Below are positions 1-46,003 of a stretch of DNA of 46,003 bases, piece after piece. Under the pieces are notes generated by a model, which worked only from the letters and a program-made list of their open reading frames with translations, did no database searches and was not told the DNA's origin. The DNA comes from JBDREC01 sp043820105 [NCBI: Pseudomonadota bacterium]. GTDB lineage: Bacteria > Bdellovibrionota_F > JAHFAK01. The stretch covers positions 1 through 46,003 of the forward strand of contig JBDREC010000024.1 of the NCBI GenBank assembly GCA_043820105.1, written 5' to 3'. A program made the translations under genes and the position numbers. Position 1 is the first letter of the stretch. The number at the start of each line of letters is the position of its first letter.

Positions 1-1
1 T

Positions 2-145
2 AAGAAACTTCATTCTGGGTTAAATTATTTTTCTAATAAATATGATTTTAAAGCGATTCAATTAATAAAGAATTTGAGTATTGATAAGTTTATTGGAAGA
101 ATTGAGATTAGAAATAGTTTTGAGTTTTTAAAAGGTTTTCAATAA
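2..145 (+). CDS. C-terminal fragment, possible DEAD-box RNA helicase (DbpA-type RNA-binding end)
   Basis: An open frame enters from the left edge and stops with TAA at 143-145, giving about 47 C-terminal residues. The end reads IDKFIGRIEIRNSFEFLKGF. This resembles the last strand pair of the DbpA-type RNA-binding domain, where helicases typically read like IGRIDI then a phenylalanine-rich strand. That resemblance is from memory of the family and is the only clue to function. The start and the helicase motifs would lie outside the window. The gene is on the plus strand and converges with the lipoprotein gene that ends at 228. Confidence 0.4.
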   Translation, partial: KKLHSGLNYFSNKYDFKAIQLIKNLSIDKFIGRIEIRNSFEFLKGFQ

Positions 146-161
146 AAAAGAGGGAGGTGTA

Positions 162-182
162 GTTGCTGGTTGCTTGTTGCTA
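162..182. repeat. Heptamer tandem array, GTTGCTN x3
   Basis: Three consecutive 7-nt units read GTTGCTG, GTTGCTT and GTTGCTA, just downstream of the helicase-like ORF. They belong to the set of unrelated 7-nt arrays scattered through the window's intergenic DNA. Confidence 0.6.
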
Positions 183-227
183 GTGTTACTTGTAGTGGAG
201 GGGCTTGTCCCCTTCTGAAAGATTTTT

Positions 228-1469
228 TTAATCAATAATTGGATTAAATTCTTTGTAGATAACATTTGTTCCATTTGTATCATACATATAACTGCCAACT
301 AGCCTTCCTTTTGAATCAATATAGAATCCACCATCCTTTTGTCCATCTCCGTCTTCATCAAATCCAATTGATTCATAAGTTTTTCCATATCTTTCAAAAG
401 GAGTACTATTTGTTCTTGAATGTTTATCTAGGAAAGACTGGATAAGACTACTGCATCCTTTATGTGGATATTTATTTCCTTTACAGTCAGTCCACATTCC
501 AGCGCAATCCCAACCCGTACTAGTTGGATTTGAGGAACAATCATCAATAACTTGACCACAAGAGCTACTATCAGGATCTCTCATGCATTCACCATAATAA
601 AACCCACTGCTTTCTTCTACTGTTGATGTTGGTTCTTCCACCACTGCTGGCTCTTCTACTGGAGGAGCTTCAACCGCTGGAGGTTCAACCGCGGGAACTA
701 ATGCGGCTGGAGGTTCTTCATCTGGTGCTTCTTCTGCCGGCGGTTCTTCTGCAACTGCGCCACCTCTTGATGTATCGTCAGTAACAGCTGGAGTTTCTGC
801 TTCATCACTTCTTGCATCACAATAAGTATCAGCAAAATTTCCGATTGTTCCACCAACATTTGATATATCAAACTGTCCTATGAAACTTGCGCAAGTACAT
901 GAAATTCTATTTCCTGCATTTTTGCACAGTTCGCATGCTCTATCAAAATTATCTCCGCATAATCCTGGTTTTTTTGCTGGAGCCCGAGGACTTAATAATC
1001 CTGCTTCTATCATTGCTATCTGAATTTCTTTGTTTGCTTCTAGTTGAGCCAGTGCCATTTTTTGGTCGGTCTGAGTCTGGGCTGCCATTGCTGCTGCCAG
1101 GGCGGCCTTTTTATTGCCAACTCCAAGAGCAATGGCTCCGACAATTCCTGCTGTAGCGGTAGCTGCTGCTCCGCCTATGGCCACACCAGTTATTATTTTT
1201 TGTTCTTGTTTTGCTGCAGCCAATTTTTGTGCCATTATATCCTTTAACATTTTTTCCTGAGCTTTCATTTGCTTTTTTGCAAACTCTCTTGTTTCTTTTC
1301 TATGTCTATTAAGAGAGCTGAACTTTCTAAAATCTGCGTATCTGGGTTGATTATTTCCCATTTGTGCGCCTTGTGCAAATCTTCTTTGTTTTTCATTACA
1401 AGACGCGAATATAAATGAAAGCATGAGGATATATAAGAGAAAAGATTTTTGACTTGTAAGTAGTTTCAT
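228..1469 (-). CDS. Cysteine-motif lipoprotein, paralogue A
   Basis: This is a predicted lipoprotein of 413 residues with no known function. The start at 1469 is preferred: it has an AGGAG ribosome site about 8 nt upstream and begins a signal peptide (MKLLTSQKSF...) ending in lipobox FASC, followed by NEKQRR. The frame is open upstream to 1592, but that part only translates a heptamer array and a palindrome. The order is FRKFSSLNRHR, a long Ala/Gln/Lys helix containing a Gly/Ala hydrophobic stretch, then a C-x7-C-x2-C-x8-C-x-C motif followed by FDISNVGG. After this come a Pro/Glu/Val-rich linker, a second Cys-rich part, and a DEDGDGQKDGG segment that resembles a calcium-binding loop. It is a paralogue of the gene at 2365-3573. 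The envelope location is inferred from the lipobox. Confidence 0.8.
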   Translation of the reverse strand: MKLLTSQKSFLLYILMLSFIFASCNEKQRRFAQGAQMGNNQPRYADFRKFSSLNRHRKETREFAKKQMKAQEKMLKDIMAQKLAAAKQEQKIITGVAIGGAAATATAGIVGAIALGVGNKKAALAAAMAAQTQTDQKMALAQLEANKEIQIAMIEAGLLSPRAPAKKPGLCGDNFDRACELCKNAGNRISCTCASFIGQFDISNVGGTIGNFADTYCDARSDEAETPAVTDDTSRGGAVAEEPPAEEAPDEEPPAALVPAVEPPAVEAPPVEEPAVVEEPTSTVEESSGFYYGECMRDPDSSSCGQVIDDCSSNPTSTGWDCAGMWTDCKGNKYPHKGCSSLIQSFLDKHSRTNSTPFERYGKTYESIGFDEDGDGQKDGGFYIDSKGRLVGSYMYDTNGTNVIYKEFNPIID

Positions 1470-1485
1470 TTTTTCTGCTCCTTTT

Positions 1486-1516
1486 AGCGTACAGCGTACA
1501 GCGTACGGCGTACAGC
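1486..1516. repeat. Heptamer tandem array, AGCGTAC x4.4
   Basis: Three perfect AGCGTAC units and one GGCGTAC unit are followed by a partial AGC. The array lies directly upstream of the lipoprotein ribosome site. The same word in inverted orientation (GTACGCT) forms the array at 12067-12101. Confidence 0.85.
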
Positions 1517-1532
1517 ATTTTTTAGTATCTTG

Positions 1533-1553
1533 ATCCTGGACTTGGTTCAGGAT
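1533..1553. repeat. 21-bp near-palindrome
   Basis: Arms ATCCTG and CAGGAT close a nearly symmetrical 21-bp sequence. It can pair 9 bp on each side of a TTG centre, with one G-U pair. Translated, one strand gives LNQVQDQ, a peptide I associate with dispersed palindromic intergenic repeats in many bacterial genomes. That association is from memory. It sits in the leader of the lipoprotein gene. Confidence 0.5.
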
Positions 1554-1597
1554 TCTTTTTGTTAAAAATATTATATGCAAATAAAGTGCCAAGAATG

Positions 1598-1634
1598 AGG
1601 CTAATGATATCAGCCGGTTACCTGATCTCAGCCT
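1598..1634. other. Stem-loop in lipoprotein upstream region
   Basis: AGGCT (1598-1602) pairs with AGCCT (1630-1634), and inside this ATCAG pairs with CTGAT. No U-run follows on either strand, so a terminator is unlikely. It may be a leader structure of the minus-strand lipoprotein gene or a repeat remnant. Confidence 0.3.
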
Positions 1635-1730
1635 TCGTTAGTTGCCCTTGGATTGTTATTGTTGGCGAAATTTAAGCAGGGGAATAAGGGAACAAGTGTG
1701 AAGCAAAATTAAGCAAAGAAATTTCATTGA

Positions 1731-1769
1731 GAATTGAAAATTGATTTTTGATTATTGATTATTTTATAA
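1731..1769. repeat. 39-bp dispersed repeat, copy 1
   Basis: It matches 4617-4655 in the same orientation at 36 of 39 positions. It contains TTGATTA twice in tandem, so it also belongs to the heptamer-type sequences. A shorter related stretch lies near 11400-11416. Confidence 0.7.
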
Positions 1770-1790
1770 GACGGTTAATTTGGATTGCTT

Positions 1791-2365
1791 ATAATAAGTT
1801 TGGATCATCTCCAATCTGAGTACCCACAAAGAATAATTTTTTTAAAAAAATATAAAACATTGTTCCAACTATTCTATGATATTCAAATTGAAATAAACGG
1901 TTCTATCTATCTAAAACCCAAAGGATGAAGATTAGGAATTAAGATTAAGAATTAAGAATCAAGAGTTTAGAGGCAAGTTTGCAAGATCAGAAGAGTCAAG
2001 AATCAAGAAGGATTCATGCTCATAATCCTAGTCTTAATCCTAATCCCGTAGACCGAATGTGCTTTTTCGATATCTCACTTGGGTCTATAGCCGAAATCTG
2101 CGCCTGTCTTGACCTTCTTAACTCTTTAGATCTTGACTCTTTTTCTTCCTCTTCTATCTTACCTCTAAAAAAACAATACCAAACCATTTATTCCATGATC
2201 TTCAAATTGAAATAAATATTTCTATATATGAAACCATTGGATTAATCTTAGAATTATGATTAAGATGAGGCTTATGATTTTTACGCTTTTGTTCTCTGAT
2301 TTGACCGGAAACTGGTGCTCTATTGTTTGGGTATTCAAATTGGAGATGAACCATAAGTTTATTAT
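1791..2365. repeat. Inverted-repeat-bounded segment
   Basis: The left end (1791-1825) is an imperfect reverse complement of 2329-2365; the shared core includes ATTGGAGATGA. The right arm touches the stop codon of lipoprotein paralogue B. Inside lies the 40-bp direct repeat pair (1871-1910 and 2190-2229). No transposase or clear target-site duplication was seen, so it could be a decayed miniature element or paired regulatory sequence. Confidence 0.4.
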
Positions 2366-3573
2366 TATGGTGCACTATCTGTTTCCTGTGTATTTTTTTC
2401 TATAAAGGCATCAAAAGCCTCTTGCATTAATGTATTGCAACCATCAAAATGGCTAGATTCAGAACCATCTGCCTGGTATTTTATGCATCTACGTCCAGAT
2501 ATATTGTCTCTATAGTCACTAATTAGTTCATTAATATATTCAGTGTCGGGATTTTCGATAAGAGCAGTATCTAATAAAGATTGAAATTCTCTTCCTGTCT
2601 GAGTTTCAAAACATGTTTTGTCGTTTGGTAAGCAACATCCTAAAATAGCTTTGTTCTCTTTATCATCGTTATATGTTGGTGACCAAGAGCATGCTACATC
2701 TTTATCTGGGCTATCAAGGCTTATTGGGTTGTAAACTCTTGGGGTTGCTCCAGAAGCACCTTTTATGTACGTTGGTTTCCTGGTGATGGTTGAGCCACCG
2801 CCACTTCTTCCACTACCACTTTTTTTGCTTCCAGCTCCACTACGACCTGAGCTCGCTCCATCTCCTGCTTCGTCCTCTTCTTCTTCCACTGCCAAAATCG
2901 CCTCTTCATCAGATAAAACTGTATCACACATCGCTGCAATTCCTGCGGCTCCACCAACATACGAAATATCATATTTGCTGAGCTTTGCTGCACAGGCACA
3001 ACTTACTCTCACGTCGGCGTTTTCACAGACTCCGCATACATCTTCTAAATATTTATTGCAAAATGGGATTTTTTCTTTTGGGGCGGCTGCTCCCTGTCCA
3101 TAAAGTCCTTTTTTAATCAGGGCTAATTTTATTTCTGTACTTGCTTTTAACTGAGCAGTGGCGTACTCATTGGCTCTATCCTGAGCGTCTGCTGCAGCCT
3201 GAGCCATGGCATCTCTTCTATTTTTGCCTGCTTCAATCATTGCCAGTGTAATATCAGTTGCTGCCTTAATTCCGGTTCCTGTGATGGCTACAATTGCTTC
3301 TGTTTTTGCTTGCTGTTTTTGCACTTCTAGCTGCGCCTTAAACATATCCATCTGCATTTTTCGTTGTTGTTTTGCAAAGTTAAGATTAGGCATGGTTTGT
3401 CTATGTCTGTTTAGTGATCTGAATTGTCTGAATTTCTCAAGTGCTGGATTCATTCCACCGTTAATTTGAGGATTAATGATTCGTCTTTGTTTTTCATTAC
3501 ATGATGATATAGCAATAGCAATAATAGTAATTATTAGTAAGGTAATTGTTCTGTTAATTATTACTTTCTTCAA
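2365..3573 (-). CDS. Cysteine-motif lipoprotein, paralogue B
   Basis: This is a predicted 402-residue lipoprotein, paralogous to the gene at 228-1469. It begins at a TTG codon with AAGGTGA upstream. The signal peptide ends in lipobox ISSC and is followed by the same NEKQRR as paralogue A. Shared features in order are FRQFRSLNRHR, an Ala/Gln-rich helical region, the C-x7-C-x2-C-x8-C-x-C motif, then KYDISYVGG. An acidic tract and a Gly/Ser/Arg-rich linker follow, and the C-terminal part has GCNTLMQ, matching GCSSLIQ in paralogue A. The exact spacing of the five cysteines is conserved while linkers diverge, so the Cys region is probably the functional core. I recognise no domain. Confidence 0.8.
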   Translation of the reverse strand: MKKVIINRTITLLIITIIAIAISSCNEKQRRIINPQINGGMNPALEKFRQFRSLNRHRQTMPNLNFAKQQRKMQMDMFKAQLEVQKQQAKTEAIVAITGTGIKAATDITLAMIEAGKNRRDAMAQAAADAQDRANEYATAQLKASTEIKLALIKKGLYGQGAAAPKEKIPFCNKYLEDVCGVCENADVRVSCACAAKLSKYDISYVGGAAGIAAMCDTVLSDEEAILAVEEEEDEAGDGASSGRSGAGSKKSGSGRSGGGSTITRKPTYIKGASGATPRVYNPISLDSPDKDVACSWSPTYNDDKENKAILGCCLPNDKTCFETQTGREFQSLLDTALIENPDTEYINELISDYRDNISGRRCIKYQADGSESSHFDGCNTLMQEAFDAFIEKNTQETDSAP

Positions 3574-3734
3574 AGCTAAGTCACCTTAATAAATGATATA
3601 TACTAACACTTGTGCAAGTATAATGCCAAAAAATGTTGTGCAATAAAATCAATATGTTACTCACTCTTTGACTGAAGCTATACCTTAATATATGTGTTTG
3701 TTTAAAGCTTCTTTGGTGAAAATTCGGCAGTAGT

Positions 3735-4544
3735 TTAGCTTGTAGCTGGTAGCTGGTAGCTTGTAGGCTTATTAAACGGTCTAATTACTGTAATGCCTAG
3801 GAATTTATCCGTTTTTTCTTTTTCGAATAGCCATTCATGAAGTTTTGTATCAAGGGTTGTTTTTTGACTTAGGGCGGACTCTCTAATATATTTTTCACCA
3901 TCTTTTTCAATTAATAGCATTAAATGGCTAACAAAAAGGTCGGGTTTGTTTTTAATTATAAGAGAAAGTATGTCTCCGGGCCTTAATTGATTTCGAATTT
4001 CTTTTATTAAGGTAAAGGGGATGTAATTTATTGTGATAGTTTTATCTTTTTCAAGGTCTTTTAAATTATCAAAACCTTTGTTTTTAAAAAAGCTTAGGTG
4101 TGAAATTGTTCTTTTTAAGGTGTATTGATTGGCCTTATCTTTAAGTAGATCTTTGGTAATATCAGCTAAGAGCCAGGTATTATTCAAAAGCCAATCAGCA
4201 TAAACATAATGGTTTCTTTTTCTAATATCAATTTCGCCATTTTTATATCTGATTTTGATTAGATTTTCATAAAATTTTTCAAAGCTATTTGAAAGTGCAA
4301 TAGCAAGCACATGTTCAATCATAGCCATGCAATTAGTTTCCTGAAAATTATAAAGAGGATAATTTTCATATTGTGATTCGGGGCCTTCGCCGACGGCGTT
4401 TAAAGAGTAAGGCATTCCTAGAAAACCTTCAGAGTCAAAACTAATTCTTTCATGAAAAGACAAAGAATTTCTAACTTCAGTTTTTAAGTAAGCATCAATC
4501 TTTTCTTTAGCTAGATTTTTAAATCTAATTGTATTAATTTCCAT
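3735..4544 (-). CDS. DUF1460 family (N-acetylmuramoyl-L-alanine amidase-like) protein
   Basis: The 269-residue protein fits DUF1460, an NlpC/P60-like fold linked to peptidoglycan amidase activity. Visible family marks are FLGMPYSLNAVGEG (about 41-54), the nucleophile region ETNCMAMIEHVLAIAL with Cys72, NHYVYADWL with His112, and RPGDILSLI then VSHLMLLIEKDG with His207. I infer a Cys/His hydrolase. No signal peptide precedes the ATG at 4544 and no good ribosome site is visible, although family members are normally exported, so the start or export route is uncertain. The C-terminal ten residues are encoded by a heptamer array and look like recent read-through into a repeat. Substrate is unknown. 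Confidence 0.7.
   Translation of the reverse strand: MEINTIRFKNLAKEKIDAYLKTEVRNSLSFHERISFDSEGFLGMPYSLNAVGEGPESQYENYPLYNFQETNCMAMIEHVLAIALSNSFEKFYENLIKIRYKNGEIDIRKRNHYVYADWLLNNTWLLADITKDLLKDKANQYTLKRTISHLSFFKNKGFDNLKDLEKDKTITINYIPFTLIKEIRNQLRPGDILSLIIKNKPDLFVSHLMLLIEKDGEKYIRESALSQKTTLDTKLHEWLFEKEKTDKFLGITVIRPFNKPTSYQLPATS
3736..3767. repeat. Heptamer tandem array, TAGCTKG x4
   Basis: Units TAGCTTG, TAGCTGG, TAGCTGG and TAGCTTG are followed by a partial TAGG. On the minus strand the array is translated: it supplies the last residues (PTSYQLPATS) of the amidase-like gene, and the stop codon is formed at the array edge. Confidence 0.85.
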
Positions 4545-4616
4545 TTTATAATTATATTTATTTAGGAATAGATATACAAGATTTAATTAAACTTTCATGT
4601 TCATAATTCCCATCAA

Positions 4617-4655
4617 GAATTGAAAATTGCTTGTTGATTATTGATTATTTTAAAA
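4617..4655. repeat. 39-bp dispersed repeat, copy 2
   Basis: It matches 1731-1769 at 36 of 39 positions, in the same orientation. It overlaps the stop codon of the HEAT-like ORF (TAA at 4650-4652), so the repeat defines that protein's end. Confidence 0.7.
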
Positions 4656-5621
4656 CAGACTCACACACAATTTATTGTACTGCCCCCACGCTGCCTCTTT
4701 TTGCTCGCGAAGCTCAGTATTGCTTTCTTGATTTAAACTAGTTTTAAAAGCATTTAGAATTGCAATTTTTCTTGTATTTGTAACATTTCCAGATTCAATA
4801 AGCTTATCAAGTTCAGCTGCCAGGGTTTCATGGTTTTGCTTATTATTTAATAAAATTCTGCTTGAAATATTGGAGATTTCATTTGAATAATTTGTAAGGC
4901 CTTTTTCTAAAATAAAATCTAGTATTGGTTTTTCGATACTTGCCTGATTTTCCAAAATATCCAAAACCTTTACTGCAATTCTTAAACATCTTGCATCCCT
5001 GATATTTCCAATGGTGTTTTTTAACAAAGGAAAGAGAGTTTTTGCTATTACTTCGCCTTTTAGACTTCCTAATCCATTTTTATACAGGTTGTTAGTTCCC
5101 AGAACATCAATAATTAAGTTGAGAAATTTAAGCTCATTAGCTGACTTTTCATCAAGCTCAGAAATAACTAGCTCATCAAGCAGGATTTGGTTTAAGTATT
5201 TTATTAGTTCACTTCTGTATTGTTTGGGCAATAAATTAAGAACTGCTTTATTGTTCAAAATATCATAAAGAGCATCAATATTATCATTTGGGTTTCTGGA
5301 ATTTAGTTTTTCTGTAATCTTTGTAAAATTTTCTTCTATTAAATTTTCAAGATTTGAACCTTCAGTTTCAATTGCCTGAAGCTCTGCAATAGAAGCCGAA
5401 ATAGCATCTTTAACTATTTGCGAACTCTCTTTTTTTGAATTTAGTCTTTCAAAAAGAGCCATGAGGTTTTTTCGTGTGTAGTTTTCTTTTTTCCTAAGAC
5501 CAATTGCTGACCAAATACGAATGTCTTCACTTGGATCATCCAGGCATTTAATGAAGGCTTCAGCGCTCAAAGCAGATCTGTTTTCTGGCGAGTTTAATGC
5601 AATGATTGCATGCTTTCTGAG
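4650..5621 (-). CDS. HEAT-like helical protein, C-terminal part (downstream of a frame change)
   Basis: The first possible start in this frame is a TTG at 5570 (306 residues). However, the frame reads coherently upstream to about 5621 as LRKHAIIALNSPENRSA, a typical HEAT-repeat helix. It follows directly on the 5594-7747 frame, which shifts phase at a run of five A residues (5622-5626 on the plus strand). One additional A would join the two into a single protein of roughly 1030 residues. Content is alpha-helical and Leu/Ile/Lys/Glu-rich, for example IRIWSAIGLRKKENYTRKNLMAL. No enzyme motif is visible. The role is unknown; a scaffold is the usual guess for HEAT arrays. Confidence 0.65.
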   Translation of the reverse strand, partial: LRKHAIIALNSPENRSALSAEAFIKCLDDPSEDIRIWSAIGLRKKENYTRKNLMALFERLNSKKESSQIVKDAISASIAELQAIETEGSNLENLIEENFTKITEKLNSRNPNDNIDALYDILNNKAVLNLLPKQYRSELIKYLNQILLDELVISELDEKSANELKFLNLIIDVLGTNNLYKNGLGSLKGEVIAKTLFPLLKNTIGNIRDARCLRIAVKVLDILENQASIEKPILDFILEKGLTNYSNEISNISSRILLNNKQNHETLAAELDKLIESGNVTNTRKIAILNAFKTSLNQESNTELREQKEAAWGQYNKLCVSLF

Positions 5622-7747
5622 TTTTTATCTTCTTCAAATCTGGTGCCTTCTTCAATGATGAAAGCAGCTTCTTCAGCCCGATCTTCTGATCTTTCTTTAT
5701 CTTCAAAAGAATCATTAGGAGCCCACCTATCAAGATATTTCCCTAAAAATTCATTAAACTCCTCAATACTTGATTCAAGCTTTATCTTTTCTTTTTCTTC
5801 CAGTTCAGTTTCCATTGGAACCAGACTAGCATCAAATACACCACGTTCTTCCATTTGCGAACCCATTGCCCCTTCTCCCCTTGTTCTCTCAAACGCTAAA
5901 GCCCTCAACTCATCTTGATCTAATTTTTCATGAACTTTATAAAGAAAATGTTCATAAGCTCTTATTGTCAAAAGATATCTAAAGAGCGCTATCTTATCCT
6001 GCTTGCTTTCTATGTTTAATATCATTAGTTGTTTTACAATTGCTGGATTGTTTTCTATTTCATAAAGTATAAAATACACTGTTTCATTTATTGCTTTTTC
6101 AGACAAATCTATCAAATCAGCATTCTTTTCCACATTATTAAATTCAGCGATATTTGCAGACTCAAGAATTTGTTCTGCAAAACCAGAAGCTAGTTGAGCT
6201 CTTATATTTCTGATATTCATGTTATTTAACAAGGCATTTTCATAAATCCTGCTGGCTACATCTATCGCCTTTTTTACTGCCTTGTCTCTTTGATCAAGTA
6301 GTTTTGCTGCTTCTTCTGTTACATTTATTACCTCTCTTGCATTTGCTTTATCAATTGGAGCCAGTTTCTCTTTGTTAATATTTTTAAGTTCATTTCTGCT
6401 AATTGCTTCTTCTGCAAATTCATAGAGATCAATAAGTGTTTCGCCGGCGAGCTTATTAATTATATTACCAAGGGTCCTTTTTGCCTGGTCGCTAGTTTCA
6501 GCTTCAAACATCTTGTTTAATTCTTCCAGATTTTTTTTCTTTGTTTCATCTCCGTAGTTGTTCACTTCTTCTGCTAGAGAATATGCAGCCATTAAGCGAA
6601 CTGAGATATCTTGTGTGCTATTTAAAAGTGATCTTAAATATTCTATTATAGGTTCTCCACCTAAGGCATTTGTTCCCAGAAGCTCAACTGCCATAACCTT
6701 TGAAGTTTGTGCTCTTTTTATAGTTGCTAATCCCCAGCCTTTGCTTTCTTTATGTTCAATTAGATATCTTAAAAGGCTTCGAATTTCAGACTTAAACATG
6801 GGGTCTAATAATCTTATGTGTTCCTTTTTTTGATCTAATTCTTTTAAGACATCTTTTGTGTTTTGAGGGGCTTTTTTTAATTCTTTAATTATTCGTTTAA
6901 AATCTTTTTCAAAAATTATTTGAAGTTTTAATGAAATATAAGAACGATATAAACCCGCGCTTGAAAGTTCTGCCTGAAGAGCAGTTCTTATTTTAGCAAT
7001 TAAAATATTTGCTTCATAGCTTGTACGCTCTGACCAATGATCTGGTCCAATATTGCCTGAAGATCGATTTGGTTTAACATTATTGATTACTCTACTGGCA
7101 AGATTTTCATATCCTGGGAGGATTTCTTCATTTGTAAGTTTTATTCCATGCTCTAAAAGTAATAATCGAATCTGTTTTACTGAATGTTTTATTTCTTGAT
7201 TAAGGCTTTGCATATTTTCTCTTGAAAAATAATCATCATTGATTCTATTATCATCTGCAGATACCTTGCCTTGCTCCCTTATTATGCCAGTAATAGTTTC
7301 AATTGTCTCTTTTGATATTTGGCTTATGTCGCTTGAGAGCTCTAAAATATCTTTTGGAGCTTGTGGGGTTTCAATATCAGTATAGATTCTTGCAAAGGAG
7401 GCAATTGTTCTATCAATTTTTTCTTCTGCCGATTCAAAATTCTGATAAATCTCATCATTGACTTCGGTTTTGCCTTGCTCACAATCCGCGAAATAAAATT
7501 CAATTATTGCCCTGGTTTCAATAAGATTTTTCGCATTTTCAGGAATAAACTTTGTGGTTTTGGCAGATATTGAACTCACAATCTCAATCATAGTTAATAA
7601 GGTTATTAATCTTTTGTCAGTTTGAAAAGATGGATTTGAAAATGCATAATCTTTTAGCTGTTCATTTATTGTTTCTTCAAGGATGTAGTTTAAATTAAAT
7701 GCAATTGAAAAGGCAATGTTTCTATGTTCTTCATTGTTTTCTATAAA
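5594..7747 (-). pseudogene. HEAT-like helical protein, main part, 5'-truncated
   Basis: The only in-frame ATG is at 7591 (665 residues) and has no ribosome site. The frame stays open and protein-like for about 50 more codons upstream (FIENNEEHRNIAF, then NEQLKDYAFSNPSFQTDKRL) until TAA at 7748-7750, with no ATG, GTG or TTG. The true 5' end, and any signal peptide, therefore appears to be missing. The body contains a HEAT-like block (KVMAVELLGTNALGG, VRLMAAYSLAEEV), long helices and an acidic C-terminus. It ends at 5594 because of a frame change near 5622; one added A would connect it to the ORF ending at 4650. I call it disrupted, but an assembly misjoin or a homopolymer error could produce the same picture. 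Confidence 0.6.
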
Positions 7748-8039
7748 TTATAAAAGAAATTAGGCAAGATCCAGAGCTTATTAAAGAAATTGTTAATTTC
7801 TATAAGGCCTATAAGGAAGGAAGAAAAGGGTCTAATTATAATTTTAAGAAATTTACCAATGAACATGAATTTCTTCTTGGGATTACTTTAGATGCTGCCA
7901 GGCATCTAGAACAAGAAGGTAAGAGTTTTAATAAAGAAATTGAATTTATTGAAGAGGAGTTAGGGATTAGGAATAAAGGTGAACGATTAGGAGAACATAG
8001 GAATAATGGAAACTCCAGTATATGTATGAAGCTTTTTTA
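7747..8039 (+). pseudogene. Headless plus-strand ORF remnant
   Basis: A plus-strand frame follows a TAA at 7744-7746 and reads about 97 codons to TAA at 8037-8039. It has a protein-like composition (KEIRQDPELIKEIVNFYKAY, then EHEFLLGITLDAARHLEQEG) but no start codon near its beginning. Its first 70 residues look like a genuine helical protein. The last 25 (RNKGERLGEHRNNGNSS) look like translated repeat text. It begins exactly where the minus-strand HEAT-like gene loses its 5' end, so the two are probably truncated at a shared breakpoint. The family is not recognised. Confidence 0.45.
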
Positions 8040-8179
8040 ATTTAAAATCAGAGTTGACTGAGACACAAATTTCGTATGATTTAAATATTTGTATGCAATT
8101 GAGACTCAAAATCATCATCTTGAGCTTTTGTAAAAAGCAATAACTTGTTGTTATTAAACAGTATAAAAAAACCATGGAT

Positions 8180-8195
8180 TTGGCACACCTTATGC
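8180..8195 (+). promoter_or_regulatory. Candidate sigma-54 (-24/-12) promoter
   Basis: TTGGCAC is followed by TATGCA, with GG at 8182-8183 and GC at 8194-8195 separated by exactly 10 nt. This is the diagnostic spacing of the RpoN consensus TGGCAC-N5-TTGCA; the -12 box has one mismatch (TATGC for TTTGC or TTGC types). A transcript would begin near 8207 and run straight into the small structured RNA. No enhancer-binding protein gene lies in the window. Confidence 0.55.
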
Positions 8196-8206
8196 AATAG
8201 CATATT

Positions 8207-8280
8207 AATAGCTTTTTCATATTCCTCCTCCTTGAAAAAGAAAATTCAGCCAACATGGGACATGTTGGCTATTTTTGTTT
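8207..8280 (+). ncRNA. Candidate small RNA with anti-Shine-Dalgarno loop
   Basis: Between the sigma-54-like promoter and a strong terminator lies a sequence of about 74 nt with no ORF. An 8-bp stem (CTTTTTCA at 8212-8219 with TGAAAAAG at 8233-8240) displays a 13-nt loop containing CCTCCTCCT. That loop is a perfect complement to extended Shine-Dalgarno sequences. The architecture of C-rich loop followed by terminator hairpin matches known trans-acting sRNAs that mask ribosome sites, such as the CCUCCUCC-loop sRNAs of Alphaproteobacteria. It could instead be a leader or attenuator for the gene starting at 8313. Both readings are inference from structure. Confidence 0.55.
8248..8280 (+). terminator. 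Rho-independent terminator
   Basis: A perfect 10-bp stem (AGCCAACATG at 8248-8257, CATGTTGGCT at 8261-8270) with a GGA loop is followed by ATTTTTGTTT. It is one of the clearest intrinsic terminators in the window and lies 32 nt before the next start codon. It therefore either ends an upstream small RNA or attenuates the following gene. Confidence 0.8.
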
Positions 8281-8312
8281 GGGGGATATTAAATTTATTT
8301 TGGGGTGTTATT

Positions 8313-9824
8313 ATGAATCAGATAAATTCTAAAAGATGTTTTCTTCTTCTCTTTATTTTTACTTTATCTCTTCAATTTTCCGGACTCTTAATAGCCCAGG
8401 AAAGTTCACCCCAAGAATTGCGCGAAATCTTTGAAGCTATTGATGATGAAAATTATACTGAAAGAAAAAAAGTATCTCGGCAAATAGTCGAAAGGGCGGG
8501 TTATCATCTTAGGAATGACACTCCAACATTAGGAGCTATTATAAATCCTGATGCAGAGTTTAAGGATTTTAGATTAGGCAATCAGTTTTTAAAGATTCTT
8601 TTAGATAATCCCTATAAGGCTACAGCGTCTACTTATTTAGCAGCTTTCCAGCTATCAGGACATAGAATGACAGAGCTAACATATTCAGATAAAGCTCAGC
8701 AAAGACTTATTGATCTTTTCTCAAATGAATATGAACAGGGTGCTATTGGTAACATTCATCGCGTATATGCTGGATCTTTGATTTTGCAGCTACAAAGGAA
8801 TTCTAATAATACGCTTTTAATGAATACTAGTGATTTATTAATAAAAAACTTTGCAGAAGATATCAATTTTATTGATGCCTTTGTTGCAATTATAGGACTT
8901 TCGAATCATAAAGCTTCCCATACATTTCCTTATACTTTTGGAACCTGTTATGCAGGTCATACAAGATTAGTTTCTATTGCTTATCAGGTTACCAAGGCAT
9001 TGGCTGAGTTTGATGAAAGATACCAAAAATATGTTGAAGATTTTGATAAAGAGGTGGCATTATTTGAATCAGACCTGGGCTTTAATAATGATGCAATGGC
9101 TAGGTTTAAGTTTGATGTGAAATTAAAGAACCAAGATATAAATAATAATACTGCTTGGGATATTATGGATGTTGCTGAAACAAAGGAAAAAGATGAAGCT
9201 CTGAAATATCTAAAACTCATTATTGATAATGCAGAAAGAATTAATGATGGAATTGTAATGGATGCACTTTTAAAAATTCATAGTTTTGGTGAAGCCAGTA
9301 TAATTCCCGAAAATGTACAACTTATGTTAGTTTCTTCTTTTTTAGATGGAATAGATAGCAGTCAAAGAAAAATAAAACTTGGTGCTAGGTTATTTGCTGG
9401 AGTTTTAATTTTTCAATTTGCTGAAAACAAACAAAATAAAAAATTAAGACAATCTATTGATGGTATTGTTGAAAAAATGGCTGCTCAAGATGATCTCTTA
9501 AAAGAAATAGGCATATCATGGCAAGGAAAGAGGCTTTATGATGTTGCTTTACATTTTAGTGATAATCCAGAACTTGTTCCGTATTTTGAGCTTTTGGTAA
9601 GAATTGCTCAAGATATTGCATCTACACATCAAATGCTTCAGGATAGTGAGCGAAGAGAGCTTTGGACAAAGCTTTTTGAACAAATGCCAAGTTGGCCAAA
9701 CAGAGAATTTCCAGAATATTTGCTTTTAGAATTGAAAAGTTATCGTTCTGAAAAATTGAAATCTTTAAAAAACACTTCGATATCTTCTGCTGGTTCTTTA
9801 GGTTTTTGTATAAATTTATTTTAA
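8313..9824 (+). CDS. Secreted helical (HEAT/ARM-like) protein, unknown function
   Basis: The start at 8313 is chosen over the upstream frame start at 8145. It has a GGGGTG ribosome site and begins a clear signal peptide (MNQINSKRCFLLLFIFTLSL) that ends near GLLIAQESS; the upstream 56 codons run through the terminator hairpin. The mature part of about 475 residues is almost entirely helical, with repeated Leu/Ile/Ala patterns reminiscent of HEAT or armadillo arrays (LIDLFSNEYEQG, LKYLKLIIDNAERINDG). One HTFPYTFGTCYAGH segment is the only Cys/His cluster. It may belong to the same secreted helical group as the 4650-7747 and 26288-32527 proteins. It converges with the transporter, and the stop codons overlap. 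Periplasmic location is inferred. Confidence 0.7.
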   Translation: MNQINSKRCFLLLFIFTLSLQFSGLLIAQESSPQELREIFEAIDDENYTERKKVSRQIVERAGYHLRNDTPTLGAIINPDAEFKDFRLGNQFLKILLDNPYKATASTYLAAFQLSGHRMTELTYSDKAQQRLIDLFSNEYEQGAIGNIHRVYAGSLILQLQRNSNNTLLMNTSDLLIKNFAEDINFIDAFVAIIGLSNHKASHTFPYTFGTCYAGHTRLVSIAYQVTKALAEFDERYQKYVEDFDKEVALFESDLGFNNDAMARFKFDVKLKNQDINNNTAWDIMDVAETKEKDEALKYLKLIIDNAERINDGIVMDALLKIHSFGEASIIPENVQLMLVSSFLDGIDSSQRKIKLGARLFAGVLIFQFAENKQNKKLRQSIDGIVEKMAAQDDLLKEIGISWQGKRLYDVALHFSDNPELVPYFELLVRIAQDIASTHQMLQDSERRELWTKLFEQMPSWPNREFPEYLLLELKSYRSEKLKSLKNTSISSAGSLGFCINLF

Positions 9825-11206
9825 AAGCCAATCATAACAGCGATTGCTAAAAAGATAAAGGCTAGCAGGGATAGCAATAATTGAAGAGGCAAAATCCATT
9901 TTGCCCATGTTATCCAAGGAATTTTAGCTATTAGCAAGCATCCAAGCAAAACTCCATGAGTAGGATTAATCATATTTGTAAAGCCATCACCAAATTGAAA
10001 AGCAAGGACTGTGACTTGTCTTGAAACTCCAATTAAATCTCCAAGTGGCGCCATGATCGGAATAGTTAGGGCTGCTTGACCTGATCCAGATGGAACAAAG
10101 AAATTAATAAAAGTTTGAACAATAAACATAATCCAAGATGAAACTATTGCAGGCAAGCCTGAAGCTAGGTTTGATAGGTAATATAAGATAGTATCAATAA
10201 TATGGCCATCTGATGCTACAACTAAAATCGCGCGAGCAAATCCAATGATGATAGCAGCTGCTACCATGTCTTTAGCGCCTTCTGCAAAAGTCTCAGCCAT
10301 TTTATTTATTCCCATTCTACTGACAATTCCACAGACAAGTCCAATTGCAACAAACAAGGCAGCAATTTCTTCAATATACCAACCCCATTTCATAACGCCC
10401 ACAACAAGCATGATCATTCCAAGAGTAAATGAAATCAAAACAAGATAATGAGATGTTGTCATTTTTGTCTCTTCTTGATCAAATTCAGGATGCTCTTTTT
10501 TAAGTTTTAAGTCTGACTCATAGACAGGGCTAGCTTTAGGATTTTTCTTTATTTTTCGAGCATAAAGCATTGTGAAAATAATTCCAGTTGTTGTTATGAC
10601 AAACCAGCAAATTGTTCTATACCACCATCCAGATACAGGTGGAAGCTCTGCTATTCCTTGAGCCACTTGCACGGTAAAAGGATTTATCATTGCAGCTGAA
10701 AAGCCAAGCCCTGAGCCAACCCAAGCTATTGTTACAGCTACAATCGAGTCATAGCCAAGGGCAAAACAAAAAGGGATTAGTAGAATTATAAAAGGCAGAG
10801 TCTCTTCACACATCCCAAATACAGCTCCACCCATAGAAAAAAGAAGCATTAAAATTGGAATAATTAATATTTCATTTTTACCAAGTTTTTTAGTAATTCT
10901 TGTAATAAAGGTTGTTACAGCACCTGTTTTGTAAATAATAGCAAAAACACCACCCACTAAAAATACAAAGGCTATAATTTCAGCTACAGCTACCATTCCT
11001 TTTATTGGAGCTAATAAAAAAGCAAATATGCCTTGAGGATTTGATTCAATTCTGTGGTAAGAATCAGCAACAACAATGGTTCTGCCTGCTTCATTTTTCA
11101 TGGTATCAAACTGACCTGCAGGAATTATCCAGGTTAATGCAGCTACTATTGCTATAAACATGAAGATTAGGGCAATGGTATGAGGGATTTTGATTTTTTC
11201 TAGCAT
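9821..11206 (-). CDS. YfcC/DcuC-family anion or amino-acid transporter
   Basis: The 461-residue polytopic membrane protein has about 12 hydrophobic segments and matches the YfcC-like branch of the C4-dicarboxylate anaerobic carrier (DcuC) family. Family-like stretches are the N-terminal IPHTIALIFMFIAIVAALTW then IIPAGQFD, the GMCEETLPFIILLIPFCFALG region, AWVGSGLGFSAAMINPFTVQ, the VPSGSGQAALTIPIMAPLGD hairpin, and DGFTNMINPTHGVLLG near the end. The substrate could be a dicarboxylate, arginine/ornithine or another small anion; the sequence does not decide. An AGGAG site lies 6-7 nt before the ATG at 11206. The gene stands alone, and a repeat-filled region lies upstream. Confidence 0.85.
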   Translation of the reverse strand: MLEKIKIPHTIALIFMFIAIVAALTWIIPAGQFDTMKNEAGRTIVVADSYHRIESNPQGIFAFLLAPIKGMVAVAEIIAFVFLVGGVFAIIYKTGAVTTFITRITKKLGKNEILIIPILMLLFSMGGAVFGMCEETLPFIILLIPFCFALGYDSIVAVTIAWVGSGLGFSAAMINPFTVQVAQGIAELPPVSGWWYRTICWFVITTTGIIFTMLYARKIKKNPKASPVYESDLKLKKEHPEFDQEETKMTTSHYLVLISFTLGMIMLVVGVMKWGWYIEEIAALFVAIGLVCGIVSRMGINKMAETFAEGAKDMVAAAIIIGFARAILVVASDGHIIDTILYYLSNLASGLPAIVSSWIMFIVQTFINFFVPSGSGQAALTIPIMAPLGDLIGVSRQVTVLAFQFGDGFTNMINPTHGVLLGCLLIAKIPWITWAKWILPLQLLLSLLAFIFLAIAVMIGF

Positions 11207-11535
11207 TACTTGCTCCTTTGGGATATGAAAGAAACGGTAGTAAAATGGAAAAAATAATAGAAATCAAGGGAAAATAAGGGAACAAGAGCGCAAGGGAACA
11301 AGGGAACAAGGGAACAAGGGAACAAGGGAACAAGGATTAGTATTTGGTAATCAGGATTCGGTCATCAGTATTCGCGATCATACTGGTGACAGGTGCCACA
11401 TTGATTATTGATTGTTTTTTATAAACCCCTGGTAACGTGGCTCATGTTTCCTTGCGCTCCTGCGCTCTTGTTCTTTTTCCTCATTATATTTCTTTGACAA
11501 AAATATGCTCATTAATTAACTTATAAAAAAATAAA
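11207..11535. other. Intergenic region with repeat words
   Basis: No gene was found. The region holds the AAGGGAAC array, a poorly ordered stretch near 11340-11375 (TATTTGG, AATCAGG, ATTCGGT, CATCAGT), TTGATTATTGATTG near 11401, and an inverted copy of the GAACAAGAGCGCA core at 11451-11480. That copy could pair with 11278-11296 to form a long stem across the region. Confidence 0.5.
11292..11335. repeat. Octamer tandem array, AAGGGAAC x5.5
   Basis: Five perfect AAGGGAAC units plus AAGG lie upstream of the transporter gene. They are preceded by GGGAACAAGAGCGCAAGGG. That longer core recurs at 23101-23125 (with GCGT in place of GCGC) and, inverted, at about 11451-11472. Confidence 0.85.
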
Positions 11536-12006
11536 ATGGATATAATAATGGTTCAAAAAAAAGTTAAAATGATGAAAGTGAAAAAGAAAGCTACTAAAAA
11601 AGCTATTTCAAAGAAAAGTGAAAAAAAGAAAAGAACTCCTAGAAGCAAGCGGATTGCAAGGCTTTTATTAAATGAAATTGAAAGAGTTGTGGATAATGTT
11701 GAATTTAGAAGGGATCTTTTATTTAAAATTTGGTCAGGGTATAGAACTAGAAAACCATTTATAAGTACCTTAAAGTCTGGTTATTTTGATCTGCCTTTAA
11801 CTGAATTGGCTGACTTTCAAGTGGAGACTCTTATTTCCTTAGAAGCTTTTTATAGAAACCTTGATCAGCTTACTTTTTATATTGAATATACAGAAGATAT
11901 GCCAACGACTATGAAAAAAAGCTTTGATATCCAATTTGAAAAATTAAAAAACCTATCCTTAGAAACGATTCAAAAGATTAATGAAAACGAATTGCAAATC
12001 TTTTGA
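11536..12006 (+). CDS. Small basic protein with Lys-rich N-terminus, unknown
   Basis: The 156-residue protein is not recognised. Residues 1-45 are strongly basic (KKVKMMKVKKKATKKAISKK and KKKRTPRSKR), a composition seen in nucleic-acid-binding tails. The rest is helical with aromatic residues (LLLNEIERVVDNVEFRRDLL, IWSGYRTRKPF, YRNLDQLTFYIEYTEDMP). Two in-frame ATGs (11536 and 11548) are possible and neither has a strong ribosome site. It lies upstream of the NifU-type gene with a heptamer array between, so an operon is doubtful. DNA or RNA binding is only a guess from charge. Confidence 0.6.
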   Translation: MDIIMVQKKVKMMKVKKKATKKAISKKSEKKKRTPRSKRIARLLLNEIERVVDNVEFRRDLLFKIWSGYRTRKPFISTLKSGYFDLPLTELADFQVETLISLEAFYRNLDQLTFYIEYTEDMPTTMKKSFDIQFEKLKNLSLETIQKINENELQIF

Positions 12007-12066
12007 AATTTTTTTCTTGAATAACCTGTTTCTATATGTAACAAGGCTTCAATATGAATATTCGCT

Positions 12067-12101
12067 GTACTCCTTACGCCGTACGCTGTACGCTGTACGC
12101 T
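12067..12101. repeat. Heptamer tandem array, GTACGCT x3 plus degenerate units
   Basis: Two degenerate units (GTACTCC, TTACGCC) are followed by three perfect GTACGCT units. This is the reverse complement of the AGCGTAC array at 1486-1516, so the same word occurs at two loci about 10.6 kb apart in opposite orientation. It lies about 40 bp before the NifU-type start. Confidence 0.85.
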
Positions 12102-12141
12102 GTGCTAGCTTTTACACTTAAATTAAAAAATGGAGACAATA

Positions 12142-12360
12142 ATGGAAGAACAAGTAAAAAAAGTATTAGAAGAAATCAGACCAATGCTTCAAGCAGATGG
12201 TGGAGATATTGAATTTATCGCACTAGAAGGAGATGTTGTTAAGGTTAGGCTTCAAGGAGCATGTGCTCATTGTCCTGGCGCACAAATGACTCTTAAAAAT
12301 GGGGTTGAAAGAATTTTAAAAGAAAAAGTTGAAGGCGTAGGAAGTGTTGAGGCTGTTTAG
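12142..12360 (+). CDS. NifU C-terminal-domain (Nfu-type) Fe-S scaffold protein
   Basis: This 72-residue protein is a stand-alone Nfu domain. It reads VKKVLEEIRPMLQADGGDIE, then VVKVRLQGACAHCPGAQMTL with the CxxC pair that binds a bridging Fe-S cluster, and ends in VEGVGSVEAV. Nfu proteins carry and transfer [4Fe-4S] clusters to target enzymes in the cytoplasm. The start at 12142 is preferred over 12130 because GGAG at 12132-12135 is well spaced for it. The gene abuts the convergent MerR gene (stop codons adjacent). The neighbouring DUF362 ferredoxin-like protein is a possible client, which is inference. Confidence 0.93.
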   Translation: MEEQVKKVLEEIRPMLQADGGDIEFIALEGDVVKVRLQGACAHCPGAQMTLKNGVERILKEKVEGVGSVEAV

Positions 12361-12756
12361 TTAATCAGTTGCACACATATTTTTTATATCATTCAATTCT
12401 CTTTTTATCTTGGTAAGAGCCTCTGTTGGAAAAGAGCCTTTACTTACTTCAATTACTTTTTCAACAATACTTTTTTCTTCAAGAATTGGATTGTTTTCTA
12501 GTAAAACCTTTTTTGCACCCTCAATTGTATATTTATCAGTATAAAGCAATTTATGTAATTTAAAAAAGAAAATTATATCATCTTTTCTATATACTCTCTG
12601 ATTTGCAGTGTTCTTAAGGGTTTTAACGTTGAACTCTGATTCCCAAAAACGAATAACTGATGTTTTAACATCTAAAAGCTTTGAAAGCTCTCCTATTTTA
12701 TAATAGTTCTTATTTGGGTTTAAGCCAGAGTTTACCAGTATGTCTGTTAATTCCAT
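12361..12756 (-). CDS. MerR-family transcriptional regulator
   Basis: The 131-residue protein has an N-terminal winged helix-turn-helix of the MerR type (YYKIGELSKLLDVKTSVIRF, FNVKTLKN, NQRVYRKDDI). A helical region follows (KLLYTDKYTIEGAKKVLLEN) and then a short C-terminal helix. No sensor cysteine cluster is present apart from one Cys near the end, so the effector is unknown and metal sensing is not indicated. Its start overlaps the stop of the DUF362 gene by 10 nt, so the two are probably translationally coupled and co-transcribed. Confidence 0.9.
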   Translation of the reverse strand: MELTDILVNSGLNPNKNYYKIGELSKLLDVKTSVIRFWESEFNVKTLKNTANQRVYRKDDIIFFFKLHKLLYTDKYTIEGAKKVLLENNPILEEKSIVEKVIEVSKGSFPTEALTKIKRELNDIKNMCATD

Positions 12757-13928
12757 TTTAAAGACCTCAATAATTTTAATAAAAAACCTTTTTTCATGTC
12801 AATTGCCTCTTCAGGACATGTTTCCTGACAGCAATAACATCTTATACAATTTTTATAGTCAATAAAAACTTTTTTATGCACTACTGACATAACCTTAGCA
12901 GGACAAATATTAACACATGTATTGCATAATGTGCAATCTTTATGTGAAATGTTTGGTCTATCTGTTATGAAGTTTTGAAGTAAGGGTAATAAGAATTTTG
13001 GAATACGTTCTGTTTGTATTGGAACAAGTGTTGGGATATCAAGATTTTTAAGATATGAATTTTCAGTACTATCTCCCAGGCATTGAATATCTTCAGTGCC
13101 ATATCCACTAATATTAAGAGATGCTAATATATCCAAATAAGGTACACGCTTTGGTGATATGTCAAGCATTTGACAAATTACATGGTCAATTGCAATGCAA
13201 TCTTGTCCAGTAATAATATAGCCCCAATCCCTTGGTGTGCCAGCAGCTGGTCCATTTCCTTCCATTATTGTTATCCCATCAACAATTGACAAGGAAGGTT
13301 TAACCTTTTTATAAATTGCAATTAAAAGTTCAGCAAAAACATTTTTTGAATCAGCAAGCTTTAGATGCCACTGTGGTTTTTCAAGACCCACAACAAGACC
13401 AAATAGGTTTTTAACAGACAGGGTCATTGTCATTTGGGCATGAGTTTTTACCTTAGCAAGGTTAATAATTTTATCAAATTCCATGGCTTCCTGTGAAAGT
13501 TCGATTTTTTTATACTTTGTATAAGCTATGTCATAAGCCTTTGGTGTCTGTAGTGGAGTAATTTTCACATCAAGTTTTTCAAGATCTTCAATGATATTTA
13601 ATTTTTTCAAAACACCCTTAAGTGTTCCAAATGCGGGAGAATCGCCAATTGATAAGTTGTGATATCCATGGTCCTTTAGAAGTTCAATTGTAGCTAGAAT
13701 TATTGATGGATGTGTAAGTATATGTTTTTCAGGAAGTGCAGGCCTTAAAAAGTTGGGTTTAATTAGAATTTTATCTTTTGCTTTTACAAAATTATCTATG
13801 CCTCCAATCAGTTTTATGGATTCTATAATTTTTTCTTTAATTATTGTTTTGTCATAAGTTGTACATTTTTTAATCACAATATTTTTTGAGGGCACGGGAA
13901 TTCTCAAGATAAATAAAATTGAAAGCAT
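12747..13928 (-). CDS. DUF362 protein with two C-terminal [4Fe-4S] ferredoxin motifs
   Basis: The 393-residue protein contains a DUF362 domain (KDKILIKPNFLRPALPEKHI, GDSPAFG, NLAKVKTHAQMTMTLSVKNL, IVDGITIMEGNGPAAGTPR). The C-terminus has a bacterial-ferredoxin pair with motifs CTLCNTCVNICP and CIRCYCCQETCP, which should hold two [4Fe-4S] clusters. DUF362 proteins are iron-sulfur proteins of unknown reaction, predicted to be cytoplasmic redox factors. The ATG at 13928 adds a hydrophobic leader (MLSILFILRIP). A GTG 11 codons later would give the more usual family start, so the N-terminus is uncertain. It is divergent from pilT. Confidence 0.88.
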   Translation of the reverse strand: MLSILFILRIPVPSKNIVIKKCTTYDKTIIKEKIIESIKLIGGIDNFVKAKDKILIKPNFLRPALPEKHILTHPSIILATIELLKDHGYHNLSIGDSPAFGTLKGVLKKLNIIEDLEKLDVKITPLQTPKAYDIAYTKYKKIELSQEAMEFDKIINLAKVKTHAQMTMTLSVKNLFGLVVGLEKPQWHLKLADSKNVFAELLIAIYKKVKPSLSIVDGITIMEGNGPAAGTPRDWGYIITGQDCIAIDHVICQMLDISPKRVPYLDILASLNISGYGTEDIQCLGDSTENSYLKNLDIPTLVPIQTERIPKFLLPLLQNFITDRPNISHKDCTLCNTCVNICPAKVMSVVHKKVFIDYKNCIRCYCCQETCPEEAIDMKKGFLLKLLRSLKWN

Positions 13929-13968
13929 TTTATCTAGAATAAAAAAAAATTCAATATAAATACGAATC

Positions 13969-13997
13969 TTGATATTTTTTGTAAAAGTTTATATTTT
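13969..13997 (+). promoter_or_regulatory. Candidate sigma-70-type promoter for pilT
   Basis: TTGATA (13969-13974) and TATTTT (13992-13997) are spaced by 17 nt, about 37 nt before the pilT ATG. The region is AT-rich, so chance matches are possible. Confidence 0.35.
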
Positions 13998-14034
13998 TTC
14001 ACTACTTTATGAATTTCTTGTTTTAAGGTAAATT

Positions 14035-15192
14035 ATGCCAAAAATTGATGCTTTCTTTAAGTTTATGGTTGAAAATGGATCAAGTGATCTTCACATGGCT
14101 GTTGGCGCACCGCCTATGATTAGGCAAAGTGGTGAAATGCGACCAATAAAGTTTAAAGAACTTACAAGTGAAGGCAATAAAATAATGTTCTATGAAATCC
14201 TCAATGATGTACAAAGAGAAACCTTTGAAAAAAGAGGAGACCTCGATTTTGCATACGAGATTGAGGGACTGGCTAGATTTCGTGGAAATCTTTTTATGCA
14301 AAGAAAAGGACCAAGCGCTGTTTTTAGGATTATTCCTTCAACAGTATTAAGTGCTCAACAATTAAACTTGCCTGAATCTGTGCTGCGATTCGCGAAACTT
14401 CACAAGGGAATGGTTTTAGTTACTGGCCCTACAGGGTCTGGTAAATCTACAACCCTTGCTGCTATTATAGATCATATTAATGAAACAAGAAGAGATCACA
14501 TTCTAACAGTAGAAGATCCAATTGAATTTGTGCATAAGAATAAAAGGTGCCTTGTAAACCAAAGAGAAGTTAAGGTTCACACCGAATCGTTTGCATCTGC
14601 GTTAAAGGGTGCACTTAGGCAGGATCCTGATATTATTCTTGTTGGTGAAATGAGAGATCTTGAAACAATAGAACTTGCTTGTACTGCAGCTGAAACAGGG
14701 CACTTGGTTTTTGGAACTCTTCACACTATCAGTGCACCGAAGACAGTTGACAGGCTTATTAATGTTTTCCCAATGGGACAACAAGACCAAATTAGAATGA
14801 TGCTTTCAGAATCAGTTAAAGGTGTTGTTTCTCAGACTCTTTGCAAGAAAAAAGGTGGAGGCCGAGTTGCTGCTTTAGAGATTATGTATGTTACCTCTGC
14901 TATTGCAAACCTAATTCGAGAAGGAAAGACCTTTCAATTAAAGTCATCAATTCAAACTGGTCGATCTCAAGGTATGCAAACAATTGATCAAGCCTTGATG
15001 GACTTATTGCAGAGTGAGCAAATAGAAATAGAAGAAGCTATGAACCACGCCCAGGAGAAAAAGCTCTTTGAAGGCTATCTTGCACAAAAGCCAAAAGAAA
15101 GACCCACGCTAAGAACAATGCCAGGCTCACAGGATGCAGGTACTATAAAAAAACCAGAAGTTGAGCAGGTTACAAAAAGACCTGGTACCTAA
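14035..15192 (+). CDS. pilT: Type IV pilus retraction ATPase PilT
   Basis: The 385-residue protein is a canonical PilT hexameric ATPase that depolymerises type IV pili at the inner membrane to drive twitching. Features in order are the N-terminal PAS-like domain (ENGSSDLHMAVGAPPMIRQS), Walker A GPTGSGKST (131-139), Asp box LTVEDPIEF, Walker B ILVGEMRD, His box GHLVFGTLHT, and the C-terminal VAALEIMYVTSAIANLIREG typical of PilT. All catalytic elements are intact. About 35 extra polar residues follow the usual end. The start has TAAGGT upstream. It leads a cluster with two degenerate homologues and a cNMP-domain protein. No pilin, PilC or complete PilB is in the window. Confidence 0.95.
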   Translation: MPKIDAFFKFMVENGSSDLHMAVGAPPMIRQSGEMRPIKFKELTSEGNKIMFYEILNDVQRETFEKRGDLDFAYEIEGLARFRGNLFMQRKGPSAVFRIIPSTVLSAQQLNLPESVLRFAKLHKGMVLVTGPTGSGKSTTLAAIIDHINETRRDHILTVEDPIEFVHKNKRCLVNQREVKVHTESFASALKGALRQDPDIILVGEMRDLETIELACTAAETGHLVFGTLHTISAPKTVDRLINVFPMGQQDQIRMMLSESVKGVVSQTLCKKKGGGRVAALEIMYVTSAIANLIREGKTFQLKSSIQTGRSQGMQTIDQALMDLLQSEQIEIEEAMNHAQEKKLFEGYLAQKPKERPTLRTMPGSQDAGTIKKPEVEQVTKRPGT

Positions 15193-15210
15193 GCTATAGG
15201 GGTTGCAAAA

Positions 15211-15242
15211 AAAACCAAGCCAATAGGTTTTGGTTTTGTTTA
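15211..15242 (+). terminator. Weak terminator-like hairpin after pilT
   Basis: AAAACCAA (15211-15218) pairs with TTGGTTTT (15230-15237) and is followed by GTTTAT. The stem is A/T-heavy, so termination may be partial and leave the downstream genes co-transcribed. Confidence 0.4.
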
Positions 15243-15278
15243 TATAAAAAATATTTTAATTTTATATAGGTAAATTAA

Positions 15279-16618
15279 ATGTCAGATCAAAGAGAAAAAA
15301 TAAATGCCTTAATTGCTAATTTAAAAAAAGCAATTGCAGATCAAGTTGCACTAGGTAATACAGCTATGATTTTTCCTTCTGGTGGAGCAATGCAGGTCAA
15401 GACCCAGGGTAAATTTGTTCCATCAAAAAATGTTTTGATAAATCCAAATGTTTGGACCTTTTTTGCAAAGCATATTATTGGTGAAAGTGCTGGCAAGGAT
15501 CTTTTGGCTGTTACAAATGATGAGCTTAATTCTTATGTTGGATCAAATATTCAATATATCTTGCTCGTTAATATCAGTGGAAAAGAAGAAGCAAAAACCT
15601 TTAATGTTTTTTTTGAAGAAGATACTATTCAAAGAATAAATAGAATTAGAATGGAAATAGAAGAAGAGGTTAAATTTGGGGACCTTGGAATTGAAAAGGA
15701 TCCTGCTTCTCTAGCTTCTGATGAAGAGCTTATGTCTTGGTTTGATTCTTTTTGTACTAAAGTTTTAAATAATGGTACTTTTAAGGTTAAGGATATTGTC
15801 TTATCTCCTTCTAAGGCTAATCCATTTGTTTCAACAACAAGTGGAATATTTGCCCCAATTGAATGTGTAACTTTTAATCATCAAACAAAAATAATTGATA
15901 AAATTGGTGCTATGATGATTAAAATGTCTCAAAATGCTGATCTTATTGAAATTTTTAATAATAATAAGGGACGTTTTGATACGCTTGATGTAGATACTTC
16001 ATATAAAACAAAAACAGGAGCTAGGTTCAGAGTTAATATTGCAGATGCAATTGGAGATGGTATTGAGCACGGTACTTTAATTGTTATGAAAGCTCTGCCT
16101 GAAAGACCCTGGGCCTTTGAAGATTTAGTACTGCCTGCTTTAGTCCAAAATGTAATATCAAATTTAAAATCAGGGCTTATATTAATTTGCGGTCCTTCAG
16201 GATGTGGAAAATCAACAACACTATGTTCAATTCTTGACTACTTGCTAAGAAAAAAGTCAGTTAATCTGATGACAATTGAAAGTCCAATTGAAACTATATT
16301 TCCTGCAAATGAATATAAAAAATCAGTTGTATCTCAAAGAGAAATTGGCAAACATTCTCTTACAAAAAGAAATGCACTTGATAGTTTATCAAGACAATCT
16401 CTTAATGTTACAATGCTTGGCGATATTAGAAGCCTTGATGACGCTAAAGCAGCTCTTGATTTAGCTCAAAGCGGGTCTTTAGTTTTGGCCAATGTTCAAT
16501 GTAGTAGTTTATCAGAATCCATTGATAAGATTTTAGACCTTTTTCCAGCTGATCAAGAAAAGAAAATTCGTGAGACTTTATCAGTTCAATATAAGCTGGG
16601 GGTTTGCCAAAACCTAAT
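15279..16618 (+). CDS. Degenerate PilT-like ATPase, first frame of a split gene
   Basis: The frame starts at ATG 15279 with AGGT upstream and continues to a stop at 16656-16658, but homology to PilT is lost after about 16618. The body appears to hold two N-terminal PilT-like domains in tandem (residues about 1-130 and 145-280) and then the motor core. Walker A is intact (GPSGCGKSTT, about 305-314). Other motifs are altered: the Asp box is TIESPIE, the Walker B glutamate is replaced by Asp (MLGDIRS), and both histidines of the His box are gone (GSLVLANVQCSS). It may bind nucleotide but should hydrolyse poorly, if at all. The C-terminal domain lies in another frame at 16604-16999. Confidence 0.75.
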
Positions 16619-16999
16619 AAAGGAACAGATGGAGAATCAAAGCTTGCAGTTGAAGTGATGAAGATGTGTGCTGATGTTAAGGCTTATATTACGGGCACTC
16701 AAGATGATGACAGGAAATTTAGCATTCGGGAGATTCTGGAAATGTTCAGAGAAACTATGCACACACAATCTCTTGACCAGTCAATGTCTGATTATTTGAG
16801 GAAAGGAGAAATAACAGAAGATGATCTTATGTTTAATTCTCCTGATGCTGAAGCTGTTATTCATAGACAGACAAAACTTGATATTAAACTTGGTACAAAA
16901 TGGGATCCAACGGGCGCTTTAATTCAAAAAGCACTGGATCAACAATTAGTTATGCAACAAACTAAAGAAGACTCAGAGGAGGAAGCAAATGCCTCTTAA
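16604..16999 (+). CDS. Degenerate PilT-like ATPase, C-terminal part in shifted frame
   Basis: This frame has only a TTG at 16604 and no ribosome site of its own, so it is not a separate gene. It aligns with the end of PilT: KLAVEVMKMCADVKAYITGT matches VAALEIMYVTSAIANLIREG, and the MHTQSLDQSMSDYLRKGEIT region matches MQTIDQALMDLLQSEQIEIE. It therefore continues the 15279 frame. Changing AAA to AAAA at 16619-16621 makes one ORF of about 570 residues reading CQNLIKGTDGESKLAVEVM. A polar tail of about 30 residues follows. The last codons overlap the next gene's start by 11 nt and contain its GAGGAGG ribosome site, which implies coupled translation. Confidence 0.7.
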   Translation: MPKPNKGTDGESKLAVEVMKMCADVKAYITGTQDDDRKFSIREILEMFRETMHTQSLDQSMSDYLRKGEITEDDLMFNSPDAEAVIHRQTKLDIKLGTKWDPTGALIQKALDQQLVMQQTKEDSEEEANAS

Positions 17000-18650
17000 T
17001 AAATTTGAAGAAAAATTAGTAAATGATGTAGTTTTACTTGAAAAAATATCAAAAGATGAAGTCGAAAAAACAATTGATTTAAAGGATGATGAAGCTACAT
17101 TTATTGGGCAGTTATTTATTGAGCGTGGATTGATATCAGAAGATGATCTGGTTTGGGTAATGGGGCAATCTTGTGATTTGCCTGTTGTTCCTATTCAAAT
17201 GGAGGATTTTGATGAGGATGTTGTAAACACAATACCAGCTCATGTGTGTAGAAAGCTATTGGTTGTTCCGTATTTAAAAATAGCTAGCGATTTGTCTGTT
17301 ATTGCCGCAAGACCTTTATTGGATGAAGAAATTAAAGAGCTTAAGCAAATTTCAGGATGTAATGTTTCTCTTTCCCTGGGAGTCAAATCTCAAATTATTA
17401 ATGTGTTAAATAGTTTCTTTGGCACTTCATTTGCAGTTATTGAAGATGAACAGGAAAAAGAACCCATATCATCAGAATTTTATGATACAGAGCACTTGCA
17501 ATATTTGGCTTCTGATTATAGTGGTGAGCAAATTTGGCAATTTATTTTAGATAAGCTAGATTTTTATAAACCTATTTCAATTCAATTTGTTGTTTTAAAT
17601 TCAAGTGCTGACCTTAGATTTAAATTCGACTATGGCTCTAAGACATTACTTAGACTAAATAGAGAGTGGTCCAGAATCTTTCAGAAAAAACTTGATGCCA
17701 TTATTAGCACAGAAAGCTCACAGATTTCAGAAAAGCTTTTTATAAAAAGAATTTCATATCAAAAAGATGAAAAAACTCACTATCATACTTTGAAAATTCA
17801 TATTCATTATTCTTTCTATGGAAAATCTTATAATTTTTATCCATTTTATTCATCAAATGAAATTAATGAGTTTGATTCACATCAAGACGGTATAGATGAA
17901 ATAGCTAATGAGTTATCAAATGCTTCAAGAGGACTTATCTTAACCTTTGGAAACCTGCATTCAAAGAATAAAAGGCCAATATTGTCTCTTTTGGATAAGC
18001 TTGCTTCTAAGAATAAATATGCTTCTTCTATTGTACCTTTTTCAATTTCTAATTATGAGTCAGTTGAGCAAGTAGATTATGTTGAGGAAGAAAACTCAAT
18101 GAAAGCTTTAGATGAAGTAATGGCTGGTGGTTCTGATGTTGTTTATTTTGATGGATGTATTGAATCTTTAAGCCAATCAAAATTAAACGCCATCTTTAAC
18201 GACGGGCTTATCTTTTTAGATGCAAATCTCACATCACCTCAAGATATGATTATGTTTCTTTTTAAAAATTATCTTTCTAATAATTTTGCTGTATTAAATA
18301 ATTTACATTCAATTTTATTTCTAAATTCTATACCGGTTCTTTGTAAATGGTGTAGGCAAGAAAAGAAAACTAAGCTAGCTCAAGATATGACCCTTTTTGA
18401 AAAGGTTGGTTGTGAAAGATGTATGGACCTTGGGTATTCTGGAACCAAAAGTTTTTATGAGCTTTTAAAAATACCAAATGATTTGTTTTATAATATGAAG
18501 AAAAAAGACTTATCAAAATTTGAGTTTTGTGAAAATTTAGAAAAGTTAATTGATCCAATTGTTCAAAATCTTAGAAAAGCTGTTTTTAAAGATGTTATAA
18601 TAGGAAATATTAACCAAGAATCTATAATTAATTTTTCTTTGGAGGCCTAA
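16989..18650 (+). CDS. PilB/GspE-like pseudo-ATPase without Walker A
   Basis: The 553-residue protein has PilB architecture. Residues about 5-140 form an MshEN/GspE N-terminal domain (FIGQLFIERGLISEDDLVWV, then CDLPVVPI). A motor-like region follows, then the PilB zinc site: CKWC (452-455) and CERC (475-478) followed by DLGYSGTKSFYELL. Where PilB has GPTGSGKTTT, this protein has TFGNLHSKNKRP (about 319-330). The Walker B position reads VVYFDGCIE, and the His box region has no histidine (GLIFLDANLTS). Nucleotide binding looks impossible, yet the fold signature and zinc site persist with no frame damage, so it is probably a functional non-enzymatic subunit or regulator. Start: ATG with strong GAGGAGG. 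Confidence 0.8.
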   Translation: MPLNKFEEKLVNDVVLLEKISKDEVEKTIDLKDDEATFIGQLFIERGLISEDDLVWVMGQSCDLPVVPIQMEDFDEDVVNTIPAHVCRKLLVVPYLKIASDLSVIAARPLLDEEIKELKQISGCNVSLSLGVKSQIINVLNSFFGTSFAVIEDEQEKEPISSEFYDTEHLQYLASDYSGEQIWQFILDKLDFYKPISIQFVVLNSSADLRFKFDYGSKTLLRLNREWSRIFQKKLDAIISTESSQISEKLFIKRISYQKDEKTHYHTLKIHIHYSFYGKSYNFYPFYSSNEINEFDSHQDGIDEIANELSNASRGLILTFGNLHSKNKRPILSLLDKLASKNKYASSIVPFSISNYESVEQVDYVEEENSMKALDEVMAGGSDVVYFDGCIESLSQSKLNAIFNDGLIFLDANLTSPQDMIMFLFKNYLSNNFAVLNNLHSILFLNSIPVLCKWCRQEKKTKLAQDMTLFEKVGCERCMDLGYSGTKSFYELLKIPNDLFYNMKKKDLSKFEFCENLEKLIDPIVQNLRKAVFKDVIIGNINQESIINFSLEA

Positions 18651-18651
18651 A

Positions 18652-19095
18652 ATGACGGTGCTTGATTTGATTAAGAAAGTTGATGTTTTTAAAAATCTTT
18701 CTGTTAGAGATATTAATTTACTAGGTACAATTTGTAGGCAGGTTGAAGTGCCTTCAAGAAGCATGATTATGCAGGAAGGTAAGCCTGGGGCAGGACTTTT
18801 TATAATTGAAAAGGGTTCTGTGAAGGTTTGCAAAAATATTGAAGGTAAGCTTCATTCAATAGCAAATATTGATATTGGAGGGCACTTTGGTGAAATTTCC
18901 TTAATTGATGATGGACCTGCGTCAGCATCAATTGTTACAGACTTAGAAACCTCCTTGCTTTTTATTTCACGAGAAACGTTTAGTCAACTTTCCAGTTCCA
19001 ATGTATCTTTAGCATTAAAAATATATAAGAATTTAGCAAGGACATTGGCTCAACGTCTAAGAAAGACAAGCACTGCGGTTGTTTTTAAAAAATAA
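18652..19095 (+). CDS. Cyclic-nucleotide-binding-domain protein (single domain)
   Basis: The 147-residue protein consists of one CRP-type cNMP-binding beta-roll with a short C-terminal helix and no helix-turn-helix, so it is not a transcription factor. Typical elements are LIKKVDVFKNLSVRDINLLG, LFIIEKGSVKV and HFGEISLIDDGPASASIVTD. In the phosphate-binding cassette the usual Arg of PRSA/T is missing (PASA), so classical cAMP or cGMP binding is doubtful. A GGAGG site sits just upstream, and the gene starts 1 nt after the pseudo-PilB stop, so it is in the same operon. A role in tuning the pilus motor is inferred from this position only. Confidence 0.85.
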   Translation: MTVLDLIKKVDVFKNLSVRDINLLGTICRQVEVPSRSMIMQEGKPGAGLFIIEKGSVKVCKNIEGKLHSIANIDIGGHFGEISLIDDGPASASIVTDLETSLLFISRETFSQLSSSNVSLALKIYKNLARTLAQRLRKTSTAVVFKK

Positions 19096-19099
19096 CTTA

Positions 19100-20038
19100 T
19101 TATAAATAACTCGCACCTATAATTCCACCATTTTCTGAAAGTTTTCTTTTTAAAATTTTAACATGATTTGCAGGAGTAGCAAAAGCTCTTTTTTTCATTT
19201 CATCCTTTGCAAAGGTATGAAAAAATTTCCATGAATTTGATATGCCACCTGCGATTATTATTTTATCTGGATTTAATGCATCTACAATATCTGCTAAACC
19301 TATTCCAAGATAAGTGCCAAATAGTTTAAATATTTCAATAGCATCTTTATTGTTTTGATTAGCTAGGGCATATAAAATTTTACTATCAGCATAACCGTCT
19401 TTACAGACCACCTTTTTAATAAGTGCCTTGTTTACTTCTTTTATTATATTTATTAAGCCAAAACTAGAGCAATAACTTTCTAAACAACCATTGTTTCCGC
19501 AATTACAGCTTGGCCCTTTGGGATTAATTGTTATGTGACCAAGTTCTCCTGCTGTGCCACAACTGCCTCTGTAAAGCTTCCCATTTATTATTATCCCACC
19601 ACCAACGCCAGTTCCAAGTGTTAGGCAGCAAAGGTTTTTGCTTTGAGAATTTCTGCTGTGTTTGAATTCACCAAGTGTTATGCAATTTGCATCATTGTCT
19701 ATTTTAACCTTTATATTAGTCCTTTTTTCCAGGATTTTTTTGAAGGGGTAATTTTTCCATGAGGGTACATGTGGAGATTCTACAACTACACCTGATTCAA
19801 ACAATATACTTCCAGGAATTCCAAGATTTAAGCTTAGTAAGTCTTTATCATAAAGGTTGACCTTTTTTAATAAAGCATTTTTAAGTCCGATGATGTTTTC
19901 CATTATCTTTTCATTGCCAAGTCGAGCTTCAGAGGGAACACTTGCTTTTGCTAAAAAAATTTTTTTGTTGTTTAATATCGCAGCTCGAATATTTGTGCCA
20001 CCCATGTCCATGGCAATAATATAGTTTGGTTTTGGCAT
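19100..20038 (-). CDS. ROK-family sugar kinase (glucokinase-like)
   Basis: The 312-residue protein has all the main ROK features: the phosphate-1 motif MDMGGTNIRAAIL at the start, KIDNDANCITLGEF with the catalytic Asp, TLGTGVGGGII, and GELGHITINPKGPSCNCGNN, which contains the ROK zinc motif CxCGxxGCxE. It probably phosphorylates glucose or N-acetylglucosamine-type hexoses with ATP in the cytoplasm. ROK substrate cannot be read from sequence alone. The absence of an N-terminal helix-turn-helix excludes a ROK repressor. It converges with the cNMP gene with 4 nt between stops, and its start is followed upstream by a GTATTCA heptamer array. Confidence 0.92.
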   Translation of the reverse strand: MPKPNYIIAMDMGGTNIRAAILNNKKIFLAKASVPSEARLGNEKIMENIIGLKNALLKKVNLYDKDLLSLNLGIPGSILFESGVVVESPHVPSWKNYPFKKILEKRTNIKVKIDNDANCITLGEFKHSRNSQSKNLCCLTLGTGVGGGIIINGKLYRGSCGTAGELGHITINPKGPSCNCGNNGCLESYCSSFGLINIIKEVNKALIKKVVCKDGYADSKILYALANQNNKDAIEIFKLFGTYLGIGLADIVDALNPDKIIIAGGISNSWKFFHTFAKDEMKKRAFATPANHVKILKRKLSENGGIIGASYL

Positions 20039-20059
20039 AAGTTAATCCTTTTTAAATCG

Positions 20060-20097
20060 GTATTCAGTCTTTGGTATTCAGTATTCAGTATTCAGTA
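20060..20097. repeat. Heptamer tandem array, GTATTCA
   Basis: GTATTCA occurs at 20060, 20074, 20081 and 20088. The first copy is 14 nt from the next, so it is in phase with the 7-nt period, with a degenerate unit GTCTTTG between. The array lies between the ROK kinase and the FadL-type gene. Confidence 0.85.
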
Positions 20098-20169
20098 AAG
20101 AAGAGGAGATTTCAAATAAAAAATGATTATAGATTAAGATTATAATTAAGATTTGAGAACTGATGAGGA

Positions 20170-20198
20170 TTGACAATTTGAGGCTTAATAAATAGGAT
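20170..20198 (+). promoter_or_regulatory. Candidate sigma-70-type promoter for FadL-type gene
   Basis: TTGACA (20170-20175) is followed after 17 nt by TAGGAT (20193-20198). The -35 is perfect and the -10 matches 4 of 6. It lies 36 nt before the ATG at 20234. Confidence 0.6.
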
Positions 20199-20233
20199 TA
20201 TCTCCTGTTTTAATTTTCAAGGAGTGACCAAAA

Positions 20234-21448
20234 ATGAAAAAAATAATTTTATTCATTTCTCTATTCTTTATCATTTCATCATTGAGTTTACTTGCAAACA
20301 CTGTTGATACAGCTACTAAATATGGTGCTAAAGCCTCTGGTATGGCATCAGGTGGAGCTGTTGCAATGTCTGGAAATTCTGGCCTGGTTTATTTTAACCC
20401 AGCTACAATTGCTGGAGTTAGAAACTCAGATTTTACTGTAAACTTTACCTCTGGAATTCCAGTCATGTCAGGACCTGCAAATGGAGCCGGGACAAGTGTT
20501 GATTCTGCCTTTCTATATTTTCCACTTTTTAATATTGGTGGTGCTTTAAGGTTACATGATTATGTTGTTTTAGGATTTAATGCTTATAACTCTGGCGGAC
20601 TTGGGGCTAAGTATGATGATATTAATTTTGGCAACAGTGCTTTAACAGCCCGAGAAATGTCGGCTCAAACCTCAGTTATGGAGCTTGGACCAACTCTTGC
20701 CCTTGACCTTCCATATGGTCTTTCCTTGGGTGTTGCTTATAAAGTTTCTTATGTTGCAGAAGACATTAAATCTTATGATGCTACTGGTGCTTATTCAGAC
20801 ATGTCTTTGACTGGCTTAAATTATATGGGGTTTAAATTTGGTCTCCAATATGAACCCATTGAAGACTTATCCTTTGGTGCTTCTTATAGGCTAGCAACAA
20901 CTACGACCTTATCAGGATCATCAACTGTTTCAGCCACAGCTGGTACTGCTATTTATGACGCTGCAACAGATTTTGAATATGTTGATCAGGTAAGGGCAGG
21001 GGTTGAATATAAAATGCTTGATAAAAAACTATCCATTGGAACAGACTTTGAATATACCTTTTATTCAAAAGTAGATTCAGCTGATTTTGATTTAAGCTTA
21101 TCTGGAACAACTGTTACATCTTCAAACACATTGAATTGGAATGACCAGTGGGGAGCTTATCTTGGATCTGAATACTATGTTATAGAAAAACTACCAGTTC
21201 GAATCGGTGGTGGTGTTTATTCAGACATAGTTCCGGCAGGATATGCATCATCTTTATATCCTGCTCCAGGTCTTGGCTGGTTGGTTTCAGCTGGCGCCAG
21301 CTATGAATTTACAAGTTTTGAAGCTGGATTTTGGTATAACTATTATTCAGCTCAAGGAAGAGTCGCTTCAACTGTAAGCACGACTTTTCCAGGAGATTAT
21401 AGCACCTCTATTCATCTTGTAGGCCTGGAATTTAGGTTTGCTGACTAG
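20234..21448 (+). CDS. OmpP1/FadL-family outer-membrane protein
   Basis: The 404-residue protein has a signal peptide (MKKIILFISLFFIISSLSLL, cut near LLANT). A FadL-type N-terminal hatch follows (YGAKASGMASGGAVAMSGNS, then LVYFNPATIAG with the NPA element). The rest is alternating beta-strands with aromatic girdles, ending in GLEFRFAD, a plausible terminal barrel strand. The family moves long-chain fatty acids or other hydrophobic compounds across the outer membrane. It is shorter than E. coli FadL (about 440 residues) but within the family range. AAGGAG lies at a good distance before the ATG, and a sigma-70-like promoter is visible upstream. Substrate is unknown. Confidence 0.9.
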   Translation: MKKIILFISLFFIISSLSLLANTVDTATKYGAKASGMASGGAVAMSGNSGLVYFNPATIAGVRNSDFTVNFTSGIPVMSGPANGAGTSVDSAFLYFPLFNIGGALRLHDYVVLGFNAYNSGGLGAKYDDINFGNSALTAREMSAQTSVMELGPTLALDLPYGLSLGVAYKVSYVAEDIKSYDATGAYSDMSLTGLNYMGFKFGLQYEPIEDLSFGASYRLATTTTLSGSSTVSATAGTAIYDAATDFEYVDQVRAGVEYKMLDKKLSIGTDFEYTFYSKVDSADFDLSLSGTTVTSSNTLNWNDQWGAYLGSEYYVIEKLPVRIGGGVYSDIVPAGYASSLYPAPGLGWLVSAGASYEFTSFEAGFWYNYYSAQGRVASTVSTTFPGDYSTSIHLVGLEFRFAD

Positions 21449-21547
21449 CTTATAAGAAAAACTTATAAAGATTATAATCTTGACTTTGGATATTTCGATC
21501 TGTAAGCTATCTTTTCCTATTGGAATATAAATGGAGGGGGAAGACGT

Positions 21548-21661
21548 TTGGCTAAGAAATTTATTCCCGGTCAAGCTTCCATTAATTATGTATTGAAATC
21601 CACTATACATCTCTATCTTCATCAAAAAGAAAAGCACTTTGTCCTTTATGACACTACCTGA
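21548..21661 (+). CDS. Possible 37-residue small ORF
   Basis: A TTG at 21548 follows the strong ribosome-site-like GGAGGGGG at 21533-21540 and opens a 37-codon frame to TGA at 21659-21661. The peptide (LAKKFIPGQASINYVLKSTI...) has no recognised family. A competing 21-codon ATG frame overlaps. Listed because of the ribosome site; it could be chance in a spacer of 267 bp. Confidence 0.2.
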   Translation: MAKKFIPGQASINYVLKSTIHLYLHQKEKHFVLYDTT

Positions 21662-21715
21662 TAAACCAATTTATAAATAAAATTGAATAATTAAGTTAAA
21701 TTTAGGAGGGGGAAA

Positions 21716-23098
21716 ATGAAAAAGCTTACATGTGTAATTTTTATAATGTGTTTATCTTGGGCAAGTGCAAATTCAAAAATTGATTCCTATCTGGCAGATC
21801 ATTTTAGTGAACCTGAAAATGAAATAGCTAAAGTTTTAATTATGATAGATGATAGTGAAGTTCTTGATTATTATACCAATGAAATAAATGAATATTATTT
21901 TGATTATAAAACTATGGTTAGCATGTTGAAATATATTGAAGAAGAAACACAAAAGGATATTAGGAATGATCTTAATACAAAACATTATAACGGCGATACT
22001 TTAGTTGCTCCTGTTAAAACTCTCTGGAATTGTAATAGTATTGTGGCCTATGTAAATAAAAAGGGTTTGGCCTGGTTGACATCAAGGTCGGATGTGCAAA
22101 AAATATTATTGGATAGAGATATGCAAATAGAGCCAGGTTTTCCATCATTGTCACCATTTGAGGAGGACGATAAACCACCTGTTGGCTATACATATGGTTT
22201 GAAGAAAATTGGAATCGATAAACTTAATGAGGAAATGCCTTGGTTAACGGGAGAAGGAGTGCTTGTTGGAGTGATTGATTCTGGTGTTGATGGAACTCAC
22301 CCTGAGCTTGAAGGCAAAATTTATAAATTTAAAAACATGAATAGCAGTGATCCAAACGCATCTGATGATAATCCTGTAGATTACCATGGTCATGGAACTC
22401 ATGTGTCTGGAACGATTCTGGGGGGAAATCTAAGTGGCGCTCAAATTGGCGTGGCTCCAGGTGCTATGCTTGTTGCTTCGGCTGCTCTAAGTGGTTGGTC
22501 GCCATATTCAAATATTTTAGAAGCTATGCAATGGATCATGGATCCAGATGGAGATCCTGAAACAGCTGATTTTCCAAGAGTAGTTAATTGTTCCTGGCAT
22601 TCTGGCAATGCCCCATCTCAAGAACCTTTTTATAAAGCAATTGCAGCGTGGGAAGCAGCCAACATAGTGCCTAATTTTTCTGCTGGAAATGCTGGCGAAA
22701 ATGGCTTAACAAATCCAAAAGAATTTCCATCAACCTTTACAGTAGCAGCTACAGATATGAATGATCTTATTGCACCTTTTTCAAGTCATGGGCCCGCTAT
22801 TTACCTGGGAGATGAATTTATGAAACCTGAAGTTTCAGCTCCAGGCGTTGATATTTTTTCTTCATTACCTGAAGGAAAATATGAAAAGTGGTCAGGAACG
22901 TCTATGGCTGCTCCTCATGTTGCTGGAACTATGGCCCTCTTATTTCAAATTGACCCAGAATTAACAGTAGATGGAGTGAAAGAACTTTTAATTTCAACTT
23001 CAGTTGATCTTGGCGATGAGGGCTGGGATTATCGATATGGCTTTGGAAGGATTGATGCCTTTGCAGCAGCTGCGGAATTAATTAGTCGACTTTATTAA
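21716..23098 (+). CDS. Secreted subtilisin-family (S8) serine protease
   Basis: The 460-residue protein has a signal peptide (MKKLTCVIFIMCLSWASANS), an N-terminal propeptide-like region to about residue 150, and a complete S8 catalytic domain. The Asp is in GVIDSGVDGTH (D188), the His in HGHGTHVSG (H226) and the Ser in SGTSMAAPHVAG (S396). The oxyanion Asn region reads PNFSAGNAGENG. It ends in YGFGRIDAFAAA, normal for the family, with no C-terminal extension. It should cleave proteins in the periplasm or outside the cell. The N-terminal region (LADHFSEPENEIAKVLIMID) resembles inhibitor or pro-regions of bacillopeptidase-type enzymes. GGAGGGGG sits before the ATG. Confidence 0.95.
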   Translation: MKKLTCVIFIMCLSWASANSKIDSYLADHFSEPENEIAKVLIMIDDSEVLDYYTNEINEYYFDYKTMVSMLKYIEEETQKDIRNDLNTKHYNGDTLVAPVKTLWNCNSIVAYVNKKGLAWLTSRSDVQKILLDRDMQIEPGFPSLSPFEEDDKPPVGYTYGLKKIGIDKLNEEMPWLTGEGVLVGVIDSGVDGTHPELEGKIYKFKNMNSSDPNASDDNPVDYHGHGTHVSGTILGGNLSGAQIGVAPGAMLVASAALSGWSPYSNILEAMQWIMDPDGDPETADFPRVVNCSWHSGNAPSQEPFYKAIAAWEAANIVPNFSAGNAGENGLTNPKEFPSTFTVAATDMNDLIAPFSSHGPAIYLGDEFMKPEVSAPGVDIFSSLPEGKYEKWSGTSMAAPHVAGTMALLFQIDPELTVDGVKELLISTSVDLGDEGWDYRYGFGRIDAFAAAAELISRLY

Positions 23099-23100
23099 AA

Positions 23101-23125
23101 GGGAACAAGAGCGTAAGGGAACAAG
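23101..23125. repeat. Dispersed GGGAACAAGAGCG repeat
   Basis: It carries GGGAACAAGAGCGTAAGGG followed by AACAAG, nearly identical to 11278-11303. It lies right after the protease stop. CAAGAGC (23106-23112) can pair with GCTCTTG (23146-23152), so in this spacer the repeat could also act as a terminator-like stem between convergent genes. Confidence 0.6.
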
Positions 23126-23165
23126 TTAAATGTCGCGGACGATAGGCTCTTGACTTGTTGATTTA

Positions 23166-26100
23166 TTACTGCTGTTTTGATGCATTTATAAAAAACATGT
23201 TATTATAATATTTATTTGTATAATCACTGAAATCAATTCTTTTCGATTTTACACCCTCAATCTCATGATATACAGGGACTTCAAGATCATATATTTCCCA
23301 AAGGTTTTCTGCTCCATTTATGAATATTTCTTCCCGCCAACCCAGAACATTGAGATCTCCTAAAAACATTTCTACATAATTATATTTATCCTGTTCATCA
23401 TCTGTATAGTAATTGCCATCCTGCAAAACAGCCTGTGTATAAAGTATCTTCATTACATCTTGCCTTTTTTCTATTGAAAGATCTAAATACTTTTTCCAAT
23501 CATTGTTATGCCAAATGAAATTATCTATATTGTCACCAATTTCATCATCTCTTTGGACTCTTTTAAAATCCTCTTCAAAGAATAATCTGCTGTATTTTCT
23601 TATATCATGGAGCTTTAAAATTTCATCTTCCATTCTGTTTCGAAAATTATCATCATCATCGTTTGCAATAAATTTTATGAACCAATCCTTAAAAGGTATA
23701 TCTATATATCCTTTTTCGATGAATGGGATCACTTTTTCTTGTGCCTCTTTTAGAATATTTGCATGGTACAATGATTCCTGGGCCCATTCAAAATTATAAA
23801 GCAGTTGCTGTGATGATATGAGTTTACCTGAAAGAAGTTTATCCTTTAAATCATGCATACAGTTGTTGCTTCCGTTATAATAAATAAGTTCTTTGAGCCA
23901 TGTGCTTGATGATAGACTTGTTACAAATTCTTTATATCCGACAAAATCAAAGATATCGTTAAGATATTTATTGCTGGAGCCTTGTACTATTTTTTCGCTT
24001 ATCCATTCCACTAAATCAATGTTGCCAAAGGTTTCACCAAGGACTCCCGGCCACAAGGTGTTTCCACTTTTTAATAATAGATCACTGTTTTCATTTCGAT
24101 CTAAAAGCTCCCTGATTTCTTGTGAAGCTATACAGGAAATTGCATCTAAGCCGGAATACATTATATGTGTGGAATTATATACCGAATGCGAACATATCGC
24201 TTGATCCGCACTAATTACAAAAGCTTGCTTCATATAGTCACTTCTGCTTTTTAAAAAAGCATCAACCATGGTAGCATAATATGAACACTCAAAAGATTGC
24301 CGTGTTAGATGATTACGGTTTATTTCAAAAATTGGCAATAAGGGTGCCGGATTATTTTCATATTTTTCAACTACTTCTCTTATTCGTTTATTCTCTAAAT
24401 TTGGATCATATGGATTTTCACTTATTTGGAAACGATCATTTCTAAACCCGATCATTTCACTTAAAGTGATTTCTTCTTCGAAGTATAAATTTCTCATCGC
24501 CTGGACGATCCTTGTCTTTTTATCTGATCTTTCCTTAAGATCCTGTAAAAGATTGTACTGCTCACCAAGAAGATCGCCAATTTTCCTGTATTTTTGAACC
24601 GGTTTCATTTCGGGTTTTAATTCCCTGACTTTTTCAACAATAATATTTTTGGGTATATACCCAAAAACTGTTTCGGGATTCTTCTCAATTCCCATTGCAG
24701 GAACCAAAGCAGCCAGCCCCAGGAGATTGGCATATAAAACATCTTCTGGCCATTCGGGGATATCCTTGATTAAATCAAACATAATATCATCTGTGGGATT
24801 GTTTGGAGTGAGTGGTTCTACAATGTCCTCAAGCCAATCTATAGTTTGTATCTCATACATGTAGCTTTGTGCAATAGGATTCATATATTCTGTAATTTTC
24901 CTTAGCTGGCCTCTCATTTTAATATCATGTTTAAGAATTTTTATTTCAATATTAAGCATTTCATAAAATTCTACAAATGGACTGAGTGCCTCTTCTCTGT
25001 CTATCTTTCTTTCTTTAAGATACTCATTTAAATAATGATCCCTATGATCGAAATAATAACCAGGTGGAGCATAAGCGCTCTTGGCAGCCAGGAGATTTTC
25101 AAGAGGTTTTTCATCAAAATATAAGGTCCCTGTATTTAAAAGGTGCCTTCCACCTTTGATGGTCGTGTCAATTGTGTGTTCAATTTCTCTTGGAAGATTT
25201 TCGTGTAATAAAAGGCCCAAAAGACCGAAAAGGCCGCCTTTTACCATTCCATGTCTTGCTAAAAAACCTCCGGCCAGAGGCATTTCAGCTAAAACCGGAG
25301 ATAATATATAACCTACTGTAATGAAACTTCCGATCAATGTAAGCAATCTTCCGGATGTCATATGCTTTCTGAAAGTATTATAAATAAGGAGCCTTCTGTA
25401 GCTGTCCTCTGAAATGATTTTTATCATATGTTTAATAAATATATTTGTTACGGTATCTCTTCTCTGTTCATATGGAAGGTCATGATCTTGCCGATCAAAA
25501 AAGAGTTTATTTATAAAACCTTTAAGTTCATTTGCAGTGTCAGAAGCTGCATGCGGGACATTCATTAATTCAAGCTTATCTTCTCTTGTGAAATTTAAAT
25601 CCCCTGCAGCTATTCGTTCATCAATTTCAGCAATAGTTTTTATATGAGCCAGAAACATCCATTCACGTATAACTTCCCAAAAAGAGAAGGCGTATGCTGT
25701 GGCGATAAATTCATTTGTTATTATACTTAAAAGGGTTCTTCCTTCACCCGTTCTTGTAAAAAGGTAGATTAAGCTTTGTTCAATATGGAAGGCTCTTAGA
25801 CCACCCCTTGCCATAATTGATCCATTAAACATTGAAAAGAAGGTAAGATCCATAAAACTATGCTCGATTGCTTCCTGAATTCTTTCAATTCTGACTTTGT
25901 AAGTCGGCTCCTGAAAAGCGTAAAGGATATAATTATCTTCTGCTTCATTAAACTGACTTGAGATTATTGATCCAAGAACCATAATAAAAATCGAGGTGAA
26001 ATGGCCCATATAGCTTTCACCGCCTCGGGCTTGATTGTAGTTTGCCTTTTCTATTCTTTCAATCATTTTTGGTTTGCTTGCCCAAAGGTCACGAAATGAA

Positions 26101-26195
26101 TAGGCTTTATCTTCCCAAAGGTCTCCTGCAAATAATACATTAGGCAATAGTATGATTAGTAATAGATAAATTTTTATTGGTTTTTTTAGCAACAC
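23166..26195 (-). CDS. Large secreted protein of unknown function (1009 residues)
   Basis: It starts at a GTG (26195) with AAGGG upstream and a signal peptide (LLKKPIKIYLLLIILLPNVL, then FAGDLWED). The mature protein is mostly helical and charged. One hydrophobic segment lies near 66-80 (FTSIFIMVLGSIISS). A longer double segment lies near 295-345 (LLTLIGSFITVGYILSPVLA and MVKGGLFGLLGLLLHE), so it may be anchored in the membrane. The C-terminal half has scattered cysteines (FECSYYATMVDAF, QAICSHSVY, NNCMHDL) and many Asp/Asn-rich loops. I recognise no family. It sits downstream of the 2079-residue HEAT-like gene in the same direction, with 92 bp between, so co-expression is plausible. Confidence 0.7.
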   Translation of the reverse strand: MLLKKPIKIYLLLIILLPNVLFAGDLWEDKAYSFRDLWASKPKMIERIEKANYNQARGGESYMGHFTSIFIMVLGSIISSQFNEAEDNYILYAFQEPTYKVRIERIQEAIEHSFMDLTFFSMFNGSIMARGGLRAFHIEQSLIYLFTRTGEGRTLLSIITNEFIATAYAFSFWEVIREWMFLAHIKTIAEIDERIAAGDLNFTREDKLELMNVPHAASDTANELKGFINKLFFDRQDHDLPYEQRRDTVTNIFIKHMIKIISEDSYRRLLIYNTFRKHMTSGRLLTLIGSFITVGYILSPVLAEMPLAGGFLARHGMVKGGLFGLLGLLLHENLPREIEHTIDTTIKGGRHLLNTGTLYFDEKPLENLLAAKSAYAPPGYYFDHRDHYLNEYLKERKIDREEALSPFVEFYEMLNIEIKILKHDIKMRGQLRKITEYMNPIAQSYMYEIQTIDWLEDIVEPLTPNNPTDDIMFDLIKDIPEWPEDVLYANLLGLAALVPAMGIEKNPETVFGYIPKNIIVEKVRELKPEMKPVQKYRKIGDLLGEQYNLLQDLKERSDKKTRIVQAMRNLYFEEEITLSEMIGFRNDRFQISENPYDPNLENKRIREVVEKYENNPAPLLPIFEINRNHLTRQSFECSYYATMVDAFLKSRSDYMKQAFVISADQAICSHSVYNSTHIMYSGLDAISCIASQEIRELLDRNENSDLLLKSGNTLWPGVLGETFGNIDLVEWISEKIVQGSSNKYLNDIFDFVGYKEFVTSLSSSTWLKELIYYNGSNNCMHDLKDKLLSGKLISSQQLLYNFEWAQESLYHANILKEAQEKVIPFIEKGYIDIPFKDWFIKFIANDDDDNFRNRMEDEILKLHDIRKYSRLFFEEDFKRVQRDDEIGDNIDNFIWHNNDWKKYLDLSIEKRQDVMKILYTQAVLQDGNYYTDDEQDKYNYVEMFLGDLNVLGWREEIFINGAENLWEIYDLEVPVYHEIEGVKSKRIDFSDYTNKYYNNMFFINASKQQ

Positions 26196-26287
26196 TAACC
26201 CTTTTTGTTACAATAAGAAAAAATAACTTTTTAGCTTCTTAGTTTCTAATAAACGTAAACTTTATGACATATATAACCGTATTAAAA

Positions 26288-29200
26288 TTATGGTGTTTTT
26301 ATATCCTTAGCTTCACCTCTTTTTCCAGGTGTTCTAACATCTTTAGGATCTCTGACTCTTCTTGTTTCAGCATCTAGTTCAGAAATAATACCATCTTCAA
26401 CATCTGGATTTACAATTTCTCCTCTTTCATCAACTCGATCCAGATTTTCTCTAGAGCTAGCTCCAAGTGCCACGTGATCTGCTGCTTGTGGAGTTCTTCC
26501 CTGAGTGGCGATATCTCTAAGTGACCCTGAGGCTTCCTCCAGACTTACTGTTTCTCCCTTTCTCATTCTTTCTCTGACTGCATCCGCTTGATCTTGCACA
26601 TTTTTACCAGATCTTGAAGCGGGTCTGACTGAGGATAATTCAAGACTGGCTTCTCTGAATGAATCGTACTCCGGCCAATTTGGAAGATTTTGGACGGCTA
26701 TTTCAGCTCCGACCCTTACCTCGGGATTTTCGATTTGTAATTCTAAATAATTTGTACTTATCTCAGTTCTGAATCTTTGTACTGAGGTGCTTGAAGCTTC
26801 CCATAAGGTTCCTATTGTTCCTGAAAGTGACTTCAGTTCAGAACTTGTAGATTCTCTGGCTACTGTCAAAGCTTCTTCAACTTCAATTATGGTTTCAGTT
26901 TGCCAAGGCATATCCATTGATCCTTCAACTATAATTACTCCAAAAACTCTCATTGCCTCAGCCTGCAGCTGCCCTCTATAATTTTTTATAATAAAACTAA
27001 GATCCTTAGCTGCGCTTTCTAATTGCTCTGGACTAGTCCCGTTGAACCTGCTGGCTTCCATTTCTTCAAGTGCTAGTTCTATCATTTGTTTGTATTCTGT
27101 TTCATTAGAAGGATCAAAAGTTCCAGCTTTAAGCTCCTCTCTTGCTTCTTCTACTTCAATATTCAGTAATTCAATATTGGAACTCATTGCTTGTCCAAGT
27201 TCCCTTAGGCTGGTATCAATTGATAATTCTATTCCATCCATTACCTGTTCTAAAGGTCTTGTTACATTATGACCCGCTCTTCGCAAAGCAATGACGTGTT
27301 TTAAACGGTATAATACCCTGGGATCTTTTTCTAATGATATGCTTTTTGCAGAGGCATCCCACAATCTATGGGTATATTTTGGATCGAAGTTCTCCACTGC
27401 AATTATAGCTTTCAGTGTTTCAACTTTTACGTCAACGTTTGTACTTCTTCCAAATGCTCTTTCAAGTAATATTTCAAAAGATTTGTTCCTGATACCCGGA
27501 AGGCTGCATTTTAGAGCGCTTCTATCAAGTGTTCTTACTGCTGCAAGTTCATTTTGTGGTGTTATATTGCCGCTTCGTCCTATTGCTTCAATTGTTGATT
27601 GAGCGATTTCATGAAGTCTTCCTATATTAGATCTGGCTTCATGACTTAGGGTATTTGGATCTAAATTAAGTGCTGGTACTATTCTTGTTTCAAAAGCTTT
27701 CAATAAATAGCTGCCTGCTTTTGTGCAGGTAAGGGCCGGATCTCCTAATAGATCAACAGCCATAGAAATGTTTCTTAGTTGTACTTTACTCCCAAGATCA
27801 ATTGGCAATTGGAGTGACTTTCCGATAGCTTTTGCTAGTTCTGCTTTTTGGTCTTGGGGCCATCCGTCTAGATCTTCTCTATTCTCAATAACTCTGTTTA
27901 ATGCACCATTGTGAACTTGAGTTCTAAAAGTTAAATTTGTATCTCTGGAGTTTAGCCTGCTTATTGTACTTGAATAATTAAATACATTTGGATCACCCTT
28001 GGGTGGAGCTGGAGTTGGGTCCGTTGTTGTAGGAAATGGTGTGGTTGATGCAGAAGGTGCAGGTGCTCTAAAATCTGAGGGTGCTGTTGGTCTTGTTGCT
28101 GTGGGTTCTGGTGGGGTGGGGTTCACAGGAGCTGGTGGGCTTTGTGGTTCAGGAATACTCGCTCTAGGTGCTGTGCTGCTTGGAGCAGGTGATTCTACAG
28201 CACCGCTGCCAGAAGGTCCTCCTGGTCCTGATGTTAGACCAGATCCTCCACCTGTCGGCCCAGAGGTTGGTCCTGGATCCGTGGGTGGTACGCCGCCTGT
28301 TGATCCATCGACAGGATCTGTTCCGGTTGATGGTTCTTGGGTCGGTGGCTTCAACCATTCAGGCAATTGGGTGTGTCTATTTAATTCTTCTCCCGCTCTG
28401 ATTGCGTTTTCTGCTTCTTCATCCCAGAATTGCATTCCCGGCCTTCTGTCGACACCATTTCTGTCTAGGCCAACTCGCCTTTGCTCTTTTTCTGCATCTT
28501 CAATTGTTTCTCTGGAATGGATTGCATCTTCATTTACCCAGTCAGCTTCTCTGAAGCTTTCTAATCTACTACGTAACCATCTCAATTCTTCCCTTGCATG
28601 GTAACACCTTGTTCGTCTTACGGTATCTTCCAACTCGATTAATAAATCTAGGTTTTCCTTTAAAAGATTCATTATGTCTGGTTCTTTTTCAAATAGATGT
28701 CTTAGTAAAACAATTGCATGCTGACGCTTATAGGTGGAATTATCATGCATATTTACTATAATCGCTTTTATCAGATGATGTAATATTTCAGATTCAATTG
28801 GTTCAGAGCTTGATACACTTTCCAGGCTAATAGTCATAATCATTCTTGATACAACTACAATGAGAGTTGTTCCCTGGTTGGAAATGAAACTTTCGTATAT
28901 TTCTTCAATTGTCATATCATCAAAATTGCCATTTTGGGGATCATGAAAGCCATGTCTCATGTTTCTTCTATCTATGAGGCCCTCATTATCAAGATTGATC
29001 AATTGGCTGATTATCCATTCAAGTCTTTCGTTAGCTGTAGCTGATTCGGGAAGTGGGAAGGTCTCTGCGTATCTTGCTTCGGCTCTTGCTTCTCTTGCTT
29101 GTTTTGCTTCTTCATCTTCTATAATTTCGTCTTCCAAATAATCTTTTTCAAGTTCTTCTTCTTCGTGATCTAATTCATCGTGTTCATCCTCTGAAAGTTC

Positions 29201-32200
29201 ATCAATCATATCTTCCAGTTCCTGATCATTTAGTCTTGTTATAGGTAGCGGATCTTCAGGTACTTCAAAATTGCTTGTATCCATTTCCAATAATTTATTA
29301 ACGGTATCTTCAAGTGCCATTAAATCTGGATTTACAGGATTTCTTTCAAGTGCTCTTTTAATGTTGCTTTTTAATGCAAGACTTAACCATTCAACGGCGT
29401 CATCTCCAGCAAGGCCAAGGGTTCCTAGAAGTTCGGCTGCCTTTCTTTGATTACTAAGCCCAGTTTGATTTGATGGATCAATTGGCATGGTTAATATTTT
29501 GCCAAGTTCTTTTACTATTTTTCTTTTATCCAGATCATCCATTCCTGGAATTCTGGGTTTATTATTTAAAAGTTTTCCTAGTGCATCCCTATGGTTTTCA
29601 TATTGTCCGTGTCCTCTGTATCTTAAATTGTAAAGAATATCTTTTACTTCACTCAAGAGGAAGGGGACTTGTGAATCTGGGTCTTCACTCCAAAGAAATT
29701 CATCGCCAGGGTAATCACCGGCGTTGGGTGGTGGTCCGTTACTGCCACCGAAACCACCTCCGGATCCACTGGAGCCTTCAGAAACTCTTGGTGGTAGTTT
29801 TGGCAAGCCGTCTATTAATCTTGGCAATTGACCAGAAGGTGAACTGGGAGCACCGAAAGTCGGACTCGCTGGTCTTGGTCTTCGGCGAATTATTGTGGAA
29901 CTTGATCTTGTTTCATCGCTTTCAGGAGGATCTAATCTATTGCTTTCTTCATCTCTATCTCTATCATCGATCATTCTATCTTCAGCATCTCTGTCTGCTT
30001 GCTCTTGAACCTGAATTATCTGACCTTCTGGAAGTTTCTCTCTGAAAAAAGATCTTGCCTCAAACTCCTGCATAAGTAAAATTTGAGCTCTATATATTAT
30101 TGTAAATCTTCCTTGCAATCCTTCAGATTGTATTAATAGGTCTAATTCACCCAGGACATTATCTACGATTGATATCGCGATTTGAGCATAATCACATCTT
30201 GTTGTTTCAAAGCCAGCTCTATTGAAGATTTGGTCAGAGCGTTCTAAAGAATCTTCTAAAAGTTCGGTCATTCTTTCTCTAAATGTTCTCACATAGCTTC
30301 CATCTCCACGATCTTCCATTAAGCCAAAATGAACAAATCTTCCAAATTCTCTTATAGCTGCTCTTATGAACATATCTCTGTGCCTGTAAGCCTGATCAAG
30401 AGTTAAATTTTCAGGTAAAGTAGATTCAAAATTTTCCAGAGCCTCTAAACCTATCTTTCCAGAACTATTTGGAAAAGCAAGAGTCTCGCTGGTAATTGCT
30501 TGCAAAGCCTCCAGATCAACATCTTTATATTTAGACTTGTTTTTTCTTGCAAAATTTTCAATTCTTTCAAGAAGATAATGGGCTTTGGATCCGTCGCTAG
30601 CTCTAACAGCACCTAATGCATTTACAGCCTGCCATAATATAGAGTGAAGATTTGTTCTTTGGACAGGATTCATTGCAGCTAATCCTTTGGCAGGATCTTC
30701 TACAAATCTTAGTATTGTTTCCGTTCTTTGAACAATAGCTTCAGTGATTTCTCCTGTATATACGGAGCCTGGATTATCTTTTAAAATTGTGTAAAATGCG
30801 ATAAATCCACCTAGAATTTCTTGTGAATTTCTGCTGGCCAGGTGGGCTTTAAGTTTTTCAATATGTTGGGGTGTTAAATCAGCTTTGCCAAGGATATCTG
30901 CAGCTTTCCATCTTAAATCGTGGTCATTCTTTACTACATCCTCTAAAGCTTTATCAATATCTGCTGGTTCTGCTTCATCAGTTATTGGGGCAGGATTTCT
31001 CGTACTTGCACCTGGTGTTCCCAATTTTTTAGCTAGCAATTTTTTCAGCAGCTTGGCACCACGAGCTTCGATGAAAGGTATGCTTTCAAGATCTCCCATT
31101 TGCTCAATAGCTGCTTCGACTTGTTCAAAAACTTGAGGATTTTCTTCGGCCATGAAAAGTTGACTTACTTCTTCCTGATTATATTTTGCATTATTATGCT
31201 TCATCCATGATATAAATGATGCGGCTCTAATGTCTGAATCATTGTGCTTCATGCCAGCTATAACTAAAAGTCTCGATCCGTGTTTACTAGTATTGACTTT
31301 TGTTCCCAGTGATTCAATTATTGCAAGGGAGACTTCTTTAAATTCAAGTTCTAGATATTTTTTTAATGCATGCCTTAAATATAAACCTGTATAATTAGCA
31401 CCTACAGCAGAGGTTGCCTCCAGTGGTCTATCGCCGTAATTAGCTATTTCATCAAAGCCAAGGACCAAGCTTGCATTTTTTAGGTTAAGTATAAATCTTC
31501 TGTTAGCAGTACCAGAGGGATTCGATCTTAAGGAAGCTAATCTTTCAGGCTTTATTTCTCTAAGCAAGAATTCACCAAGAGCCTTACTGATTCTTGCTTT
31601 TGTTTGAGCATCCAAATTTCTTAATCGATTCGGATTATTTTTTAATTTATTAATTGCCGTACGATTTCTATTAACATTTTCATATGATAAATCTTTTAAA
31701 ATCTCTTTTAGTTCATCTTCTGAAAAAGCTTGCGCTTCTGTGTTTGAAGCATCTTCTTCAATTGTATCTGTTAGAATCTCAACTGAAGTAGTCAAGCCAG
31801 GGGGTCTACTTTGTGCATCGAAAAACTCAAGAGATTCCGCTAGTGCTGAGAGTAATTTGGCAGTATTTCCAGAGTCCAATGAATCCAGATTGGTTCTGGC
31901 CAGCTTCTCTGATATTCTAGCAATATCTTCAAGAATTTTCCCTTGTTCTCTTGCTACTTTTTTTTTAAGTACTTTTGGCAAAATGGAGTGAGTTTTTTTT
32001 ATCCTGTATCTGAGTACTTGGATCCTGAATTTTGCTGCAAGATAATCAGCTCTGGTATTTAGGTTTCCCTCGAAATGAGTTGATATTCTTTCAAGAGCAT
32101 CAGCAAAAATAATTTCACCCAGCTCACTTAATCCCGATATTCCGTCTTCATAGATTGCTCTGGCAAATTCTTCATGTTGCCCACCATAATTCTCTCCAGG

Positions 32201-32527
32201 TTCAAGTTCCTGGAGTTCTGCACTCAATTTTCTAGTCAAGCTTAAAAGAAGTGATATATCAGTGCCTTCTTCTTGTGACAGTGTAATGATTTCTTGTTCT
32301 AAAGTATAGATATATGCTTCAAGCGAATGACGTGTGCCGGATGTTTCATAAGAGTACAATAATAAGCTTTTTATATATTCAGAATAATCGAGGGCTGCTT
32401 CAGATATTATATCCTCAAATTCTGAGGCGTAGGATTCTCCTTGATCTGTTTGCCCTATTAGATTTGATAATAATATAATGTTAAAGAAAATTAATAGTAA
32501 TAACGTCTTAGATGCAGTTAATCCCAT
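26288..32527 (-). CDS. Giant secreted multi-module HEAT-like protein (2079 residues)
   Basis: The start at 32527 has AAGGAA upstream and begins a signal peptide (MGLTASKTLLLLIFFNIILL, cut near IGQTDQ); the frame start at 32575 has no ribosome site. The protein carries three related helical modules, counted from the upstream frame start: about 290-400 (NRTAINKLKNNPNRLRNLDA), 975-1085 (LGKLLNNKPRIPGMDDLDKR) and 1530-1640 (LNRVIENREDLDGWPQDQKA). In each, a start like this is followed by a KALGEFL/KELGKIL/KAIGKSL helix. Pro/Gly/Ser/Thr-rich linkers lie at about 890-960 and 1405-1525, and a strongly acidic stretch at 1125-1170. No catalytic motif is visible. Periplasmic or surface scaffold is an inference from the signal peptide and architecture. 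Confidence 0.75.
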   Translation of the reverse strand: MGLTASKTLLLLIFFNIILLSNLIGQTDQGESYASEFEDIISEAALDYSEYIKSLLLYSYETSGTRHSLEAYIYTLEQEIITLSQEEGTDISLLLSLTRKLSAELQELEPGENYGGQHEEFARAIYEDGISGLSELGEIIFADALERISTHFEGNLNTRADYLAAKFRIQVLRYRIKKTHSILPKVLKKKVAREQGKILEDIARISEKLARTNLDSLDSGNTAKLLSALAESLEFFDAQSRPPGLTTSVEILTDTIEEDASNTEAQAFSEDELKEILKDLSYENVNRNRTAINKLKNNPNRLRNLDAQTKARISKALGEFLLREIKPERLASLRSNPSGTANRRFILNLKNASLVLGFDEIANYGDRPLEATSAVGANYTGLYLRHALKKYLELEFKEVSLAIIESLGTKVNTSKHGSRLLVIAGMKHNDSDIRAASFISWMKHNNAKYNQEEVSQLFMAEENPQVFEQVEAAIEQMGDLESIPFIEARGAKLLKKLLAKKLGTPGASTRNPAPITDEAEPADIDKALEDVVKNDHDLRWKAADILGKADLTPQHIEKLKAHLASRNSQEILGGFIAFYTILKDNPGSVYTGEITEAIVQRTETILRFVEDPAKGLAAMNPVQRTNLHSILWQAVNALGAVRASDGSKAHYLLERIENFARKNKSKYKDVDLEALQAITSETLAFPNSSGKIGLEALENFESTLPENLTLDQAYRHRDMFIRAAIREFGRFVHFGLMEDRGDGSYVRTFRERMTELLEDSLERSDQIFNRAGFETTRCDYAQIAISIVDNVLGELDLLIQSEGLQGRFTIIYRAQILLMQEFEARSFFREKLPEGQIIQVQEQADRDAEDRMIDDRDRDEESNRLDPPESDETRSSSTIIRRRPRPASPTFGAPSSPSGQLPRLIDGLPKLPPRVSEGSSGSGGGFGGSNGPPPNAGDYPGDEFLWSEDPDSQVPFLLSEVKDILYNLRYRGHGQYENHRDALGKLLNNKPRIPGMDDLDKRKIVKELGKILTMPIDPSNQTGLSNQRKAAELLGTLGLAGDDAVEWLSLALKSNIKRALERNPVNPDLMALEDTVNKLLEMDTSNFEVPEDPLPITRLNDQELEDMIDELSEDEHDELDHEEEELEKDYLEDEIIEDEEAKQAREARAEARYAETFPLPESATANERLEWIISQLINLDNEGLIDRRNMRHGFHDPQNGNFDDMTIEEIYESFISNQGTTLIVVVSRMIMTISLESVSSSEPIESEILHHLIKAIIVNMHDNSTYKRQHAIVLLRHLFEKEPDIMNLLKENLDLLIELEDTVRRTRCYHAREELRWLRSRLESFREADWVNEDAIHSRETIEDAEKEQRRVGLDRNGVDRRPGMQFWDEEAENAIRAGEELNRHTQLPEWLKPPTQEPSTGTDPVDGSTGGVPPTDPGPTSGPTGGGSGLTSGPGGPSGSGAVESPAPSSTAPRASIPEPQSPPAPVNPTPPEPTATRPTAPSDFRAPAPSASTTPFPTTTDPTPAPPKGDPNVFNYSSTISRLNSRDTNLTFRTQVHNGALNRVIENREDLDGWPQDQKAELAKAIGKSLQLPIDLGSKVQLRNISMAVDLLGDPALTCTKAGSYLLKAFETRIVPALNLDPNTLSHEARSNIGRLHEIAQSTIEAIGRSGNITPQNELAAVRTLDRSALKCSLPGIRNKSFEILLERAFGRSTNVDVKVETLKAIIAVENFDPKYTHRLWDASAKSISLEKDPRVLYRLKHVIALRRAGHNVTRPLEQVMDGIELSIDTSLRELGQAMSSNIELLNIEVEEAREELKAGTFDPSNETEYKQMIELALEEMEASRFNGTSPEQLESAAKDLSFIIKNYRGQLQAEAMRVFGVIIVEGSMDMPWQTETIIEVEEALTVARESTSSELKSLSGTIGTLWEASSTSVQRFRTEISTNYLELQIENPEVRVGAEIAVQNLPNWPEYDSFREASLELSSVRPASRSGKNVQDQADAVRERMRKGETVSLEEASGSLRDIATQGRTPQAADHVALGASSRENLDRVDERGEIVNPDVEDGIISELDAETRRVRDPKDVRTPGKRGEAKDIKTP

Positions 32528-32863
32528 AACTAAAATTCCTTCCAATTGATAACTTTTGAAGTAAAATATATCCAAAAGATAAAATTAGTTCATTTGTTTT
32601 GCTAGAGCCATATACAGCAAAATAAATACCAATAATAATGCATGTATTATATGTAATAGAGTTAGAGGGTTAGACGCATTGATCGTTTTGTTTTTATGTT
32701 AAATAGCTAAAATTATCTTCTTTCAATATTTATTTTGCGACTTCCCTGTCGCAATATTTTGGTTTATTAATAATTTTTAATTGTGGTTTTGCCGGTCATG
32801 TTTGATAAATTAGAAAATTTTTTTTAAATGACTTGGTTTTACAGATTTATGTAAATATGGAAT
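32528..32863. other. Intergenic region upstream of the giant gene
   Basis: No gene is visible in 336 bp of very AT-rich DNA. The only clear structure is the hairpin at 32735-32754. It should contain the promoter of the giant minus-strand gene, but I could not pick one convincingly. Confidence 0.5.
32735..32754. terminator. Terminator-like hairpin
   Basis: A perfect 7-bp GC-containing stem (TTGCGAC at 32735-32741, GTCGCAA at 32748-32754) has a 6-nt loop. It lies about 110 nt past the stop of the alpha/beta hydrolase operon. A clean U-run is missing on the minus strand, so the function is uncertain. Confidence 0.4.
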
Positions 32864-33709
32864 TCATAAATTGCTAAGAAATTTTTTTAGTCCCTCAATA
32901 TATTGCTTTTTTGAATTCATGAAACCATAATTATGACAGCCTGTTATTTTTAAAAAGATTTTTGGATCTGGGGCTTTTTCGAAAAGCTTTTTTCCATGCT
33001 TAAAGGGAATGATTTCATCATCAGGACTATGGATTATTAATTTGGGACACTTTAGACTTTCTATATATTTCAATGTGTTATACTTGAATCGTGATAAAAG
33101 GCTTATTGGCAAGAAAAAGTAAATATCTTTTGCAATTTCATTAACAGATACAAAGCTTGATTCAATGATTATTGATGAGGCATTGTTTTTCACTGCAAGA
33201 TAAGAAGCGACAGCTCCGCCTAAGCTTCTTCCAAAAAGAATAATATCTTCTGATTTTAGCTTTTTATCATTTATTAGAAAATCCCAGGCTGCCTGAGCAT
33301 CTAGATATGTTCCTTTTTCACTTATTGAACCCTCACTTTTTCCATAGGCGCGATAGTCTATTATTAATACATTTAGATTTAAATTGTGGAAAATTTCTAT
33401 TGATTCAAGCCTGTGACTAATGTTGCCAGCATTTCCATGAAAGAACAATAATGTTTTCCTTGAGTTTGGAGATGGTATATACCACCCATGAATTTTTATA
33501 TTATCACTTGTTTCGATGAATACATCTTCAAAGTGCAAGCCTCTTACCTCAGGGCTTGCATGCAATTCATTGTCAGGATAAAAAATAAATCTGGATTGAA
33601 AAAATGTAATTAGAGCTGCAAAACCTATATAGCTTAATATTAAAATTAGAGAAACTGATTTGATAAGCGGCCACATATTGCAGAGGTTTAAGTTTAGGTT
33701 TAAACTCAT
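32864..33709 (-). CDS. Membrane-anchored alpha/beta hydrolase (Bem46/YfhR-like)
   Basis: The 281-residue protein has an N-terminal hydrophobic anchor (MWPLIKSVSLILILSYIGFA), then YPDNELHASPEVRGL, and an alpha/beta-hydrolase core. The oxyanion region is LLFFHGNAGN, the nucleophile elbow is GRSLGG (Ser162), the acid is in HSPDDEIIP and the His in GCHNYGF. This order matches the Bem46/ABHD13-like group of serine hydrolases; the substrate is unknown. The ATG at 33709 follows the rsmE stop by 5 nt. A second Met 11 codons later starts exactly at the membrane segment and could be the real start. It is the last gene of a four-gene operon. Confidence 0.88.
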   Translation of the reverse strand: MSLNLNLNLCNMWPLIKSVSLILILSYIGFAALITFFQSRFIFYPDNELHASPEVRGLHFEDVFIETSDNIKIHGWYIPSPNSRKTLLFFHGNAGNISHRLESIEIFHNLNLNVLIIDYRAYGKSEGSISEKGTYLDAQAAWDFLINDKKLKSEDIILFGRSLGGAVASYLAVKNNASSIIIESSFVSVNEIAKDIYFFLPISLLSRFKYNTLKYIESLKCPKLIIHSPDDEIIPFKHGKKLFEKAPDPKIFLKITGCHNYGFMNSKKQYIEGLKKFLSNL

Positions 33710-33714
33710 ATAAA

Positions 33715-34470
33715 CTACTTTAAAAATTTTAATAATGACATGATTACAATTGAGACGGTTTCTACTCTTAAAACGGTTTTGCCCAGGTTGACCATTTTAA
33801 AGCCGCTTTCAATAGCTATGTTAGCTTCCATTTCAGAAAAACCACCTTCGGGTCCAATTACAATTACTACTTTTTCATATTCTGGCAGCATTTGAATAGC
33901 ATGCTTTATGTTTGTATATGAAATATCCTTCTTTTCTTCCCAAAAAAAGAGTTTAAGTGTTTTTTTGCTTTTACGAAATTCCTTTAATAGTGGTTCGAAG
34001 CTGTTAATGTCATGGACAAGTGGGATGTGTTCAAGCTTAGATTGTCTAACGGCTTCAATTGCAATTTTTTGCCACCGTTGAGTTTTCTTTTTTTCTTTTG
34101 ATTCATCTAATTTTGGAACACTTCTTTCAGAGCTAAAAGGAATGATTTTATTAATTCCAAGCTCAGTTGTTTTCTGAATAATAAAATCAAGTTTTTTTGC
34201 CTTTGGAAGTGCTTGGCATAAGGTAATTTCTGGAGAGTCAATTTTATTTTGTTTTAGTTTTTTAATATTAGAAACGATTAGTTCATTTTTCTTTATTGCT
34301 TCAATTTGAGCGCAAGCTCTTTGATTTTTTTCATCAAAAAGTATAATATTTTCTCCATATTTTAATCTCAATGACTTAACTTGATTGATAATTTCTTTTG
34401 ATTTTAGAGAGGCTTTATTTGTTTGAAAATTATCAAGGTCAATATCTGAAAAAATCAAAGCTTCATTCAT
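33715..34470 (-). CDS. rsmE: 16S rRNA (uracil-1498-N3)-methyltransferase RsmE
   Basis: The 251-residue protein has the full RsmE layout: an N-terminal PUA-like domain and a C-terminal SPOUT methyltransferase. Diagnostic stretches are KLDFIIQKTTELGINKIIPF followed by SSERSV, AIEAVRQSKLEHIP, IGPEGGFSEMEANIAIESGF and the knot-forming LGKTVLRVETV. It methylates N3 of U1498 in 16S rRNA using SAM. Length is normal. GGTGG at the end of the preceding gene serves as ribosome site and only 2 nt separate them, so translation is probably coupled. Confidence 0.95.
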   Translation of the reverse strand: MNEALIFSDIDLDNFQTNKASLKSKEIINQVKSLRLKYGENIILFDEKNQRACAQIEAIKKNELIVSNIKKLKQNKIDSPEITLCQALPKAKKLDFIIQKTTELGINKIIPFSSERSVPKLDESKEKKKTQRWQKIAIEAVRQSKLEHIPLVHDINSFEPLLKEFRKSKKTLKLFFWEEKKDISYTNIKHAIQMLPEYEKVVIVIGPEGGFSEMEANIAIESGFKMVNLGKTVLRVETVSIVIMSLLKFLK

Positions 34471-34472
34471 TT

Positions 34473-34928
34473 TTAATTACCACCAGTTGTTCTATTTGTA
34501 ATGGCTTTTTTAAGTTTCATGAAATTTAAAAGTCCAAATCTAGCAAGATACCTTAGCATTGATTTGCCTCCCAATTTTAAAACAGCAAGATAGCCTTTGG
34601 TAGTTAATTCTAAAAAGGAAATATTGAATTTAACATTCATTTTCTTTTTTCGAACATTTTCAAATACTTTTATGCCATAGTCAGCGATATCATTTGAATC
34701 CATTGAAGTAATTTCTTCAAGGCTTTCATTTGACAGATAAAAACACAGATCAAAATCACTTGTTTCTTTATTAAGACATATAAGTTTATTGGGACCTTTT
34801 TTAATAAAGCAGTTACTTTGATCGTCTGTGAAGATAACTTTGATTACAGCACCTTCTTTTAAGCAAGAAGCAAGCTCTAAAACGATATGGCTTTGGTTTA
34901 TAAAATCATTTAACAATTCATAACTCAT
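34473..34928 (-). CDS. SCP2-like small protein, function unknown
   Basis: The 151-residue protein shows a pattern loosely like the SCP2 sterol-binding fold: an early strand pair (GAVIKVIFTDDQSNCFIKKG), a central FDLCFYLSNESLEEITSMDS, then NVKFNISFLELTTKGYLAVL with LKLGGKSMLRYLARFG. The assignment is weak and based on the spacing of the D/N-x-x-V/F strands and the ending helix. No catalytic residues or signal peptide are visible. It has AGGAA before the ATG and lies between the nitroreductase (9 nt) and rsmE (2 nt). Confidence 0.7.
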   Translation of the reverse strand: MSYELLNDFINQSHIVLELASCLKEGAVIKVIFTDDQSNCFIKKGPNKLICLNKETSDFDLCFYLSNESLEEITSMDSNDIADYGIKVFENVRKKKMNVKFNISFLELTTKGYLAVLKLGGKSMLRYLARFGLLNFMKLKKAITNRTTGGN

Positions 34929-34937
34929 TTTAATTTC

Positions 34938-35459
34938 CTAATCTATCCACTCAAGGATTTCATTAATATTTTTTAATTTTCTTTGGCCAGGTTCTTGATC
35001 TGAATATCCAACTGGAATAACAGCTATTGGCCTTAAATTTGAAGATAAATCAAGGCAATTGGCAACTTTAATTTCATCAAATGCACCAACCCAACAAGTT
35101 GATAAACCAAGTGATTGGGCTGTTAATAGCATGTTTTGTATACTGGCAGCTGTATCCTGGATAGAATAAAGCCTTAAGCCACGTTTTCCATAACTTTGAA
35201 TAGCGGCTTCTTTATCAATGCAAACAACTATAGCGCAGCTTGCATCTTTAATAAAGTCTTGACGAAGTGCAGTTTCAACAAATTCTTTCTTTTTTTCTTC
35301 ATTAGATATCACAAGAAATTTGTAAGGTTGAACATTTCCGCCTGAGGGTGCATAAACGGCAGCTTCAATTAATTTTTCAATTGAAGCTGTATCAACTTTT
35401 TTAGAGCTGTCATAATTTCTAATGCTTCTTCTTTTTTTTATTATATCCATTAATTCCAT
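34938..35459 (-). CDS. Nitroreductase-family FMN oxidoreductase
   Basis: The 173-residue protein is a typical short nitroreductase: RRSIRNY near the N-terminus, then EAAVYAPSGGNVQPYKFLVI, DTAASIQNMLLTAQSLGLST followed by CWVGAF, and RPIAVIPVGYSDQEP at the end. Homologues bind FMN as dimers and reduce nitro compounds, quinones or flavins with NAD(P)H in the cytoplasm; the substrate cannot be predicted. AAGGA lies 7 nt before the ATG at 35459. It is the first gene of the operon running down to 32864. Confidence 0.92.
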   Translation of the reverse strand: MELMDIIKKRRSIRNYDSSKKVDTASIEKLIEAAVYAPSGGNVQPYKFLVISNEEKKKEFVETALRQDFIKDASCAIVVCIDKEAAIQSYGKRGLRLYSIQDTAASIQNMLLTAQSLGLSTCWVGAFDEIKVANCLDLSSNLRPIAVIPVGYSDQEPGQRKLKNINEILEWID

Positions 35460-35590
35460 GTTTCATCCTTAGTTTAAAAAAGGTACTTTAATTGATCTCT
35501 AGACTAGTAAATATAAAATTCCAACATATTTTTTTAAAAATTTAAAAAGGTTCTTGTTTTTATATTTTTATTTAATAAACTTTCATTATT

Positions 35591-36106
35591 ATGAAAGAAA
35601 TAATTTTAGAACATTTATCAAGTCTTGATCCGTCTTTATATGTTTTGCTTTTAGCTATTTTACCAATATTTGAAGCAAGATATGCTATGATAGCAGCCTT
35701 TGCTCTGAATGCTTCTGTTGGAGGCATGCCATGGCAAGAAGCTTTTGTTATATCTGTCATTGGAAATATCTTAATCATTATTCCTGTTTTGCTGATGCTA
35801 CCTTGGATAAATAAGGTTATGCATAAATGGGAATTTACCAGTAAGATAATGGATTATTTTTTAAGACGAGCAAGAAAGCGAAAAGACCTAATAGATAAAT
35901 ATGGTTTTTGGGGCTTAACTGTTTTTGTAGCCATCCCTTTGCCTGTAACAGGTGCTTGGACAGGTTCTTTAATGGCATTTTTATTTGATATTAAGTTTAA
36001 AAAGGCGATTTTAGCAATTATTGTTGGTGTTTTGATTGCAACTTCAGTTATGACAATTGCTTCTTATGGGGGCTTCAGTTTTTTATCCTTCTTATTGAAG
36101 TTGTAA
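35591..36106 (+). CDS. Small multi-drug export family (COG2426) membrane protein
   Basis: The 171-residue membrane protein has about four hydrophobic segments. It carries hallmarks of the Sm_multidrug_ex/COG2426 family: LPIFEARYAMIAAFALNASV near the N-terminus, the second FVISVIGNILIIIPVLLMLP segment, DKYGFWGLTVFVAIPLPVTG and AWTGSLMAFLF. Despite the family name, transport has hardly been tested, so the substrate is unknown. It stands alone between divergent and convergent neighbours. No good ribosome site precedes the ATG at 35591. Confidence 0.88.
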   Translation: MKEIILEHLSSLDPSLYVLLLAILPIFEARYAMIAAFALNASVGGMPWQEAFVISVIGNILIIIPVLLMLPWINKVMHKWEFTSKIMDYFLRRARKRKDLIDKYGFWGLTVFVAIPLPVTGAWTGSLMAFLFDIKFKKAILAIIVGVLIATSVMTIASYGGFSFLSFLLKL

Positions 36107-36184
36107 TGGCAATGTTTTAAGACGGATCTCGCTACTATTCTAAATTGAACCAACTAGTAATATTGTTTTCCAAAGATCTTTTAA

Positions 36185-36447
36185 TTTTATATTTTCAAGG
36201 CACTTTGCGCAGCAAGCCTCACCTATCTTTCAATAGGAACCTTAGATACTGGAAGCTCAGTCGATGACTACCAAGTGTATGTCTGCAAACCAGATGGAAT
36301 TTGGCTAGTGACAACAACAGGTGTAACAGCTGCAGACCTGTCGTAGATTTATGGCGCAAGGTATATTCATTAAATTACGAAGTATTTGAAGGCGCCAATT
36401 CTGGAACCCAACCGTCTGTCAGTCAATGGATTCCTCCAACAACATAA
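36185..36447 (+). pseudogene. Decayed gene fragment with foreign composition
   Basis: Two plus-strand frames join into a coherent peptide with one frame change near 36330-36345. The first reads ALCAASLTYLSIGTLDTGSS then VDDYQVYVCKPDGIWLVTTT. The second reads VVDLWRKVYSLNYEVFEGAN then SGTQPSVSQWIPPTT and stops at 36445-36447. There is no start codon. The DNA is richer in G and C than its neighbours. The Y-x-V-x-E-G...P...QW pattern recalls carbohydrate-binding or phage tail-fibre modules, but this is weak. It is probably a remnant of a transferred gene. The rest of the spacer (36107-36498) shows nothing else. Confidence 0.4.
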
Positions 36448-36498
36448 ACAGGATGAATTCTCTCTTAAAAAAAATATTCAATAAGCAACCTGCCTATA

Positions 36499-37596
36499 TT
36501 ATTCATTTGCTCTTTTCATTTTCCACCACTTTTCTGTTTTGATATGCCCAAAGACTGAAACTGCTTCACCCATTTTGGGAAATGTTGCATCTACATGCAT
36601 TCTGTTTGCAATCGAAAAAATAATACCAAATGGTTCATGCCAACTATGCATTGCCAAGTCAAAAGAGCTGTTATGAATGGGAAACATAATATTTCCTCTT
36701 AGATCAATATGTGATTGAACACTTTCCACAGGCATCATATGCATCTCTTTCCAATCTTCATGGTATGCTCCTGCTTCCAAAAACGTCATATCAAAGGGAC
36801 CATACTTTTGTCCAATTTCTTTAAAACCTTTAAAATAACCACTATCTCCACTGAAATATATTTTAGCTTTTGGTGAGTTTATTACCCAAGAGCACCATAG
36901 GGTTTTGCCACCATCAAAGAGGCCACGTCCAGAGAAGTGTTGTGCAGGAGTAGCAACCAACTCAATTGATTCATGACGCGCACTTTCCCACCAATCAAGT
37001 TCAACAATGTTTTCTTTGTTTATCCCAAATTGAATTAGTGTATCTGATAACCCCAATGGAACAAAAAACTTTTTAGTTTTATTCCGTAATGATTTAATAC
37101 TATCTTCATCTAAATGATCATAGTGATTATGTGAAATGACTACTCCTTCAACTTCAGGTAGGTTTTCAATGTTTATTGGTAAAACATGAAATCGTTTGCT
37201 ACTTAATATGTTTGTAGGAGAAATATTATCTGAAAACACAGGATCTGTGAGCCAAAACTTCCCTTCAATTTTAAAAAGAAGTGTTGAGTGAAGTAGACGG
37301 ATTACAGAGTAGTCCTCAAGTTCAAGTAAGGATTCTATGCTTTGTTTTATAACAGGAATGACATTTTTATCTTTTGGTTTTGAATCTTCGGACTTTTCAG
37401 TGATATACTTCCAAAGTCCTGAAAAGATATTTGAAATACCTATCTTGTACCTACTCTTAGGATCAGGATTTACAAATTTTCCGTTTAAGACATGATCTGA
37501 TGCCGTCTTAGTGGCTACATCAGTTGAAAGGACAGTACAATAAAACATAAATACTCCTGAGAATAGTATTAAAAAATACTTTTTATAATTCCACAC
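36499..37596 (-). CDS. Metallo-beta-lactamase-fold hydrolase (RomA/NAPE-PLD-like)
   Basis: The 365-residue protein begins at GTG 37596 with AAGG upstream and a hydrophobic leader (YFLILFSGVFMFYCTVL). The single Cys there does not form a good lipobox, so a plain signal peptide or anchor is more likely. The MBL core shows STLLFKIEGKFWLTDPVFSD, the zinc-ligand motif VISHNHYDHLD (about 153-162), TPAQHFSGRG, KIYFSGDSGYFKGF and MFPIHNSSFDLAMHSWHEP. This set matches the UlaG/RomA/NAPE-PLD-type group that hydrolyses phosphodiester or similar bonds with two zinc ions. The substrate is unknown and location outside the cytoplasm is inferred. All metal ligands seem present. Confidence 0.9.
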   Translation of the reverse strand: MWNYKKYFLILFSGVFMFYCTVLSTDVATKTASDHVLNGKFVNPDPKSRYKIGISNIFSGLWKYITEKSEDSKPKDKNVIPVIKQSIESLLELEDYSVIRLLHSTLLFKIEGKFWLTDPVFSDNISPTNILSSKRFHVLPINIENLPEVEGVVISHNHYDHLDEDSIKSLRNKTKKFFVPLGLSDTLIQFGINKENIVELDWWESARHESIELVATPAQHFSGRGLFDGGKTLWCSWVINSPKAKIYFSGDSGYFKGFKEIGQKYGPFDMTFLEAGAYHEDWKEMHMMPVESVQSHIDLRGNIMFPIHNSSFDLAMHSWHEPFGIIFSIANRMHVDATFPKMGEAVSVFGHIKTEKWWKMKRANE

Positions 37597-37689
37597 AGTT
37601 ACAACCTTAAAATTAATATAATTAGAAAAGACTTATTAAATATCAACAAACACTCTGAGAAATTCTAAAGTTTCTCTAAGTGATTTTTT

Positions 37690-38037
37690 TTAATTTTTAG
37701 TACTTTGAATTAATCTAAAAAACATTTTAGAAAGAGTTTCACATTGATTATAGAAATTATTATAAATCTCTTTGTCAAAATCACTATCTGTAAAAATAAG
37801 ATCTAAAACAGTAACACATTCATATACAGATCCTCTTGCATAAGAATAGAAGTTTTTTTTCTCTTTTTTTGAAAATCTTCCAGATCCTTCAGCAATATTA
37901 AGGATGATTGAAATTGATGCACGGTTGAGTTGGTCTTTAAGTTCTTTATCGATTTTATTAGTCTTTAGAAAGGATTTGATTTCTTTATAGAAGATTTTTG
38001 ATTTCTGGTAGACATCAAGCTTTTCAAAATCGAACAT
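37690..38037 (-). CDS. Four-helix bundle protein (S23 / 23S rRNA intervening-sequence type)
   Basis: The start at 38037 (MFDFEKLDVYQKSKIFYKEI) matches the usual family start; the longer frame to 38133 translates repetitive spacer text. The 115-residue protein continues with ELKDQLNRASISIILNIAEG, SGRFSKKEKKNFYSYARGSV and YECVTVLDL, the classic signature of the S23/IVP four-helix bundle. The family was first seen inside 23S rRNA intervening sequences but is now common as stand-alone genes, and its molecular role is unknown. Here it is 140 bp from tRNA-Ser and not in an rRNA operon. Confidence 0.9.
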   Translation of the reverse strand: MFDFEKLDVYQKSKIFYKEIKSFLKTNKIDKELKDQLNRASISIILNIAEGSGRFSKKEKKNFYSYARGSVYECVTVLDLIFTDSDFDKEIYNNFYNQCETLSKMFFRLIQSTKN

Positions 38038-38151
38038 GGTGTATCCAATTATTAGTACTGGGTTTGAGTTTGAGTAGTGGGGGGGTAAATTTTTCTTCTT
38101 TCTTCGGTTTTCTTCTTTTTCCTCAATACTCATTACCCTAACTCACTACTC

Positions 38152-38183
38152 CCGTAAATTTTGAGGTTACGAAAAATTTACGG
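38152..38183 (-). other. tRNA trailer hairpin
   Basis: CCGTAAATTT (38152-38161) and AAATTTACGG (38174-38183) form a perfect 10-bp stem that includes the discriminator base and last acceptor bases of the tRNA-Ser. It may form in the precursor before 3' processing, or act as its terminator with the internal U-run. Confidence 0.4.
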
Positions 38184-38270
38184 AGAGCGCGGGATTCGAA
38201 CCCGCGAGGCAGTTTAACCCGCCCACACGATTAGCAATCGTGCGCCTTCAGCCGACTCGGCCAGCTCTCC
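38181..38270 (-). tRNA. tRNA-Ser (anticodon GCU)
   Basis: On the minus strand the sequence starts GGAGAGCTGGCCGAGTCGGC and ends in a matching GCTCTCC plus discriminator G. The anticodon stem CACGA/TCGTG holds loop TTGCTAA with anticodon GCT at 38233-38235, reading AGC/AGU serine codons. A long variable arm (GGGCGGG...CTGCCTC region) and the T-arm GGTTCGAATCC are typical of a class II tRNA. The length is 90 nt. The CCA end is not encoded. Confidence 0.97.
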
Positions 38271-38303
38271 AAATTAGACTCTAAATCTAATTTCAAACAA
38301 GGA

Positions 38304-38331
38304 TTTATAATAATGATATTTAATTGTAAAG
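38304..38331 (-). promoter_or_regulatory. Candidate promoter for tRNA-Ser
   Basis: On the minus strand CTTTAC (38326-38331) is followed after 16 nt by TATAAA (38304-38309), about 35 nt before the tRNA 5' end. The surroundings are AT-rich, so this is only plausible. Confidence 0.4.
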
Positions 38332-38348
38332 ATTTTTCTTTTTATATT

Positions 38349-39361
38349 TTAGCTTTGTTTTTTTATTATTCTATTTATTAAACTTGGAAATATTTGTTCT
38401 TTATTGACAGTGAGCTTATCGTAAGCAGATGCCTTTAATGAAAGAGAGGTCAGGTCAGCAAACTCTTCAACCAATAGGGGGAATTGGCTGAACTTACCGG
38501 CTAGAGCAAAAAATGTATTATCATTTAATTTCATTATAACATGGTCGTATTTTCTTTTTTTCATTTTAATATGTTCTGTTTTTATGCCCCAGTAGCATCC
38601 TGCAATTTCATTAATATCAATTCCCAGCTTTTTGCACATTATTTCTTGATAATCTTTCTGGTTTATTTCTTCATCAAGGTTTATTCTAGTATAAGAACCC
38701 AATGTAGAAATATAATTATTATTTACTCTGATCTTAATATGATTAAAAATATCTTCAGCATTTGGTGTGAAACGGACAAAATTTGGATAATTTAATGCTT
38801 TTTTTAAAACAAGTATTGGGCTTTTTGTTGATTTAATATTTCTAGACTCATCGTTAAAACCAAGCTCTTTTATGTGAAGTGGCAAGTTTTTTCCTGAAGC
38901 TATTATTAAAAGGTCAGGTTTTATTGTATGTTTATTCAGTTTAACATGGGTTTTATTGTGTTTTGAGATTAATTTATATTTTGCTTTTGTTATTATTTTT
39001 GTGTCAGAATTTAACCTAGAAAGTAAGGAACAATAAATACTTTCAATGTCCATAATAGAATCAGTGCTTTTTACTAATTTGTATTTACTAGGTCCATTTT
39101 CAGAATTTTCCCAGGTCTTTGCAAGTTCAATAAGATTTGTGTCTGATAAAGACTCTTCTTTAAAATTATATCCTAATTTTTTTAATCTAGCTAAGGCTAC
39201 AAAGTGCAAATAATACTTCCAGCCTAATTTTTGCCAGAGTTTTAAATCATTTGAGTTTATTGCATATATAAAATTAACTCTTTCATCCGTAAACCAGCCC
39301 TCGGGACTTGGAAAATACAGTATTCCATTTTTTGAACAATTTATGTTTAGTTTTTTTTTTT
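38349..39361 (-). CDS. FAD-dependent oxidoreductase, C-terminal part in shifted frame
   Basis: This frame (annotatable from 39446, but coherent only from the A11 tract at 39351-39361) continues the N-terminal FAD-binding frame at 39283-39609. It reads KLNINCSKNGILYFPSPEGW, KPDLLIIASGKNLPL (the second dinucleotide-type strand of such flavoproteins) and ends near DKLTVNKEQIFPSL. The protein looks like a D-amino-acid-oxidase-type flavoprotein of about 410 residues when joined. Deleting one A from the A11 run gives a continuous reading IFPKKKLNINCSKNG. There is no ribosome site for a separate start at 39446. Substrate unknown. Confidence 0.7.
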
Positions 39362-39609
39362 GGAAAAATATTTCCATATACTTTAGATAAAGATGAAATG
39401 GCCCTATGGCAGGAAAGTAAGGTGGATTTGTTTGGAAGGGGGGCATATAAAAATCCAGTATGATACCAATTTTGAGTTGCTAAAGAGGCTTCACCACCAA
39501 GCCTTTCTTCTTTTTCTAATAAAATAATCTTATAGTTATTTCTTGAAAGAATTTCAGCCAGGCAAATACCTGAAATTCCTGAACCTATTATTACAGCAGT
39601 TTTTTTCAT
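39283..39609 (-). CDS. FAD-dependent oxidoreductase, N-terminal part (split at A11)
   Basis: This frame encodes the Rossmann N-terminus of a flavoprotein: VIIGSGISGICLAEILSRNN with GxGxxG, then KIILLEKEERLGGEASLATQ with the acidic residue at the end of the second strand, and YHTGFLYAPLP. It loses homology after YGNIFPKKK at the A11 run and ends at 39283 in poor sequence. The start codon overlaps the stop of the upstream geranylgeranyl-reductase-type gene (ATGA at 39606-39609), so the two are translationally coupled. With the following frame it forms one enzyme, possibly phase-variable or wrongly sequenced at the homopolymer. Confidence 0.7.
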   Translation of the reverse strand: MKKTAVIIGSGISGICLAEILSRNNYKIILLEKEERLGGEASLATQNWYHTGFLYAPLPNKSTLLSCHRAISSLSKVYGNIFPKKKTKHKLFKKWNTVFSKSRGLVYG

Positions 39610-40796
39610 TTAATGAAACCATTTAATAATTTATATAAAAATCTAAATAATTTTATGTCAGCTGGTTTTTTTCTTTCACTTACAACATCACTAATATAAT
39701 TTGAAAGAAATTTACATGAACAGATTAAATAGAAATTAAGTTTGCCAAACCGTTTGTGATATAGAAGTTTTTCAGCAAAACTATAGGCTTTATAGATAGG
39801 AGCAATATTTTTTCTTAGTTCTTTTGGATATGAGTTAATAATTGTATTGTCGTTTTTTATCAAAGCCATATGCACTGTTTGAGCTGCAATTAAGGCAGAT
39901 TCCATTGCTTTTCCAACGCCTTCGCCATTTAAAGGATATGTGGTTCCTAAAAGCTCGCCTACAAGTAAAACTTTACCTTTTGCTGCATGCTTTAGATTGG
40001 ACAAGTTCGTGTTAATAAAAGCACCTTTTGGTTTTTCTAGCCAAGTAAAGTTTTTACCTTTTAAGCTTTTAGTAGTTTTTAAAAAATGATCTAGTTTGTT
40101 TTTTAAAAAAAGACCATTTTTGATACCACCACATCCAATATTATAAATATTGTTACCCATCGGAAAAATCCAAAAATAGCCAATTTCAAATTTGTTTTCA
40201 AAATAAATCTGAGGGTTTTGAATATTCCACTCTGCCTTACAATAAGCTCTAAGCGCAAAAATCTTTCTTTCAAATGCTAGCTTTTTATTCAATTGTTCGG
40301 AAATAGATTCCATATTTTGGCATCCACTTGCTAAAATAAGAAACCTTGCTTTTATTCTCTCTTTTTTGCCATTTTCTCCATTAGCTACTGTAATTTCAAT
40401 ATTATCATCTTTTTCTAATATTTCACCTAAGTACTTGCCTTGTCTAGACAGAGCACCTTTATTTTCGGCCCACTTTTTCAAAATTTCATCTAATCTTTTC
40501 CTTTTTAAGGAATAAAATAGTGTTTTGATTTTGAATGATTTGTTTTTAAAAGGAAAAACTAAAACTTCTTCAGCTTTAAAGGCCTCTTTTGAAATTTGCT
40601 CAAAAAGCTCTAATTTTTTCAATATTTTTATGCTGCTTTCTAATAAGCCATCACCGCAAATTTTATCTCTTGGAAAGGTGGCCTTATCTAAAAGTAGAAC
40701 TGAATGTCCTTTTTCTGCTAATTTGCCGGCAGCAACTGCACCTGAAGGTCCAGATCCAACAATAATAACGTCATAAAAATTAAGAGCCTTATTCAT
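39606..40796 (-). CDS. Geranylgeranyl-reductase-family FAD protein
   Basis: The 396-residue flavoprotein has the FAD-binding start YDVIIVGSGPSGAVAAGKLA, then LLLDKATFPRDKICGDGLLE, the standard mark of this family. A conserved substrate-domain stretch YFWIFPMGNNIYNIGCGGIK follows. A third FAD-contact motif GKVLLVGELLGTTYPLNGEG and VGKAME come next, and the C-terminus is basic and helical. Family members reduce prenyl double bonds of lipids or quinones, or act on other aromatic substrates; the exact reaction is open. A partial paralogue lies at 45621-46003, so this chromosomal region carries at least two. It heads a two-gene unit with the coupled oxidoreductase, and is divergent from the large lipoprotein. 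Confidence 0.9.
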   Translation of the reverse strand: MNKALNFYDVIIVGSGPSGAVAAGKLAEKGHSVLLLDKATFPRDKICGDGLLESSIKILKKLELFEQISKEAFKAEEVLVFPFKNKSFKIKTLFYSLKRKRLDEILKKWAENKGALSRQGKYLGEILEKDDNIEITVANGENGKKERIKARFLILASGCQNMESISEQLNKKLAFERKIFALRAYCKAEWNIQNPQIYFENKFEIGYFWIFPMGNNIYNIGCGGIKNGLFLKNKLDHFLKTTKSLKGKNFTWLEKPKGAFINTNLSNLKHAAKGKVLLVGELLGTTYPLNGEGVGKAMESALIAAQTVHMALIKNDNTIINSYPKELRKNIAPIYKAYSFAEKLLYHKRFGKLNFYLICSCKFLSNYISDVVSERKKPADIKLFRFLYKLLNGFIK

Positions 40797-40900
40797 ATCT
40801 ATCGCATAATGGTGAAAAATATTATTCTAAGTTAATTAATAATAATTAATCTGACAATAAAATAAGCAACAGGAATATAAAATATAGAAATTTCTCTTTA

Positions 40901-40929
40901 TTGACAGCGAATAGTAAAAAAGTTATTAT
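40901..40929 (+). promoter_or_regulatory. Sigma-70-type promoter of the large lipoprotein gene
   Basis: TTGACA (40901-40906) and TATTAT (40924-40929) are separated by exactly 17 nt. The -35 is perfect and the -10 has one mismatch. Transcription would start near 40936 and the GAGGAG ribosome site follows at 40955. This is the best promoter in the window. Confidence 0.75.
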
Positions 40930-40964
40930 TTTTCATCAAAAAAAATAGTATCATGAGGAGAGGT

Positions 40965-43900
40965 ATGAAAAGCACAATAAATATTTTACAAAAAAAATAT
41001 TATTTCATTTTCCTTTTATTAATATCTTCATTATTTTTGTCTTGTGGTTCGTTTTCTTCGATTTTTGGAGGTGGAGACTCTGATTTAGACGATGCTATTG
41101 CTCAGGTGGATGAAGCTTTAGCAAAAGGCAGATACAACGAAGCACTTAATATTCTCTTTGATCTTGAAGTTGAAAATCCAGATGATCCTGCTTATAAAAG
41201 GGCTAAAGCGAAAGTTTATGCAGCAAGAGGTGGCCTTAGTGAAGAGGCATATGAAAAAAAATTAAAAATTAAAAGCAATGGAAATGTTGATATAAGTAAT
41301 ACGGCAAAAAGCTTTTATACTCCCTTTCAAGGTAGAAGTGACGAAGAAAGTAGCATGAGTCTTGCTGATACAAAAAAAGCCTTGAATCTAGCAATTCCAG
41401 AAAATAATGATTTTTCAGGGCTAACAGAAGAAGAAAAAATTGAAACAGGTGTTGTTGCAACTTCATCTATTCTATCTGCTACTTCTTATTTAACTGGAGG
41501 CGAAGATGTTGCTGGAATGTCAGATGATGAAATTGATAACTCCTTTGATGAAAGGTATGATGATGTTGAAGGGGTCATTGGTATTGCCAAAGATACCATA
41601 AAAGAAACAAGTGATGAAATTGCAAATGGGGTTATGGATGTTGGGGTCTTTAAAGCTAGCCTTAAAAAATCTTCTAACATAAAAAAGAGAATTAAAAGGA
41701 CAGAAAAAATCAGTAGTGGTTTGTCAACCTTATCTAACTGGACTAATGAAACCACCCTAAAAGGCTTATTTAAAACCATAAATAATTCAGATTATGGTGC
41801 TTATGGAAATGACGCTGCACCTGAAAATAAAATAGAGTTAAAAACACTAACAAACTTTACTCATAAGGCGGTTCAATTAGAGGTCTATCATTCCTTTAAT
41901 GCTTCGGGTCTTTCGCACTCAATCAAATGTAGTCCTATTGAAGATGCTGACAGTCAGGGATCTGAAAGTCCTTGTACAAAAAATGAAAGCATTTCTTTAA
42001 CTGGGATTAGTTTTGAATATACAAGCGGAAGTCCTGCAACTGTTACATTTAAGCCTCAAAAAACAGGTATTTATGTCTATAAAATTGAAGGAAATGGAAG
42101 TGATGTCTCAAATTTGGAATCTGATGAGATCTTTATTAATAATCCACAGATACTTGTCAATGCAGGTGACACTGAAAAGGTCAGATTTAAGGGTTCTCCT
42201 TTTTGGAATCTCTATAATAAGGCAATTGTATTTGACCAATATAGTGATACAGATCAAACGGTTCCTAGTCTGACATATTTATGGGAAGAAGGATATTCTC
42301 CTGATGCAGCTAAATGCTCTTTGACAATAAATAATTCAACTTCCCTAGCACCAGAATTTCAAATTACCTTTTTGCAGGATGTGGACAGTTGTTATGTTAG
42401 AGCTGATTTAAGTGCTACAGATGGAACCAGGACTGGAAAAGACCATATTTACTTATGGGCAAACAATGTTTCTTCAGATTTGATACAACTTGATTTTGAT
42501 AGCGAAGAGCCCATTGATCCAATTATGGCAGGTCTAAATGTTTTTGTTGATATTCTGCCCTATGAGTTTTCCTATTTATCAAGTGATGATTTGACTTGTG
42601 TAGATTCATATCTTTTTGGTTTTACCTATAAAATTATTTTAACAAATCCTGCTGGCGAAACAGAATATTTAGCTGGTTCTGCTAGCTCAAGTGAACTATA
42701 TCTTAATAATGCAGGGTCTGTGTCAAGTGTCTCAAGTCCTGATCCAGAAGGGCTTTCTGAAGACTTTGATTTGAATTTTGATGAAGACGGTTATTATAAA
42801 ATAAAGGTTTTAGTTGAAAACCAACATGAAATTTCCGGGTTAGATGATCCAATTCGTGATTGTGCTATTTTTACAGGAGTTTCTGAGGAAATACTAGACA
42901 CCTATGGAGAAACAAAGGAAACTAAATTTTATTATGAGCAAACCTTTCAAGTTGGTGAGGTTAGTGCTGCAGCAATTACTGTGAGTGATGTGACAGGTAG
43001 TGCAAGTGAAGCAGGAGGCAGTGCCAGTTTTACCGTGGTTTTAAACAGACAGCCAAATGGCACTGTTATAATAAACCTTTCTTTGTCTGACTCAGGAGAA
43101 GGAAGCCTTTCTTCTGATACCTTGACTTTTACAACCAGCAACTGGAGCACAGCCCAAACCGTTACAATTACAGGAATAAATGATGATATAGTTGACGGAA
43201 GCCAATCTTTTAATATTCTGTTTGATGTTGATAGTGAAAGCACAGATACCTCTGGTTTTACAGGTGTAAGCATTGATAATGTTGCTGTAACAAATGTGGA
43301 TAATGATACTGCGGCCTTTGATATTGACGAAGTTGATATGTTAACTGGAGAAGATGGAGCTCAGGCTACATTAAAGCTAAGGCTAGCGAGTAAGCCTTCA
43401 AACACAGTGGTTGTGGATATTGAAAGTGACGATGAAGATCTAGGAACTGTTTCAACAGATGCAATGACCTTTACAACTACAAACTGGAATGCTTATCAAA
43501 CTATTACCATTACAGGACAAGACAATGATTATGCTCTTGGCTCTGAAGATTATTCAATTGTTATTTCAATAAACAGCGAGTCTACATCTGCAAGCGAATA
43601 TTTGAGTGTTGATGATGAAGCTGTAACAATTACAAATGTTGATGATGATACCGCAGGTTTTACAGTTGGAGCAATTTCAGGCAATACAAGTGAAGCTGGA
43701 GCACAAGCCACCTTTACAGTGAAACTAAATAGTCAGCCTGATGCTGATGTTGAAATCAGTGTTACAAGTAGTAATGAAGATGAAGGTACAGTTTCACATG
43801 AAACCCTTACATTTACAGTTGATGGTGAAACTGCCTGGAATATTTTTCAAACAGTTACTGTAACAGGTGTTGATGATGACATCGCTGATGGTAGGGCAGA

Positions 43901-45611
43901 TTATGCGATAGAACTTGCTGTTGAATCAACAGACGATACAACTGGTTACGCAGACCTTGTAATTGATGATGTAAGTGTTAGTAATATAGACAATGATACA
44001 GCGGGTATTACCCTTGAAGACACGGCTAACAAAGTTACAAATGAAGCAGGAGGAACAGACACTTTTACTGTTGAATTAAACAGTGAACCAGATGATGTGG
44101 TGGTAATTAATGTCGAAAGTTCTGATACAGGAGAGGGAACAGTTTCACCTTCTTCTTTAACTTTTACGGTTGCAGGAGGAGATGATCCATGGAACATAGC
44201 TCAAACGGTTACTGTAACAGGGGCTGATGACTATCTTGCAGATGGGAATCAATCTTACACAATAAATGTAAGTATTGATGAGTCAGAAACTTTTGATACT
44301 ACAGGTTATCTTGACCTTGATCCAGAAACTGTAGATTTTACTAATAATGATAATGAAACAGCGGGTTTTACTATTAGTGCAATTTCAGGAGATACAACAG
44401 AAGCAGGAGGAGAAGCTACCTTTACTGTTCAACTGACCAGTGAGCCTATCGGTGATGTGGTAATTGATGTGGCAAGTTCTGAGCCCACAGAAGGAACAGC
44501 ATCACCTTCTTCATTAACATTTACAGTTGAAGGTGAAACTGCTTGGAATATTCCTCAAACAGTAACTGTAACAGGTGTGGATGATGAAGATAATGATGAT
44601 GATATTATTTACAGTGTTGTACTGACAATGAGTGTTCTCACAGAAGATTTAGACTATGCAGAACTTGATCCAGCTGATGTGGATGTAACAAATGTTGATG
44701 ATGAAGAATATGGGACTATTATTGGAACAGTTATAGATTCAGCAACAAGTGACCCTCTTCCTGGAGTCACTGTTACAGATCAGGATTCTTTGATAACTGA
44801 CACTACTGATGAATACGGCGAGTTTACATTAAGTGCTGTTCCACTAGGAAGTCGTACTATTGACTTTGAATTAGATGGGTATTTAGATACTTCAGAAGGT
44901 GCGACAGTTACAGATGGAGGCACTTCAGATTTGGGTGATGTTTCAATGGATGTTGAAGGTGGTACAGTTACCGGAACAGTGGTAGATGCCGTAACAGGAG
45001 ATCCATTGGTTGGAGTTTCAGTTACTGACGAAGATTCCTTAATAACAGATACAACAGATGCCTCTGGTGAATTTATTTTAAGTGATGTTCCAGCTGGCAG
45101 CCGAACAATTGAATTTTTGCTTGCTGGTTATTCAGATTATTCAACAGGTGCAACTGTTACTGATGGCGAGACAACAGATCTTGGAGGTATCACTATGAGT
45201 GAATCTCTGGATCCAGGTGAATATAGGATAGTATTAACCTGGACCTTGTCTAGAGATTTGGATTTTTATTCTTATACTCCTTTAGTAGAAACTATTTATT
45301 ATGGTAATTTATCAGGAACAGGAATTTCCCTTGATAATGATGACACAACAGATGGGCCTGAGACAATTACTATTTCATCTCAACAGGAAGGTGTTTATGG
45401 TTTCAAGGTTAATAATTGGTCAGCAGATACTTCGATGTGCAATACTGGCGCTGAAATCAATATTTATGATGAGGCTGGTTTCTTGGAAAGCATTGATGTT
45501 CCAACCTCAGGATGCGTTTCTTCTGATTATGTTTGGTATGCTTTTGATTTTGATTGCGATTTATTTGAATGTACTATTGATCTTGTAAATACCTTTTCAG
45601 AATCACTTTAA
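40965..45611 (+). CDS. Large lipoprotein with Calx-beta-like repeats, CarboxypepD_reg-like and YfaP-like domains
   Basis: The start at 40965 follows GAGGAG and begins MKSTINILQKK; the ATG at 40953 precedes the ribosome site and is not used. The signal peptide ends in lipobox LFLSC. A TPR-like helical pair (AIAQVDEALAKGRYNEALNI) comes next, then an undefined region to about residue 665. Five repeats of about 115 residues follow (about 668-1248). Each has EAGxxATFTVxLNSxP early, WNxxQTVTVTGVDD in the middle and VTNxDND at its end, like Calx-beta-type extracellular domains that bind calcium. Two carboxypeptidase-regulatory-like domains follow (GTVIDSATSDPLPGVTV and GTVVDAVTGDPLVGVSV). The last about 130 residues resemble YfaP/DUF2135 (LTWTLSRDLDFYSYT and YYGNLSGTGISLDNDD). 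It is likely a surface-exposed adhesin or envelope protein. Confidence 0.85.
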   Translation: MKSTINILQKKYYFIFLLLISSLFLSCGSFSSIFGGGDSDLDDAIAQVDEALAKGRYNEALNILFDLEVENPDDPAYKRAKAKVYAARGGLSEEAYEKKLKIKSNGNVDISNTAKSFYTPFQGRSDEESSMSLADTKKALNLAIPENNDFSGLTEEEKIETGVVATSSILSATSYLTGGEDVAGMSDDEIDNSFDERYDDVEGVIGIAKDTIKETSDEIANGVMDVGVFKASLKKSSNIKKRIKRTEKISSGLSTLSNWTNETTLKGLFKTINNSDYGAYGNDAAPENKIELKTLTNFTHKAVQLEVYHSFNASGLSHSIKCSPIEDADSQGSESPCTKNESISLTGISFEYTSGSPATVTFKPQKTGIYVYKIEGNGSDVSNLESDEIFINNPQILVNAGDTEKVRFKGSPFWNLYNKAIVFDQYSDTDQTVPSLTYLWEEGYSPDAAKCSLTINNSTSLAPEFQITFLQDVDSCYVRADLSATDGTRTGKDHIYLWANNVSSDLIQLDFDSEEPIDPIMAGLNVFVDILPYEFSYLSSDDLTCVDSYLFGFTYKIILTNPAGETEYLAGSASSSELYLNNAGSVSSVSSPDPEGLSEDFDLNFDEDGYYKIKVLVENQHEISGLDDPIRDCAIFTGVSEEILDTYGETKETKFYYEQTFQVGEVSAAAITVSDVTGSASEAGGSASFTVVLNRQPNGTVIINLSLSDSGEGSLSSDTLTFTTSNWSTAQTVTITGINDDIVDGSQSFNILFDVDSESTDTSGFTGVSIDNVAVTNVDNDTAAFDIDEVDMLTGEDGAQATLKLRLASKPSNTVVVDIESDDEDLGTVSTDAMTFTTTNWNAYQTITITGQDNDYALGSEDYSIVISINSESTSASEYLSVDDEAVTITNVDDDTAGFTVGAISGNTSEAGAQATFTVKLNSQPDADVEISVTSSNEDEGTVSHETLTFTVDGETAWNIFQTVTVTGVDDDIADGRADYAIELAVESTDDTTGYADLVIDDVSVSNIDNDTAGITLEDTANKVTNEAGGTDTFTVELNSEPDDVVVINVESSDTGEGTVSPSSLTFTVAGGDDPWNIAQTVTVTGADDYLADGNQSYTINVSIDESETFDTTGYLDLDPETVDFTNNDNETAGFTISAISGDTTEAGGEATFTVQLTSEPIGDVVIDVASSEPTEGTASPSSLTFTVEGETAWNIPQTVTVTGVDDEDNDDDIIYSVVLTMSVLTEDLDYAELDPADVDVTNVDDEEYGTIIGTVIDSATSDPLPGVTVTDQDSLITDTTDEYGEFTLSAVPLGSRTIDFELDGYLDTSEGATVTDGGTSDLGDVSMDVEGGTVTGTVVDAVTGDPLVGVSVTDEDSLITDTTDASGEFILSDVPAGSRTIEFLLAGYSDYSTGATVTDGETTDLGGITMSESLDPGEYRIVLTWTLSRDLDFYSYTPLVETIYYGNLSGTGISLDNDDTTDGPETITISSQQEGVYGFKVNNWSADTSMCNTGAEINIYDEAGFLESIDVPTSGCVSSDYVWYAFDFDCDLFECTIDLVNTFSESL

Positions 45612-45620
45612 AAAAAAATA

Positions 45621-46003
45621 TTAAAAAATCTTTTTATTAAATATAAATTTCACAATATTCTTTAAAGAAAACAATTCTGCTACTTTTAGTTTTTTACAGC
45701 TTAAATAAGCAATTAAATTTGGATTGTTTTTAAAAACCTTTTTATAGATGTATTTTTGTAAAAAAGTCTCTGTAAATAAATAATCAAAAAAATAAAAGAC
45801 TCTATGATAAGGTGGTTTTAATCTTTTATTTATTTTTTTAAAGTAAAGCTTTGATAACCAAATATCTTTTTTGTTTTTTTCAAATTCAACAATAGATTTT
45901 GCAGCGAGAATCCCAGAAATCATGGCTCTTCCTGTGCCATTTCCAGAAAAGGGATAACTTGAGCCCAAGGTTTCACCAGCAAGAATTAGGTTTGGAAAAT
46001 ATC
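45621..46003 (-). CDS. Geranylgeranyl-reductase-type FAD protein, C-terminal part (runs off right edge)
   Basis: The frame is open to the right edge and stops at 45621. It reads YFPNLILAGETLGSSYPFSG then NGTGRAMISGILAAKSIVEF, which aligns with GKVLLVGELLGTTYPLNGEG and VGKAMESALIAAQTV of the protein at 39606-40796. The basic C-terminal helices (FDYLFTETFLQKYIYKK) also correspond. It is therefore a second copy of the same flavoprotein family, and the annotated N-terminus lies outside the window. It converges with the large lipoprotein gene with 9 nt between stops. Confidence 0.85.
   Translation of the reverse strand, partial: YFPNLILAGETLGSSYPFSGNGTGRAMISGILAAKSIVEFEKNKKDIWLSKLYFKKINKRLKPPYHRVFYFFDYLFTETFLQKYIYKKVFKNNPNLIAYLSCKKLKVAELFSLKNIVKFIFNKKIF

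What the first reader, a model, noticed from the sequence alone, without database searches (positions are those of the whole stretch)
8180..8280. Candidate sigma-54-driven small RNA with a CCUCCUCC anti-Shine-Dalgarno loop
Three independent signals line up within 100 nt. The first is a -24/-12 promoter with exact GG-N10-GC spacing. The second is an 8-bp stem showing CCTCCTCCT in its loop. The third is a perfect 10-bp terminator stem with a U-rich tail. There is no ORF. Such a C-rich loop could block translation of many mRNAs with strong AGGAGG sites, as known C-rich sRNAs do. It could also be an attenuator for the secreted protein gene 32 nt downstream. It lies immediately beside a rearranged locus.
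Basis: partly seen in the sequence, partly recalled or inferred. Interest (0 to 1): 0.75.

Follow-up and report, generated by a model that had tools for sequence, protein, structure and literature searches.

The report
Leader hairpin over reversed gene start
The supposed regulatory RNA loop is most simply the back side of an ordinary, apparently broken gene start, lying between a likely promoter and the exported-protein gene it probably serves; a short RNA may be made there, but nothing shows that it regulates other genes.

Summary
The elements are real: a -24/-12 site (8181-8196), an 8-bp hairpin with CCTCCTCC in its 13-nt loop, and a perfect 10-bp terminator with a T-rich tail. There the C-rich loop is AAGGAGGAGG, a Shine-Dalgarno sequence 6 nt before ATG AAA AAG CTA, so loop and left stem arm are the complement of a canonical start of an exported protein. 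That gene looks broken: its 77-codon frame mostly does not score as coding, and coding-like pieces lie in other frames beside a rearranged stretch. The promoter is probably genuine but points to the next gene: 4 of 9 sigma-54-like sites lie within 130 nt before a gene start (p 2e-4; 3 of 8, p 0.003, without this one), all four of exported or lipoprotein type. A 70-nt terminated RNA is plausible; trans-acting anti-SD action is unsupported. A cis fold masking the 8313 start is no better than shuffles. No close relative was found, so conservation, the decisive test, remains open.

The parts
8181..8196 (+). sigma-54-type -24/-12 promoter site TGGCACACCTTATGCA; transcription start inferred near 8207
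   Evidence: 1 mismatch; position relative to gene starts; start site inferred from spacing only
8212..8240 (+). 8-bp hairpin, loop 8220-8232 with CCTCCTCC at 8224-8231
8218..8232 (-). Shine-Dalgarno AGGAGG (8232-8227), 6-nt spacer, ATG (8220-8218): start of a minus-strand ORF; the C-rich loop is its complement
7987..8220 (-). 77-codon frame from that ATG; mostly not coding-like, probable remnant
8081..8170 (-). coding-like stretch in another minus-strand frame, ending at a stop
   Evidence: 20-codon scores 3.9 and 2.2
7747..8040 (+). coding-like plus-strand fragment without an obvious start; part of the rearranged stretch
   Evidence: scores up to 9.7; no Pfam or NCBIfam match at E 0.01
5594..7747 (-). 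gene whose frame stays open and coding-like upstream of its first ATG (7591) up to a stop at 7750-7748; probably 5'-truncated
8248..8280 (+). intrinsic terminator, 10-bp stem 8248-8270 and T-rich tail; the palindrome is also found on the minus strand
8313..9824 (+). 503-aa protein gene with a signal-peptide-like N-terminus (by eye); probable client of the 8181 promoter; no Pfam match
1576..1591 (-). comparison sigma-54 site, 0 mismatches, GC 108 nt before a lipoprotein-like gene
3613..3628 (-). comparison sigma-54 site, 1 mismatch, GC 41 nt before a second lipoprotein-like gene
32616..32631 (-). comparison sigma-54-like site, 2 mismatches with GG/GC intact, GC 87 nt before the start I took for a giant exported protein
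21704..21738 (+). start of the subtilase gene 21716-23098, which shares AGGAGGxGGAAxATGAAAAAGCT with the minus-strand start; best predicted partner of the plus-strand RNA among other genes

Best explanation
The stretch is the promoter and leader of the exported-protein gene 8313-9824, lying over the start of a decayed gene on the other strand. A sigma-54 promoter at 8181 starts RNA near 8207. That RNA crosses the antisense of an old strong ribosome-binding site and ATG (hence CCUCCUCC and UUUUUCAU), then meets an intrinsic terminator at 8248-8270. Much of the RNA probably ends there as a leader of about 70 nt, and read-through transcribes the exported protein. Shown: the sequence elements, the start on the opposite strand, the broken frames, and the placement of similar promoter sites before genes of exported proteins. 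Inferred: the transcription start, termination with partial read-through, and the absence of a trans-acting role.
For: Minus strand 8234-8203 reads CAAGGAGGAGGAATATGAAAAAGCTATTAATA. AGGAGG-N4-9-ATG occurs 4 times in the window against 1.57 in 30 shuffles: two are gene starts (16989, 21716), one lies inside a gene, one is this. The subtilase start at 21716 shares AGGAGGxGGAAxATGAAAAAGCT, 21 of 23 nt by eye. In 108 other loci (1.34 Mb) 5 of 6 distinct AGGAGG-N4-9-ATGAAA matches open frames of 100 aa or more. Reading frames around it are broken. Sigma-54-like sites with GG/GC intact and at most 1 mismatch: 4 against 0.9 in shuffles; at most 2 mismatches: 4 of 9 lie 12-130 nt before a start, p 2.4e-4, or 3 of 8, p 0.003, without this one. 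The sigma-70 scan lists no plus-strand match starting between 7623 and 8430.
Against: A strong terminator between promoter and gene is unusual if the promoter serves that gene, and fits a stand-alone short RNA at least as well. The promoter overlaps the first codons of the minus-strand ORF, odd if that gene was recently alive. The MKKLLI frame scores -7.3 to -8.4 in five of seven 20-codon windows (the last two -2.0 and 0.1), and another minus-strand frame is open straight across the SD (reading ..KEEEYEKAINM.., scores -1.3 and 0.2), so the GAGGAGGAA could be codons instead of an SD. The longer form AGGAGG-N4-9-ATGAAAAA had 0 matches in the 1.34 Mb, and AGGAGG-N4-9-ATG in general opened 100 aa in only 32 of 74. 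At most 2 mismatches, sigma-54-like sites as such are not clearly in excess (9 against 6.1 +/- 2.3), and one perfect site lies inside a gene. The 130-nt limit was chosen after I had seen the sites.
Confidence: 0.5

Rival explanations
1. One reading: a free-standing sigma-54-dependent small RNA of about 70 nt whose CCUCCUCC loop pairs with the Shine-Dalgarno sequences of several mRNAs and blocks their translation in trans.
For: Promoter and terminator at small-RNA spacing; two-hairpin fold with the C-rich loop unpaired. Among 30 gene starts the loop pairs best with 21716 (subtilase, -19.6 kcal/mol) and 16989 (-16.1); the longer stretch pairs with 21716 at -34.2. Anti-SD loop RNAs exist (passages of PMC10746234 and PMC3927594).
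Against: The C-rich stretch is the exact complement of an SD on the other strand, and its own antisense is its best partner (-27.0), so pairing with other SDs is automatic. Only 2 of the 30 gene starts examined carry AGGAGG. One loop motif, not the several hairpins of the known family. No Rfam match at gathering score. No conservation evidence could be had.
Confidence: 0.17
2. A cis-acting leader: the C-rich stretch masks the ribosome-binding site and start codon of gene 8313 in read-through RNA, or the hairpins form an attenuator that switches between termination and read-through.
For: The MFE of 8207-8330 pairs the C-rich stretch and UUCAUA with GGGGG, GGGG and UAUGAA at the 8313 start (-30.7 kcal/mol; z -2.30, 4 of 200 shuffles as good). 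The terminator lies in the leader of a gene for which no sigma-70-like site is listed.
Against: With the terminator kept, shuffling the left side, the right side or both gives folds as good in 129, 150 and 175 of 500 cases; the left-right duplex is matched by 499 and 365 of 1000 shuffles, so the z-score reflects the terminator. No fold competing with the terminator's 5' arm appears in the RNA up to 8260.
Confidence: 0.12
3. A cis-antisense RNA: the plus-strand RNA pairs with the translation start of a still-expressed minus-strand mRNA and blocks it, in the manner of antisense-controlled small membrane peptides.
For: Perfect complementarity to the SD and ATG by construction; both strands can fold the region into a hairpin.
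Against: The minus-strand frame of 77 codons is mostly not coding-like and the surrounding frames are broken; any RNA made from the plus strand here would be complementary, so the pairing itself is no evidence.
Confidence: 0.08

Closest known systems
NfeR1 / alpha-r14 anti-SD small RNAs of Rhizobiales (CcsR and cuckoo RNAs recalled as related; seen only in search listings)
   Same: A CCUCCUCC-type anti-Shine-Dalgarno motif in the loop of a small hairpin with a variable stem (passages of PMC10746234 and PMC3927594).
   Different: Those carry CCUCCUCCC in three (or, in a second family, four) hairpins and are conserved among Rhizobiales; here there is one hairpin with CCUCCUCCU, and the motif is the complement of an SD. 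NfeR1 is described as LsrB-activated and NtrC-repressed, not as sigma-54-driven, in the passages seen.
CJnc230 of Campylobacter jejuni (RpoN-dependent small RNA with a putative anti-SD stretch)
   Same: Sigma-54 control and a possible anti-SD sequence in a short RNA (passages of PMC11187230).
   Different: 98 nt, anti-SD CCUU in a single-stranded 12-nt stretch between two stem-loops, conserved downstream of flgE; here the motif is in a hairpin loop, upstream of an exported-protein gene, and without known conservation.
Sigma-54 promoters before genes of exported proteins
   Same: GG-N10-GC element 41-118 nt before the start, as for three other genes of the window.
   Different: Only here does a strong terminator hairpin with a U-rich tail on the transcript strand stand between promoter and gene, as far as the four leaders were inspected (the 32616 leader by eye only).

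Membership tests
alpha-r14 / NfeR1 anti-SD small RNAs | several hairpins, each with CCUCCUCCC in the unpaired part | tested here: not met
   one hairpin, loop UAUUCCUCCUCCU; definition from passages
alpha-r14 / NfeR1 anti-SD small RNAs | match to a described RNA family | tested here: not met
   Rfam 15 at gathering scores: only a tRNA in the window; whether this family is in Rfam was not checked
sigma-54-dependent small RNA | -24/-12 promoter with GG-N10-GC | tested here: met
sigma-54-dependent small RNA | intrinsic terminator at the 3' end | tested here: met
sigma-54-dependent small RNA | a discrete, RpoN-dependent transcript | not testable with these tools
   no expression data; no genome held to look for rpoN
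sigma-54-dependent small RNA | conservation with compensatory changes in relatives | tested here: inconclusive
   no close relative found
start of a protein-coding gene (minus strand) | SD at proper spacing before ATG | tested here: met
   AGGAGG, 6 nt, ATG
start of a protein-coding gene (minus strand) | coding-like open frame after the start | tested here: not met
   77 codons; scores -7.3 to -8.4 in five of seven windows, -2.0 and 0.1 in the others, against 4.9 +/- 4.2 in genes and -11.4 +/- 6.5 off frame; fits a remnant, not a live gene
transcription attenuator | alternative fold that prevents the terminator | tested here: not met
   the RNA up to 8260 folds into the first hairpin, leaving the terminator's 5' arm free of it

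The most novel reading that the evidence does not exclude
A sigma-54-dependent RNA of about 70 nt, born from the antisense side of a dead gene's ribosome-binding site, has been recruited as a trans-acting anti-SD regulator of an exported-protein regulon. Its best target in the window would be the subtilase gene 21716, whose SD, start codon and first codons it could pair with almost throughout (-34.2 kcal/mol). It would show how an anti-SD small RNA can arise directly from a reversed gene start.
Probability: 0.1. Interest if true: 0.65.

Novelty: new member of a known kind. Interest (0 to 1): 0.2.

Why it matters
It shows that a C-rich 'anti-Shine-Dalgarno' stretch should be checked against an SD and start codon on the opposite strand before it is called a small-RNA seed. 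If the bold reading were true, it would give a simple route by which anti-SD small RNAs originate. The sigma-54-like sites before exported-protein genes are a modest but testable regulon prediction for an organism without close relatives in the collections that I could search.

Tried and rejected
Cis-sequestration of the 8313 start by the C-rich stretch looked attractive in the MFE but fails against shuffles that keep the terminator. Attenuation: no fold competing with the terminator's 5' arm in the RNA up to 8260.

Search for relatives: the 8313 protein in viral contigs (1 stretch matched a pattern, none a relative); blastn of 8130-8320 against phages (no match); a 24-nt stretch of the hairpin as an exact pattern in viral contigs (0); PilT in genome contigs (258 relatives, the best 80 kept, best segment identity 65%). 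Of 30 window proteins run against those 80 loci, the loci with three or more matched proteins shared the pilus ATPases, a CRP-like gene or single scattered matches, not the surroundings of 8180. Protein 12747-13928 in one genome: best match 33% identity. The PilT-like protein 15279-16658 in 22 genomes: all 22 matched, best 130 bits, only the ATPase part. The MshEN protein 16989-18650: at most 27% identity in 4 of 148 and 3 of 99 genomes (E 1e-25) and 3 of 118 (E 1e-30), overlapping draws of one phylum; 0 of 140, 0 of 145, 0 of 119 and 0 of 68 elsewhere (E 1e-30). So the organism's phylum is not identified and conservation is untested.

Papers: 4 searches, passages of three papers (PMC10746234, PMC11187230, PMC3927594) and starts of abstracts in the listings; no whole paper or section was read.

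Full report
Observation. The -24/-12 site TGGCACACCTTATGCA (8181-8196) has one mismatch to the recalled consensus and exact GG-N10-GC spacing. The hairpin 8212-8240 has 8 pairs and a 13-nt loop with CCTCCTCC. The terminator 8248-8270 has 10 perfect pairs and the tail ATTTTTGTTT. Both hairpins are in the MFE and centroid fold of 8205-8282 (-20.1 kcal/mol, z -2.88, 2 of 200 shuffles as good). As single features they are only mildly unusual: 3 perfect inverted repeats of at least 10 bp against 1.07 expected, 41 of at least 8 bp with loops of 3-16 against 26.6 expected, with one palindrome able to count more than once, one CCTCCTCC against 0.37 expected.

What was missed. Minus strand 8234-8203 reads CAAGGAGGAGGAATATGAAAAAGCTATTAATA: AGGAGG at 8232-8227, a 6-nt spacer, and ATG at 8220-8218 followed by Lys-Lys-Leu, a usual beginning of exported proteins (general knowledge). 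The C-rich loop is the complement of that Shine-Dalgarno sequence, and the left stem arm CTTTTTCA is the complement of TG-AAA-AAG in the start. AGGAGG-N4-9-ATG occurs 4 times in the window against 1.57 in 30 shuffles; two of the four are gene starts (16989 and the subtilase 21716), one lies inside a gene, one is this. The 21716 start shares AGGAGGxGGAAxATGAAAAAGCT with it, 21 of 23 nt by eye. In 108 other loci (1.34 Mb) 5 of 6 distinct AGGAGG-N4-9-ATGAAA matches open at least 100 aa and the sixth 74. In general AGGAGG-N4-9-ATG does so in 32 of 74, and the longer form with ATGAAAAA had no match there, so this control is small.

State of the minus-strand gene. From 8220 the frame runs 77 codons to 7987. 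It scores -7.3 to -8.4 in five of seven 20-codon windows and -2.0 and 0.1 in the last two (genes 4.9 +/- 4.2, wrong frames -11.4 +/- 6.5). A second minus-strand frame is open from 8245 across the SD (..KEEEYEKAINM.., scores -1.3 and 0.2), drops to -8.2 at 8200 and is coding-like from 8170 (3.9, 2.2) to a stop at 8083-8081; on that frame the GAGGAGGAA would be codons, which speaks against the SD reading and is not excluded. Gene 5594-7591 stays open and coding-like upstream of its first ATG to 7747, where a stop ends it (scores 2.1 to 5.3). Between lies a plus-strand fragment without an obvious start (7747-8040, scores up to 9.7), with no Pfam or NCBIfam match at E 0.01 (all frames; families). 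This fits the remnant start of an exported-protein gene broken by rearrangement; that it once belonged to gene 5594-7591 is inference.

The promoter. Sites with GG/GC intact: 4 with at most 1 mismatch against 0.9 in shuffles, 9 with at most 2 against 6.1 +/- 2.3. Of the 9, 4 lie 12-130 nt before a start on the same strand, where 3.9% of strand positions qualify (binomial p 2.4e-4; at most 1 mismatch 3 of 4; without the site at issue 3 of 8, p 0.003). The four genes are two lipoprotein-like genes sharing SCNEKQRR, gene 8313 and the giant gene 26288-32530, all with export-signal-like beginnings judged by eye. The 130-nt limit was chosen after seeing the sites, and the giant gene's start is my choice among possible starts (the listing begins at 32575, which would also qualify). 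One perfect site (17420-17435) lies inside a gene. The sigma-70 scan lists no plus-strand match that starts between 7623 and 8430. The promoter is therefore probably real and probably serves 8313, whose start is 118 nt from its GC.

The RNA. A start near 8207 (inferred) and an end near 8276 give about 70 nt. Only 42 nt lie between the terminator stem and the 8313 start codon, so expression of 8313 from this promoter needs read-through. No switch could be shown: the first hairpin does not compete with the terminator's 5' arm. The long-range fold in which the C-rich stretch masks the 8313 start (-30.7 kcal/mol; z -2.30) is no better than controls with the terminator kept and the left, right or both sides shuffled (129, 150 and 175 of 500 as good).

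Targets. Against 30 gene starts plus its own antisense ORF, the loop pairs best with its own antisense (-27.0), then 21716 (-19.6), 16989 (-16.1), 8313 (-12.5) and 40953 (-12.3). The stretch 8207-8246 against 25 starts is best with 21716 (-34.2) and 20234 (-23.2); 600 antisense-start by start pairs have mean -10.3, sd 4.0. The 21716 value follows from the shared start sequence. It is the one result that the bold small-RNA reading can claim, and it does not separate the readings.

Comparison with known RNAs. Loops with CCUCCUCCC mark the NfeR1/alpha-r14 RNAs, with three hairpins, and a second family with four (passages). CJnc230 combines RpoN dependence and a putative anti-SD stretch, CCUU in a single-stranded region (passages). 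The present element lacks the several hairpins of the first and shares only control and idea with the second. Rfam at gathering scores gives only a tRNA in the window.

Limits. No genome is held for the window. I rate a short terminated transcript as plausible, a trans-acting anti-SD regulator as unlikely, and the reversed gene start with a sigma-54 leader as the best single account.

Noticed in passing
228-1469 (-) and 2365-3573 (-): Two lipoprotein-like genes sharing SCNEKQRR and a FRxFxSLNRHR stretch, each with a sigma-54-like site upstream; only insignificant or below-cut-off family matches.
   Followed up: partly
14035-19095 (+): PilT gene followed by a PilT-like gene, a short ORF, an MshEN-domain gene with a weak T2SSE match, and a CRP-like gene; PilT and CRP-like genes also lie together in L001 and L007, in L001 with an MshEN-type relative.
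   Followed up: partly
1486-1516 and 12064-12101: Inverted copies of a GTACGCT/AGCGTAC repeat tract, 27 nt perfect, 10.5 kb apart; the first lies in the leader of the lipoprotein-like gene 228-1469.
   Followed up: no
11273-11335: Tandem 8-nt repeats (AACAAGGG type) upstream of the DcuC-type transporter gene 9821-11206 (-), with related copies at 1683 and 23096.
   Followed up: no
37690-38133 (-): Gene for a 23S rRNA-intervening-sequence-type protein (Pfam E 1e-25) with no rRNA match in the window.
   Followed up: no
9821-9824: Genes 8313-9824 (+) and 9821-11206 (-) converge with overlapping ends; the scan lists no terminator between them.
   Followed up: no
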